A DNA stretch of 64,000 nucleotides. Origin: Antedon mediterranea (lineage: Eukaryota; Echinodermata; Crinoidea; Comatulida; Antedonidae). Where the stretch lies: NCBI RefSeq assembly GCF_964355755.1, contig NC_092675.1, positions 2,886,312-2,950,311 on the forward strand, in the 5' to 3' direction. This document shows, piece after piece, positions 1 to 64,000 of this stretch. Numbering within the stretch: position 1 is the stretch's first letter; each line of letters opens with the position of its first letter. A program made the position numbers and the translations under genes. The notes below the pieces were generated by a model. That model was not told the DNA's origin. It searched no databases and saw only the letters and a list, made by a program, of their open reading frames with translations.

Positions 1-1348
1 ATGATCGTCGATATTTAACTATCTTGTCATCGCCTACCCCATTTGTAATCATAACATGTCATTGTATCATCTGGTATTTTTTGCAAAGTTCATCACGTTT
101 TCCGACTATTAAAATATGCGCACACCTTTCTGACAAAAATGCGGACTTAATTGATTCATTAAAACATGACAAATTCAGTATCAGAACATCATTATTTGAA
201 AGCACTATAAAGTATTTACAGTTTTACATACGCGCGCTTACTTGTTTTGTAATTTTCGTTTGTCTTATTTTAGCTATAAAACAGTCTTGTCATAATGTTA
301 TTTGATATTATTTGTCATCAATGCGGTGTTTAATTTAATGACTTTTATACAAAATTTGCCGTTAATATATTTGATACTCTTGAGTGAAATTTCGCTCTTC
401 CCTGATACAACTGGGTAATGACTTAAGTAACAATATCAAATCTATCGAATAATCTGGTTGATTAAATTGATCGATTGATTTGATTGGTTAATTTTTGTTA
501 GTGGAAGACTTTAAAACTCGTTTTTTATTTAACTTTTAAAATCCATTCTGTTAGTGGCGTATTTCGACTGTTGATTGCGACTGGAAATAGATAAACAAGG
601 CCATGTACATGGCTGCAGTCGCGTGCTCAAGTTGGGTTTTTACCGACCAACCGACCCACCGACGTAGTGAGCCTGTAGAGTCGCGTTGCACGCGACTAAT
701 AAGTGTAAAAATGCGTAGGAAGGTATATCACCTACATTATGAGTCTATCACCTCCTATTGAGGATAGATGTAAAACTACACCAGTTCCGTTTCACGAAAT
801 GTACGACCCTTCCTTGTTAAACGAATTGAAATATTTACAACAAATGTGATCCACGAAAAAGCACTTGATCGCGCTCTACCGATTGGAAAAGAAACGGACA
901 CAAATACTATGATCTAACGTCTAGGTCTCGTACTTCCATGTCGAAATCACAATCTCAAATTGGTGAAGCAACGGATAATTATTAATGATTGTGATTTTTT
1001 CAAGAAACGAAAAGCAAACTCGTGAACAGAACAGTAACTCGAGAATGTAATAAAGCGAGTAACAATATAAAACACACATATCGGAAACAAGTGGTCTCAC
1101 TTAGAAACCTATTTTATTTATTCTTTGATCTGGAATGATCCATTTATATCATATTTAAAGAACTGTGTAATATGTTTCATGACAAAACAATAAAAGAGGG
1201 CGACAACTAATAATTATACTCACTGAAAACTACTACCTAAAACTATACATTTCTAAAATATTTTTACTTATTGCTGTTTCTAACACAGGTATGATATAAG
1301 AGAAAAGGCTATTTGTTTGAGTTGACTATATAACAAAAGTCGAATTTG
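1..1348. other. Intergenic / 3' flank of the Ig cluster
   Basis: No convincing gene is visible; the open frames here are short and lack family features. It contains a dispersed repeat (about 598-705) and, on the minus strand, two overlapping AATAAA signals at 1113-1122, about 230 nt beyond the stop codon of the first Ig gene. These are the best candidate polyadenylation signals for that gene. Confidence 0.5.
598..705. repeat. Dispersed repeat with 'ccgaccaaccgacc' core, copy 1
   Basis: This stretch begins with the palindromic word ccatgtacatgg and continues through cgcgtgctcaag to a run of ccgacc words. A clearly related copy lies in opposite orientation at 4371-4456. That second copy interrupts sequence that is otherwise shared between two tandem gene units, so the family is mobile. 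The class is unknown: no open frame, no tRNA boxes. Confidence 0.6.
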
Positions 1349-2398
1349 TCACCGTATGTTTATTTTCTTAAAGTTGGATGTGTTTTCCGTTACTATTTTG
1401 TCTTGAACGGTGACATTAACGTTAGCACTGAATGTAATATCGTCCTCTGTAACAACACACATTATATTTAAACCATCATTTAAACCAGCTAATTTCAGTT
1501 TATTAATCTTCAAAACATTTTCAGAGATCAGTTTAAAATGATCATCATCTAATTCCTTAATATCAACACCATCAATGGTCCACGAGAATAAAAAGTCATC
1601 AGTCAGAAAACCAGTCGCAATGCAAGTAAACAGCACAATTTCGCCATGAATAACAGAATTCCCAGTTTGTGTGATGGTGACGTCAGGTGACGCAAGCGGT
1701 ACGTAACTGCAGCCAATAACCATGTTACCTGATGCGTTAGTTTGTGCAACGCATGCAAATGTGTCGCCGTAATGTTCTGGTGAGAGTATTAATTTGTATC
1801 CAACAGAGTTTTTTCTGGTCTTCAGCAGTTGAGCCTCCGAGATGGTTTCCTCGTCTAACACATCAGGATGACGTATCTTAACCCAAGACACAAAGAGTGA
1901 CTTTGATAGAGCTGACGAATTCCAGGAACATCTTAGATTAGCTTTCTTACCGAGTTGAGGTCTTCCATGTTTTGGTTGCTTCGTTCTCAACGAGCAATTA
2001 GGTTTTTGTAAAACAATTAAAGAATATCCGTCGTAAAATATATCTTCCATCCTGGGACCACCATCAGATAACGCACAAACATAATTCGTAGTATCAGCAG
2101 ACGAGATTTTAATATCTAAATTATAAGACATGTTTTCTCGATCGTCTGTTATGTTGTATTTTTCTTTTGCTTGATTTCGAACAACGATTTCCGAACCATT
2201 GCTGATAGTATTTGTATTAGTAGTGGTTTTAACTGTAAACCAAGTTGGCGTTAGACGTGAATACGGTTGTTTAAAGTAAGTGCAATTTAACGTCACTACA
2301 TCTTCTTCAATAACTAATAACTCTACAGATCTCTGACATCCAAAAACAACACAAAAACAACAAGTTAACAGGACCGCTATAAAAACAACGCGGACCAT
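1349..2398 (-). CDS. Ig-superfamily protein A, predicted secreted (3 Ig domains)
   Basis: This is an intronless frame. I chose the Met at 2398 rather than the one nine codons upstream (2425), because it matches the start of the neighbouring paralog (MVR...) and gives a clean signal peptide (hydrophobic VVFIAVLLTCCFCVVFG, then CQRS). Counting from the upstream Met, a V-like Ig domain has C48 and C117, domain 2 has C166 and C225 plus an extra pair C144/C239, and domain 3 has C268 and C323. Many NxS/T sites are present. The protein stops shortly after domain 3 (ending KKINIR) with no transmembrane helix, so it should be secreted, unless an unseen downstream exon is spliced on. It is a close tandem duplicate of the gene at 3023-4042. 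The function is unknown; immune recognition is inferred from architecture and cluster context. Confidence 0.85.
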   Translation of the reverse strand: MVRVVFIAVLLTCCFCVVFGCQRSVELLVIEEDVVTLNCTYFKQPYSRLTPTWFTVKTTTNTNTISNGSEIVVRNQAKEKYNITDDRENMSYNLDIKISSADTTNYVCALSDGGPRMEDIFYDGYSLIVLQKPNCSLRTKQPKHGRPQLGKKANLRCSWNSSALSKSLFVSWVKIRHPDVLDEETISEAQLLKTRKNSVGYKLILSPEHYGDTFACVAQTNASGNMVIGCSYVPLASPDVTITQTGNSVIHGEIVLFTCIATGFLTDDFLFSWTIDGVDIKELDDDHFKLISENVLKINKLKLAGLNDGLNIMCVVTEDDITFSANVNVTVQDKIVTENTSNFKKINIR

Positions 2399-2520
2399 GA
2401 TTTGTATTTTCCGTCGTTTCTGCAAAGCAATTGCATTCGACAGAAAAACGTTTTAAGTGTTACTACTTGGACGTATGAAAAGCATCTGGCTTGTAACAGC
2501 CTATAACAAAGCAGTGATTG

Positions 2521-2565
2521 CGCAGGAAATATCATCTTGTTGGTACCAGTTGGTACCAACAGAAA
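2521..2565 (-). promoter_or_regulatory. Conserved upstream element of Ig gene A
   Basis: Read on the plus strand, the block holds gcgcaggaaatatc, then a direct repeat of the palindrome TTGGTACCA. It lies about 125-165 bp upstream of the start codon of gene A. Nearly identical blocks lie upstream of the paralogs at 4042 and 7515, although the sequence around it has diverged in the third. Conservation at a similar distance suggests a promoter or enhancer module. No factor is assigned. Confidence 0.5.
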
Positions 2566-3022
2566 AGTAATAAAGACAACAGGAAACAATGCAACAAGGA
2601 TTTTACAAGACAAATTGCTTTATATGACACAATCATAGGTCTCTGGTAGGCCTATTACTTTTTTTCTTTTCAACATTATATTTTAATCATTATCGTAGCA
2701 AATGTTGCATATCATTTTGATAAAGGTGTAGAGGACGCTGTTTTTACTCTTCTAAACAGTATTTTTACATGAATAAATACAGTCGACTTATTTTTAAACA
2801 AAAGGATGTTATTGTAATCAATATGTATTTAGACATATAGGTAGATTATCGATTTATTGATATAATTCGATTCAAATGGTTATTAACAATCTCTTTTCAA
2901 AAATGTGAATGCACTGTTCATATTATAATTAACATTCTATAATAAATTCAAAGAAACATATATCTGTTTATTTTTCCAATTTGGTTATTTCAGTTTTAGT
3001 ATGATATAAGTGACAGTAATCC

Positions 3023-4042
3023 TTATATTTGTACAGTACCTATTTCTTTATCAGTAACATTTATTTTGGCACTGAATATAATATCGTCCTCTGTAACAAG
3101 ACACTTTATATCCAAACCATCAGCACCTAATTTAAGTTTATTAATCTTCAAAACATTTGTAGAAATCAGTTTAAAGTTATCGTCATCTACCTCCATAATA
3201 TCAACACTATCAATGGTCCACGAGAACACAAAGTCATCAGTCAGAAAACCAGTCGCATTGCACGTAAACAGCACAGCTTCGCCAATAACAGAATCTTCTG
3301 TTTGTGCAATGGTGACGTCAGGTGACGCAAGCGGTACGTAACTGCAGCCAATAACCATATTACTTGATGCGTTAGTTTGCGCAACGCACGCGAAGGCATC
3401 GCCGTAATGTTCTGGTGAGAGTGTTAATTTGTATCCAACAGAGTTTGTTCTGGTCTTCAGCACTTGAGCCACCGAGATGGTTTCCTCATCTAACACATTA
3501 GGATGACGTATCTTAACCCAAGACACAAAGAGTGGCTTTGATAGAGCTGACGCATTCCAAGAACATCTTAGATTAGCTTTCTTACTCAGTTGAGGTCTTC
3601 CACGTCTTGGTTGCTTCGTTTTCAACGAGCAGTTGGGTTTTTGTAAAACAGTTAAAGAATACCCGTCATAAAATAAAAAGTCTTCCATCCTGGGACCACC
3701 ATCAGATAACGCACAAACATAATACGTAGAATCAGCAGACGAGATTTTAATATCTAAATTATAAGACATGTTTTCTCGATCGTCTGTTATGTTGAATTTG
3801 TTTTTTGCTTGATTTCGAAAAACGATTTCCGAACCATTGCTGATAGTATTTGTAGCCATATCGGTATCGATATCGATTGTAATCCAAGTTGGCGTTAGAC
3901 GTGAATACGGTTGTTTAAAGTAAGTGCAATTCAACGTGACTATATCGTCTTCAATAACTAATAGCTCTACAGATCTCTGACATCCAAAAACAACACAAAA
4001 AGAACAAGTTAACAGCACCGCTGTAAAACCATTGCGGACCAT
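3023..4042 (-). CDS. Ig-superfamily protein B, predicted secreted (3 Ig domains)
   Basis: This is an intronless 339-residue frame starting MVRNGFTAVLL, with a signal peptide ending before CQRS. It has the same three Ig domains as gene A: DVVTLxC/DIVTLNC and YVCALSD in domain 1, LRCSW and FACVAQT in domain 2, LFTCNATGF and IKCLVTEDD in domain 3. It ends TDKEIGTVQI without a membrane helix, so it is predicted secreted. An AATAAA signal is on the minus strand at about 2967-2972, roughly 50 nt past the stop. Coding and flanking sequence match gene A and the remnant at 4650-5020 in one tandem unit of about 1.64 kb, which points to recent duplication. Differences from A concentrate in the loops of the first Ig domain and the extreme C-terminus. 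Confidence 0.88.
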   Translation of the reverse strand: MVRNGFTAVLLTCSFCVVFGCQRSVELLVIEDDIVTLNCTYFKQPYSRLTPTWITIDIDTDMATNTISNGSEIVFRNQAKNKFNITDDRENMSYNLDIKISSADSTYYVCALSDGGPRMEDFLFYDGYSLTVLQKPNCSLKTKQPRRGRPQLSKKANLRCSWNASALSKPLFVSWVKIRHPNVLDEETISVAQVLKTRTNSVGYKLTLSPEHYGDAFACVAQTNASSNMVIGCSYVPLASPDVTIAQTEDSVIGEAVLFTCNATGFLTDDFVFSWTIDSVDIMEVDDDNFKLISTNVLKINKLKLGADGLDIKCLVTEDDIIFSAKINVTDKEIGTVQI

Positions 4043-4140
4043 GATTGGTATTTTCTGTGTTTCTGTAAAGCAATTGCATTCGACAGAAAACGTTTTAAGT
4101 GTTACTACTTGGACGTATGAAAAGCATCTGGCAGTGATTG

Positions 4141-4185
4141 CGCAGGAAATATCATCTTGTTGGTACCAGTTGGTACCAACAGAAA
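4141..4185 (-). promoter_or_regulatory. Conserved upstream element of Ig gene B
   Basis: This block matches the one upstream of gene A almost base for base: gcgcaggaaatatcatcttg followed by two TTGGTACCA-type palindromes. It lies about 100-145 bp upstream of the gene B start. The identity with A partly reflects recent duplication, so the comparison with the more diverged gene C is the more informative one. Confidence 0.5.
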
Positions 4186-4370
4186 AGTAATAAAGACTAT
4201 AGGAAACAATGCAACAGGGATTTTAAAAGACAAATTGCTTTATATGACACAATCATAGGTCTCTGGTAGGCCTACTACGTTTTTTCTTTTCAACATTATA
4301 TTTTAAAGCTGTAGAGGACGCTGTTCTCACTCTTATAAACGGTATTATCTATTGTATAAATAAAGTAGAC

Positions 4371-4456
4371 CTACAGCTCACTATGTCGGTCGGTTGGTCG
4401 GTCGGTAAACACTTACTTGAGCACGCAATTGCAGCCATGTATATGGCCTTGTTTTA
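4371..4456 (-). repeat. Dispersed repeat with 'ccgaccaaccgacc' core, copy 2
   Basis: Inverted relative of the copy at 598-705. The equivalent position in the adjacent tandem unit (near 2785-2800) lacks it, so this copy inserted after the duplication that separated genes A and B. Confidence 0.6.
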
Positions 4457-4649
4457 AAACAAAAGGATGTTACTGTAAACAATATGTCCTTAGATATATA
4501 GATAGTTCGAATGGTTATTAACAATCTCTTTTCAAAAATGTGAATGCACTGGTTATATTATAATTAACATTCTATAATAAATTCAAAGATATATCTGTTT
4601 ATTTTTCCAATTTGGTTATTTCAGTTTTAGTATGATATAGGAGTAATCC

Positions 4650-5020
4650 TTATACTGTATTTGCTCTCCAATTTTCCGAGTGTACAGTAGCTTTATCAGT
4701 AACATACATTTTGGTACTGAATACAATATTGTCCTCTTTAACAAAACACATTATATTTAAACCACTATCAACTATTTTCTGTTTATCAATCTTCAAAATA
4801 TTGTCAGAGATCAGTTTAAAATGATCATCATCTAATTCTAATAATAATATTAACCCCATCAATGGTCCAAGAGAACACAACGTCATCAGTCAGAACGCCA
4901 GTCGAATTGCACGTAAATAGTACGATTTTATCAATAACAGAACCTTCGGTTTTTGTGATGGTGACGTCAGGTGACGTAAGCGGTACGTAACTGCAGCCAA
5001 TAACCATATTACTTGATGCG
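4650..5020 (-). pseudogene. Truncated Ig-gene remnant (third tandem unit)
   Basis: The minus strand encodes the end of domain 2 and most of domain 3 of the same family (ELDDDHFKLISDNILKI, then a tail ending ENWRANTV). The frame is disturbed near 4840-4890: one frame covers the C-terminal part and a different one the upstream part around 4890-5000. Similarity to genes A and B stops abruptly at about 5020, where a 20-bp minisatellite begins. The signal peptide, domain 1 and most of domain 2 are absent. The 3' flank (4500-4650) is almost identical to that of gene B, including the AATAAA. This is a decayed paralog, not a working gene. Confidence 0.75.
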
Positions 5021-5035
5021 AAAACAATGATTTAA

Positions 5036-5345
5036 AAATGCTACACGTTATTACAAAGTCCAACACGTTATTACAAATAATGTGACGCATTATTTCAAAA
5101 TGCGACGCGTTATTACAAAGTGCTATACGTTATTGCAAAGTGCTATACGTTATTACAAAGTGCTATACGTTATTACAAAGTGCTATACGTTATTACAAAG
5201 TGCTATACGTTATTACAAAATTCGACGCGTTATTACAAAATTCGAGGCGTTATTACAAAATTCGAGGCGTTATTACAAAATTCGAGACGTTATTACAGAA
5301 TTCGACGCGTTATTACAGAATTCGACGCGTTAATACAAAGTGCGA
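5036..5345. repeat. 20-bp minisatellite (cgttattacaaagtgctata)
   Basis: About 15 units of 20 bp, grading from cgttattacaaagtgctata on the left to cgttattacaaaattcgagg on the right. Because 20 is not a multiple of three, all three plus frames stay open across it; these frames are artefacts of the repeat. The array abuts the broken end of the Ig remnant. Confidence 0.9.
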
Positions 5346-6474
5346 CTGGTGCTATTTTTCGGATTATAAATGTAGGCCTACTAAAGGTTAGGTAAAACAT
5401 GCAGAAATTGTATTCCCTATTAAGGTACAAATTATTATAATAATGAATATCCATACATCCAGTGAATATATCCTACCTCGTCGTCCTATTACAAACCTCG
5501 GACTATTTCTTACACCATCTGTGGTACAAATTGTATACAATAGCAGGTGCGTATATACCACCAATACCGACATCGTACATTAAATGGCAAGTAAGACGAT
5601 AGGTAATATACGTTATTTCTACTAATCTCTAGTACTTTGTATGTTGTGCATATTATATCTAGAGACAGAAAACTCCGTTACGTGACGCATAGTGCACCGA
5701 GGTCACTCGTAGCAATAATACACAATAATAGTACTATTATGGTACATAGGAAATCCTTACTCTACCTAACAGGAAACTAAATCTAATCAAAAGATTACAG
5801 ACATACCTTAAACGTTTTTACGCCGACTTCTAGACTCTCCATGTACAAGTACTAAGTTGCAGGCACTGGTCGTCGCTAAATAGTAACTCGGAAGTAGAGA
5901 CATCACTGCCGATGCGAGAGCATATAAACGTTAATACGGGCCGTGAAAACGAAACGAAGTTGTACTTGTAACGTGTTGTACGTTTAGATGTCAAAGGCCA
6001 CGATTTTAAGTCAGCGAAGCGGATAGGATGTGTTGTCGGGTCGGGACAGCAAATGATAACATATTCAAAGTTTTAGCTAATATCTTTATTACTTCAATTA
6101 CAATGAGTATTACCAACTTTTTATAAAAACGTTAATTTGAATAAACTGTTTGTTAAATTCTATATACAGTACATGTATAGTAACTTGAAAAACGTTGATA
6201 TAAGTTTTCGGTACACCACGTATGTTAGTTCTGAAAAGAACTGTTGAGTTTCTCGACGGTTCGATCAATATGCTTTGATCGTCCTCAAGTGTGAGAAGGC
6301 ATTGTCACTCATGAGGACGATCAAAGCAGCTACGTGGTGTACCGTAAACTTTATATCAACATTTGATTTCGCCATGCAAACCTTCAAACAATAACATTAT
6401 ATAACTGTTTCAAATATGATTATTATTCAAATATTTAAATCATCGTTATAGTAGACGTTTTAACTAATGTTGGG
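5346..6474. other. Intergenic stretch with one palindromic repeat
   Basis: No gene is recognised. The only structure I can name is the palindromic element at about 6194-6386. The rest is unique-looking AT-rich sequence. Confidence 0.4.
6194..6386. repeat. Palindromic repeat with hammerhead-like stem, copy 1
   Basis: The left arm gttgatataag...cggtacaccacgta pairs with the right arm tacgtggtgtaccg...tatatcaac. An inner stem cgatcaa/ttgatcg carries words resembling the hammerhead ribozyme core. A second copy is at 27125-27308 with the same outer arms and the same following word 'atttcgccatgc'. This suggests a Penelope-like or other non-autonomous family, but no coding part is present. Confidence 0.55.
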
Positions 6475-7515
6475 CTATATAACGGTAATATAGTATTCGT
6501 TTTCTAACTGATTGTGCGTATCTGTTTCTTGGTCAGTAGCATATACCTGGGCACTAAATGTAACATTGTCCTCTTTAACATGACACATTATATCTAATCC
6601 ATTATCAACTAATTTCAGTTTATCAATCTTCAAAAGATCGTTAGAGATCAGTTTAAAATGATCGTCATCTAATTCCATAACATCAACGCCATCAATGGTC
6701 CACGAGAACACAAAGTCATTGGTCAGAAAGCCAGTCGCATCGCATGTAAACAGCACATGTTTGCCAGTAATAGAATCTTTTATTTGTGTGATGGTGACGT
6801 CAGGTGACGCAAGCGGTACGTAACTGCAGCCAATGAGCGTGTTGTTTGAGGTTTCAGTTCGCGCAACGCACGCGAAGGCATCCCCGTAATGTTCTGGTGA
6901 GAGTGTTAATTTGCATCCAACAGAGTTTGTTCTTCTTTTCAGGACTTGAGCGTCCATGACTGTCTCCTCATTTACCACACCAGGATGATTTATCTGAACC
7001 CATGACACCGAAAGTGGATTCTGCTTCGACAAAGCTGACGAATCCCAAGAACATCTTAGATTAACCTTCTTACTGCGTTTTCCACGTCTGTTTCGTTTCG
7101 CTTCCATGGAGCAATTTGGTTTTGGGAAAGCAGTTACGGTATAACCATAATATGGAATGTGGTTAGCTATATTACCATCATTTCCTAAGGCACAAACAGC
7201 AAAATCATCTGGATGTACAGAATCAGGCGTGACTTTCAAATCGTACGTCATGTTGTTTCGGTCATCGGTTATGCTGTATTTATCTTTATTTTCAACCAAA
7301 ACGTCAGAGCCATTAGTGATCGTTTTGCCTTGTCCCATACCATGAATTATAAACCAAGTTGGCCATTGATCATCAAGTAGTTTATCGTAGTCACATGATA
7401 ATGTAACTACGTCGTCTTCAAAGGCTAACAGCTCGAAGCTACCTCGTTGACATCCAGAGACAACGCAAGAAGAATAGCTTAACAGTGCCGCTATAAAAAC
7501 AACCCGGGACATCAT
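6475..7515 (-). CDS. Ig-superfamily protein C, predicted secreted (3 Ig domains)
   Basis: This is an intronless frame. The Met at 7515 (MMSRVVFIAALL...) is preferred over the one 15 codons upstream (7560), because it matches the MMSRVV start of another paralog and begins directly at the signal peptide. Domain 1 has DVVTLSC and FAVCALGND, domain 2 LRCSW and FACVART, and domain 3 LFTCDATGF and IMCHVKEDN. The protein ends LENEYYITVI with no transmembrane helix. It is more diverged from A and B than they are from each other, and carries its own copy of the TTGGTACCA element upstream. Predicted secreted; ligand unknown. Confidence 0.87.
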   Translation of the reverse strand: MMSRVVFIAALLSYSSCVVSGCQRGSFELLAFEDDVVTLSCDYDKLLDDQWPTWFIIHGMGQGKTITNGSDVLVENKDKYSITDDRNNMTYDLKVTPDSVHPDDFAVCALGNDGNIANHIPYYGYTVTAFPKPNCSMEAKRNRRGKRSKKVNLRCSWDSSALSKQNPLSVSWVQINHPGVVNEETVMDAQVLKRRTNSVGCKLTLSPEHYGDAFACVARTETSNNTLIGCSYVPLASPDVTITQIKDSITGKHVLFTCDATGFLTNDFVFSWTIDGVDVMELDDDHFKLISNDLLKIDKLKLVDNGLDIMCHVKEDNVTFSAQVYATDQETDTHNQLENEYYITVI

Positions 7516-7708
7516 GATGGTAGTTTGTGTGAAAGCAGAAGATTCTGAAGTATTCCACAACCTTTTGATTCAGAGTTATTGGGAGAGCTATCTTACCTTG
7601 ACAAATACAAGCGAAGGACTGGCTTCAATAAATATTTTAGACGTATACACATCCTCCTAAGCGGTGTGTTTAGTTGTTAAACTGCTTTGTAAAGAAAGAA
7701 ATATATCG

Positions 7709-7752
7709 CGCAGGAAATATCGTACTTGTTGGTATCAGTTGGTACCAACAAA
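7709..7752 (-). promoter_or_regulatory. Conserved upstream element of Ig gene C
   Basis: Contains gcgcaggaaatatcgt, then ttggtatcagttggtaccaa, about 195-240 bp upstream of the start codon. The sequence between it and the coding region differs from that of genes A and B, so its retention argues for function rather than recent copying. Confidence 0.5.
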
Positions 7753-8235
7753 ATAGTGTTTTACAACCTTCACATGACAATACTACAGGAAGCAATGTAC
7801 CAGGGATAGTACAAAATAAGAAGCATTAGACTCTTTCTTTACAGCTTTGTTATCATTACTGATTCTTATCCTATTAACTATAACTAAAGTACTATACAGC
7901 AGTATAGTAGTAGCACCCCATACACATACAATAAATGTATCTATTTAGGAAGCATACTCATGTTTGGCCTTATGACAGTCTGTGGTCATAATTCTTAAGG
8001 AATTAACATACATGGTGACACAAAATCGACTACTGTATATGGAGAAATAAAGCCTTATTTGGCGTAGCAAAACATATTTTTACATGAAGAAAAAGTTAAG
8101 TATTTCTAAAGAAATGTGCAAATAGTAACGATTTCATTTTTCAATGTTGTTTCTTGTGAAACCATTGGAACAGCTACTTGATTTACATACTGTCTGATCA
8201 GTTGGCATTTGGTTGAGCAGATTTTTGTCTGGTTT
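7753..8235. other. Intergenic stretch
   Basis: AT-rich, with no gene or recognisable repeat. It separates the upstream flank of gene C from the 3' end of the disrupted gene D. Confidence 0.4.
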
Positions 8236-8803
8236 CTAATTATATAAACGTTTTTTTACAATTACTAGACTAACAATTACTGCACATAACAAAACAAAAC
8301 CTGCAATAGAAATACCAATAATGAGAGAAAGATCTGGTTTCTGTACGTCTTCAAAATCAACAGAAAATTGAGCACCGAATGTTGCATTGCCCTCTGTTAC
8401 AAGACACGTTATATCTGAACCAGTATCAACTAATTCCAATCTATCAATCTGCAAAACATTGTCAGAAATCAGCTTGAAATGATCGTCATCTAATTCCAAA
8501 ACATTAACGTCATCAATGGTCCAAGAGAACACAAAGTCATTGGTCAGAAAGTCAGTCGCATCGCATGTAAACAGGACAATTTCTCCAATAACCAAATCCC
8601 CGGTTTGTGCGATGGTGATGTCAGGTGACGTAAGTGGTACGTAACTACAGCCAATGAGGGTGTTGTTTGACGTTTCAGTTCGCGCAACGCAAGCAAAGGT
8701 ATCACCGTAATGTTCTGACGAGAGTGTTAATTGGTATTCAGAAGCGTCTGTTGCCGTGTTCAGTTTTGGAACTTGCCGTATTGTTTTTTCATCTAACACA
8801 TCA
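8236..8803 (-). pseudogene. Ig gene D, 3' part (domains 2-3, TM, short tail), separated by LINE
   Basis: The minus strand encodes the second half of domain 2 (from DVLDEKT), domain 3 (LFTCDATDF, ITCLVTEGN), a linker, a transmembrane helix (IIGISIAGFVLLCAVIVSLVIV) and only a short basic tail, KKRLYN, before the stop. The 5' half of the same gene lies at 11387-11904. The split is exactly where paralogs read HP|DVLDE, and a retrotransposon fills the gap. Before insertion this was a membrane-anchored member without the tyrosine motifs of genes E and F. With a 2.6-kb opposite-strand insertion in its coding region it cannot give the full protein unless the insert is spliced out. Confidence 0.85.
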
Positions 8804-11385
8804 GCACAGCACAGCACAGCTCTATTGCGATATTTCCGATCACCTACCTGTTTTTTCTATATCTACCTTAACATACAAAAATACTCAAGCAGTCAGTAGA
8901 CCTCCAAATAAACCTTTTAGGAAAATTAATGAAAATAACATCAAACAATTTAAACGAGAGCTTAGCGTAATAACATGGAACGATGTGAACTTATTGCAAG
9001 AACCTAATCAAGCTTATAATACTTTTGAAACTAAATTAAAACTTTTATATAATAAACATTTTCCAATGACTACGCAAAGTAAAAAAAACACAAAATTAAA
9101 ACCTTGGATGTCAAATGGTCTGTTGCAATCTACTAAATATAAACACAAGTTATATGCTAAATACCTAAATAATCCTACCAATCATAATAAAATAAAATAC
9201 ACTAAATTCCGTAATACCTTAAATTCACTTATTAAACGTGTTAAAACCGAATACTATCAAAACAGATTCACTCAATGTCAACATGATATTAAAGGTACTT
9301 GGCGCGTAATTAACTCCTTGATTAAAAGGTCTCCGAATTTGAATACGAAAGTTGTTCTAACAGGCAATAATGGTGAATCCATTGAAGACCCGTCTCAAAT
9401 CGCAAATGAATTCAATAAGTTTTTTGTCGAAATTGGACCAACTCTTTCAAAAAATTGCCAACCGATCAATCTTATTTTAAAACGTATTTGCCCTTACCTA
9501 CTTTAAACTCTTTATTTATGTGTCCAGTGTCTGATACAGAAATTATAGATATTGTCAAGTGTTTTAAAACTAATAAAGCGCAAGGACTTGATGAATTCAG
9601 TCCAAAAGTTATTAAACAATCAATTTCCCTTTTGGTTAAACCTCTATGTCACATATTTAATCTGTCTTTAACAAAAGGAGTTTTTCCAAATAAATTGAAA
9701 TTGGCAAGAGTTACTCCCATCTTTAAAGCAGGAAAAAAGGACACTTTATCTAATTACCGACCGATCTCAGTCCTTTCGCTATTTTCTAAAATATTAGAAA
9801 GAATTATCTATAATAGAACCTATGCCTTTATGGAAAAAAATAATATTCTATGCAATAAGCAATTTGGATTTCGCAAACATTTTGATACCGCAATGGCCTT
9901 AATTGATTTGTCCAATGAAATAATAGATGCATTTGAAAATGATGAGTTTGCAATTGGTGTTTTTGTCGATCTATCGAAAGCATTCGATACCATTAACCAT
10001 CCCATTCTTCTTTCAAAACTGTATCACTATGGTATTCGCGGTGTTCCTCTCAATTTATTTAAGAGCTATTTATCCAACCGCTACCAATGTACCAAGTTTT
10101 GTGATTCCCAATCTGACTATTTGCCTATTACCTGTGGAGTACCACAAGGTTCATTACTAGGTCCTCTTCTGTTTCTTTTATATGTGAATGATATTTACAA
10201 TTCGTCAGTATCTTTATCTTACTTTTTATATGCAGATGACACAACACTAATCTGTAAAAATCGACACTTAGAGTCGTTATTTAACACTGTAAATACAAGT
10301 TTAATTAATGTATCCGAATGGTTTCTGGCAAACAGCCTTTCTGTAAATCTAAAAAAGTGCAGCTATGTTTTGTTTAGAAGTAGTACGATGCCGATTAAAT
10401 TAGGTCCATTGCAAATTAAACTAAATGGTTCTGTTCTCCCCATGGTCAATCATGCAAAATTTTTGGATGTATCCATTGATAGTCGTCTGACATGGAAACC
10501 CCATGTTATTGAGACTGAAAACAAAATCTCAAAAAATATTGGTATAATTTGTAGACTGGCATCTTTTCTTCCACATCATATTCTCCGAACACTCTACTGC
10601 TCCCTTGTTTTGCCATATCTTTTATATTGCAATATCGTTTGGTGTAACACATTCCCATCTAATTTAAATAAACTTCAAATACTACAAAAGAAAATCATTC
10701 GAATAATTTCGAATGTTTCACCTAGAACTAGTACAGATCCTTTATTTCGTTCTCTCAAATTATTAAAATTAACAGATATTAATATTTTCCAACAATGTTT
10801 ATTTATTTACAAAAGCCAAAATGCTCTTCTTCCATCTCATTTACGCGATATGTTTTCTCCCAATTATGAATTTCACGGCTATTCCACAAGAATCCTCAAT
10901 AACCTTCATATTCCTAAACATAAAAAGACTTCTTTTCAACATAATATTAGATTTACTGGACCCAAGATATGGAACTCACTTCCTAACAAAATTAGGCCTA
11001 CAACTTCTGCAAACAAACATAGCTTCGTCTTTAACACTAAACAATATCTAATACAAAAGTAAATTAATTAACTAGTTATATTCTAGGTTTCAGTTTTTTA
11101 TTGTTTTCATATTCCGTTATGGTAATTACTTTATTCCTATATACCATTTATTATTATTTACTAATTTGATTTTAGTTACTTTTTGTTTTGTTCAGGCACT
11201 TTCAACACAAGCTTTTGCTTTTTAGAAATTGTGCCTCCTTCATAATATTGTTTTATTCATGTTAAAGATGAGAAAAAAAAAATTGTATTGTTTTAACTAT
11301 CTTTCTTGTTGTCATGAATTTTGTGTATTATATTTTTTTGTATATTATGAAGGAAATAAATGTTATTATGATGATGATGATGATG
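8804..11385 (+). mobile_element. 5'-truncated non-LTR retrotransposon (CR1/L2/Jockey-like)
   Basis: The insert starts with three or so gcaca units, then enters coding sequence at the end of an APE-type endonuclease (DISDHLPVF). It runs through a full reverse transcriptase and a C-terminal region with FTGPKIWNSLP, a 3' untranslated stretch, and a simple tail of (atg)n at about 11363-11384. Truncation at the 5' end and a microsatellite-like tail are typical of target-primed LINE insertions. It sits on the strand opposite to the interrupted Ig gene. A target duplication is not evident. Confidence 0.9.
8821..11062 (+). pseudogene. LINE endonuclease-end + reverse transcriptase, one frameshift
   Basis: The first frame runs to 9506 and the second from about 9455 to 11062. 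They meet at an A-run (9449-9454), where one base appears gained or lost. In the second frame the RT motifs are intact: FVDLSKAFDTINH (motif A), GVPQGSLLGPLLFLLYVND (motif B) and FLYADDTTL (motif C, catalytic YADD). The region LSNYRPISVLSLFSKILERI is typical of CR1/L2/Rex-type elements. Most of the endonuclease is missing. The near-intact RT suggests a fairly young copy. Exact clade placement would need a phylogeny. Confidence 0.88.
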
Positions 11386-11386
11386 A

Positions 11387-11904
11387 GGATGACGTATCTG
11401 AACCCAAGACACAAAGAGTGTGTTTTGCAAAGCTGATGAATCCCAAGAACATCTTAGATCAACAATTTCACCGCGTTGTGATGTACCACGTCTAGGTTGT
11501 TTCACTTTCAACGAACAGTTCGGTTTTTGTAAAACAGTCAAAGTGTACAAAAACGCATGCTTGGTTGTATCGATAACATCCGATAACGCACATGCGTAAA
11601 TTGATAGACCTGTAGAATCGGTTTTAACATCCAAATTGTACGCCATGTTTTCTCGGTCATCAGTTAAGTCGTATTTATTTTGATCAGCCAAGATTTTAGA
11701 TCCATTAGTGATCATTTCTTCTATGCCGTCTTCAGTAGCTCTAGCCCAATAAGCTACCGTTAAATTTAGTTTCTCAGTGTAGCTACAATTTAACGTGACT
11801 ACATCTCCTACGATGGCTAACAGGTCTCCGGATCGTTGGCATCCAAAAACTACACAAGCATAATAAGATGACAGCATCGCAATCAAAACAACACGGGACA
11901 TCAT
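11387..11904 (-). pseudogene. Ig gene D, 5' part (signal peptide, domain 1, start of domain 2)
   Basis: The minus strand starts MMSRVVLIAMLSSYYACVVFG, then CQRSGDLL, followed by a V-like domain (DVVTLNCSY...IYACALSD) and the first part of domain 2 (LRCSW, VSWVQIRHP). The frame then runs into the LINE's (atg)n tail, which adds a spurious run of histidines. The sequence continues in register at 8803. Start and signal peptide look intact. Transcription from this promoter would give, at best, a truncated one-and-a-half-domain protein. Confidence 0.87.
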
Positions 11905-11939
11905 AATTCTTGGTTGTTATAAATACAAGTTTACTTCAA

Positions 11940-12035
11940 GTTAGCAAGACTCCTATTCATTTACTACATAAGTAGTTCCGCACCCTTTTCCGGATATTAT
12001 TATCGTCAGTGTTAATCCTATCCTAAATTTACTGG
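11940..12035 (-). promoter_or_regulatory. Second-class upstream block of Ig gene D
   Basis: The plus strand reads ...gcaagactcc... then ccggatattattatcgtcag and taatcctatcctaaattta. A similar series (gagattcc..., ccggatgtcattgtcatag, taatcctcctatcctgaac) lies upstream of gene F at about 19725-19790. Genes D and F thus share an upstream block that differs from the TTGGTACCA class of genes A-C. Confidence 0.4.
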
Positions 12036-12478
12036 TTCTCGGATACAATTCATGGGTTCAATATCATACATTATAGGCCTATCTATATCATGATAGATTA
12101 CCATTAAAAGGATGTTCTTCCTGTCTCGATACAGATCTGTAAGTACATTATGCTTTGACTTAAACAAGTGGCACATTTTGGTACAGTACTTCCTTGTGGC
12201 GCCATTTTAGATTTGTCTACAGTATTTGCTCACTTAGACTGAGTGGTCGCTTGAAGAACATGAACAAAAGTTAAAACATTTATTAGATTTATGGTTTAAA
12301 ACATTTTTGGTTATTTAATTATATACATTGAATAATCAAAATGAGTATATAACAAAACTTATTTTAACAAAGCAAGAATTTGCCAAAATGTCAGAATATA
12401 GTAGGCCTACATTCTCTCGTGCTATTCTTTTGTGAACAAAAAATATGCATATAACCGTTTCATTTTCTACAGCGATTT
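12036..12478. other. Intergenic stretch between Ig genes D and E
   Basis: No gene is visible. Short pieces near 12210-12260 resemble the tail-coding repeats of gene E (tttgtctacagtatttgct, gactgagtggtcgcttgaag). They may be a decayed extra tail module just beyond the present stop. Confidence 0.45.
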
Positions 12479-14326
12479 TTATTCTAGTACAACCATTGGA
12501 ATATCTGCTTGATATGCATAAAAATCCTTGGATTTGTCCACAGTGTTTACTTTCTTAGACTGGGTGCTCACTTGAAGAGATTCATATTGTGATGACAGAC
12601 GTGGACCTAAATCAGTGTAATCATCATTATTAGAAGAAGATTCTTTATTTGCCGATGCTTTCGGCACACTACTTCCTTGTGACGCCCATTCCGATTTGTA
12701 AACAGTGTTTGCTTTCTCAGACTGGGTGCTCGCTCGAAGAGATTCATATTGTGATGAAAGACGTGGACCTAAATCAGTGTAATCATCATTATTTGAAGAA
12801 GATTCTTTATTTACCGATGCTTTTGACACAGTACTACCTTGTGGCGCCCTGTTAGATTTGTCCCCAGTATTTTCTTTCTCAGACATAGTGCTTGTTTCAA
12901 CAGATTCATATTGTGGACCTACATTAGTGTAACCATCATTCGAAGAAGATTCTTTATTTGCCGATGCTTTTGGCACAGTGCTTCCTTGTGGCAACTTGTT
13001 AGATTTGTCCCCAGTATTTTCTTTCTTAGACATAGTGCTTGTTTCAACAGATTCATATTGAGGTCCCACATCAGTGTAATCATGATTCGAAGAAGGTTCT
13101 TTATTTGCCGATGCTTTTGGTACAGTACTACCTTGTGGCGCCCTTTCAGATTTTCCAGACTGTAAAGTTTCGTAGGCCGATGGAGGGTGAGGATATTGCA
13201 ACGCTAAATAAGAATTATCCCCGTCTGAAGTACTATTTTGAGCGTTTGAATTATCATTAGTTGTAGAATAATATAAGGTTTTGACTAGTCCAAAAATGAC
13301 AGCACAGAGGCCTACAACATCAACAACTAAAACAGAAATACCGACAGAGATATTTTCAGAGTTTGGTTTCTGTACGTCTTGGACAATAAATTGAGCACTA
13401 AATGTAATATCGTCTTCTGTAACAAGACACATTATATCCAAACCAGCTGATTTCAGTTTATTAATCTTTAAAACGTTGTCAGAGATCAGTTTAAAGTGAT
13501 CGTCATCTACCTCCATAATATCAACACCACCAATGGTCCACGAGAACACAACGTCATCAGTCAGAAACCCAGTCGCCTTGCAGGTAAGATGCAACATTTC
13601 GCCAACAACAGCATCTTCTGTTTGTGCGATGCTGACGTCAGGTGACGTAAGTGGTACATAACTGCAGCCAATGATCGTGTTGTTTGACGTTTTTGTTCGC
13701 GCAACGCACGCGAAGGTATCACCGTAATGTTCTGGTGAGAGTGTTAATTTGTAGCCAGTAGAGTCTTTTTTGGTCTTCAGCAAGTCAGCTTCCATTATCG
13801 ATTCCTCATTCAATACATCAGGATGACGTATCTTAACCCACGACACAGAGAGTGGCTTTGGCAAAGCTGACGAATTCCATGAACATCTTAGATTGATTTT
13901 CTTGCTACGTTTTCCACGTTTGTTTCGTTTTGCTTCCAACGAGCAAGTAGGTTTCTGTAGAGCAGTTATCGAATATCTATTAGCAATAGAAATTACTTTG
14001 TCACCATCCGATAACACACAGATGTAAAACTCGGGTAGATCCATAGAATCCGTTTTAATTTCTAAATTGTATGTCATGTTTTCTCGATCGTCAATTAAGT
14101 TGTACTTATTCTGATTACTAACCACAATTTTAGAACCATTTGTGATGTAAAATCCATCATTGGTTTCGAATTTAAACCAACGTGGCGTTAGACTTGAATT
14201 ACCGTTGGTACATTTTAACGTAACCACATCTTGTACAATGGTCACGATATCAATTCGTTGACATCCGAGAAAGCAAGCCATGAAAGCTAAACTAGACATC
14301 ATGCTTTTCAGTTGTTGTGAAGGCAA
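12479..14326 (-). CDS. Ig-superfamily receptor E: 3 Ig domains, TM with Asp, ITAM-like tail
   Basis: This is a single 615-codon frame. The start at 14326 gives a signal peptide of usual length (MPSQQLKSMMSSLAFMACFLG); the Met at 14302 is an alternative. Ig domain 1 has C39 and C103, domain 2 C148 and C207 with extra C128/C221, domain 3 C249 and C300. A transmembrane helix covers about residues 325-349 and carries an unusual acidic residue, D336 (SVLVVDVVGLC). The tail of about 265 residues has Y373LAL and Y385ETL eight residues apart, then four modules of 49-54 residues. The first two hold YTDV or YTNV followed by YESV; the last two hold YTDLGPRLSSQYESL. That last spacing fits the ITAM pattern YxxL-x6-8-YxxL. 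Y466TNV also fits a Grb2-type YxN. Predicted activating or mixed-signal surface receptor; signalling is inferred from motifs only. Confidence 0.88.
   Translation of the reverse strand: MPSQQLKSMMSSLAFMACFLGCQRIDIVTIVQDVVTLKCTNGNSSLTPRWFKFETNDGFYITNGSKIVVSNQNKYNLIDDRENMTYNLEIKTDSMDLPEFYICVLSDGDKVISIANRYSITALQKPTCSLEAKRNKRGKRSKKINLRCSWNSSALPKPLSVSWVKIRHPDVLNEESIMEADLLKTKKDSTGYKLTLSPEHYGDTFACVARTKTSNNTIIGCSYVPLTSPDVSIAQTEDAVVGEMLHLTCKATGFLTDDVVFSWTIGGVDIMEVDDDHFKLISDNVLKINKLKSAGLDIMCLVTEDDITFSAQFIVQDVQKPNSENISVGISVLVVDVVGLCAVIFGLVKTLYYSTTNDNSNAQNSTSDGDNSYLALQYPHPPSAYETLQSGKSERAPQGSTVPKASANKEPSSNHDYTDVGPQYESVETSTMSKKENTGDKSNKLPQGSTVPKASANKESSSNDGYTNVGPQYESVETSTMSEKENTGDKSNRAPQGSTVSKASVNKESSSNNDDYTDLGPRLSSQYESLRASTQSEKANTVYKSEWASQGSSVPKASANKESSSNNDDYTDLGPRLSSQYESLQVSTQSKKVNTVDKSKDFYAYQADIPMVVLE
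12580..13140 (-). repeat. Coding tandem repeat: tyrosine-motif tail modules of gene E
   Basis: Four in-frame modules of about 147-162 bp encode the repeated PQGST-PKASANKE-SSSNDxYT pattern and a tyrosine pair. The module starts can be followed by the tyrosine codons near 13078, 12931, 12781 and 12619. Modules 3 and 4 are the most alike and both contain the ITAM-spaced pair. Gene F has only two such modules. Copy number therefore changes the number of signalling motifs. Confidence 0.8.
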
Positions 14327-15520
14327 ATCCTGTTCGAATTAGCACGATTCCAATGTTAACGGTACAGACGTAATCCAAACACGAAATGTCCACATAAAGG
14401 CTACAAGCTCAGAAACAAAACAAATTATAATCGATTTAATAGATGTATTGATACAACAGTTATCTCTCTATTCCTATTAAACTACACACAAAATGTGCAG
14501 TTGGTTCCTTTGCAGATTCCTATTAAAATATGTTTGGCTTACTATAACTGACGCAAACATCTCAACTTTTGGATTGCTGGTTTCAACTTCTTACATATTA
14601 TAATAAACCGATTCGCACATTAAAATAAGGAAAAGAAACTTAACTAAAAACGAGTCGGAAACATTATCATATCATGTTCTGGGTACTTGGCTACCATCTT
14701 GAACACTCAAAGTCATTCAACAATTCCTGTTATTGTATAAATAATTGTGTTTTTTTACGATTACCGTACCTTGTATTTTTTTCACGTAGAAAAGTAACAT
14801 TACAATATAATATTGAAAATGCAAGAATATTATTTAAGAAGACTTGTTCACATGGAGGTTGTCAGTAGGTTAATCAAGAATTTAAAAAGCGGGAATAAAT
14901 AGGTCACAACCTCGATACATTAGGTTGATCATGCTCTATTTACATTGAAACCTCAACGTTTAGTAAGTACCGGTAATAAATGTAAGTGTTATAATAGATA
15001 TTATATTCTAAACACTTGAGTTAACTTTAAGACAAGGTTATTCAAAACGATATATTCAAATTACGATAATAAGAAATAATTGCGACATAAACCGTTACAT
15101 GAGTATTGTTTGAATAATTATAGCTTTAATTAATGACGTACTTTCACCCGAAAATCTAAACATGTTTACTTAAATGCGGGATGTAGCAAAATATACCATA
15201 CATAAAACCAAAGATATACACATTGTAAACAAAATGGCCAAAAAAAAAGCAGACTGGATCCCTAAATGGACCAGAACCTGGCCAAAATACAGTAGTTAAT
15301 AAATCAAAACATCTCTATTCATTACCTCAATATCAACGTCATATACTAAACACGCCATTTTCTAAGTATACAGATACAAAAGCAATTTAAAATATACCTG
15401 CACAAGTATTTTATTATCAAATAGTTATCAAAATAATGGCCAATTCATAGATATAGGCTTACGGTAAATTGTATATCTCAACCTCAATTTAAATAATATG
15501 TAAATTCTAGTAAGCATAGG
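14327..15520. other. Intergenic stretch upstream of Ig gene E
   Basis: Immediately upstream of gene E the words gttcgaattagcacgattcc resemble gttcgaatttgtgagattcc upstream of gene F, so this may be the transcription start region. The rest is AT-rich with no gene. A 64-codon plus frame at 14674 has no recognisable features. Confidence 0.4.
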
Positions 15521-18032
15521 TTAAAGATGTATTGTCCCCCAAAAAATGAAAAATAAAGATGAAAAAAATCAAATTTTGAATAGACCGTTTAGTAGTTAAC
15601 ATAAAGTTATTCACTTCCACCGAAAAAAAATCCGAAAAAAATATTGATTTCGCTTATAAAAAAATCAAAATAAGTTTACCATTTTTTCGAACTCATCGGC
15701 TCAGAAATTAGGCCGGTAGAGCTAACTCATACATATGCATGATATGTTAATGAGCATCCACACAGCAGAGATCTGATCTAACAATGGACGATGCACGTTG
15801 TATGTACAACACCACCACCAGAGATCGACGCGATTCGACTGTGGGTTTCCCTGGCCTGATCGTATAAATATGTAAAGCTGAGCTGTTAATTTGTCGGTAA
15901 GTAGGCCTAGACGGTTATTTTAATAATAATAATATATATAACGCAATAATAACAGGAAGGTAAATTAATTAACTTAACCTGGGATTTTTTCAGTTCAGGG
16001 CTAGGCCTAGAATAATTAATACATGCTGCTGCATATTACTAGTACGCCGGCGTTACTAGTAGGCTAGTAGCAAGCAGACTGTGACAATCGGGTCCCTGCA
16101 GAAGATGCCCAGCTAGGCCCTATCTATACATTGTACTCTTCATAGACTGGCCTAGGCTATATGCCATCAATCTTAGCTACATTCCGAAAATACAGCCAGC
16201 TTGCTGTACCATATATATTTACAGTTGAAGCTTGTTTAACTAATTTTTATGATAAAAATAAAACAAACATTTTTCAGGGAAAATGGTTGCAATACAATAC
16301 AAGCCTGAAATTGAGAACCTTCCAGCAGCACTGTACAAGTAGACAGAGGGGAAAAGTCAGCTTAGCCATTTTACAACACAAACAAATGTTCTCTGTACTG
16401 TAGTAAGTCAAATATTTATTTTCTCTTTTTATAAGTTATAACATTATAAGTAATGTGTTTTAATTACCATAGAAAGGTAGTATACTTATTTGACTATGTC
16501 AAAGTAAGCAATTTCACTAGCCCAATTTTGCACTAAATATGCATGATCTATTTTTTCCAGATTTTCATACTTTGCTTTTACGTTGAGCTGATGAAGACTG
16601 GAACAGAGGTCACCCAAAGACAACAATGATAGACTCGGTATTGGAATATGATTGGATATTGCAGGAAAAATATTTCTGACTCTCCTGCTGCATTCGGCCA
16701 ATATGTTCTTGTCCAGCTTGTAAAATATTGTATCATTTTTTTTGTATTATATGTACAGTATATTATTTTGTAAACATAACATTCAATAAATAAAAAAAAA
16801 ACTACTACAACAGTACACAGGATAAATTCTTCAAATTTACTTACACTTCATAATTTTACTGTAAATATTACAGTGCAAAAGGAGTTAATAAAATATATAT
16901 ATACAGTATATCTGATTGAATTCCTGTATTGTTTTTTGTGTCAATTTTAATTATCAATGTGTTGATTGTGGCAGTAATTACGACAGCTATAGTCTTCTAA
17001 GATCGCTCACATCCATTACAAAGTGTCATTTTAATAGTAAGAAACGTTTCAATAAATTGTGAATGTTGCCACTGTACGATACATTTTATGTTTCTCACTA
17101 CTTGCTCTTATTGTTCAATCAATCAACCTAAAAAAAAAAAGGAATTTGTGTCAAAATATCTGCATAAAATGTTTATTTGCAGAATGTTAATTTGAACCTA
17201 TTGCATTTGATACAGAAAATATTTTAAAAATATTGCATCAGTAAAACATCCAAAACAATATTTAGATTTTTTTTTTTTTAAATTTTCACTGCCGAATAGA
17301 TAGTCGAAATCTTTAAAAATTAAACCAATTCATCATGATTAAAACAAAAATACATCCCTTCTGGTGGTGTTCTACTGTAGCCCTAGCTAGCAGTGTACTG
17401 CCTAGGCCTACTACACTCTCTACTTCTAGAGACAGAAGTAGGCAGCAGTTAGGCTACTCGAGACTGTCAGTGCTAGTAGTAGTAGTAGTTACTAGTAGGC
17501 CTAGTAGTAGACTAAGAAAACTAGTAGTACAGTAGCAGCAAATTCGGGCCTAGGCCTAGCTAGGCCTCTCCTGTTAGCGAAACAAAAACTCACCTAAATG
17601 AATAAGATTCAACATCAAAGTTACCAACTGTAATTCTAACTTAGCATTCTGCTAGCTATAGTTTTCTTGTTTTCTTCAAGATTCGTCTCGCATCACTACT
17701 CGACTCTCTCCCGCACGCATACATTGCTATCGTTGTTGGCTAGGCTGTTGATTTGGAAAGCATCATCATCCACACGATGTATCCATACAATATGAATATT
17801 TATGAGCTAACTCAGGTCAAGGGTTAAATTAAACCGGAACACATTTGTCTTCCAGACAAATAGCTTCCGGTTGGTTAATTTTTGCATTAAATTGCGATTT
17901 TCCCGTGTAAAAAATTATTTTTTTCAATCCAAATTGAGGTCAAAGTGAATAACTTTTATGTGCAATTAAAATGGCCTATTCAACAAAAATATTTAAAAAA
18001 AAATTTTTTTCAGGGGGACAATACATCTTTAA
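15521..18032. mobile_element. 2.5-kb TTAA-flanked element with inverted termini (full-size member)
   Basis: The left end reads TTAA-agatgtattgtccccc and the right end gggggacaatacatct-TTAA. Longer subterminal inverted similarity runs over about 150 bp at each end. Two short palindromic relatives of about 340 bp lie at 35936-36270 and 56533-56881 with the same ends and TTAA borders. TTAA target duplication is characteristic of piggyBac-type transposition, but I see no transposase: the interior has only short frames (16161-16403 plus, 16486-16701 minus). The interior also has CTAGTAG-rich sequence at 17385-17535 and a nested hairpin at about 17826-17880 (accggaa...ttccggt). The right TTAA contains the stop codon of gene F. 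Confidence 0.75.
16274..16338 (+). other. Short exon-like frame inside the TTAA element
   Basis: After a splice-acceptor-like ttttcag lies an ATG at about 16284 opening MVAIQYKPEIENLPAALYK and a stop. The word AIQYKPEIENL resembles the N-terminus of CXXC-type zinc-binding (CZIB) proteins, but the similarity is only about eleven residues and ends abruptly. It could be a captured exon fragment or chance. Confidence 0.2.
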
Positions 18033-19678
18033 AGTACATTTGCATAAACTGTGTCTCTTTCTAAAACGATTTTAATTCCAGTTACTGGTTCTGCATAATC
18101 ATACACATGTGCATAGTCATTGGGAACAGCTGTTTGATTTGCATAATGAGACTCCTCGGATTTGTCCACAGTATTTGCTTTCTTAGACTGGATGCTCACG
18201 TGAAGAGATGCATATTGTGATGAAAGACGTGGACCTAAATCGGTGTAATCATCATTCGAAGAGGATCCTTTATTTGTCGATTTTTTTGGTGCAGTAGTCT
18301 TTCTTCCTTGTGGCGCTCTTTTAGATGTGTCCCCAGCATTTGCTTTCTTAGACCGAGTGCTTGTTTCAACAGATTCATATTGTGGGCCTAAATCAGTGTA
18401 ATCATCATTCGAAGAAGGTTCTTCATTTGGCGCCCTTTCAGATTTTCCAGACTGTAAAGTTTCGTAGGCCGATGGAGAGTGAGGATATTGCAACGCTAAA
18501 TATGAATCATCACCATCTGAAGTACTATTGTGAGCGTTTTCTTTTGCCGTATTCTGTGTGTTGGTATGAGTACCCTCCTTTATTTTTCTAGAATTACAAA
18601 AACGTTTGATAACAATTACAAGCCCAACAATGGCAGCACATATCACAACAAAACCTGCAACGGAAATACCAGTAACTACAAATATATTTTCAGAGTTTGG
18701 TTCCGGCATGTCTTGGACAGCAACTGAAAATTGAGCACTGAATGTGATATCATCCTCTGTAACAAGACACTTTATATCCAAACCATCATCAGCTAATTCA
18801 AGTGCATTAATCTTTAAAACATTGTCAGAAATCAGTTTAAAATGATTATCCTCTAATTCCATAATGCTAACACCATCTATGGTCCATGAGAACCCAAAGT
18901 CATTGGTTAGAAAGCCAGACACATTGCACGTAAATAACGCAATTTCACCAATAACAGAATCCCCGTTTTGTGTAATGGTAATGTCGGGTGGCGTAAGTGC
19001 TACGTAACTGCAGCCAATTATCGTGTTGTTTGAGGTTTCTGTTCGCGCAACGCACGCGAAGGTATCACCGTAATGTTCTGGTGAGAGTGTTAGTTGGTAT
19101 TGAGAAGTGTTTGTGGCAGTGTTCAGTTCTGGAACTTCCATTATCGTTTCTTCATCTAACACATCAGGATGATGTATCTGAACCCACGACACCAAGAGTG
19201 GCTTTGACAAAGCCGACGCATTCCAAGAACATCTTAGATCAATTTTCTTACCGCGTTGCGATGTACGACGTCTCGGTTGTTTCGCTTTTAACGAGCATTT
19301 TGGTTTTGGTAAAACAGTTAAAGAATATCCATAATACAATTCGGTTGCACTCTCACCATCCGATAATGAACAGACATAACGCTTAGGTAGATCCGTAGAA
19401 TCAGTTTTAATTTCTAAATTGTATGTCATCTCTTCTCGATCATCTGTTAAGCTGTATTTAGTTTGATCAGCAACGACTTGAGAGCCGTTAGTGATTGTTC
19501 CCGATTCACTGGCAATTGTTACCCACGATAGCGTCAAACTAGAATTAAATTTCTCATTGTAGCTACAATTTAACGTGACTACATCTTCAACGATGGCTAA
19601 CAGCTCACCAGATCTTTGGCACCCAAAAGCAACATAAGAAACACAGGTTAACAATATAAACACAACACGGGATGCCAT
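18029..19678 (-). CDS. Ig-superfamily receptor F: 3 Ig domains, TM, ITAM/ITIM/ITSM-like tail
   Basis: This is an intronless 549-codon frame starting MASRVVFILLTCVSYVAFG, then CQRS. Domain 1 has C38 and C103, domain 2 C150 and C209 with extra C128/C223, and domain 3 C251 and C304. The transmembrane helix is about 332-358 (VVTGISVAGFVVICAAIVGLV), followed by IKRF. The tail has Y393LAL and Y405ETL eight residues apart (SAYETL also fits the ITIM pattern SxYxxL). It also has Y427TDL with Y434ESV three apart, and Y478TDLGPRLSSQ-Y489ASL with ITAM spacing of seven. Further tyrosines are Y512, Y522, Y526 and a C-terminal TVY545ANV that fits the ITSM pattern TxYxxV and the Grb2 YxN pattern. Predicted surface receptor with mixed phosphotyrosine signalling; the ligand is unknown. 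The TAA stop lies inside the TTAA target site of a transposon. Confidence 0.9.
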   Translation of the reverse strand: MASRVVFILLTCVSYVAFGCQRSGELLAIVEDVVTLNCSYNEKFNSSLTLSWVTIASESGTITNGSQVVADQTKYSLTDDREEMTYNLEIKTDSTDLPKRYVCSLSDGESATELYYGYSLTVLPKPKCSLKAKQPRRRTSQRGKKIDLRCSWNASALSKPLLVSWVQIHHPDVLDEETIMEVPELNTATNTSQYQLTLSPEHYGDTFACVARTETSNNTIIGCSYVALTPPDITITQNGDSVIGEIALFTCNVSGFLTNDFGFSWTIDGVSIMELEDNHFKLISDNVLKINALELADDGLDIKCLVTEDDITFSAQFSVAVQDMPEPNSENIFVVTGISVAGFVVICAAIVGLVIVIKRFCNSRKIKEGTHTNTQNTAKENAHNSTSDGDDSYLALQYPHSPSAYETLQSGKSERAPNEEPSSNDDYTDLGPQYESVETSTRSKKANAGDTSKRAPQGRKTTAPKKSTNKGSSSNDDYTDLGPRLSSQYASLHVSIQSKKANTVDKSEESHYANQTAVPNDYAHVYDYAEPVTGIKIVLERDTVYANVL

Positions 19679-19699
19679 ACTTCTTGGTGGTGACTCCTA

Positions 19700-19800
19700 C
19701 TGTGAATAAGTCTAGTTCGAATTTGTGAGATTCCCCCCAAGTATACAGTACCGGATGTCATTGTCATAGTCTAATCCTCCTATCCTGAACTTGCCAATTA
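19700..19800 (-). promoter_or_regulatory. Second-class upstream block of Ig gene F
   Basis: Contains gttcgaatttgtgagattcc, shared with gene E, and ccggatgtcattgtcatag plus taatcctcctatcctgaac, shared with gene D. It lies about 25-115 bp upstream of the start codon, a plausible core-promoter position. No TATA box is obvious. Confidence 0.4.
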
Positions 19801-22640
19801 ATGGCTGCTGCTACAAGAACAGATATAATCACGATCGCTTCAATATCGTATGCAATCACAACACCAGTTAAGTGGATTATTCGGCTTAATTCGATACAAA
19901 TCACAAATATTTACGAATTCAGTGATTTGGCTTAATAACAGACGCATTGAAATATCAAGTTTGAATTGTTGGTAGTTTCATTTTATTTTAAGAGGTTTTA
20001 CAAAGAATTAGACGATCAAGCAAAAGACAAATGAAACCAGGAAAAGGGAAACAATGACAACCTGATTTAGAGTTATTGTACGACGAATACAAACACAATC
20101 ATTGTATCTTAAAAGAATGAGTCACGTAATCTATAAACAACACAACACGGATTTTATTTTTCGCACGGAAATAAAATAACTTTACAATCGCTCCGGCGAC
20201 TTACTACGTCCTTTGTGAGAACAGCCGCGGTTAGCCTCGCTACTGCGCAGTTTAGAAGCGTGTAGCTACATTTTTTAACTCGCATCGATGCAAAATGACT
20301 TAATGGCGGGAACAAAAAAAACAATATACGATATAATTATTATTCACATTCTGAAACTGTGAAAATATTTTTATTAAAAGTCAACACGAATCCAATCTAA
20401 GACTAGATTAAAACTTATTAAATGGTAGGTATTTAGGCCTAATCTGTAATGAGCCGGATTCTTCATTCATGACGGCTCATAAACATGATAGGTAAGGACT
20501 TAACGTTTACTGTTTTTGTATATTAAAAGTTATTAATTATAGGCCTGATTAATGTACTGACAATCCATGCTATAAATGTTGGCCATCATATTCCCTTATA
20601 TACTGAATATGATATAACAATCAGAACCTCGCAAAACAGAAGTAACTTTTGGATAATAATAAAATAAAAATGCACATTGTAGGCCTATCCATTGTTTATT
20701 ATAAACTTTAAAAAAAAAAAAAGTTTTTGAGGAAATATTTTGATTTCACGCGACGCTCAAAATGGCATTTCGTTAATTTTATGTTAGGGACGTATTACTT
20801 GCCAAATTAGTAAATTGATACATATTTAATATAAAGTAACTGTATAATTACAAGGTTACTATAAATAGTGAACAGTTCTATAGCAATGCATTTGAATATA
20901 AATAGGAACATTTTACTGACCCAGGATTCAATTGGGCTTAATATAAATATGAGTAATAGACACTTGACCGAGAAAGTCAAGGAAACAAGAAGTAATTCAA
21001 CTTATGTAACTGGAAGACAATAACATTCTTTTATATTGCAAAGCATAATGGAGGTAACCTAACTAGGTATAATAATTTTGGGGACATAAATACCGTATTC
21101 TATAATATTCATAGAGTACTAACAGTACATTTCTACTCAAATCTTCACGTTTATGTAAAGGTCCGGGTTTAAACTTCTATTGTAAACTATGAACCTTTGC
21201 AAAAACATTGATAATAACTTCGTCGTCAGCGGTAAAGCAGAACGGGCGAGGTGAAATAAGCTTCTTCTCTTTTTAAATAAAAAAAAGTAGCCGCACAGGA
21301 AAAATATTTAAAACAATTGAAACTTTATTCCCGGAGCTACCCTTAATCAAAAATCTTAATCACAGTAGTTTAATCTTTGTAAGGGAAACTGGAGGGAGAA
21401 AAGAAACCAAGATAATAACTTAATTTTTAAAATATGCTTTTAAAACTATTGGAATGATTAACATACAATTAACCAACTATATCCTAAGTTTAAAAGCAAT
21501 TATTAATATTCGGAAATTGAATAATAATAATGAGTGGACAGATATAGCACCATGCGAATCATTAGCACCCTGTTTTTTTTTAAAGAAAAACTTTTAGAAA
21601 AGTTTCCCCATTGCTTATTTTTCATTTATTTAATTTCATTTTTTTTATTTCAATGTATACTAGTGTCGTCTTAAATGTTTTCCAGGGTTAGCCGTAAACC
21701 CCCTCGTTACGGGAAAGTGCCCTCTCAAGTGGGATGTCCAAAAGAAATGGATGGTTGAACAATACAATTAAGTGGAAGATTTCTTCCGAGGAATACACAA
21801 CTTTGTTTCAGAAAACAAGATATTTTGGCAACAAAATTTTGTACTGCAGGAATAACGTGGCAGACCAGAAATAATACACAAAACCTATGTCTGTGAACAC
21901 ATAACAGAAGCATCACAACACCAAAAGAACCCATTACTTTGATATGACTGTTAGTGGTTGTCCACCTCCCCCTAGGGGACCAAAGGAAGCCGGGGACTAC
22001 TGAAGAAAAGATTGTTTCCAGTTTCACCTAGTCAATGAATTTGCCTGTTAGGTTAGGTAAGATTGGGACCAGAGCCGGCCAGGCCTAATTACTAGAAGTT
22101 TTGATGCTAGTCTGAAGTTTGAAAGGGTACTGTAGAAAAAAATGGGTTTAATCAAATGGTTTATTTAAAACCTACGAACCAACTGGCTATGGCTTCTTGT
22201 TCTATAAGCCAAATATCATATACAGTATTTGATTATTTTAGGCGTAAATGAAAAACATGTTTAGTAGCCATGCCACATAATTATTTTAGATCTTACAATT
22301 TTGAGTTTGCTATAACAAACAGCTGGTAAAATCTTGGCAGCATAAACAAATATACAGAAATAGAAAAAACCCACTATGCAACTTTGCATGACCCATCTTC
22401 ATAATAGGCGGATCCAGTTCCGTTTTAGCATAATCTTTTAGCCATAATTCATAACTTCAAGATCCTGGATCCGCCATCGATCCCTGATTTGTAATACACG
22501 GTAAAACTTTGGTTACACTTAAACCAGGAATTTAAAATTGTGCCACGGAAAAAAAGAAATTAAGACAACAAACATTAAAACACAGAGAGATATAAAATAT
22601 AAAAAAATTGCACTGGAGTTTGTACACGTTATGATATGTA
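19801..22640. other. Intergenic stretch between Ig cluster and DAPK1-type gene
   Basis: No gene is recognised. A GC-richer island at about 20160-20290 is notable against the AT-rich background. The segment at about 21150-21300 shares words with 63130-63250 (aacctttg..aa.cattgataataac, then gcggtaaagcagaac), so it belongs to a dispersed repeat. The 21700-22030 block is also GC-richer and has a 100-codon minus frame without recognisable domains. Confidence 0.4.
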
Positions 22641-22649
22641 AATCATTGC

Positions 22650-22745
22650 ATATACAACTAATATTGTATATACATATTCATGTTGTATATGCATATTCAT
22701 ATTGTATATGCATATTCATATTGTATATGCATATTCATCTATACT
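22650..22745. repeat. 19-bp AT-rich minisatellite
   Basis: About four units of attgtatatgcatattcat. The short plus-strand frame across it is a repeat artefact. Confidence 0.8.
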
Positions 22746-22999
22746 AATATTTACAATTGCATTATAGTTTGATCGTTTATCATACATTACACATCTACAA
22801 ACAATGGAGGTACAGCAGGAAAAAGTGAAATTATAATTTTACTCTACCCTGGTTATAATATCATGGTACATGGATACATGGTTTCTTTTGAGATGGATAT
22901 AACAATTGGCACCTTTAATAATATAATACATGATTACTTTGTATCTATGACTACCATAAACCCAACTATATTGCAGTAAATGATTCTATTACATATGTT

Positions 23000-23480
23000 T
23001 GTATGCACCAGAGAGAGTTGTCAGTATTATACCTTGTTAGAATCTGAAAATAAAAGTAACCAGGTTATTAACTGTGTAACTGGATGTACTCCAATGTAGT
23101 CTAGTCAACTGTGACCTAATAAAACTGCATAACATTGACCTGGTTACTTGCAGTGAACTGGATACAAGTAGTTATATGCTAGCAGTAACCTGGTAACTAG
23201 ATTGTTTACCAGGTTATGAGAAGTGCTTTGAACAAGCAAGCCAATAACTAGTAGTAGTAACCTGGTAACTAGATTGGTTACCAGGTTATCAGGTTGCTTG
23301 GAAAACAACCAGCTTTTACAACTTGATAACTAGTGTTGACCTGGATATGAGTAGTGACCTGAATCTCAATCTCTATAAATCCAGCAATAATATTGACCAG
23401 TAGACCATTGCCTTAACAATAACCAGATAGTAACCTGGTAACTAGTGATGACCTGGTAATGATCTTGCAGTGCAGTTATC
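23000..23480. repeat. Degenerate 'taacctggtaactag' repeat field
   Basis: Words such as aacctggtaactag, accaggttat and gacctggtaa recur irregularly, in both orientations, over about 480 bp. There is no fixed period. It lies just downstream of the DAPK1-type stop codon and so within its likely 3' untranslated region. Confidence 0.6.
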
Positions 23481-23496
23481 ATTTAGTCACCATTAG

Positions 23497-24696
23497 TCAC
23501 CTTGATACAACACTACAACTTGAAGTTGTACTTGTTCTTTGTGCTTCCTCAGTTATTTGACTTTCAGGAACAAACCTAAACAATGGCGCCGTCTCTAAAA
23601 TGACCCTGGCTGCATCCTCCCGTACAAGATCCCTAAGATGTTCAATCAGTTTTCCGATAGTGTTTTCTGGATCTGCACCCCATTCCATCAAGGTTCTAAC
23701 CGTAGGACTGTCAGATTCATCTTTACTGAACGGCCTGTTGGTAGTATCCAGGTCTGGAATCTTTTCTACCAAGCCAATAGTTACTGCTAAAAGACACCAG
23801 TCTTTCCCCATTGGATCTGGAGGATCTAATAACATACTTAACTGTCTGAGTGTGTATGGATGTAACTGGGACACATGCAAATGTGGACCAGGCACAATGT
23901 TTGCATCGACTTCAGTGCTTCCAAAAAAAAGTAAATCCAAGAACTCTTCATTTGTGTCGGTAACCTCATTATACATGCTGATCTGATGCTCTTGAAGAGT
24001 CTTGTAGATCTTTTTGCCTTCATAAACCATAAGACATCTGTGATGCTCTTTTAATTGGGCAGCACTGATGATGTCGCGGTTTAACAGTAACCCTGGGTAT
24101 AGCTCTGCAAACACCTGTTCAACCAGGTGTACTAAGTCTTCCATGAAGACAAAGCAGCCCTGTTGGGCATCTTCTAGCCCTCTAACAACAATCTCTACAC
24201 TCTGTCCTTCATTGGTTAGTGACAATAACGCTTCCATTGAAGCAGTCGAACACTTGGCACCATGACGCCATAAAATAAGCTCAGTCTCTGGATCATCAAC
24301 GTCTTGGTGGAAGTTCCTTCTTAAGGCCACCTGAATTTCTGCAAATGCTCCTATAGGTAGAACACACCCACTATCTGAGAGCTGGAGTCGTGTTCCTCCA
24401 TAAACCATACAACTGTCGCCCTGCTTCTCCCAGATTAATGGCGGACGTTTGGTGTACAAGAGCGATGGGAACTCACAGACAGCTCCATGAACACATATAT
24501 CCATTGCTTCGAGCAATTGTATAATGTCCGTAACTTCAGCTTGAGGGAACATTGACTGCATGTAATGAACACTGTATAAACCATATGGCTGGTCAGAGAA
24601 CTCGAAAGATAGAAGTTGACCTAACACAATTGAGGTCATCCATCTTGGTTCAATCAACATAAGATCATGCAGCAAATCATTCTTAAAGTGATGTAC
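23497..24696 (-). CDS. DAPK1: DAPK1-type exon: COR region, death domain, C-terminus
   Basis: Terminal coding exon of 1200 nt, phase 0. The acceptor is tttttttag before GTA CAT CAC. It encodes VHHFKNDLLHDLMLIEPRW (COR start), MDICVHGAV, DPPDPMGKDWCLLAVTIGL, the death domain and the serine-rich end SCSVVSR. The C-terminal five residues and the DPPDPxGKDWCLLA block are shared with vertebrate DAPK1. Confidence 0.95.
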   Translation of the reverse strand, partial: VHHFKNDLLHDLMLIEPRWMTSIVLGQLLSFEFSDQPYGLYSVHYMQSMFPQAEVTDIIQLLEAMDICVHGAVCEFPSLLYTKRPPLIWEKQGDSCMVYGGTRLQLSDSGCVLPIGAFAEIQVALRRNFHQDVDDPETELILWRHGAKCSTASMEALLSLTNEGQSVEIVVRGLEDAQQGCFVFMEDLVHLVEQVFAELYPGLLLNRDIISAAQLKEHHRCLMVYEGKKIYKTLQEHQISMYNEVTDTNEEFLDLLFFGSTEVDANIVPGPHLHVSQLHPYTLRQLSMLLDPPDPMGKDWCLLAVTIGLVEKIPDLDTTNRPFSKDESDSPTVRTLMEWGADPENTIGKLIEHLRDLVREDAARVILETAPLFRFVPESQITEEAQRTSTTSSCSVVSR

Positions 24697-27600
24697 CTAA
24701 AAAAAATACAAAAAGGTTTAAGTGGAAGTTTTTGACAAACTGTTCTTATATATGGATCTGCCAAAAATTATTTAAACTTACCAACCGTACAAGAAATGTT
24801 ATTTAACATTAATGCTTAGATGGACTTTCTTCTGATATGAAGGCAACCGAAGCCGCGACATTTTAAACAAGAATTATTTTCGACGAATGTTCATGCGATA
24901 CTTAATACAAGCAAAATATGCAAATCAGCTGCCTTTGAAATAGCTTCGAGTACAGTAAATGTTCCGAAGTGAATATCGATAATATTTTTTAGCTGAAAAG
25001 TGCATTTACTGGTACACGGAACACATATTTTGAAAGCACACCCTGTCATTTCTTGTTTACTAACACTAGCACATTTACTCATGAGACTTTTCAAGAGCAG
25101 GAAGTTGAAGTAACTTAATACAAAGAGTGTCCTCACTACCCAGTGCATACTATAAGTTCAAAGTTCATCTTCCATTACTATTCTTTTACTGTAGTTTACT
25201 GCAGTAACAACATTGCTTACTCTTAAATTGTTTATGCAGTTATTTAGCAAGACTATGGGGATAATCACACACACTGTTTTATGGCAGTGACTGCCTCCTA
25301 AACAGCAAACTAAAACAAGTTTGCAGCAAAGAAATGTATGGCATGGTCCCTTACCTCACCCATAGATTTCAGCTGCTGGATAACTTCTTTAAGTTGATGA
25401 TCATTGGCTAACGGATTGACATCCGAGTGAATTGCATCTATTAATTGTTGAGTTGACATTACAGGGAAGTCAGCATAGGACTTTCTCCAATTATTCAAAG
25501 CAACAACAACGGATTCACATAATACTGTCATGTATGGCTCATTCTGAAATCATAACAAACATGTTTTTCTTCAACTTAAATTTGAAATGTAGATACATTT
25601 AAGGTTTACTGGGTTAGGATATTGACAGGGGAGTTGTTTTTATTTGGTCTGTTATGCATATTTGCTAATGATTTGTATGTGTTATACTGGGACATTCTGA
25701 TAGAAAAATCTTTCTACTAAAGTTTGTAGGTTATTAACATAATTAGTCAAAGTTGCATCATAATGCTTTGTGGTCTCAAGTCACAGGTTCAAATCTAGGA
25801 AAGAGCTGTTTTATCGTGCTGATTATAAATGGAATTTTGATTAAACAGCAATTGTGTTTTTCATATTTTTATGTTTGCTGCCCTCAACATGTAGAATTAT
25901 TTCCAATTGAACGAAACAACCTTAATCTATTCTTACAAATTGTTGTGCTAGTATTTTTTGTGTGCTTTTTTAACACAAATTATAAATCGTTGAAAAAAGG
26001 CAGTTGTACCAGATGAATGGAAATGGCATACATTTATATACTTGTAAAACTGTTTTCTTACTTTAACTATTGCATTCTTTATATTTGCAAGGTGTTGGCG
26101 TAACATTTTCATGTCTTTGGATTGTGGATTCTTTGTGTCCATTACAAACAACATCTCACTGATATCAAATAATCGTCCAAATCGTTTCTTCATTTGATAC
26201 AGAATGATGTTGCCTTCGCCGCTGACACTCTCTCCAGAAGACAGTTTAGGACAGTTGCGCAGATCAGCGTGGGTACCGACAAGTATAATCCGCAATTGGC
26301 TTGAATACTTTCCACAATATCCTGAAAAAAATTATTTAGATATTGAACAGTATAAAAAAAAATCATTTTAAAGCCTCTTTACATTGTGTTAAATTACTTA
26401 TTATGAATATTCTAATACTGTATAAAGACCTCCCAGGTTAAGAACACAATGCAAAATGAACTTCTTGGATAAAATGACAGTAGACAATATTTAAACTCAG
26501 TTTTTTCAACTAGCAAGGAAAAAAGTTATTTTTGGCCAATATACTACTGTATATTATAAATTGTTTAAGAAAGTTTAATTAATTGATTAAAAAGTTAAAA
26601 TTGATTCTTTTTTGAACTTGTTATGAAATGTTTTTTTTTGACATTTCTTCACTGTCTTTTAGCATGTTTTTTCTTTTTTTATTGGGAACTGCTGACTCAA
26701 AATTCTAATATTAAAACGGTAAACAAACAAACATGTACATAGTTTTTTTTTACATAGCGCCAAAACTGGCCGTTTTGATCTTTGATATGCTAAGCTGAAT
26801 CATCGTCTATAACTTAGACTAACCAATGGTTTGGTTTGCAGGTAATGCTGACTTGATGTAGTTTAACCAATAAGTGACTTGTTCAACTTGTTCCTCAAAT
26901 GAGTCCAATAGACTAAAACAAATGACGTTGATACTGTCACTCCCATCATTTATAAAATGATGATGAGATATGTGGAATGGCTCTGCTCCTGAAAACTCCC
27001 AAATACTGAAATCACCAGCTCCTAAAGACAAAATACAAATTTATAATTTGTTAAATATAAACATTTATTTACGTCCATTTTGTGTGTACAATAATGGAGC
27101 GGTTAAAGTGTACATACAGTATATGTTGATATAACGTTTGCGGTACATCACATGTATAATAGTTCTGAAAAGAACTGTTTTGTTTCTTGATGTTTCGATC
27201 AATATACTACGTTCTCACTCCTGAGGTCGATTGAAGTAGATTGATCGAAACTTTGAGAAACTCAACAGTTCTTTTCAGAACATTGTGAACCACAAACTTG
27301 ATATCAACATATTGATTTCGCCATGCCAACCTTCAAACAATATAGTGTATATATTTGCACTGATGAAGGGCTAGTGTTGCCCGAAAGCTCTGCTAACTTT
27401 TCTGGCTGTTTTACTTTATCGTTTTGATTTAGCTTTTCGCTTTTTTTTGTATCTCCATTGAGATCCAACCTGATACCCACAGCATTGTCATTTTTTCAGT
27501 ATTTTGCCTTTGGATTTATAAAAATATGTGTAGTAATATTTTAAAATAATAAAAAGGAAGAAGGCAGGATCCTAGAAAGATACTGGATGTTGAGATGGTA

Positions 27601-30600
27601 ATACACAAACCTGGAATGCCAGCATTGGTGATATCAATTCCTTTGGTACTTTGATAGTCTATGTGTGTTTTTACCGATGACATTGAGCTATGACGCCTAC
27701 TTCTCGCTAAACTATCACTTAACGATGGTTGCTTCCGTGTCGAGTTCCTTCCTAAAAGTGACAGGTTGGATTTGGATCGTTTCAGGAAGCCTTTTAACAT
27801 ACCACACTTAAGAGAATCTATCATAGTGCTTTTTCCAACACCTGAATGCCCAAAAAATCGCAACTTGATACGGTTCAGTGGCGCGGTCACAGTGTGCATC
27901 TGGTGGATAAATAGTTCCCTGGTACGACTCTATGACAAAAAAAAAATTGTATTTATAGTTTTTGCAAACAACTACAGTTTAGATTGTGTGTGTGTAATGT
28001 CATCAATTAATTATGGTTGTCTACTTAATAAAAAAGCTTTACACAAAAAAAGTTTATAAAGTACCTTTAAAATGACAAAAAAAAAAGATGAAAGAAGATG
28101 CCAATGAATCATTTCAACCGGGGAAGAGTAACACTACTCTTTCTTTTTCTCTTAATTTTACTCTTCTCCGATTTAAATCAGACACAACCTTTAAGCATTC
28201 AGTGAGTATGCTTTTTTTAGACTGGTCAGAAGAATACTGTTTATATAAATATCTATTCATTTTTTTAACTTGTGTTTAAAATTCATCAACTTCAAACAAT
28301 AGGAATTTTTAAATTTCCGTCTACATTATCAAACTTTAAGTGACAAAAAAAAGTAATGTGCTCATATATGGACATGATGATGTCATATCACTACCATATT
28401 TGGGCACATCACATTTTTTTTGTCTAACTAGTTTGATAGTGTAGACAGAGCTTAAGACACTTTGAATATAAGTGCTGCCTGTTACAATGAATTAATATTT
28501 ATACAGGCAGTATTCCTATTGACAGATATACAAGTTTCATGAATAAAGAATTATTATCAGCAGTTGTCTACTCATTTAAATAATGTGAAGAAAAAAAAAA
28601 ACACAAGATATTTTGATTAAAATTCCTAAAAATAGTTTTAAAGCACTGACTACATTCCCTAAACATAGAGAAATCGAATTATAGTTATACTAATTGAAAC
28701 TGTTTTGATTAGCAGTGCTTACCCATGATTGTAAATATATTACTGTTTTAGATAGGAGTGTATACCTAGTATTAATAACTGTTTTAGATAGGAGTGTATA
28801 CCTAGTATTAATAACTGTTTTGAATAGGAGTGTATACCTAGTATTAATAACTGTTTTAGATAGGAGTGTATACCTAGTATTAATAACTGTTTTAGATAGG
28901 AGTGTATACCTAGTATTAATAACTGTTTTAGATAGGAGTGTATACCTAGTATTAATAACTGTTTTAGATAGGAGTGTATACCTAGTATTAATAACTGTTT
29001 TAGATAGGAGTGTATACCTAGTATTAATAACTGTTTTAGATAGGAGTGTATACCTAGTATTAATAACTGTTTTAGATAGGAGTGTATACCTAGTATTAAT
29101 AACTGTTTTAGATAGGAGTGTATACCTAGTATTAATAACTGTTTTAGATAGGAGTGTATACCTAGTATTAATAACTGTTTTAGATAGGAGTGTATACCTA
29201 GTATTAATAACTGTTTTGAATAGGAGTGTTTACAGTCGAATTGGAAGTAAACATTCATGATAGCAAATGGAAAAAGTTTGTATTCAATAGAAATAAACAA
29301 GGGTTTTAGCTTGTGTCATACGATATTCGATATATTAGCAAAACTCGTAACAATTCATCAACACGTCAGACAATGTGACTGGTTGATAATCGCTGCGGAC
29401 ATGTTACGTTAAGGACGAAGATTGATGACATATTAAATGCCACTGTGTTATCAAATGCTATGCTGAAAGTTGTTCTAAGAATTTCTTTTCGATAATTGAA
29501 ATTCACATTTGATGTATAAATGGTAAAGCTTTGATTCAAATGTTAAACATATTTTTATTTGCAGCAATATAGTACTTAACAAAGCAACATGCATTGAAAG
29601 CCATTCTAAACTCATCTTCCTCCACCCCCTCTTCCTCCACCCAAACCAACGGTAACTTGATTTAATTATAAAGATTTATTACTCTATGAATAATAATACA
29701 GTTTAGTAATAATATGTATTATACAATAATATTGTAAAGTTCTTTATATTACATTTCCACAGTGATAATTTAAAGCTTTGTCTACACTATCAAACTAGTT
29801 TGACAAAAAAAAAGTGTGATTTACCCAAATATGATAGTGATATGCCCAAATATGGTAGTGATTTGACACCATCATGTCCATTTATGGACACACTCACATC
29901 ATAAAGTTTGATAGTGTAGACAGAGCTTTAAATTCACATAGTGTTTCATGTTCAAGCACTTAACAGTTTATTAAAACAAACTGATGATTTTTAATATAAA
30001 ATAGAGTATTAATAGAAGAAAATGTTATAAAAATAGAAATTATAGCTAATAAAAGAGGAGATACAAAGAGAATGTACTGTACAGGAGTTGATAATCCATT
30101 AATATTTGCAGTGCCGAACACATTGTACACTATTGCCTCTCATGTAGCCAATACTCACACCTGGCATGTTTAGGATCTCTTAAAACATTAATTTTTCATA
30201 AAAATGGGTTTTTAAACCCAAACAAGTTTTACTTCCAATGCTTCATCCTAGAATGTTACAATTACAGTAATATTTTGAAAATTAACACAATTTTCTACAC
30301 ATCAACCAATTTTTTTGTAGCAATTCTAGTTCATATTTAGAGGTCACACCCTGCTCATAGGTAGATAATGTAAAATAAACATCTTCACTATAACTAATCC
30401 CAGTTGAAATAAATGCTCAAAAATTAATTTCAGGAGAAAAGTTCCCCATCCAAAAAAATGACAGAAATAAACAATTCCATTTCTTCTATGTTTTTAATAT
30501 ATTTAAATAATAATTTTGAATAGAATTTTTTATTTTGGTAAACTGTAAAATTTTAAGCATTTTTTTTTCTTAATCTGATTTTTAATGATTTTTAAAGTAT

Positions 30601-33600
30601 TTTTATGAATAATTATTTTTTGAATTTCATTCCGAGATAGAGATGGAGTAACCGGTTCGTTGGTCAAAGTTGTCGTTTAAACTGTGGTTATTCCTTGCCT
30701 TCTCAAATTGTGTATTTTTTAATTTTTTATGGCTGATAAAGAAATGAAATATTCCTTCTCTTAGAGGTTATACTATATAATAAATATCATTTGTAATATG
30801 CATCATTTTACAACTAATATAGTATCTAATATCTATAATAATAATTAGAATATTTTCCATAAGCACTCTGTTTGAATAAGTCAAATAATAAATTATTATC
30901 CAACATATATTTTGGATATAAATATGAGATGGCTCAATTCTCAATGCATGCATTGAAAAGGCAGGAAATTGAAGAAAAATTATGTTTAAATTTCTAAAAG
31001 GCTTAGTTGAAGATCACAATAATACAGTGTAATCTGATCTAATCTGACTGTGTATATAAAGGCAAATTTACACAGACAAGCAGTGACGGTAAGCTGAAAA
31101 CCACATAGCTTGTCCAACGTAGAATCTGTATCTATCCTCATTCTATTTTTGTTGTTGTTACTGTTACCGCTCATCTATGGCCTTAATGCATTAAAATATT
31201 TTATTCCTAAATACTGACCACAATTAAGACCAGTCCTTTGTAGAAGTCATGTAATATTCTCCTGTTCGTTGATATTTTTGTGTGATAACACTAATTTCAA
31301 TTTATTTTGTAATATTTTTCGGTTATGACGTGCATTCTATTTTTACATTACTTTAATAAGAACATTCTTTGATAACATCTGGTTTTGTTTGTGTTTTTTC
31401 ACGCATTTTCAAATCTTGAGTTATGATTGGTTGTCAGGAGTGGAGTTGTGGCTGGGTGGTTATGATGCTTGGCTACCACTCCAAGGGTCCTGGGTTCAAG
31501 TCCCGTCACATGTCAGGATTTTCTAAGGACAAAATTACAACTCTACTCCCAAAGACTTGTAAGAAGACTTTGTTTATGTAGAGCCCCTTACCAAAGCTGA
31601 ATGCCTTCGCTTACCATTCACAAAGCATTCGAATGCTACTCCTGGAATGCTATTATTGGCATTCGAAGGGCTAATACTTAGCATTCGAATACTAGTGGTA
31701 TATGTGTATATGTTTGTCTTGTGAACCTCTGAGGGTCCCTAATGATCAGCAATTGCTGGATGGATCACCCTCATTATATATGTATCGGTCAGTTGTCTGC
31801 TTAACTTTGACGTAATTGTAATTGTATTTAAAACTTATGAGAATTCGCAAGTATTTATTCAATCATCTTGTTTTATGTATTACAAATAAAACAAATCATT
31901 AAATTGAAACTAAAACTCACTCCTTGTAATTGGTTAAACATCTCAATAAGTTCATTATGTCCTTCAATGTTGGCTATTTGAGCTGCAGTCAAGCCATCAT
32001 CATTGCAATGTTCAAGTCGGCATCCTGCCATACAAAGAAATCGTACAACCTCAACATGTCCATGCTTCACAGCCATCTGCACGGCTGTCACACCATGCTA
32101 AAATATATATTTAAAAAAATCATTAGTTTTGATATTATAACAGTCAATTTTTCATTTATTTTCCAACAAATAATAATCATGATGATGATAATAATGGTGA
32201 CAAGTGATTGATGAAGAGGATTGTGGCGATGCTGATGAGGATGGTGACATATAAATATAAGGAGAATCTTTCGATTTACATTGACCAATGAAATATGACG
32301 TCATGTTAATTTATTTTTCGTCTACCTTTGAGTTTGGTACGGCACTTTCTCTGACTCAACTTAGTTAAATTTAGGTCCAGGCGTCCATGTCCCTTGAATA
32401 GGGGTTGGTCATAGTGTTAAAACACAAAAATGCAAATGTTAACCTTTTTTGGGTGTATGGGAGTGGAAGATGACTTACTTGTTCTTGTTGGTTTCGCACG
32501 CGACATACACCGCTTCTATTAAAACAAATCATGGAATGCCTAGCTAGACATGTTTAATCATGCATATTGGGTAATAAATAGCATATTGCGATAACCAATT
32601 CTTATTATTTGGCTTAATTAAAAACATAACTTTAAGTTTACCATTTGGTTTCTTATTTATTTTGCAAATGATTCTTCGACGAACGTAACTAAAGTTTTTA
32701 GTAATGCTTGCGCACGTGCAGATTGATTTGTTAACAAATTGGGCGGATCTTGTGCGTTGCATATTGGGAAATAACGTTAAAGTTAACGTTTACATGCTCC
32801 TGCAAAAACTTTCTAATGATATGTTGTACGTATGATGTTAATGATGATGATACAAAGATGAGCAAAGTATAATGTCGATTAAGGCTGATTGGAAAGATAA
32901 TAAGGGATGAAATAGTAATAAACAAGTATTCAATTTCTGTTATGCTACCATAACCCCCAGGGAACACTATCACTTTACATACACAAACCACAAGTACATT
33001 ACTAAATTAATTTTACCAGTTCCATCGCATTCCCAACACGGCAATAAAGATAATGGACACGCAATTCTCAAAACACTTTTTCGATTAAATTTTTAGCCAT
33101 AATTTTTCCCATTTCCATGTTGCCAATAATATATTGAACATTTCAAAATATTGTAAGATGATTGATGGCTACATTACAACTATTTCACTTTAAGAGAAAT
33201 TATAAAAATATAGTATTGATTGTCTGTCTTCTTGTATTTTATCAAAAGTAAATTAGTTTAATACATTTCTAAATTATAATTTTCAGAAATGCTGAATATA
33301 CCACACAGGTTGCAAAGCAGTTAATAGGGATGTTTCGCAACCTTACGAATATGATAACGAAAACGGATACGTCACACATTTGTGAAACTTTTGACTTGAT
33401 CCCCATTTCATATTCGTAAAGCGTATTCGTGTTGACGAATATCACCAGTCATATTCGTAACTACAAAACGAGTATAGTTTTTTTATCTATTTTGCACATT
33501 TTGCATTTGAATCAGGAATGATTCATGATTATATATAATTATACTTTTATTTAAAGTAATTTACTAAAATGCCAGGTCAATTTTGATAAATAGCAGTTTT

Positions 33601-36600
33601 AAAAGTCCTCACTCGCATTAATGTTACGCTAGGCCAGGCAGCCAAACACCAAGCAACACGTACCTGCGCTTCGCTCAAATTTACCGCAGTCATATTTTGG
33701 ACGACGCCCTTAATATTTTGTTTCCATGCGAAACAGATTTTTACTGGCTTACGAAAAATGAATACGTGTGCGTGACGTATCCGTTTTCGTATTCTGCAAA
33801 ACCTCCCTAGTATTGTTAATATATGCTTGGTTATTTATTTATAAGGCAGCAAAGAAGTTACAAATACAAATGTCACCAATTTGAAAAGGTGACAATCCAG
33901 AAATAAGGTTAGGATTTAATAAAATATTTACAATGCATGCATTACACTAGGACGATTAAAATCAACGATAAATAGACAAATATGCATTTTTCATACATAA
34001 AACAAATATAAAAACTTTTCATTTTAGAACTATAGAATAACCATCTATGTTTCTTTTGATGATATTTCACACGTCCAATCAAATGACGTCATGATTAATA
34101 AGAGCAATAATATCGTGACAATACAACGCCCCTTAAAAGTAGTGTCCGCTGGATAGGGGTTGGTTGTAGTGTAAACCAATTTCCCCTTGTTCGTTTTGTT
34201 TGAAAATGTCCCCTTATTTGGAGTGTCTCAATGAAGGAGATCTTATGTATAGTATTTTATTATTAGTTATTTGATTATGGACCCCTTTGGAAAAAATTGA
34301 CTTTGGTTTAATTCAATTTTAATATTTTAATATTTTAATGTCATGGAGTAAAGAATATTATTCTTTACTCCATCGTTATGTATTTAAATGTATTGTTGAA
34401 AGGATGCTAAATGAATAAATTTAAGAATATGCCAAAAGAATAAATGTCACCAAAGGGTGACAATCCCTTTCAAACATCTTTCTGCACGTTTTAAAGATGT
34501 AATTGAAATGTTAATGTTTATATATCTTTACATGCTATCATTAAGTAGATAGAGACAATAACTGATTGATGGAAACTCTACACCAAAACTTCACTTGTCT
34601 TCAGGCAATTCGGTGAAAAACAACTAGATGTTTCTAATCATTGATGATTATAACATACCTACCTTATTAGCCGTATCCAATCCACAGCAGGCACTCTGTA
34701 ACAACTTTACTAACTCAATATTACCATCTCTACACGCTACATGAAGACCAGTCTCACCAAACTAGAAGAACATTTATTTTCGTGAAAAAATAATATACAT
34801 AATTATATCATGGTTTATTGATGAATAAAAAACCTAATTTACGGTAGTTAGTCCATGGAGGTAAACATTTTTTTAATTATTTTTACCTCCATGGTTAGTC
34901 TGTATAAATAATACAGTATACAATAGTATTAGTAGACACCCCTATAAAGGGGACACTTTCCTGGGGAAACAAGGGGAAATATATGCTTTAACACTATAGG
35001 CCAACCCATTTTTAGGGAACAACATTAATTAAAGAGGGACACTTTTTTGAGTTCCGAAGGGTTTTCCTGTATTGTATGTTCCATTTACTAAAAGCAGGAT
35101 GAATGAAGTTATGTTATCCTTAACAATTTGGATTCTTGGTATTATAAGAGGACACTTTCTCACAAAAAAAACAAGGGTAAATATGGTTTTACACACCAAC
35201 TTTATTCTATTCAAGTGACACCACTATTAAGGGGACAGTTTGCTGGGTCTTGGGGGTGTCTCATTGTGCTGTACTCTAGTAATACATTTTAATTTACCAT
35301 TATATAAACACTTACTTTGTCTCTCAAGTTAGTGTTGCATCCAGAATCACAAAGGTATTTGGTGATGTCATAGTGGTTTCTTCTTGCAGCAAGATGTATT
35401 GCACAAAGACCATGACGGTCTGGACTATCAAGTCTAGCTCCAGATTTCACAAGAATTTGAACAATATCAAAATGACCTCTGGCAGCAGCACACAGAAGTG
35501 GTGTTTCGCCATCCTAACAACAATTAATAAAGTAAAAAACATTCATATACTTCTAAAGTTTGACAGAATACCAAGGAGAAAGAAAAAAAAAAGAAAAGAA
35601 ATTAAAAACAACACGGAATATATAAACAAATTGCTAAAAAAAAATTTGATACTATATTATCTTTACAAATATTGTACAATAAATCATTACATAGTATAAA
35701 ATGTTATTATTGGAATTTTCATTTTAATAAACATTTGACATTGACAAATTCCCTCATAATCAATGTAAATAGACGTATTGTCAATTTATTAAAACACATT
35801 ACCCTTGAAAAGCAAATATAGCCCTTCATAATGTGTAAAACTAATGAATTGAAAATTACTAAAAAGTAATAAATATTACATATATAGTCACCCTCAAGTA
35901 TACAGTATAACTTTTTATTTATTTTTTGAAAATTTTTAAAGATGTATTGTCCCTCAAAAACATGAAAAATGAAGATTCAATTATAGTTTTAATCAAGTTA
36001 ATCACTTCTGTAGAAAAAAAAAAAAAAAAAAAATGTTTTCATTTATAAAATGACAAAATAAATGGCTAAATTCAACCAAAAATTCATTGGCTGGCAGCCA
36101 ATTTGACTATTTTTTGCTTTAAATTACCGTACAGGTTTTTTCAGGGAAATAAATTTTTTTCAATCAAATTTTTGGTCAAAGTGGATAACTATATTATGTG
36201 ACATTAAAATTGCATATTCAACAACAAAATTGTAATAATTTTTTTTTTCGGGGGGAAAATACATATTTAAACAGACCAATTATTGGTAAATAATGTTTTT
36301 GTGCATATAACATTTATGCAATGTAATTGTTGCCATTTGATTGGTAAATTACACACCACATGTCATTCGGTATTAGTTCTACCTAATGGAATGGCTGATC
36401 CACGTTCAAAAATCAACCTGTAGAGTGCGTGCCGTTTATAACTGTTACTACTCGGCGTCCAAAGTTGGAGCACTGCCTCTTTAAATGGCCAAACTTTGTG
36501 GGCTAGTTTTCGCAAATGATTTACGATGGATAAATTGATTAAAAGTTTACTTTAGAACAGTAGAGAATAACAGAGCAGTCAATTTTTCAACTAAAGATAT

Positions 36601-39600
36601 TCGCACCTTCCAAATAAAAATTCCTTATTTGTATACTGTAATAATATAAATATTGTGCCAGTAGGACCATCGAGTATTTCACTATAATAATTACTAATTA
36701 TATTATCGACCTAGTTTAAACTGTACTTGAAATGTTGTTGTTTGAAAATGATGAATTGAGTGAATTTTACATTTAAAAAAGCAAGTATTTAATAAGACTG
36801 GCTCATGCAAAATTCACAACATATTTGATAAAAGATATAAAGCTAATTAATATAGGTAAGTGAACTATAGGTAGTGAACAGCAGTATACTGTAATGTTGC
36901 TATATTTCAAAGGCTTTACTGCTTCTTTAATATATGTGGAAATTCAACAAAAGAATTACCTTGCAATTAAATATTATGTACTCAACAAGAGCTTCATCAT
37001 CATACTGACCTTATTCTTAAGGTTGAGATTTGCACCTGCATCGCATATAGTCTGAACGATGTTACTGTAGCCATGCCACGCTACGATATGTAACGCCGTC
37101 TCACCATCATCATCCTGGACGTCTGTATCTGCGCCCAGGTGGCACAGGTGGTCTACAGCATCGGCCTGACCATAGCGACCAGCTACATGAAGACCGGTCT
37201 CTCCAGCCTGAAAATACAATATAGAATGATAATGTTTGGAACATTAGAAAACTTGTTTAAATTCAGAAATTGATGTTACATATAGTAAAAATCAGTCAAG
37301 ACAGTACCGTAATACCTTGCCATATTAACATCGGCAAAGGATTGAGCCTCACTCGCTCCATGGTTCTGGTGGTAGAATAAGGATAAGGACTATAAACATC
37401 TGGCTCATGTGCACTTTAAAGAACCTAGTACATCTTTCGAGACAAGTAGGGGGTAACCCCGGTGTACCAGTACACACACAGCCACTATCACACACAGACA
37501 CTAATATCATAACTCATCTAGAAGGCCCCTTGACTGTCAGCATACGCTGTTTAGGGTCATCCTAAGTGACGAGTCAGATGTGTACACTGGGCTTTAAGTC
37601 ATTATCTGAGAATACTTGTTCTCCACTACTTACATTAAAAGACTTGAACCAGTACCAAGTGTATGACTACAGGGAGTATGTACCTACCCACAGCCACTAG
37701 ACTCGTCCAATGTCTAAATACTCTTAAATTTTGAATTGCAACTAGCACATATTTTCAGCAGTTTTCAATACATTACAGGTGAATTATATAGTTCCACTGA
37801 ACACTACAGGTGAATTATAGTTCAGATGTAAGTTTATGTAAGCTCTCTTTCTTGGAAAACCAATTTCATCTTTGTGTAAACAAATATTTCAACGCTCAGA
37901 TTTAATAATTGATAATAACACACAATAGTGATGATGCTTAATAACTGTAATGTAATCATGTATTGCAGGTGTTTAAGAAAAACTCACAAAATAATTATGT
38001 CTTACTTTATTTTGTTCATTAATTGGACATTGTTCCTGTCTTAAGTGCTCAACCACTCCAGTGTGACCGTGTCTGGCGGCCCAATGTACAGGTGTGTCTC
38101 CTCTCTATTAAAAAAAGTAGAAACTTTTGAATGTAATTTGAAAATATCATGTGCTTCTCCTTTGGGACATTCCTATTCAGATGACAATTTCCTGTGAAAG
38201 AAAAGCAGGGAAATAAGGTAGTTTTGAGTGCCACAATTTATTTGAAAATTTGATCAATTTAACCAAAGGTCTATGCAGCACTATCAATTTTGCTTTCAAT
38301 TTTGATTGTCATTAAACAAAAATTCAGAGAACACACCTATTGAGGGACACTTAGTTGGGTCCTTAACATGTTCCCTAATAGGTGTTCTATAATATCTACA
38401 AATATTACCAACATTTAGTTTAATATAAATATTATTCTAACGTCAAGTCTATATTATTCAGTAATTATTCTTATTATGATAATCTTGTTATGATATTAAT
38501 ACTATACAAATAAATTAAATTCATTCTATATTTGGTATGACCTCTGTCTGTTGTGACATGAAAGCCATTTAAATAATTTAGTCGGAAAAATATTTAGTGT
38601 AAATTCATCATTCGAAAACAGCTTAAAATCAATTAGAAGGTGCCCCAGTAGTTTAAGGGTGGACATATTTGTAATGAGTAATGAAAAGTAAAAAATATAG
38701 TTAAATATGTCAATCTGGTACACTACAAATTAAAAAAAAAGCATAAAAACCACCCTAGATAACTTTTCAATAATACCAATTCTTTAAATATAGGCCTACA
38801 CAGTTTGTTTCAAAAAGGTAATCAATAGTCACTGTACATTTCACCCATAAGAATTAGCTTGCCATTAGTTTTATAATGCAAAATTAGAAGAATATATTTT
38901 GCGAGAGTTATCAGTATTTAGGACATTTGACTGTATTTTCGCCTATTTATTTTATAACAAATGTTACCTATCTTTTGCATTTAATGGTACTGATTTTGAT
39001 TGAAGGAACTTCATATATATGATGTTGTCAGTATTTAGGACATTTGACTGTATTTTCTCCTATTTATTTTATAACAAATGTTACCTAATATCTTTTGGAT
39101 TTAATGGTGCTGATTTTGATTGAAGGAACTTCATATGATGTTATCAGTATTTAGGACATTTGACTGTATTTTCTCCTATTTATTTTATAACAAATGTTAC
39201 CTAATATCTTTTGGATTTAATGGTGCTGATTTTGATTGAAGGAACTTCATATATATGATGTTGTCAGTATTTAGGACATTTGACTGTATTTTCTCCTATT
39301 TATTTTATAACAAATGTTACCTAATATCTTTTGGATTTAATGGTGCTGATTTTGATTGAAGGAACTTCATATATATGATGTTGTCAGTATTTAGGACATT
39401 TGACTGTATTTTCTACTATTTATTTTATTATAATGAACAAATGTTTAATACCTTATCTTTTGCATTTAATGATGCTGATTTTGATTGAAAAAACTTCACA
39501 ATATCCACATATCCACATCCAGCTGCTATATGTAAACAGGTCTCTCCATGCTAGAAAACAAAAAAATCTTACATTTATATGACTATAATATAGATTTCTC

Positions 39601-41718
39601 CATATTAGAAAACTGAAATTAATAAAAAATCATTACAGTTTCTACGTCTGTGAATTTATACTCCATTTGCACAGAAAACATAAAAAAGATTAATAATGTA
39701 ATAAAAATATTGTTATTCAAATGGTTATTCAATTTTTGTTTTCAAAAATATTGAAATAAAATATAAAAAATAGGACTTATTTATTTAAATTCACAGTATT
39801 CAAAACAGGCAGTTGTATTTATAAATATCAAAATATGTTTAAAAAAATAATTTCTAGAAATAATAAAACGATGTTTAATGTTTGTGTTGAAATAAATTCA
39901 TCAGGTTACCCCCAAAAAAGTTTACTGTTTGTATATTATATAACTTACAACTACCTTTATAAAGATTGTAATGTCATACATAACTCGACATGCAATTAAC
40001 CCAATTAATAGATCATGTCATCGGTGCTTTGCAAGTACGCCACTTTATAATTAAATAGACTATTAAATCAGATTATACGCACTCTACAGTAAAGCTGATT
40101 TGAATGTCAACAAAGTTCACATATGAAAAATGTTAACATAAGCTTTGATAGTGTAACATATGTTTACTTCTCAGCTTGAGAAAAAGGTCTTGCCAATTTA
40201 TATGACATTAATTATCAAAACATTCAAAATGTCAACTTTATGAATGTTTTAAAAATGCAATTTTAAAAATCTGAACGCATAAACCTTGAAAAGGTATAGT
40301 ACTACTAGCAACAACAGCCTCCATAGTGACAGTACTCAAAATCACACCACATCCCCCACTCCCTATTCCTCACATTTTCTAGCTCAAGCATATGTATGAC
40401 ATGCCATGAGTGCAAAAATGTTTTCCAAGAGACCCATCCCCACCCTTATTTTTCTAGCTCAAGCTTAAATGACAAGCCATGAGTGTCAAAAAGGTTTTTC
40501 CAGAGCTGCAGCTAGCACAAGGAAATTTTCACACATGCTCCCCCAATTTTCATTTTGTTGAATTGACAAATTATCCAATATTAGACAACTGAATAAAAAC
40601 AAACTGCAACCTCTGTAATGTAAGACAAAAACAGTTCGTCGTCATCAATACTATGTTATCGTCATGGTTACATATAGGTCAGAAAAGCAATAAGTTTTCA
40701 GTATACCGACATTATAATAGAATGATCATTTATGTTACAATCAGATATAATGTTTGATATTTGTGTTCAGGTCAAAGTGCGAACAATGCTTTAAGCTCTA
40801 AACTACACTATCAAATTAGTGTGATGTGCCCAAATATTGTAATGATATGCTTATATTAATGGTAGTGTTATGGCATCATCATTTCCATGTATAGGCACAT
40901 TATATTTTTTTGTCACATAAAGTTTTATGGTGTAGTCACAGCTTTACAGTAGCCAATACACATGCTACAACAGGGGAAAAAAATTGAGAGTTTAATATTA
41001 TTATTATAAATGCTAATGTAAACAAAATGATAAAACCCATTTGAAACAAATGATAAACATAATCAGGTTAAAACTGAATGGACAGTAGAATCAAATTCAA
41101 CTCAACATTTCAACTATAATTATTGCTTGAAGAATAATTTGAACAAATATTATTGCAGCTAAATCCCTGGTTTAATTAACCTTCTTCAACTAAATCTAAT
41201 ACACTCCAAATGAAGTGATATGCACTTTTTGTTTTGTCAGTTGAAGTATTGATTCAGATATATGTCAGAATTCCATCATACCATTTGCAGTAATTTTCTT
41301 CCTTAAATCATTAATTAGCTATAGTCTGAATTGTGAACGTTATTATGTATCTAGGTGGCAAAGTTAGTTAATAATTGGGAAACCACTCGATAAGATGGCA
41401 AAAGTATATCCCCTTATTAAACTCCATTGCCACAACTTTTAAATTAAATTTTTTCAAATTAAAATTTGTTAACGCAATCCTGTCACAAGATTTTCATCTT
41501 ATTGGGAATCTGCCTTTGTCCATTACTTTTAGTTGAAAGAAAGAAATGATTACAATTAATATTACCAGTTGACTCACCTTATTCTTTTGATCAGGATCAA
41601 AAGACGTCAAAGTGGCAACCAGCTCCTTGATTCCTAGTAAGTTGCCTTCTTCCACGGCATGGAATAAAGCCATTAAGACAATCGATTCATTTTCACAAGA
41701 AGGATCGCAATCTGAAAT
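23497..41718 (-). CDS. DAPK1: DAPK1-type ROCO protein: ankyrin repeats, ROC, COR, death domain (12 exons seen)
   Basis: Twelve exons with matching GT/AG borders and phases give 1058 codons plus stop. The order is about ten ankyrin repeats, a ROC domain with P-loop GHSGVGKST, a COR-like region, and a death domain around PENTIGKLIEHLRDLVREDAA. The last residues, SVVSR, also end vertebrate DAPK1. Length and order match the vertebrate protein from its first ankyrin repeat to its end. In vertebrates DAPK1 is a calmodulin-regulated Ser/Thr kinase of cell death and autophagy whose ROC domain binds GTP. The N-terminal kinase and calmodulin-binding parts (roughly 370 residues) are not seen in the window. 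They may lie beyond 64 kb across a very long intron, or this gene may lack them. Coordinates are outer limits; introns are included. Confidence 0.93.
25355..25543 (-). CDS. DAPK1: DAPK1-type exon: ROC-COR linker
   Basis: 63 codons, phase 0 at both ends, from NEPYMTVLCES to QLKSMGE. Acceptor gatttcag, donor gtaaggga. It corresponds to the vertebrate PPMTHLCEK...LHSTGE segment. Confidence 0.93.
26062..26321 (-). CDS. DAPK1: DAPK1-type exon: ROC domain end
   Basis: 260 nt. It enters with two bases completing a split glycine codon and leaves in phase 0. It encodes YCGKYSSQLRIILVGTHADL...MLRQHLANIKNAIVK. THAD corresponds to the G4-like nucleotide-specificity motif of ROC domains (vertebrate VATHADI). 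Acceptor ttttttcag, donor gtaagaaa. Confidence 0.93.
26824..27021 (-). CDS. DAPK1: DAPK1-type exon: ROC domain middle
   Basis: 198 nt. It encodes AGDFSIWEFSGAEPF, where the vertebrate protein has VGDFSVWEFSGNPVY (the switch II or G3-like region), through NYIKSALPANQTI. Acceptor gtctttag, donor gttagtct. Confidence 0.93.
27125..27308. repeat. Palindromic repeat with hammerhead-like stem, copy 2
   Basis: Same outer arms (gttgatata... and ...atatcaac) and inner words (gttctgaaaagaactgtt, gatcgaaac) as the copy at 6194. The plus strand between about 27215 and 27260 reads ctcctgaggtcgatt...gattgatcgaaac, which resembles the hammerhead pattern of CUGAUGA, stem, GAAA, with two core changes. Confidence 0.55.
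27360..27396 (+). ncRNA. Candidate hammerhead-ribozyme core
   Basis: CTGATGA at 27360-27366 is followed by a four-pair stem II, GGGC (27368-27371) with GCCC (27379-27382), then GAAA at 27383-27386. A tiny stem III, GC-tct-GC (27387-27393), and TAA follow. This satisfies the invariant hammerhead core. Minimal stem III is known in hammerheads of Penelope-like elements. I could not pair stem I convincingly, so the copy may be inactive. Confidence 0.45.
27611..27929 (-). CDS. DAPK1: DAPK1-type exon: ROC P-loop
   Basis: 319 nt, phase 0 in and phase 1 out. It starts SRTRELFIHQMHT and holds the Walker A motif GHSGVGKST followed by MIDSLKCGMLKGF (vertebrate GHSGSGKTT, LVESLKCGLLRSF). A serine/arginine-rich insert then leads to STKGIDITNAGIP. 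Acceptor tcatag, donor gtttgtg. Confidence 0.94.
28309..28455. mobile_element. TTAA-flanked MITE (gtctacactatcaaac family), copy 1
   Basis: Inverted termini ccgtctacattatcaaac and gtttgatagtgtagacag, with TTAA at both borders (28309 and 28452). A near-palindrome of about 147 bp with inner words tatatggacatgatgatg and ccatatttgggcac. Confidence 0.75.
28739..29230. repeat. 36-bp minisatellite in a DAPK1-type intron
   Basis: About 13.6 units built from ataactgttttagatagga plus gtgtatacctagtatta, almost identical except for tgaa versus taga variants in the third and last units. Since 36 is divisible by three, both strands stay open, giving two false long frames of 12-residue repeats. Confidence 0.95.
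29770..29931. mobile_element. TTAA-flanked MITE (gtctacactatcaaac family), copy 2
   Basis: The best-preserved copy: TTAA-agctttgtctacactatc on the left and gatagtgtagacagagct-TTAA on the right, about 162 bp, palindromic throughout. Confidence 0.8.
31438..31780 (+). mobile_element. tRNA-derived SINE, with internal insertion
   Basis: A box-A-like tggctgggtggttatgatgc and a B box gggttcaagtcccg (about 31491-31504) mark a tRNA-derived head. Related minus-strand copies lie at 48790-48975 and about 49735-49862. Compared with the copy at 48.8 kb, this one has an extra block of about 110 bp (roughly 31585-31695) rich in gcattcgaatgc palindromes. Confidence 0.7.
31921..32097 (-). CDS. DAPK1: DAPK1-type exon: last two ankyrin repeats
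   Basis: 59 codons, phase 0, HGVTAVQMAVKHGHVEVVRFL to EMFNQLQG. Acceptor atattttag, donor gtgagttt. The second repeat starts DGLTAAQIA, where vertebrate DAPK1 has DGKTAEDLA. Confidence 0.93.
33325..33809. mobile_element. 485-bp inverted-terminal-repeat DNA element
   Basis: The left end tagggatgtttcgcaac...acgaaaacggatacgtcac is the inverse of the right end gtgacgtatccgttttcgt...caaaacctcccta: about 50 bp of imperfect inverted repeat. The interior is GC-richer and non-coding, with further inverted pieces of tcatattcgtaa. Target duplication is short (TA or TAG) and uncertain. Non-autonomous; family unknown. Confidence 0.7.
34343..34373. repeat. Near-perfect 15-bp-arm palindrome
   Basis: atggagtaaagaata and its inverse are separated by a single base, in an intron. 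It could form a cruciform; no known family. Confidence 0.7.
34663..34761 (-). CDS. DAPK1: DAPK1-type exon: ankyrin repeat (99 nt)
   Basis: One 33-residue repeat, FGETGLHVACRDGNIELVKL to DTANK, phase 0. Acceptor ttcttctag, donor gtaggtatg. Confidence 0.93.
34762..36000. repeat. Intron with 'aaggggacac' repeat pieces and a hairpin
   Basis: At 34852-34900 ccatggaggtaaa and its inverse form a hairpin. Around 34925-35265 there are several pieces of a degenerate family with words such as cccctataaaggggacact, aagaggacactttc and attaaggggacag. Related pieces occur near 34130, 38325, 62885 and 63660-63880. The exon at 35316-35513 lies within this interval and is separate. Confidence 0.5.
35316..35513 (-). 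CDS. DAPK1: DAPK1-type exon: two ankyrin repeats (198 nt)
   Basis: Two repeats of 33 residues, DGETPLLCAAARGHFDIVQI... and HGLCAIHLAARRNHYDITKY..., ending LRDK. Phase 0. Acceptor ttgttgttag, donor gtaagtg. Confidence 0.93.
35936..36270. mobile_element. TTAA-flanked palindromic MITE (agatgtattgtcccc family)
   Basis: 335 bp from TTAA to TTAA. The left end agatgtattgtccctc and the right end gggggaaaatacatat are inverted, with subterminal similarity. It is a deletion-type relative of the 2.5-kb element at 15521. Confidence 0.75.
36271..38005. other. Introns flanking the 37.0-37.2 kb exon
   Basis: Mostly AT-rich. The block at about 37330-37720 is GC-richer, with word content unlike its surroundings (for example gtagggggtaaccccggtgt), and is probably a dispersed repeat. 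No coding signal. Confidence 0.4.
37010..37207 (-). CDS. DAPK1: DAPK1-type exon: two ankyrin repeats (198 nt)
   Basis: Two repeats, AGETGLHVAGRYGQADAVDH... and DGETALHIVAWHGYSNIVQ..., ending LNLKNK. Phase 0. Acceptor attttcag, donor gtcagtat. GC content is clearly above the surrounding introns. Confidence 0.94.
38006..38104 (-). CDS. DAPK1: DAPK1-type exon: ankyrin repeat (99 nt)
   Basis: One repeat, RGDTPVHWAARHGHTGVVEH to NEQNK, matching vertebrate VYWAARHGHVDTLKFL. Phase 0. Acceptor tttaatag, donor gtaagaca. Confidence 0.93.
38910..39445. repeat. Tandem array (116-120 bp) derived from an ankyrin exon end
   Basis: Five units begin near 38912, 39029, 39145, 39265 and 39385. On the minus strand each contains a version of the 3' end of the ankyrin exon at 39452-39550 (aagttccttcaatcaaaatc, ...ttaaat..aaaagat), then a GT and the start of the intron. 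The last unit merges into the true exon. The copied pieces lack the exon's acceptor and 5' half. Confidence 0.85.
39452..39550 (-). CDS. DAPK1: DAPK1-type exon: ankyrin repeat (99 nt), source of adjacent array
   Basis: One repeat, HGETCLHIAAGCGYVDIVKF to NAKDK, phase 0. Acceptor gttttctag, donor gtattaaac. Its last 45 or so bases and the donor region are the parent of the tandem array immediately downstream (38910-39440). Confidence 0.92.
39551..41577. other. Intron of the DAPK1-type gene (39.6-41.6 kb)
   Basis: AT-rich. Two near-copies of a short segment at about 40375-40500 (ctcaagcatatgtatgacatgccatgag / ctcaagct...gacaagccatgag) form a local duplication. One MITE is at 40791-40945. No coding signal. 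Confidence 0.5.
40791..40945. mobile_element. TTAA-type MITE (gtctacactatcaaac family), copy 3
   Basis: Diverged copy: left end ttaagctctaaactacactatc, right end tatggtgtagtcacagcttta. The inner words agtgtgatgtgcccaaatat and aggcacattatattttt are shared with the other copies. Confidence 0.65.
41578..41718 (-). CDS. DAPK1: DAPK1-type exon: first ankyrin repeat
   Basis: 47 codons, phase 0, ISDCDPSCENESIVLMALFH to DPDQKNK. Acceptor tatttttccag, donor gtgagtcaac. It matches the vertebrate segment after the calmodulin-binding region (DSFVMKAIIHAINDDNVPGL...). Confidence 0.92.
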
Positions 41719-41869
41719 CTGGAAAAATAAAGTAGAAAGAATACTTATTTATGTCCACATAAAAAACTGGTGCAGACAACGAAGAAACAGTTGATTGGAT
41801 GGAATACAATATAATAACATCCTGAATTTATAAAGTACCTAATGTTGTAAAACCTAGCGTTGTACATAT

Positions 41870-42065
41870 ACTGTACTATTACCCCTAATTTTTAGATCAA
41901 ACACAGTCCCAGAATGAAGCTAGTAATCAACGCAAAGTTGTGTCTTGATCTAACTGGTACCCGTTTAAACACCTGGGTGGAGAAAGACAAACGTAAGTAA
42001 AGTGTCTTGCTTAAGAATATAGGTAATGCAACTAGCGTTGGATTTGAACTTACAGCCAATTATAG
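41870..42065 (-). mobile_element. tRNA-type SINE, minus orientation (second family)
   Basis: The plus strand carries caaagttgtgtcttgatc, acacctgggtggagaaagac and gtaagtaaagtgtcttgc. These are the inverse of words in the plus-strand element at 47763-48058 (gtctttctctacccaggtgt, gatcaagacacaactttg). The B-box side is at about 42030-42050. Confidence 0.6.
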
Positions 42066-42667
42066 TCTCAACGTCCACACACACTCGCATAAATAGATCG
42101 ACAGCCCCGTCGGAAAAACCGTACCACATTCCAAATTATAAACCAAATCCGAATCTAAAGTGATCAGACTAGATTATCGCAAAACACTCACAATAATCCA
42201 ACAATGACCACAACCGGAATAACATGCGCTGTTCTCGCATTCCCAAGGGAAATTTAACAGGATTGTTTTGAAGCTGTAAGTTTCGGTTGTACAGCAAAGC
42301 TTGTTGAATAGTATTGGGATGATGATGTGAATCTCTCTAATGTATTCTGTCCTTAGGAATTGCAAATAGCATTAACATCAAAAGCACTTAAATGCAAAAG
42401 CAATTTTTTTTTCTTTCAGTGGATCAGTCACACAATCAACATTGCGTTGACTTTGATAAAGAACGTGAATGAAATCTTGTTTTTTCGTGCAAGAATAAAA
42501 ATGACATTTAATCTGCTACATGAGAAGAAGTCATGTTCAATTTGAAGAGACAGAATTATGCAAAAGGTTTGAGCACGCAAATTGAAGAAACCAATTTAAT
42601 TGGTTTATAAGCAAAAAGAAGCATACAAATTAATACCGAAGGGTAATAAGGGCAGGTGTTCTGGTAA

Positions 42668-42935
42668 GACTGATGTTGGGAGGAGGCTGATGTTGGGCGG
42701 AGGCTGATGTTGGGAGGAGGCTGATGTTGGGAGGAGTCTGATGTTGGGAGGAGGCTTATGTTGGGAGGAGGCTGATGTTGGGAGGAGGCTGATGTTGGGA
42801 GGAGGCTGATGTTGGGAGGAGGCTGATGTTGGGAGGAGGCTGATGTTGGGAGGAGGCTGATGTTGGGAGGAGGCTGATGTTGGGAGGAGGCTGATGTTGG
42901 GAGGAGGCTGATGTTGGAAGGCCGGAGGCTGATGC
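42668..42935. repeat. 17-bp G-rich minisatellite
   Basis: About 15 units of ctgatgttgggaggagg. The opposite strand has a false frame of a 17-residue repeat because three units make 51 nt. Regular GGG and GG runs on the plus strand give it potential to form G-quadruplexes. Confidence 0.92.
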
Positions 42936-43589
42936 TGGAGGGTAGTGGTCGGAAGTGCTGGTGTTCGAAAAGAGCTGGTGATAAATGAAGATAGACCAGT
43001 GTTCAGGAAAGTATGTGTTGAGTCTCCATTCTTCCATCAAGCCCACAATGAATAAATATAATAATATTTACATCAAGACCAAACCTAATTACCATACTGC
43101 ATTATCCTCATATCAAATTAGAATGATTTTAATAGCAAAGTAGCAGCACATATAAGAATTGATGTTTTGTTCTTTCAATCCAATTAAGTGTCTAAATCTA
43201 TATTCAATTGAGCAGGTAACTCTAATCAACACTAATTATGGATCAAATTACTATCTGGCATAATTTAATGATTAGTAGTGCGGAGTGTGGTCTAGTTTGT
43301 GCTGACTATGACCTACAAACCAAGATACAATGTTGCTAACTCCATTGATTCAATTCAAAATTTAATTTTTGTGTTGAAATTGCCAATTCATCAGGTGATT
43401 ATTCCGTTAGTTATTCAAAGAAAAAATGTGATTATATTAAAAGGCATTGATAATTGGTCAGATGTTTTACTCAACTCTGACGTACTTGGTATATATATAT
43501 GTAGTAACGCAAGCAATTGATTCTAGAAGTTACGCGCCATATATATATTCAGTCTAACCCAAGCAATTTACTATAATCTAACCCTAAAC

Positions 43590-43690
43590 ATCAGCACAAG
43601 CTCTGTGGTCTAGAGGTATAAACGCCAGGCTAGTGATATGAAGGTGGTGGGTTCGAGTCTCACAAGAGAATCACAATTGTTTTGCGGTAC
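43590..43690 (+). mobile_element. tRNA-type SINE head
   Basis: Box-A-like tgtggtctagaggtataa and a B box gtgggttcgagtctcac lie in the expected order and spacing. The downstream body is short or decayed. Confidence 0.55.
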
Positions 43691-44250
43691 AATTACGACA
43701 TTTATAGTACAAGTAAACGTCAGTAGGGCAAATCATTTGATCAATTAACTTAGCTCGCTAGTGCAAAGCTACTTAATATCGGTATCATCGCATGTGTACT
43801 TGATTTCTTAGAACTTTACAGAGCTTTTAACAATTATGAATAAAAACAAATATTAGTACATATATTGTAAAATTGTGGCTCGTCAAGAAACCAGCGACAA
43901 CACTGTACAATAGCGTTTGCACAATAAACATGTTTACACAAAAATTACACCAATTGAAATGAAAATGAAAATAATATCTCATTTATAAAGATGAAACAAA
44001 TAGAACATTTTAATGACAATTGATCAAACATAAAAGCTAATACAGACTCTTCTTATTGCAACATTAATTTTAAACAGACACTGAGTTAAGAATTATAGTA
44101 AGATAAAAAAAAAATCTATTACCCTTTTAAAAATTATCGTAGATTGCAATGCTATACTAAAGCAAATAAAAATAGTTGCTGTTGTGATTTAAATCCTAGA
44201 GAAGATAAAAACAGCTGTTAGATTTTAATCATTAACTTTACATTTCTCAC

Positions 44251-44346
44251 CTGTTTTGTCCTCCTAACACGATTCTTGTATGAGAATATTTTTTGGAACC
44301 TGTTTTGTGTGTGAAAATGTTCAACAAACCTCCTTAGCAAAAACAT
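44251..44346 (-). CDS. Candidate upstream or alternative first exon of the DAPK1-type gene
   Basis: The minus strand has an ATG at 44346 opening MFLLRRFVEHFHTQNRFQKI..., a 32-codon run ending RRTKQ at a good donor (cag|gtgag). The phase (0) fits the exon at 41718. An in-frame stop lies 27 nt upstream of the ATG, and a weak acceptor (ttaatttgtag) lies closer. The peptide is basic and amphipathic, in the position of the vertebrate calmodulin-binding segment, but residue identity is low. It could be an internal exon, the first exon of a kinase-less form, or chance. Confidence 0.4.
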
Positions 44347-47300
44347 TTTAAATATCAGATGAACTACAAATTAATCAGAATCTTTGCGAGTTTTATAGAC
44401 TGAAAATTACACTGCAAAACCAACAAATAAGCACATAATTATGAATTGTGTTGATATCAGTATATCTAGGTAATATTCTTCTTTATGTGAATGCCTTGTA
44501 TGAGTGGTTAGAATATGTAATATGATTTAAAATATGATATACAATTGTTCTTATGTTAACTGTATCCTGCTTGGAAAGGTGTGTCAACACACCTGTTTCG
44601 TAGAAAGGAAATGAAGATACTTAATATAAAATTAAGTACATTGACATCAAACACTTTACCGAAACTACATGTTTCTATTTGTTGTGTAGAAGTTGTACAG
44701 TACTCTGTGCTAGTATCGATTTTAGAAATAAAAGTCTCTAAAAGAGTCTATCCCTAATCCGGCTCTGGCCCCAGTTTGCGTCAGATTGTGCATACAGCAT
44801 TAGTAACTTTTAACGTTTTAATGACCAACATGCAGTTAAGATTGGTGCACAGTCAAAATGAAATAGTGAGATGTGATTTTATTTGCCAAAGGTCGGACTG
44901 GAGCAGGTATGAAAAACGCTTAAAAGTAGATTTTTAATTCAAAAGAAATAGTATTGTAATAATAAATTAAAAGCATTATTCTATTGAATAAACCTTATTA
45001 TTCAATTGGACTGTGGAGAAATTATGATGCTATATAACAAATTTGGAGAAAAAAATTTTATTTTTTCCTACTAATTAATACAATATTCTTTTTTTGTGTG
45101 TATAATTCACTGAATTCGGATCTTATCTTGATAAAGTAAACTTACTGTAGTATGCATGAAAAATGTGCTGACATTGAGAAGAAACAATGTTGACACGCGC
45201 ACAGAAAATTAATATAAATATCTGTTTAATATCAATGTTATACATACTTTCATGTTTGAGTCTTCATCAAACACAATCACATCAAGGATTTTAATTCTAA
45301 AGTTTAATGAACAGTTAATTACCAGTTTGTATTTTAATTATACGGAAGCAGAACTAAAACGAACATTAAGTTGACCTTAGCTTTCATTAATATTCCTAGA
45401 ACTTATAACCACAGAGACATTACATTCTGTTCACATTCACATTGATAACTGGTGCATTCGTCAGTATATCCATTGTCGATTTATGACGATATAGCCAACG
45501 TCCTATCTTCCCTAAATGTGATGGCTAGTGCTTTGGACAATGTTAGTTAAAGTTGCATCATATTTCCTAGTGTTTTTGGACAATGTTATCCTTTTTAATT
45601 TCCTCCAGAAATCCTTTTGGATTCATGATGTCGATTTATGATGATATAGGCAGCGTCCTCTCTTTCCTAAATGCAATACTAGTGCTTTGGACAATGTTAG
45701 TTAAATTTGCATCATATTTCCTAGTGTTTTTGGACAATGTTATCCTCTTTAATTTCTTCCATACTTAAATACCAATATTCTCGGAAACTTCAACCTTTAT
45801 AACAACGCATGTTTCCATTGTATCGATAAGCCCCTTGTTTAATAGTGCATTATTATTTGCCAAATTGTACCTAATAATGACCACTTAAGCTAAAAGTTCA
45901 TTTCATTTGTGAATGATGTCAGTGGCATTGGTATTTATCCTCTTGTTATTCTCCTTCAAGATGTCAATTTCCTTGCCATAATCAACCAAATCTGAAGATG
46001 TACTTTCAAAGTGCATTGACATGTATAAGGAGATTTATCAATGTTTACTGTATTACAGTACATGCATAAACCGAGCAATATTGGTGGGTCACATGGCAGA
46101 CGTGCAATAGTATATTTTTTCCTCTATTTTTCGTATACAAAAAAATTTGCATTTAAAAAAACTGTTTTCTGAACATAAAATCCAACAGTGCCGCCTATTT
46201 TAAAATCAATAACACTCCTATCGCGACAGAATTCTTGAAGAGATATACATACTAATTTAGACCAAAACAAAGACTTTAAATTAGTTTTAGACTGGAGTGA
46301 TCATATATGATTTTGATTAGTTTTATGGGAAGAATTAGACGTGGAATCGTTGGATTATTTTTCCACTCGGCTGTTGCCGCCGGTGGAAATATAACCTTTC
46401 ATCATTCACATCATGCCATTATTTGTACCATTCCACTCACAAACTTATTGTATCAGCTTAATTTTGAACTTTGTTGTGAGGCCTCTAATTTGATGAATAA
46501 AATGCATCATCAGAACCTCAATGATGCAGTAGCCAAATATTTCATAAACTGTTGGTTTCAGATGGTACACAATACCAAATATGGATGTTAAGGATCATTA
46601 ACAGTATAGTAATTGAATCTACAAAACTAATTAAGCACTGATTCTCTCAATATTTTTTGTAATCACCTATGTTTGACTCAAATTTACCACCATGAATTCT
46701 ACACTGTAATTGCTTTTTTCCCACTTTATTTGTATGTAGATAATTTCTACAAAATTGTTAAGAATATGAAATGAATTTTGGGTCAGTTTCTGCTGGAAAG
46801 ATAAAAGTGACATATAGTAATGGTAAAAATGGGAAAGATGAAGAAGATGATGATGAAAACAAAGAGGATGATTACTGATTATGATAAACAAATATCACGA
46901 TGAAATAATTTCCCTCAAGTACTGTAGATACTAAACAGTACAATAACAATTTAGTATAAAATAATAATTCAACTATAAAAATATATCTTTAAATATAAGT
47001 TTAAAATCATAAACTTAACAATTATCAAGAAATAAGTTAAAATCATGAATTTTACAACAACAATATTATGATTTTCAGCCAGAAATGAATAAAAAGAATG
47101 ATACATACTGAGTTTTGCATGAGCCTAACAGCCTCCAGCAATGTAACACAGCATTTAAAATCCAACCAAAGATTTGAGACAAAAATTCTAAGCAATTTAG
47201 TAGAAGACAAGACACGATGCTAATGTCTTGCTTGTCGTATTAGTAGATACTTTACTATGCTTTGAATGTTAAATTTGTCCGGTCAATGCTATTATTAACA

Positions 47301-47762
47301 TCCCCATATCTCAATAGATGATTTAGCAAACGGCACTTGAAAACATCTTTAGTAGAATTTTTATATAAGCGTGATTACTTGTGAGTGAATATCATTCAAT
47401 GCAACAAAATGGTTTTATTTTTCTGTAGGCTGACGTGCCGTTCTATTCAGCAAGAAAATATTCACATTTTTAAACAGATTGTTCAATTGTCCTTGGTTTT
47501 ATTAATAAATATTCTATCATGCTATAGTATTTTATACAGCAATGTTGTTACGAAAAAAAACCTATGAATTAATCCGGTTGCATTGTAAAATTAAATTTAT
47601 ACATTTAATTATATTCAACAAATATTCAATAACTGAATCTTCAGCTCATTGATATTAATGTTTTGCTAAATTCTAATTCTACTCATGAAAACACCAGATA
47701 GCATTTATATTTTTGTACAAATGTAAAATGTCACTACAGTTGCAAAGGACCAGTATGTACAC
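44347..47762. other. Gene-poor stretch 44.3-47.8 kb
   Basis: AT-rich. The 155-bp duplication and a weak exon-like segment at 47109-47188 (minus) are the only structures noted. Frames at 46307-46591 and 47385-47567 show no known features. Confidence 0.4.
45474..45775. repeat. 155-bp tandem duplication
   Basis: Two units starting tgtcgatttatga at 45474 and 45629, each containing agtgctttggacaatgttag and cctagtgtttttggacaatg. No coding potential. Confidence 0.85.
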
Positions 47763-48058
47763 TGAGGGTGTGTGGCGCAGTGTGTTGATCGTGAGATCGA
47801 GGTTCAAATCCAACTCTCGTTGCATTGCTTGTATCTTTAGGCAAGATACTTTACTTACGTTTGCCTTTCTCTACCCAGGTGTATAAATGGGAACCTGGTT
47901 TATAGATCAAGACACAACTTTGTGCTAATTACTACTGTAGCTGCATTATAATGTTTCCATACGTGTTTGATAAAAAAAATGACTGGGGTAATAATGTTCA
48001 GCGCTTAGAGGTTTCACAACATTAGGCGCTATATAAATCCAGGATATTTGCTATTATT
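47763..48058 (+). mobile_element. Full-length tRNA-type SINE (second family)
   Basis: Starts gagggtgtgtggcgcagtgt (A-box side), B box gaggttcaaatccaactctc, a body with gtttgcctttctctacccag, and a tail containing aggcgctatataaatccagg ahead of a short attatta run. The gcgctatataaat end is often shared with LINE 3' ends, which would supply the mobilising machinery. Confidence 0.7.
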
Positions 48059-48789
48059 AAACTGCAAATTTTGTGTTTAAACTCCAGAGCAAGTCTTGAT
48101 AAGTCCATGTAAAAAGGGATAATGGAATTGGGATATCTCCAGAAATTTCATAAATGCACCTTTACACTTACTATGTAAAGGAAATGTTCTACTACTTGTA
48201 AACTAAGAAATATTTTAACTGAACATTAATTTACACACAGACACAGATGTCTATTGGCAACCACTGGCGCTAAATGGATTATTGCACTTGCCTTTGGCGG
48301 GTATAATATATTGACTTCATTTCTTAAATCTAATGTATGTTCATAGCAGTATGTATTTGACATAACCTGACATAGACATTTCTGTTTGTATTGGCGAAAT
48401 CCAAATATGTGTGGAAGAATGAAACAAATAATAATCATTGTTACAACTTGCCGAGAACAAGAGATGGCGCCGATAACTAATCAATTAATTGTATAAAGAA
48501 TATAATCAGGTTAATAGTGAGTGGTACGGTAGCTTACTAGCTTACAAATTCCAATGTTTGGGTTCCATAAGAAAAGAAGAATGGCAAATCTGTACTTATT
48601 ACTATGTGAATTTGTATGCATGCCAAATTTATTGCCTCCTTTTAAGGGTAAAAATAAATGGAAAATGAAATAAAAGTAAGGAAAATATGAAAAAAAATAA
48701 GAAAATCATAGAGCAAGTCATGTTTTAATTTGTATATATTTTATATAAGATAACCATAAGCGAATTCATTCACTATCCTTCTTAAAGGT

Positions 48790-48975
48790 GCCAATTCTGT
48801 TCACAAGACAAACATATACACTAGATGCTCTACATAAACAAAGTCATATTATAGTCTTTGAGAGTCGAGTTGTAAATTATCATTAGAAAAATCCTGACAT
48901 AAACAGGACTTGAACCCAGGACCCTTGGATTGGTAGGCAAGCATCATAACCACCAATCCACAGCTCCACTCTATA
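48790..48975 (-). mobile_element. tRNA-derived SINE (first family), minus orientation
   Basis: The plus strand has ggacttgaacccaggac (inverse B box) and aaccaccaatccacagctcc. Read on the minus strand it matches the head and tail of the copy at 31438, without the internal extra block. Confidence 0.7.
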
Positions 48976-49106
48976 ATGTTCATAATATATCGTGCGCTCA
49001 ATGTATTACGTTCGTGATCACTTTGCGACAAGTGCTAGAGTAGAGTTCTTCTTCTTCTCCTTTAGTCACCACAGCATTGAACTGTTGCTTTTTACCCATA
49101 ATGATA

Positions 49107-49254
49107 TTAAAGCTTGGTTCCCACTGGCGACGCAATCTACGTAACGTACGAAAATTCCCTTTCAATAATCGTGTTTGTGTTACGCAATACAGCACTTTGT
49201 GACCATACGCCGCTGCGTTACGCTGCGATGTGTTCTAGTGGGAACCATGCTTAA
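49107..49254. mobile_element. TTAA-flanked MITE (ggttcccact family)
   Basis: TTAA-agcttggttcccact on the left and agtgggaaccatgc-TTAA on the right, about 148 bp. The interior is rich in inverted cgtaacg / cgttacg words. The third TTAA-bordered family in this window. Confidence 0.75.
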
Positions 49255-49734
49255 GGATTATGCCATTTGTGGATGACTTTGCTTCAACTGACAACACAGA
49301 AAGGACTTTATTAACCCTCTCCAATAACATTATTAATGGGTGCTAATCAAAACATCGTACTCATTGTATTTTCCACTCATAATAATGAAATCTTTTAGTG
49401 CATCGGTTCTAACAAAAAGCAGACGCTTAGAGCGCGTTGACACAACAATGCAAAACTAATTACAAATAGTGAATGAACAAAATCTAGGTGTAAAATAATC
49501 ATGAGTTTGAGCTTATGATAAATGTCTTCAGCTTTGATTTTAATGAGTCCTTTAAGATGAAAATTATGCAATCTGCGTGCATTGTCCTTTACAGGTTGAT
49601 GTCTCATTATTGTATGCATCATGTTAAATAGAAATTTAAACTATAATCATATCTTTTTATTATTTCATACGCATCCAACATTGAGTAACTTGCCAATTAC
49701 ATGATGGAAACTATTTAATAATTCATCATGCTTA

Positions 49735-49862
49735 AGTCTCATTTGAGGCTTAGGGAGGGAGTTGAGTTGAAAGAGTGACAATCTTGGCAGTAGGTCAGGA
49801 TTGAACACTGGACCTTGGGATTGGAAGGCAAGCACTTTAACCACCAAGCTACAGCTCCACTA
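49735..49862 (-). mobile_element. tRNA-derived SINE (first family), diverged minus copy
   Basis: The plus strand carries aggattgaacactggacc (B-box side) and taaccaccaagctacagctc (A-box side), matching the copies at 31438 and 48790. Confidence 0.6.
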
Positions 49863-49978
49863 CAATCAGATGCATTGATGAAATACTATTAGTTTACTCA
49901 GCTCAGAATACATAAATTTCCAAGCTTATTGTTTTTTTTTTTTAGATAGAAAGGGGTGGGTGTAGGGAGATGGAGTGC

Positions 49979-49999
49979 GGGGGGGGGGGGGGGGGGGGG
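49979..49999. repeat. Poly-G run of 21
   Basis: Twenty-one consecutive G residues, followed closely by ggg and ggggg runs: a strong G-quadruplex candidate and a likely site of length error in assembly. Confidence 0.9.
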
Positions 50000-50004
50000 C
50001 TTGG

Positions 50005-53000
50005 GTGGGGGTTGGAGTGATGTGTTTAGAAAAGACAAAAGTGTGCCCTTTTTGGTTCCGTCCCTGAAATGAACATTTACCAAAGAGTTTACAGAAAGCA
50101 TGCAACAGAATGGGTGTCCTTTTAATAAAACCTTCCAATTTAAAGACCCATTGTCACAAAGTGTGAGGATCATCAATTTAACTTCTCAATATTGGTAACG
50201 GAAGCATAAACAATTGACAGTAATGTAGAGAATGTTGTCATGTTAATAACCAACGGCTATGACGTACAGAGAACATTCCAATAGAAGAAAACTGATTCCA
50301 ATTTACACAATGGTACAGAAAATAAGTAGAATCACTATGAAGGGGATATCTTCTGTAGTACAAGGATGAAATAAAGAAATAAACATCTGTATAAGAATCT
50401 TTATGGACAGAATTTTACTTTCAGATAGAAGTCCCAAATTTAACTTAACTTAACATCGTGTCAATAGACGTTAACGGAGCCGTTTGGCTAGGGCCGGTTC
50501 TTCCTTAATTTTGGCAAATACAATGCAAACATTACGGTTAAATTCAGAACTTCTTTTATCATTTTCAGGCACTCGTAATCTATATTTCTAATCATACATT
50601 CCTACAGGCTACAGCAAGGTTTAGTTTCTATGTAATGTAGTCAGTTTAAATAATGATTAACATAAACGACTGATCAGCATTAAACGGAAATTTAACATTA
50701 TTAGCAAACATAATGATACTGCGGAAATATATCTTGTACAGATACATGGTATTTAGTCATCATAAGCTATGAAATAGAATGTCAGAGGTCACATTTAAAA
50801 TGTCAAACTGGGAGCTGTTTAAATTAAAAATGCAACATCTACTCCTAATTGCAGTTTAATTATCAATTAAAACAATAATCTATAATCTAACAAACTTTGC
50901 AGTATATTTTATATTTAATAACCAAAGATATTGAGTGTTTATAATTTGTTTTGTTAAATAATACATAACTACTGTATGGCACTGGTAGATTCTAATATTT
51001 CTAATCTATATTTTTCTGCTGCATATCCTCAAATTTATTTATAAAATGTAATGTTATCTATAACTTGGTAACCCATTTCTTCTGAAAATACTTCATGTAT
51101 TTTTCTAAAAAATATATTGGAAGAATATAAAAACTTTACAAGTACTGCGTATGTTATGTTATGGTATATTTTTGGCACTAAACAGACTACTGTACAATAA
51201 CATGACAATACAGTAGATATTTCTGGAAGTAACGTGACTGTAGTCAGGATATGAATGAGTTGTTATTTTCAACTTATCTGCTGCCATTGCACTTTGTGAC
51301 AAGATACAATACCCATGACTGACTTCTGTTTTTCGAGAAAATAACCAAATCAGCCCACGAAATTCACGTCGACAATTGCCAACCTTATTGCTTGGCAGCA
51401 GAAATTTGTAGATTATATTTGCAAATTATAAAATCAACACAATTCTTAAAATATTTTTGAAATATAATTTAAAACAGGTAGAGCCGCAAATCGTAAAATC
51501 AACTCAAAACGTAAAAATCAACCAAAAAACCCCTAAAAAGTAAGAAAAAAACTCAAATTGATTTGTTTACAGTACACTGAGCATGTTTTATTCAACAACC
51601 ACCAACATTTTTTTAGGAAAATAAATTCAGTCAGTGTATAAAATTTATTTTTTAATTAATACTAATATTATTATAATTCAAATTAATAAACATTATTTGG
51701 AATTATGCAGCAGATTTAGTTTTAAAAAGTTGTAATGCAAAAATATATAACGACTTGAAAGTTTGGAAAATTATTTTTATAAATTACATAGTACATTTAT
51801 ATAAAAAATATAGAATTCTCGTAATTTATAATAAAGATTTGACTAAGAAAATTGCTGAGTAGAATGGGTAGTGTAACAACATTAATGTTTATGGAATAAA
51901 GTAACATCTCTTACTAATGGCCAAGCAGTTATAGTAATGAATAAAACTAAAAGGTTAGATTACAAAAATTACTGGACCCTGGGAAAACGGAGAGCTATTT
52001 GTTGTTTTCTATTAACAAATTCATGTCGCATTGTTGAATTAATTCTTGCAAAAAAAAAAATCCCTTTTAATAAAATGCAACATTTTATAATGCGACATTT
52101 ATTATAGCGCTATTTCATAAAGATCAGATCGCTTTAAGCATTTGTTGTTATTAAATAAAATTATCTAGACTCTGAGCAGGAATTAGACTACTGTAACCAA
52201 AGACAACCCATTAATGACAAAAAAATTTAAAATAAAAAATAACGAAGAACATTTTATCTTCAGACACGTCTTAAAGATCACAATGTATCATTAAAAATAA
52301 TTTTGATTTGATGTGTACACCTGGCGAACCTCCTGTGGATTGTGTAGGCTAATACCACACCACAGTTTAACTCTACAATCCTGGCAATTAAAGACAAAGT
52401 AATGTCACATACCAAACAGATACCAGCATCCTGTAGTGTTTGCGAACTGTGCTAGGCCACTTTAGGGGGATTTTTTATGCAAGAGTATTAGGTCTCTAGA
52501 GGTTGTTGTTCTACTATTTATTATTGTTACATGCTTGTTGTCTTTTTCAAGTGCACTGTTCACTATAAGCGCACTTTTAAAAAGCAGAAATTTGTAGTAC
52601 TTATATACAATACAAAAAATAATTAATCTTTTCGTGACTAATTTTCTAATCGAAGTATGACACAATAGCTCTGTAACCATTTAAAATGGCAATTAATAGA
52701 CCTATATTTTTCATTATGTTTACTATTTTATCCTACTAATTATTGTTCAATAATTATTTTTTTAAATATAAACAAAACCGATTTTGCAAATTTTGAAGTT
52801 TTTCTCAAATCCCTAGACCATAAATTATCATATTATTGATAAAAACATTTTTTGGAGGTTTCTTTTCAGGTTCTGGTAATTATTAAAATGTTCACATTCA
52901 TTTGACCTGAGGTCAAATTGAGACCAAACTGCATTATTTTTAAAATGGTCAATTGAAATATGCAGTCATAACTGGAATCAATTTTTTAAGATTGTTTCTC

Positions 53001-55600
53001 TTTTTTTAACCAATTTCTATTATGCAAGAAAATCATGTTTAAAAAAACAGTTCTACTGTTCTTTCCATCCCAGCCTGGGCCCATAGAGGTTGGTTATTTA
53101 GGGTGTACGGTAACTAAGATTGCTTGGCGTTGCCAAGAATCTGGTATTTCAGCTAGGGGCAGTTATAAAATCTGCTAACATTACAACTAAAATAACTTGA
53201 GGGGTTCAGCATAATTGAAGATTTGCTGTGAACATGGTTGAAACGTTGCACAAAATGGAAATGTGATGTAATTGTAAAAATAATACTGTAAAAGTAAATG
53301 AATGTTATACTATATTGTTAAATCACTAAAATGTAGGTGGGGGAGGGGATGACGTTGATAATCTAAAGCATGGTGATGGGAAGACCAGTGAAGGGTGAAC
53401 AGAAACAAGTCAAGTTGGGACTGGTGGAAAGGTTTAATTAAAGTTTATGTTGGAAAACTATACTACTAAATTGGTACTGAACAATCTGGATTAAATAGCA
53501 GTTCCTGCTACTTGTATTTTAATGCTCACATGTCCTGTCTTGAGATATAATAATAGCCTATAAGGCCAAGACGAGGATGAGCCTTGACATCCCTTTTATC
53601 TTGTGACAATATCTCAATCAAAACCTACTTACTAATACCAAAACCATTGGCTGATTAGTTTAGAAACAAGGTGTTATTCTCTCCAATATGGATACTATTA
53701 ATTCCACATGACTCAATTGTCAACAAAGTAAAACAATTTTAAAACAACCGAGATAATTGTGTTCTTTTGTGTGTTTTTTTAACCTCTTACAATTAAACAT
53801 AGGCAGCACTAATATAACCCTACCACATGCTAATTAAGCTAATTCCCATTGACATTATAAAATGTACCATATGTATTAAATATAGTGATGCTTCACTTCT
53901 TTTCTTGCTCTTGTGATGAAAAATGCGATTATTTTGACACGGACAGTTGGAATTGTATTGAACAAGTGGTCCATCCAATCAAATTATATTACCGTACACA
54001 TAAAACTATACAGCAATGACAATATGACATAGTTCCTATGAACCAAAACAAGGTTGGTTGGAAAGTGGGCGATCAGGTCATAAATGTTACTGCCCCATGA
54101 GGATGCATTGTCACACTTAGATACAGTATTCTATATGGATAAATTCATGACAATATCATACATACACATCTGCAGTGAAGACGAGGAGCGCAGCGACAAT
54201 CAGTGGGGTCTATGTGATGCGTTAACAAAAATCGGAATTTATGAGTGTAGATGCCATAGTCATAGTGAATTTACTTGAGATTTTTTGTAGTATATTATTG
54301 CAGGGAACAACACATTCATTTATATAAACATTCAATTCTTGTAAACCAGAAAAAAATGTGAAAAACCTGGATTACAAAATGGACGTTTACGGCCACAACA
54401 GTGTTACTGTTCATATGCACGCTGACGGGTATTAATACCAGTAGTAAGATTGATCTGTATTATTAATATTTATTATATTATCAATTATACAGTATACTTA
54501 TGTGCTATATCTCTGTATGATAATTGATCTGTATATATTACATCATCTTGCCTTTGTTGTATAGAAACACTTCTAAAACAAGTAAAGCTACTTACCGTGC
54601 AAATTATAGTTAAATATCCCTACTACAAGCACAACATGCCCTCCAACAAGCCTGGCACAGTATAATACTGATGGTAGAGTGTTGTATTTTGCACATGTGT
54701 TGATAGGTTCAACACTTTGATTGTTTGTTTTCACTGGTCATACACCAGCAAGACTTCAATGTTCTCCAGGATAACATAGCAATCTGATTGGTCAATGTAA
54801 ATCCTATTTCAACCACTGTCAGGTTTGATTTGTTGCTACCTTGTCATTTGCTCAAGCGTGAGACATTATTATTTTAATGTCGATATTAAATAAACAGCAA
54901 TACAAAATCAAATTTTCAAAAATCTAATATATAATTTGTTTTGATTTTTTGATTCAATTTTTTTTTCTTGATATTCAATGAAAGATGATAGAGGGCAGGC
55001 ATTTGTTCTTACTGTGGTTCACTGATAAAAATCAAATATCCAAATAAAATAAAAATCAAATAATCAGTCTTTTATTTCCATTCTTCACTTATAAAAAAAA
55101 ATCTATTTATAATAACACTATTATATTAAGGATAAAAGAATAGAAATAAAGCCGGTTAAATTTCTAGATTTCTAGTGCAATTGTTTTGTATAAAAAATGT
55201 CCTTTTTTTTGTGAATTCGCAAAACATTTTGTTGAATAAATTATTATTATTAGAACTAGAAATATTTAACTGTATTTAATAATTGATTATTTATTATTTA
55301 TAAAATGATTGGCAAGGTGTTTTATTACACCCACTTAATATTCATTTTTCACTTTTATTATTTGCCATTTTCTATCTTCTGAGAATTAAAAAAAAATTAA
55401 ATGAAGTCATCAACCAACACCCTGAAGCAAAATGACAGGTTGATCTGCCAATAATCTAATAGGCATAATTATAATTTAATTTATATAGATCATATTTCCC
55501 TTAAACATCCTATTAATATCAATATTTTTCAATCTAATTTATTACTATTGATTTTTATGAATATGGACATCATTATTTATAATATAAACTTTAACATTAT
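50005..55600. other. Gene-poor stretch 50.0-55.6 kb
   Basis: AT-rich sequence without recognisable genes or transposon termini. Short frames at 52462-52680 (minus) and 54084-54278 (plus) have no family features. No kinase motifs (HRDLK, DFG, APE) were seen on the minus strand. Confidence 0.4.
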
Positions 55601-55629
55601 TATAAAACCTTAGAAAACCTTAAAAACAT

Positions 55630-56260
55630 TAGACTTGCCCCAGTCAGTATTAAGTCAAGTCGCTGTGGAACCTATGATTTATTGTATAGTACAAGAATTA
55701 CTTATGAGTTAGGTTTGTCTAGATTTAGTTTGAATCCAATATTCTTTGAAAGTGGTTTTGCTACTTTATATAAACATAGATCGCAAAGTTTCAGCCTCTA
55801 TTTATTGATTTATATGCATTTTTGCAACAAATAGAAAAAATTGATTAAATTACATTTTTATTTATTTTATTTTCTTACAAGTTCATACATAGCACACATG
55901 ACAACAAGGAGCTTTTTATTTGTGAAAACGTAGAACATACATTGTTTTTTTTGGAAAAACACTTTGAAACAGCAGAAATTAATAGAAAATATTTTCTTCA
56001 TCCTTTTTCTAATTTCTTTCCTTACAAGTTGAAGCTTCAAATTCTATTTATTTTCAAATTAGTCTCAATCAATACTGTTAAGAACAATGTTTTTATCTGT
56101 CTGAATTATAATATAAGCAGACTTCAAAAGACTGCATCTCCTGCTGATGCCAAAAAACAAGCTAGCTAGTGCAATAAGACATATTGTAGGAGATATTTGG
56201 AGCAAGTTTTATACTATGTTAGAAAATAAAAATTATTTTATTTTATTTTATTTCATCTTC
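55630..56260 (+). pseudogene. Decayed retrotransposon C-terminal remnant
   Basis: The plus strand reads SRCGTYDLLYSTRITYELGL... then, after stops, ELFICENVEHTLFFLEKHF, which resembles the C-terminal Cys/His region of LINE ORF2 proteins. The piece is followed by a (ttttatttta)n-like tail at 56230-56260. Several stops break it. Assignment is tentative. Confidence 0.4.
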
Positions 56261-56532
56261 ATCCAACAGCGACCAAAGTTGCCCATAACAGGATTGAATC
56301 AATAAATATAATTTATATAGATAATTAATTAAACAACACAATTAGCTAAAATTACAGGTAAATCAATTACCATAGCAAATTATCATATAGAAAGTAATTA
56401 AATAGAATAGCAACAGTAATCTTACAACGAAAACAATAAATAGTATCACAAAAAATATCAATAAACAAATTACACTAGGAAATAGAATTAAATAATCTAG
56501 GAAGACGACAGATCCAACCATCCCTAGTTACA

Positions 56533-56881
56533 TTAAAGATATATTGTCCCCCAAAAACATGAAAAATGTAGATTAATTAAATCAGACTTTGAATAGGTTA
56601 TTTTGTAGTTTTAATAAAGTAAATCACTTCCGTAGAAAAAAAAACGGGGAAAAATAATGTTTTCAATTATAAAATAAAATGATAAATGGTTAAGTTCAAC
56701 CAAAAATCCATTGGCTGGCAGCCAATTTGACCATTTTTTGCTTTGAATAACAGTTTTTTCAGGTAAATAATTTTTGTTTCGACCCAATTTTTGGTCAATA
56801 ACTATTATGTGACATTAAAATTGCATATTAAACAAAAAAAATTGTAAAAAAATATTTTTCAGGGGGACAATACATCTTTAA
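56533..56881. mobile_element. TTAA-flanked palindromic MITE (agatgtattgtcccc family)
   Basis: 349 bp: TTAA-agatatattgtccccc to gggggacaatacatct-TTAA. It shares interior words with the copy at 35936 (gctggcagccaatttgac), so these two derive from one internally deleted form. Confidence 0.8.
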
Positions 56882-57959
56882 CCCTTCCCAGTGTATTTTG
56901 TAGATGATTATTTATGTATGTTTATGTTTTTGTAAATGGAAATAAAGAAACCAACAAACAATTTTTTTTCTGTGCTCTGTTTTGGGTTGGCCAACTAGCT
57001 GGGCAACTAGCATAGGTGTTTGCACCTGGTTAGTCTTTCCTGGCCTTCTATATTTCGTTTTGTCTTTTTCTTTGAAAAATAATTATTATACCCATATAGT
57101 CATAGATGCCAAGTTTTTATATAACTGGTTGGGGAAATGAGCACTGCGCTGCCTTTTTGGAGGATTAAAAAATATAGCTGGTCCACCAGCCATTGAAAAT
57201 GCATAATGTAGGAGGAATTTCTATTTTTTTATGTACATCGTAGGAGGTTCTTTCTAATGATGCAGCTCCCTTATTTATGCCCTTCGTCCCCTTGTCAGGC
57301 TTATTAGGTTAGACACCTCTTTTGTTTTTAGCTGTGCTGCTCACATGCGTAAGAAAATAAGCGTAAGAATAGGCGCAGAGGCGTGATTGGTAGGTCTGTA
57401 AAAACGTGCCCATATTATAATTAAAAACATCACAATTAGTATACCACATCTTTTATTCAATATCAATAATTGCATATATTTGCATAAACAATGAGTTCTA
57501 AGTATTACATTATACACAGCAAATCAAACAATATTTAATTTCATATTAATTATTCATAAATTAACAGTAAGTATAATACTAATAGTAAAGAAAACACACT
57601 CAGTCTACTAGTCAATATGGGTTGGTATATATTCATAAGGACTTGAATGTGTAAAATATATATTAATTTGGAAAGCAGAATATGGTGTTTGGTTTTGGAT
57701 GGTAGCATAATAAATGGTAATGGTTATAAGGTTCAACAAGTTTAAATTACTAACAACGCTTAAGCATTAAGCAAAAGTGAAGAATAACAGAATATGAAGT
57801 GAATGTACCTGTTATGAACTAAAACTAATTTCCTATACAAATGAAACATACAGAACTCCCACAAAATATGTAACTTTCTTGATAGTTTTCCTTTAATGTA
57901 TTTAAAAAATAAAGTGATATCAATAAATATTCCTAGTATAACAGATTATTCTTTCATTT

Positions 57960-58480
57960 TTCCGTCCCAGCGGGGTTAGCCTCCAGGCCATCTCTCTTTT
58001 AACACCCTCTTAAATTTATATGATCATATCACATTTGTAAACCAGTGGGTCAGGCCCTGACCATATCTCTTTCAACACCCTCTTAATATACTCCTGGATG
58101 TCAACCTGGCTCTGGTCATTCCAAATCTATTCTATAGGGAACACAATGTAAAGTATATTCTACACATTCATGTGAGCTCAAACCCCATGGTGTTCCTCTA
58201 ATTCAAGACCCATTAATGTTCAAAAACATAAATGTTAAAATGTTGTATAGGTAATTCTTTGGGCTCAACCCCTCTGGCCATTCTCATCAATATACTCTTC
58301 AATGTAATAATAATGTAACACACATTTTGTATGATTAGTACAATATTCGTGATCTCAACCCCTCTGGCCTTTCCCTTATATTCCAATACCCTTCTATTTT
58401 AGATAACATGAAATGTAACCATTTTGTATAGTAGAATATTCTTTGAGCTCAACATTTCCAGTCATTGCCCTCTCTATCTA
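57960..58480. repeat. Degenerate repeat with 'gagctcaacccctctggcc' words
   Basis: Near-copies of caacccctctggcc, tctctttcaacaccctctta and ggctcaaccc recur at roughly 60-120 bp spacing. Highly diverged tandem array; no coding sense. Confidence 0.5.
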
Positions 58481-59780
58481 AATCAAAATCCTACCTTTCA
58501 TCTGGAACCATTTCTCTCAATATTATGAGTTCAAATTAAAATATCAAGCAAAGCAAGACATACATAATTTTCTAATAAGACAAGGCTGAATAGGGATCAT
58601 CATTACACTTGTGTTATTAACTGATGTGAACACGCCAATTTGTTGAACATTAGATTAATTAACTATAATGAGAATTTTTCAAAAATTGAACTTTTATCTA
58701 AAAATAATAATTTTCAATTCAATATTTTGACACTGTATATTATTTGGTTTCTTTTATTCTGTTGATTAAGTGGATCAATCAACGAAAAAAACACAGGAAA
58801 GTACGCAATTTAATTTAGCCCTTTCCTTGATATAATTATTATTATTATTTGTATGTTACAATGTTTATAATTTATATTCATGGGTAAAAAAAAATATAAA
58901 AAAAACAAAATATTTTCTTGTATCAGTCATTACTTTAATTAACTGAGAATTTTTCAGAAAAGATATTTTTATCTAAAATAATAAATAATATTTTTTGTTT
59001 TCATTTTTAACATTGTGATATGGAAACTTGAATCAGGGAATATTTATTTCCGTTTGCAAGGAATTAAATTTGAGATTGTGGGTGGCTTAACGATCAACAT
59101 GTGGTGGTTTTACTGTACTGTGTATAAGGACCAATCATGGATATTTTAATACCATTAGCTCAGATACAACAGAGCATCAAAACTCAGATATAGATCATTT
59201 AAACTGGAATAGTGTTTGAATGTAAACAAGCTAATAAAGTATATGTTAAAATATTATTGACAATTAACCTATATTTTAATGGCAAATAATCTGGCTATAT
59301 GTCAGCCGATCTATTAGTTAGGCTATACTGTAGTTGAACAGTACACTACAGTACAGTATATGATGCACTGAAGGTCTACGCTGCACATACTGTATGGATC
59401 AGAGAAATTTATAGAGAAGTGGTGTAATAAAAATAGAAGGAAGGAACAAGACATACTAGAGAGCAACCTCAAGCAAAAACAAAATGATGATAAGGTTCCT
59501 TTAAAATGTTTAACTGAAAAAAAAAGAATTAAACTTTAAGAACCTGAGCACAAGCGTGTTTTGCGGCTGGCGATGATTTAGAAAAGGGTGAAATGTTTAA
59601 GCCGCCAGCCGTGCCAAATGCGATTGGTGTGTGACACTACCAATCGGGCGATTTCTTATATAAAAAAGTATTTAATTGCCTACACTGATGAAGAACCACC
59701 AAGTCACACGAAATGATACTCTGTAATACAATTCCTTCTAAAACTTAATTTGTACATTTTTTAGTTTTTAATCTTTCTCA
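58481..59780. other. Gene-poor stretch 58.5-59.8 kb
   Basis: At 59560-59720 a GC-richer block has two hairpins (gcggctggcg...cgccagccg and cgattggt...accaatcg), followed by cactgatgaagaacc and cgaaa, reminiscent of a decayed hammerhead-bearing repeat. Otherwise nothing is recognised. Confidence 0.4.
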
Positions 59781-59789
59781 GTTTGTAAT

Positions 59790-60280
59790 TTATTTATATT
59801 TGATTGGGGTACACATAGGATATGCAAATATTCTTATATTTGATTGAGGGACGCCTAGAATATGCAAATGTTCTTATATTTGATTGAGGGACACATAGGA
59901 TATGCAAATATTCTTATATTTGATTGAGGGACGCATAGGATATGCAAATATTCTTATATTTGATTGAGGGACGCATAGGATATGCAAATATTCTTATATT
60001 TGATTGAGGCACATGAATAGGATATGCAAATATTCTTATATTTGATTGAGGGACACATAGGATATGCAAATATTCTTATATTTGATTGAGGGACACATAG
60101 GATATGCAAATATTCTTATATTTGATTGAGGGACACATAGGATATGCAAATATTCTTATATTTGATTGAGGGACACATAGGATATGCAAATATTCTTATA
60201 TTTGATTGAGGGACACATAGGATATGCAAATATTCTTATATTTGATTGAGGGACACATAGGATATGCAAATATTCTTATA
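59790..60280. repeat. 40-bp minisatellite carrying ATGCAAAT octamers
   Basis: Twelve units made of ttcttatatttgattgaggg plus acacataggatatgcaaata, very homogeneous from the third unit onward. Each holds one exact ATGCAAAT, the POU/Oct binding octamer, in the same orientation. Confidence 0.95.
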
Positions 60281-63200
60281 TTATATTAGTCATCCTATAC
60301 TACAAAAATAGCCCTTTATATATACAATTTTGAAGATGTAAATCTATCATAATAAATATATATTATTAAAATGATCTTCAGTAATAAAGACAACTTGATT
60401 CATTTATTTGGTCATTATTTTCAAAAGCAATTATTAAATTATACATAAGAAATAGATAACAAAAATCTATAGTTCTATAATGTATAAACCTACGTACTGT
60501 ATATAATCTATGTACTATGTATTAAAAATTAAGTCTACTTAATATACAAACTTATAATAATTATGAATGTATCATAGCAGATATCATAAAGGTAATAAAT
60601 CAATGAGTATTATTTAGATCATAAGTTCAATGGCTGTATCAATTGTACTGTACTTAAGTGAGATATTTCGCCAAGGTCTTGATTTTATACATGAAATGAT
60701 GAAATACACTTATTATTCCAAGCTATGACTATTACCGCTCACTGGCTAAACTCAGATCATGAGCAGTCCAATGCAACTACCCCAGCAATTGAGAGCCTCA
60801 TAGGAGTGGTAACCCATCTAGGGGCCTCTGCCCCCTGCATTATACAACTGAGGTGGGAACAATTATACTGCACAGCAGTATGTCAACTAATAATGCCTTG
60901 CAGTTTCTCATATGTGACATCCATACATTTTGTAGGTCTGAACAGGCATTTAGTTTGAAAGATAGCTTATGAGAAAATATACAAGCCTTGGGTGGTTGGG
61001 AACACAAACTAAAACTAACCATATAACAAATACTAACTCTATTCATAATACCCACAGGTACACTACAAACAAGCTATAAATGACATCTAGTTAATTCACA
61101 GAATAACACAGTTAATAACAGATGCGATTAGTTAGTGCAAGATTCAGTCAATGAAGTGCTTGCATATGCAGAATGTGCTGAGAATCACGTGTAGGTGAAA
61201 TACACATAATGAAATCGGTGAGTGAAGAGAGACAGTAACGATTCCGGGGGTTGGGCCCGTTTCTGCTAAACAAATAATTGTGGGGTTTTTTGGCATCATG
61301 ACTGATGAGAGGCAAGCCATGCTTCAGTTTTATACTATGTTATTTAAATATATCTTTTGGTTTTTGGCATCAGAAATAGGAGTTTGCCAAAAACAGGAAC
61401 ACAATTCAAATAACTATAGTAAATCACAGTGGAATTAGTAATTCTCCACAGTTAAATGGTGTTCTCAAATAAATTGTTAAAATTACTTAATCAATTATAT
61501 GTTATAGGACATATTTATCAATGTGAAATCTTAGCTGCAATGCCAGCAACACACAAGATAACGATTGTTTTATTAACCTTGAAAGTAACAGCCATTGATT
61601 TTAATGAGTTGTTTATATAAATATAATTAAATCAAACTTGTAATGGAATTAATCAGCAGAAAACATATACACAAGATTGTTAAAAATACTTTATGTATTT
61701 TTTTAAAAGCAAGGTTCTAATAAAGCTTGTGAGGCATTCTAAGATTATATGAATAAATTACAGAATTAATCGATCTAATTGTCTCTACACTTATTTTGAT
61801 CATGATTTTTGATAACAACACGGCAAGCAAACAAAAATAATAATGAATGAAATTTAGATTTTATCATTCTCTTTTAAAAAATTAAGATTGCTTAATAAAT
61901 TTCATTCTTATTAATTATAATAAGCTTTGAAATGAATGAACACATCAATAAGATATTAAATGAGAAACAGTAATCTATTATTATTTCTTCACTATTATAT
62001 AAATATAAATATGAAATTGAAAGGTGCATATAAACTTTATCAGAAAAATAATACTACAGTAAAAGTATATAATATACACTAACTATTATAGTAAAAACAA
62101 CACAGGTTTACATATGTACGGTATATTCTCATGTAAAGCTCTGTCTACACTATTAAACTTTATCTGACAACAAAATGTGATGTACCCATATATGGACATG
62201 ATGACATCATATCACTACCATATTTGGGTATATCACTACTATATTTGGCCCATCACAGTTTTTTTGTTGTCAAATAGTTTGTTAATTTTATAATTTTAGT
62301 TTGATAGGGTCTTATAGTATACGTGACAAGAACAATTTTATTTTTCTAGTATAGATCCTTAATTTGATATTGAAATAAAAATAATCGTTGACGGAAAAGA
62401 TAGTGTAGACAGTTTTAGGGTAGGTATAAACCTTAATACATGTATTTATACTTTTGTTTTTTTGCATTCGTCTAAAACATATTTTCATTTAAATAATAGA
62501 GATTTGTCTCAATGCACATAGTAATATTAATTCAGCAATTTGGTATTTGATAATTGATAATCTACATTGAAATATTGAGAAGGTAAATCTTTTTTTAAAC
62601 TCTTACATTTTAAATGAACACTCTTTGTTTATTAGTGAACAAAACTACTCCTACTAATGTGATGGCCGTTTTTAAGCATAATTTTCAGTGTCATTGTCAC
62701 AACAAAAACTGTCAAATTTTATTTCACAGGCTAATTTTGCGATATGAGAGAATATACCTGGTACATTTTTTTTTTACAGAAGTAACAGTACAGTAGTGAA
62801 CATTACAGTAGTGAACAGTGTACTAAGTGTCATACTAACTCAAATTAAACCCATTCTCTCCAACCCACAAATTATTAGCTATTACTACAGCAGAACCTCT
62901 ATTAAGGGGACACATTAAAGACCCAACTAAGTTCATATGGGTGTCCCCTGTATAGGGGGTGTACTTGAATACCGATTGACAGCTGTATTAAAACATATAC
63001 TATATTCCCCTTCATTAATATTGGTATCCTGTGACTATAGTACAAAATCATTGGTAAATGGAATGGTTTAACAATTTTTTTTTTAATCCCGAGATGATAT
63101 TAACATTACATTTGGTTTTACAAAAAAAAACCAGCTTCAAAGTTTCTATTGTTTATTTTAAAATATAAACCTTTGAAGCAACATTGAAAATAACCCCACT

Positions 63201-63440
63201 TATTTTTGTCAGTGGTGAAGCAGAACAAGCGCTGTGTTGAAAAAAAAGTGGTATAGCATCAATGTTGTAGAAATGGTTAATATTTTATAACAATATACAT
63301 TTTAAACCAGGAGTCACCCTGTAAACTGAAAACTGCTAGGATTTATCAAAAGGAAAAGAGCATGGGCTTATTTATATTAATATGACACTTTACAATAGAT
63401 GAACATATCTAGTAGTTAGTGCTATCCATTGTACCATGTG
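60281..63440. other. Gene-poor stretch 60.3-63.4 kb
   Basis: A GC-richer piece at 60720-60960 has a 77-codon plus frame without recognised domains. One MITE copy is at 62134-62416. Pieces of the aaggggacac family are at about 62885-62960. The 63130-63250 segment matches 21150-21300. Confidence 0.4.
62134..62416. mobile_element. TTAA-type MITE (gtctacactatcaaac family), copy 4, interrupted
   Basis: Left end aaagctctgtctacactatt, interior tatatggacatgatgacatc, right end gatagtgtagacag. About 280 bp because extra sequence (roughly 62280-62395) separates the right terminus. Confidence 0.65.
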
Positions 63441-63441
63441 T

Positions 63442-63493
63442 TCAACTTGTTTTAAATCCCTTCTTCTGAGCTGCTTTGATTTTGCGACGGCTG
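63442..63493 (-). CDS. Candidate terminal exon of an unidentified minus-strand gene
   Basis: The minus strand has tttttactttgcaag (acceptor-like) followed by codons for SRRKIKAAQKKGFKTS and a TGA. Base composition and the strongly basic peptide stand out from the AT-rich surroundings and look like the C-terminus of a nucleolar or RNA-binding protein. The rest of the gene would lie beyond 64 kb. Too short to identify. Confidence 0.3.
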
Positions 63494-63649
63494 CTTGCAA
63501 AGTAAAAAGTAAAAGAAAAACTAAATAAAAATATTCAACGCAGAACAACTTTTAATGAAATATTAGGAAAAAGTTAGTAAAGCAAATATCTAATCTACAA
63601 CTGCATTGTTTGTTTCAATTAGGTAAGAAAGAATCAATTGTTTCCTTGT

Positions 63650-63880
63650 ACAGTAGAATCTCTTTAAGGGACCACCTCTAGGGCCAAACAAAGTGTTCTT
63701 TTATTATGGGATTTCCCTGGATAGGGGTTCGCTGAAGTATTAAAATATATTGATCCTGTTGGTTTCACTGAGAAAGTGTTCCTTAATAGGGGTGCTTCAT
63801 CTCTTGAATAGAGGTGCCTTGTTCTTTGGATAGAGGCACCTCGTCCCTTGAATAGCGGCACCTCGTCCCTTGAATAGGAG
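63650..63880. repeat. 'gaatagnggcacctcgtcccttgaatag' short tandem repeats
   Basis: Words such as cttgaatagaggtgcct, ggatagaggcacctcgtccc and ttgaatagcggcacctcgtc recur in tandem with a period near 28 bp. They belong to the aaggggaca repeat family scattered in the window. The minus frame across it is an artefact. Confidence 0.65.
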
Positions 63881-64000
63881 TGTATCTACTGTATACTAAA
63901 ATAATTGATTGCACTAGAAAAGAATCTCCAAAAATATGGTACTTTCAATGGTAAAAAATCAAGATATCCAATTGGTGTTAATTGCATGATTACACAGTAG

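Follow-up and report, generated by a model that had tools for sequence, protein, structure and literature searches.

Within a 64,000-nucleotide stretch of the Antedon mediterranea genome, referred to here as the window, lie two neighbouring genes, E and F, both encoding putative receptors, along with several complete or broken relatives (Table 1). Each of E and F is one uninterrupted ATG-to-stop reading frame, and the combination of an immunoglobulin (Ig) ectodomain, a single transmembrane segment (TM) and a long tyrosine-rich tail, as proposed in an earlier note on this DNA, is supported by the open frames, Pfam matches and hydropathy. The three Ig domains it described are suggested by paralogue alignment and a conserved Cys/Trp pattern, Ig1 and Ig3 passing or nearly passing the Pfam cut-off in other aligned copies of the family, but Pfam alone accepts one domain per gene (Ig_3 in E, 7e-9; C2-set_2 in F, 8e-6), with V-set and C1-set matches below cut-off. 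Kyte-Doolittle hydropathy finds one strong TM in each protein, and the N-termini are moderately hydrophobic by the same type of measure (best 19-residue means of 1.82 in F and 1.74 in E); both kinds of feature were called by thresholds of our own setting. An AlphaFold2 model of the F ectodomain, made with five window sequences, reached a pLDDT of 40, too low for use. Between F and E, dS is 0.53 and dN/dS is 0.46 overall, 0.42 in the ectodomain and 0.58 in the tail, so both genes look maintained.

Table 1. Genes, fragments and tail features in the window
Feature	Position	Strand	Description
Gene A	1349..2398	-	Ig ectodomain, ends before TM position; putative secreted form
Gene B	3023..4042	-	Ig ectodomain, ends before TM position; putative secreted form
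Fragment of further copy	4671..5019	-	Ig3 region in two pieces
Gene C	6475..7515	-	Ig ectodomain, ends before TM position; putative secreted form
3' part of further copy	8236..8856	-	Ig2 end, Ig3, TM, stop right after TM
5' part of copy	11293..11904	-	Ig1 and Ig2 start; non-LTR retroelement between 5' and 3' parts
Tail-repeat remnant	12176..12257	-	In-frame stop; ends approximate
Gene E	12479..14302	-	Receptor in one exon (607 aa); ectodomain of three Ig domains by alignment, then TM and tyrosine-rich tail
E tandem repeats	12531..13153	-	147- and 162-bp units (TRF, unit alignment)
E pair 3	12575..12619	-	YTDL-x7-YESL, residues 562-576, ITAM-spaced
E pair 2	12737..12781	-	YTDL-x7-YESL, residues 508-522, ITAM-spaced
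E pair 1	13163..13210	-	YLAL-x8-YETL, residues 365-380, ITAM-spaced
E TM	13283..13351	-	About residues 318-340 (Kyte-Doolittle)
Gene F	18029..19678	-	Receptor in one exon (549 aa); ectodomain of three Ig domains by alignment, then TM and tyrosine-rich tail
F C-terminal motif	18035..18052	-	TVYANV, ITSM-like
F pair 2	18203..18247	-	YTDL-x7-YASL, residues 478-492, ITAM-spaced
F pair 1	18455..18502	-	YLAL-x8-YETL, residues 393-408, ITAM-spaced
F TM	18611..18685	-	About residues 332-356 (Kyte-Doolittle)

The two fragments flanking the retroelement are probably halves of one copy. That A, B and C are instead first exons of spliced TM genes is made unlikely by the absence of a GTRAG donor from their last 120 bp plus 60, though no more than unlikely, since hydrophobic stretches (2.1 to 2.4) do occur downstream of these genes, besides the strongest one downstream of B, which is the start of gene A.

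Tyrosine motifs in the tails of E and F

The tyrosine pairs quoted in the earlier note are all present, and the pattern YxxL/I-x6-8-YxxL/I occurs three times in the cytoplasmic tail of E and twice in that of F. When each tail was shuffled 20,000 times with its composition kept, none of the E shuffles and one of the F shuffles scored as high, so the vertebrate-type ITAM spacing exceeds what composition would give by chance; likewise, the counts of Yxx[LIV] (10 in E, 8 in F) were reached by no shuffle of either tail. Regular expressions also identify three ITIMs in E and two in F, the proposed SAYETL motif among them, as well as a single ITSM, the TVYANV of F, at the position of the last tyrosine of the tandem ITIM in some relatives. 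These counts, however, were reached by 219 (E) and 893 (F) of the shuffles for the ITIM and 1,506 for the F ITSM, and are therefore marginal in the former case and not beyond chance in the latter. Furthermore, every ITIM match (3/3 in E, 2/2 in F) falls on the later of the two tyrosines in an ITAM-spaced pair, and the regular expressions find no independent ITIM or ITSM outside these pairs in either gene save the lone, near-chance ITSM of F. The suggestion that all three motif classes are united on one receptor holds for F alone, by regular expression, E having no ITSM, and is rejected as double counting; what survives is a pair of single-chain Ig receptors with ITAM-spaced tails, not three independent classes per receptor.

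Most of the E tail consists of tandem repeats, which multiply its tyrosine pairs: pairs 2 and 3 sit inside the repeat units (TRF periods of 147 and 162 bp), and the repeated ITAMs of E are copies within the tail repeat. Six such units are found in E and F, three with an x3 spacing, which is not that of an ITAM, and three with an RLSS insert giving x7. When the two tails are aligned, their C-termini do not match up, and for this reason tyrosine identity, at 0.67, scarcely exceeds the 0.64 of the alignment as a whole; all seven F tyrosines preceding the non-corresponding C-terminus are kept in E.

A genome-wide family with mosaic ectodomains and tails

The placing of E and F in a tandem, intronless family is supported, but their description as a pair was too narrow, as they are two of at least 183 distinct loci in the union of five protein-query searches of the genome. 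This is a lower bound, each search scoring only its best candidates, from which rows judged to be repeats of a listed locus were omitted; only matches within 300 bp were joined, so a broken gene may enter the count as two. The split copy and one fragment in the window, for example, contribute three of the 183, each half of the copy being counted separately. An open frame of at least 350 aa, without a stop in the match, is present at 158 of the loci, while stops inside the match occur at a number of others, above all in the C7 array. The family extends over 9 of the 11 large contigs in 27 separate places (gaps >150 kb), the largest array comprising 61 loci. Together these 11 contigs account for about 353.5 of 354.4 Mb; crinoids have n = 11. 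Elsewhere in the genome, a degenerate neuropeptide pattern had 11 scattered matches, too close to the 8 of a reversed control to indicate the kind of animal, and a search for COX1 found none. Ninety loci outside the window, a non-random choice guided by score and by coverage of the clusters, were read individually: a TM and a closed reading frame are each present in 88, and the N-terminus includes a hydrophobic stretch in 79. Searches of the open-licence PMC library found no account of a comparable single-exon Ig receptor family.

Tails were compared across 88 genes, consisting of E, F and 86 of the 90 outside loci, with L001 and L017 (no TM in the frame taken) and L035 and L041 (frame not closed) omitted. 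Both Yxx[LIV] (213, against 109 +/- 9 in shuffles) and YxxP (95, against 44 +/- 6) are in excess, and a C-terminal tandem ITIM is found by strict regular expression in 11 of the 88 (shuffled mean 0.1, maximum 1). Its tyrosines are 20-23 residues apart, which fits the 20-25 residues or so expected of paired ITIM-like motifs close to the C-terminus, and the end of one such tail is matched at 13 places in the C7 array. A quick tree, from which L001, L013, L015, L017, L039 and L102 were omitted and in which 34 of 86 inner branches are open, labels 16 rows as tandem ITIM: these 11, plus L012, L030, L038, L101 and the half-module L078, assigned by eye. By contrast, a 6-8 ITAM spacing is confined to E and F, with L010 alone added by a 6-12 window, and the ITAM was rejected as a family-wide feature; as the family count of five matches the highest value among 300 shuffles (mean 1.2), it is a feature of E and F only, representing few independent events. 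ITSMs show no excess (8, against 5.4 +/- 2.2). In pooled tail alignments no residue is more conserved than tyrosine (0.67), though tryptophan (0.66) and proline (0.65) come close behind.

In further relatives the tail bears YxxP or YDYV repeats or is very short, and others lack a membrane anchor altogether. Nothing in the short-tailed members points to adaptor pairing, the 19-residue TM core being uncharged in seven of eight, with one Arg at its edge in L019; a mid-core charge is present in 2 of the 88 members. The short tail of L112 may be an assembly error, since it results from a 1-bp difference in poly-A length from L109.

Within the 61-locus array, closely similar ectodomains are joined to unrelated tails, the break falling just past the TM in the clearest pairs. 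For example, L046 and L101 have ectodomains 84% identical over 305 aa and tails 27% identical in a forced alignment; their DNA is 84-99% identical up to the TM, save one block at 67%, and 34-56% thereafter. The tails of L101/L104 (ectodomain 78%) and L052/L105 (74%) are likewise unrelated, whereas in the reverse case, represented by L101/L103 and L104/L106, ectodomains at 68% accompany tails at 87-89% (89% for L101/L103). Similar ectodomains on different signalling tails, as expected of a paired receptor system, are thus found here, a pattern that points to tails having been swapped by recombination near the TM.

The genome also encodes candidate readers of such tails. A Syk-like locus, L061, has two SH2 matches, its first SH2 exon having SYK as best PDB match (5.5e-38), and L113 contains kinase exons, the piece searched matching SYK best after one top record named EGFR; a tandem-SH2 Syk-family kinase is therefore present. 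An SHP-2-like SH2 exon has PTPN11 as its best PDB match (5e-39).

A probable paired-type receptor repertoire and its known counterparts

E and F are probably working single-chain, tyrosine-signalling Ig receptors belonging to a very large, single-exon, paired-receptor-like family, and the best reading of their sequences is as candidate activating members of a paired-type repertoire. The Ig domains would bind a ligand, whereupon a Src-type kinase would phosphorylate the tail tyrosines, with the tail setting the output. The ITAM-spaced pairs of E and F may recruit the Syk-like tandem-SH2 kinase, making these receptors activating, and the C-terminal tandem ITIM of some relatives may recruit SHP-2, making those inhibitory; YxxP or YDYV repeat tails would provide adaptor-type outputs, and A, B and C, having no membrane anchor, are possible soluble decoys. 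Similar ectodomains would exchange tails through recombination near the TM. More tentatively, the germline might encode well over 100 intact intronless Ig receptors as one repertoire, its common pool of ectodomains recombined onto interchangeable tails (ITAM, tandem ITIM, YxxP/YDYV adaptor, none or secreted). Such a repertoire would be a single-exon equivalent, built independently, of paired receptors of the KIR/LILR type, with the ITAM in the same chain in activating members. Were the tails to do what their motifs indicate, ITAM and tandem-ITIM signals of opposite sign would have existed, or arisen anew, within one receptor family outside the vertebrates, on a scale similar to that of the mammalian leukocyte receptor complexes and possibly in an immune role. 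Since no intron interrupts any of the receptors, the repertoire is clonable and its tails directly swappable and testable, and the origin of paired receptors thereby becomes experimentally accessible.

It is unlikely that the family instead resembles echinoderm KirrelL in function, joining cells by adhesion or fusion during development, with tails that dock Grb2/Nck/Crk-type adaptors rather than serving as immune switches. YxxP is a Crk/Nck-type motif, and its excess in the tails does favour adaptor docking; the best PDB matches of family member L038, which include contactin, CD276, DCC, SYG-1 and Kin-of-IRRE proteins, also accord with adhesion. However, extensive tandem arrays in which tails are mosaic and some copies have no TM typify recognition repertoires, not single-copy adhesion genes. 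In favour of the comparison, KirrelL is described as a single-exon Ig TM protein, present in all echinoderms examined and required for skeletogenic cell fusion (PMC8903837). Allorecognition, in which polymorphic self ligands would be bound in the way proposed for FcoR of Botryllus and Alr of Hydractinia, is more doubtful still: the architecture is FcoR-like, with Ig domains, a TM and a long tail bearing YxxL/V, ITIM and hemITAM sequences in a multigene family (PMC12065747), but the Antedon loci are scattered over many genome places, rather than concentrated at one locus like fuhc. Although Yxx-hydrophobic sequences, YxxL/V included, are also AP-2 endocytosis signals, and E pairs 2 and 3 arise from repeat units plus a 4-residue insert, there is little likelihood that the sites of E and F are mainly endocytic and their ITAM-like spacing a by-product of tail repeats, given that two different pairs (x8 and x7) have been kept in both genes at a dS of 0.53 and that the tandem ITIM of relatives lies far above shuffles.

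Read as a paired-type repertoire, the family is analogous to the vertebrate KIR, LILR, SIRP and Siglec receptors in combining similar ectodomains with different tails. Vertebrate tandem ITIM tyrosines are about 20-25 residues apart, for instance in PD-1, PECAM-1 and Siglecs, and the Antedon distance of 20-23 is similar. Vertebrate paired receptors are multi-exon, and their activating forms normally combine a charged TM with an ITAM adaptor in another chain; E and F, by contrast, hold the ITAM in the same chain.

Among invertebrates, a single-chain Ig receptor whose own tail contains an ITAM has already been published, the oyster CgIgIT2, which differs in having five Ig domains and is presented in that report as one receptor (PMC11999971). 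ITAM/ITIM-type tails are also reported for Hydractinia Alr candidate allorecognition genes and for Botryllus FcoR (PMC12065747). Alr is a cnidarian system of one complex, and the likeness noted here is one of motifs. Echinoderm KirrelL, compared by description only, shares the single-exon Ig TM gene, for which an origin by retrotransposition has been proposed, and differs in its skeletogenic role (PMC8903837). Botryllus FcoR, of the fuhc locus, is likewise an invertebrate deuterostome multigene family, with 53 loci encoding Ig TM receptors, whose long tails can carry an ITIM, a hemITAM or the core YxxL/V (PMC12065747). The FcoR described there combine one V, one sushi and two C2 domains, and splicing exchanges motifs at some of the loci. 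A Pfam scan of E, F and 10 relatives matched no sushi domain, which in FcoR lies between the V and C2 domains; in the Antedon family a single exon instead encodes three apparent Ig domains, genes are mosaics of ectodomain and tail, and loci are dispersed genome-wide. The family is further set apart from FcoR by the full ITAM spacing of E and F.

Extent and arrangement of the receptor family

E and F, two window genes encoding single-exon immunoglobulin (Ig) receptors with tyrosine-rich tails, are the ITAM-bearing branch of a family of single-exon Ig receptors that extends through the genome and has differing, partly exchanged tails, and it is this family that represents the larger and better supported finding. 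The earlier note's observation on the pair itself holds; both frames are uninterrupted and the motifs are present. Each protein has a single strong transmembrane segment (TM) and a moderately hydrophobic N-terminus; one Ig domain apiece exceeds the Pfam cut-off, and alignment with paralogues gives each three. Between F and E, dS is 0.53 and dN 0.25 (Nei-Gojobori), a ratio of 0.46 overall, 0.42 in the ectodomain and 0.58 in the tail. They lie in a row of minus-strand family copies that includes A, B and C, putative secreted forms (see the table).

Features of the window (window positions) and family arrays of the genome (contig and position)
Feature	Position	Strand	Description
A, B, C		minus	Ig ectodomains, stop ahead of TM position
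Family fragment	4671-5019	minus
Apparently split family copy	11293-11904 + 8236-8856	minus	separated by non-LTR retroelement
Non-LTR retroelement	8658-9506; 9419-11062		open pieces; RVT_1 5e-34
Gene E	12479-14302	minus	uninterrupted ORF, 607 aa
Gene F	18029-19678	minus	uninterrupted ORF, 549 aa
Death-domain gene	23497-24660	minus	Death domain 2e-13; COR-B 4e-4, below cut-off
P-loop GTPase-like piece	27516-27929	minus	below cut-off
Minisatellite	28742-29233		36-bp units, open in several frames
Minisatellite	42670-42921		17-bp units
Minisatellite	59794-60282		40-bp units
Largest array	C7:3.276-3.659 Mb		61 loci, 60 on one strand
Array	C3:18.57-18.91		28 loci
Array	C3:11.81-11.90		20 loci
Array	C11:15.81-16.13		20 loci
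Array including window	C6:2.888-2.982		11 loci

With F as query, matches at E <= 1e-5 are confined to the cluster it belongs to and a single distant locus, L001; with its tail as query, matches at E <= 0.01 are confined to E and F themselves. L001 in turn gives 80 matches, and relatives used as queries 68, 84 and 59. Merged by position, the matches of these searches, which score best candidates only, comprise at least 183 distinct loci, and in 158 of them the match is free of stops and the open frame reaches 350 aa; the median open frame of family loci is 496 aa. Among the matches listed, which lie mostly within long open frames, no ordinary multi-exon relative was seen. Nearly all of the 354 Mb genome is carried by 11 large contigs; the array on C7 is partly broken, with stops inside a number of matches. 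When 90 loci outside the window were read, hydropathy heuristics identified a TM in 88 and an N-terminal hydrophobic stretch in 79, and the frame was closed in 88. A Pfam scan of ten relatives found Ig domains, and no non-Ig domain over the cut-off.

L001 has no TM or tail frame, both kept by its 94% identical neighbour L004, and a single-base difference in a poly-A stretch directly after the TM sets L112 apart from L109; L001 and L112 reflect either young inactivation or assembly error. Within the window, one copy appears to be interrupted within Ig2 by the opposite-strand retroelement, its two Ig pieces joining at about the same Ig2 position. The Death-domain gene and the nearby P-loop piece look like parts of a ROCO-Death gene adjoining the receptor cluster. 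The three minisatellites show 95-98% matches. Against PDB, a profile of the window ectodomains (A2) gave weak matches, its Ig1 to V domains of T-cell receptors (best 8e-5) and part of its Ig3 to the constant regions of TCR beta. A Pfam match to C1-set, a domain type found mainly in vertebrates, fell below the cut-off.

Tyrosine motifs of the tails

The pairs quoted in the earlier note, YLAL-x8-YETL, YTDL-x7-YESL (E) and YTDL-x7-YASL (F), are all found. The number of ITAMs (YxxL/I-x6-8-YxxL/I) was reached in 0 of 20,000 tail shuffles for E and 1 of 20,000 for F, although these shuffles ignore tandem repeats and the x7 ITAMs are therefore to be counted as one event; Yxx[LIV] counts were reached in none of 20,000 shuffles of either tail. 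The reading of E and F as ITAM-type single-chain receptors is borne out. ITIM counts were matched by 1.1% (E) and 4.5% (F) of 20,000 shuffles, and the ITSM of F by 7.5%. Every ITIM match falls on the second tyrosine of an ITAM-spaced pair and so adds no motif of its own, and the proposal of three independent motif classes does not stand. The tail of E is mostly a tandem repeat of 147- and 162-bp units; six aligned E/F units are of two kinds, three with x3 spacing and three, carrying a four-residue insert, with x7 ITAM spacing.

Across 88 tails (E, F and 86 from elsewhere in the genome; 300 shuffles), there were 213 Yxx[LIV] motifs (109 +/- 9 shuffled), 95 YxxP (44 +/- 6) and 64 ITIMs (28 +/- 5), with no excess of ITSMs (8 vs 5.4 +/- 2.2). 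All five ITAMs (1.2 +/- 1.1 shuffled, maximum 5) are within E and F. A C-terminal tandem ITIM, its tyrosines 20-23 residues apart, is present in 11 of the 88, against a mean of 0.1 and a maximum of 1 in shuffles; L077 (LNYAELDL...SITYATLQT) and L105 (LTYAEIEF...LDYATVQIKK) are examples. The 11 tails, on C2 and C7, are partly related by descent and so do not represent 11 origins. Near-forms were added by eye in L012 (C11), L030, L038 and L101, and a half-form in L078. One tandem-ITIM tail matches 13 places of the C7 array through to its end, and the final TVYANV of F occupies the position of the last tyrosine in tandem-ITIM relatives. Conservation, pooled over seven groups of related tails, is highest for tyrosine (0.67), with W (0.66) and P (0.65) just below and S (0.42) and T (0.45) well below; in the E/F group alone tyrosine hardly exceeds the average (0.67 vs 0.64), since the two tails do not match up at their C-termini.

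Repeated YxxP motifs of LYAKP/LYSKP type, which would suit Crk/Nck-type SH2 domains, occur upstream of the tandem ITIM or in its place (L038, L039, L042, L044, L049, L101, L103, L105, L108). The L016 tail differs from the others read in having repeats resembling PAPKYPERSDY. Members read from the two large C3 arrays (48 loci) have a common short tail with VYFEPxD or variants (L022, L025, L031, L033, L034, L036, L037, L051, L094, L097, L099, L100), also found in L050 and L096 elsewhere on C3 and L098 on C10; most of these loci also have a W..(S/T)...QV block.

Exchange of tails between ectodomains

In a quick tree of 89 ectodomains, 34 of whose 86 inner branches are open, E, F, A, B and C form one starred clade; C, which lacks a TM, does not split off there from the genes with ITAM tails. 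Tandem-ITIM and YDYV tails occur intermingled in the C7 array. The ectodomains of L046 and L101 are 84% identical over 305 residues and their tails unrelated (27% in forced alignment); identity between L101 and L103 is 68% for the ectodomain and 89% for the tail. In 90-bp blocks, L046/L101 DNA identity is 84-99% as far as the TM, bar one 67% stalk block, then 86% and 64% immediately behind it and 34-56% further on. L052/L105 break at about the same place, L104/L101 identity falls from the stalk onward (72, 64, 58%, then 40-47%), and that of L101/L103 climbs to 90-100% from the TM onward. Judged from these alignments, the breaks are of the kind that tail-swapping recombination, gene conversion included, leaves.

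Candidate readers and known systems

ITAM/ITIM-type tails are already known on the invertebrate Ig receptors Botryllus FcoR and Hydractinia Alr (PMC12065747) and oyster CgIgIT2 (PMC11999971), and KirrelL is a single-exon Ig TM gene of echinoderms (PMC8903837). As far as titles and abstract openings of the open-licence literature extend, no prior description of an invertebrate or echinoderm ITAM/ITIM Ig family with single-exon or intronless genes was found.

Candidate readers of the tails were sought through SH2 domains, which gave 53 matches in the genome. One gene has two, the first SH2 exon matching Syk best (5.5e-38), with kinase exons farther along (L113) for which PDB ranks one record named EGFR first, then SYK chains. 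An SH2 exon of another gene matches SHP-2 best (5e-39), phosphatase-like exons being seen there by eye; SH2 exons resembling those of Csk and Src were picked out solely by eye. For E and F, as for the other family receptors, we infer function. The tyrosine spacing of the family's tandem ITIMs (20-23) resembles that of PD-1, PECAM-1 and the Siglecs, whose tandem tyrosines are similarly spaced.
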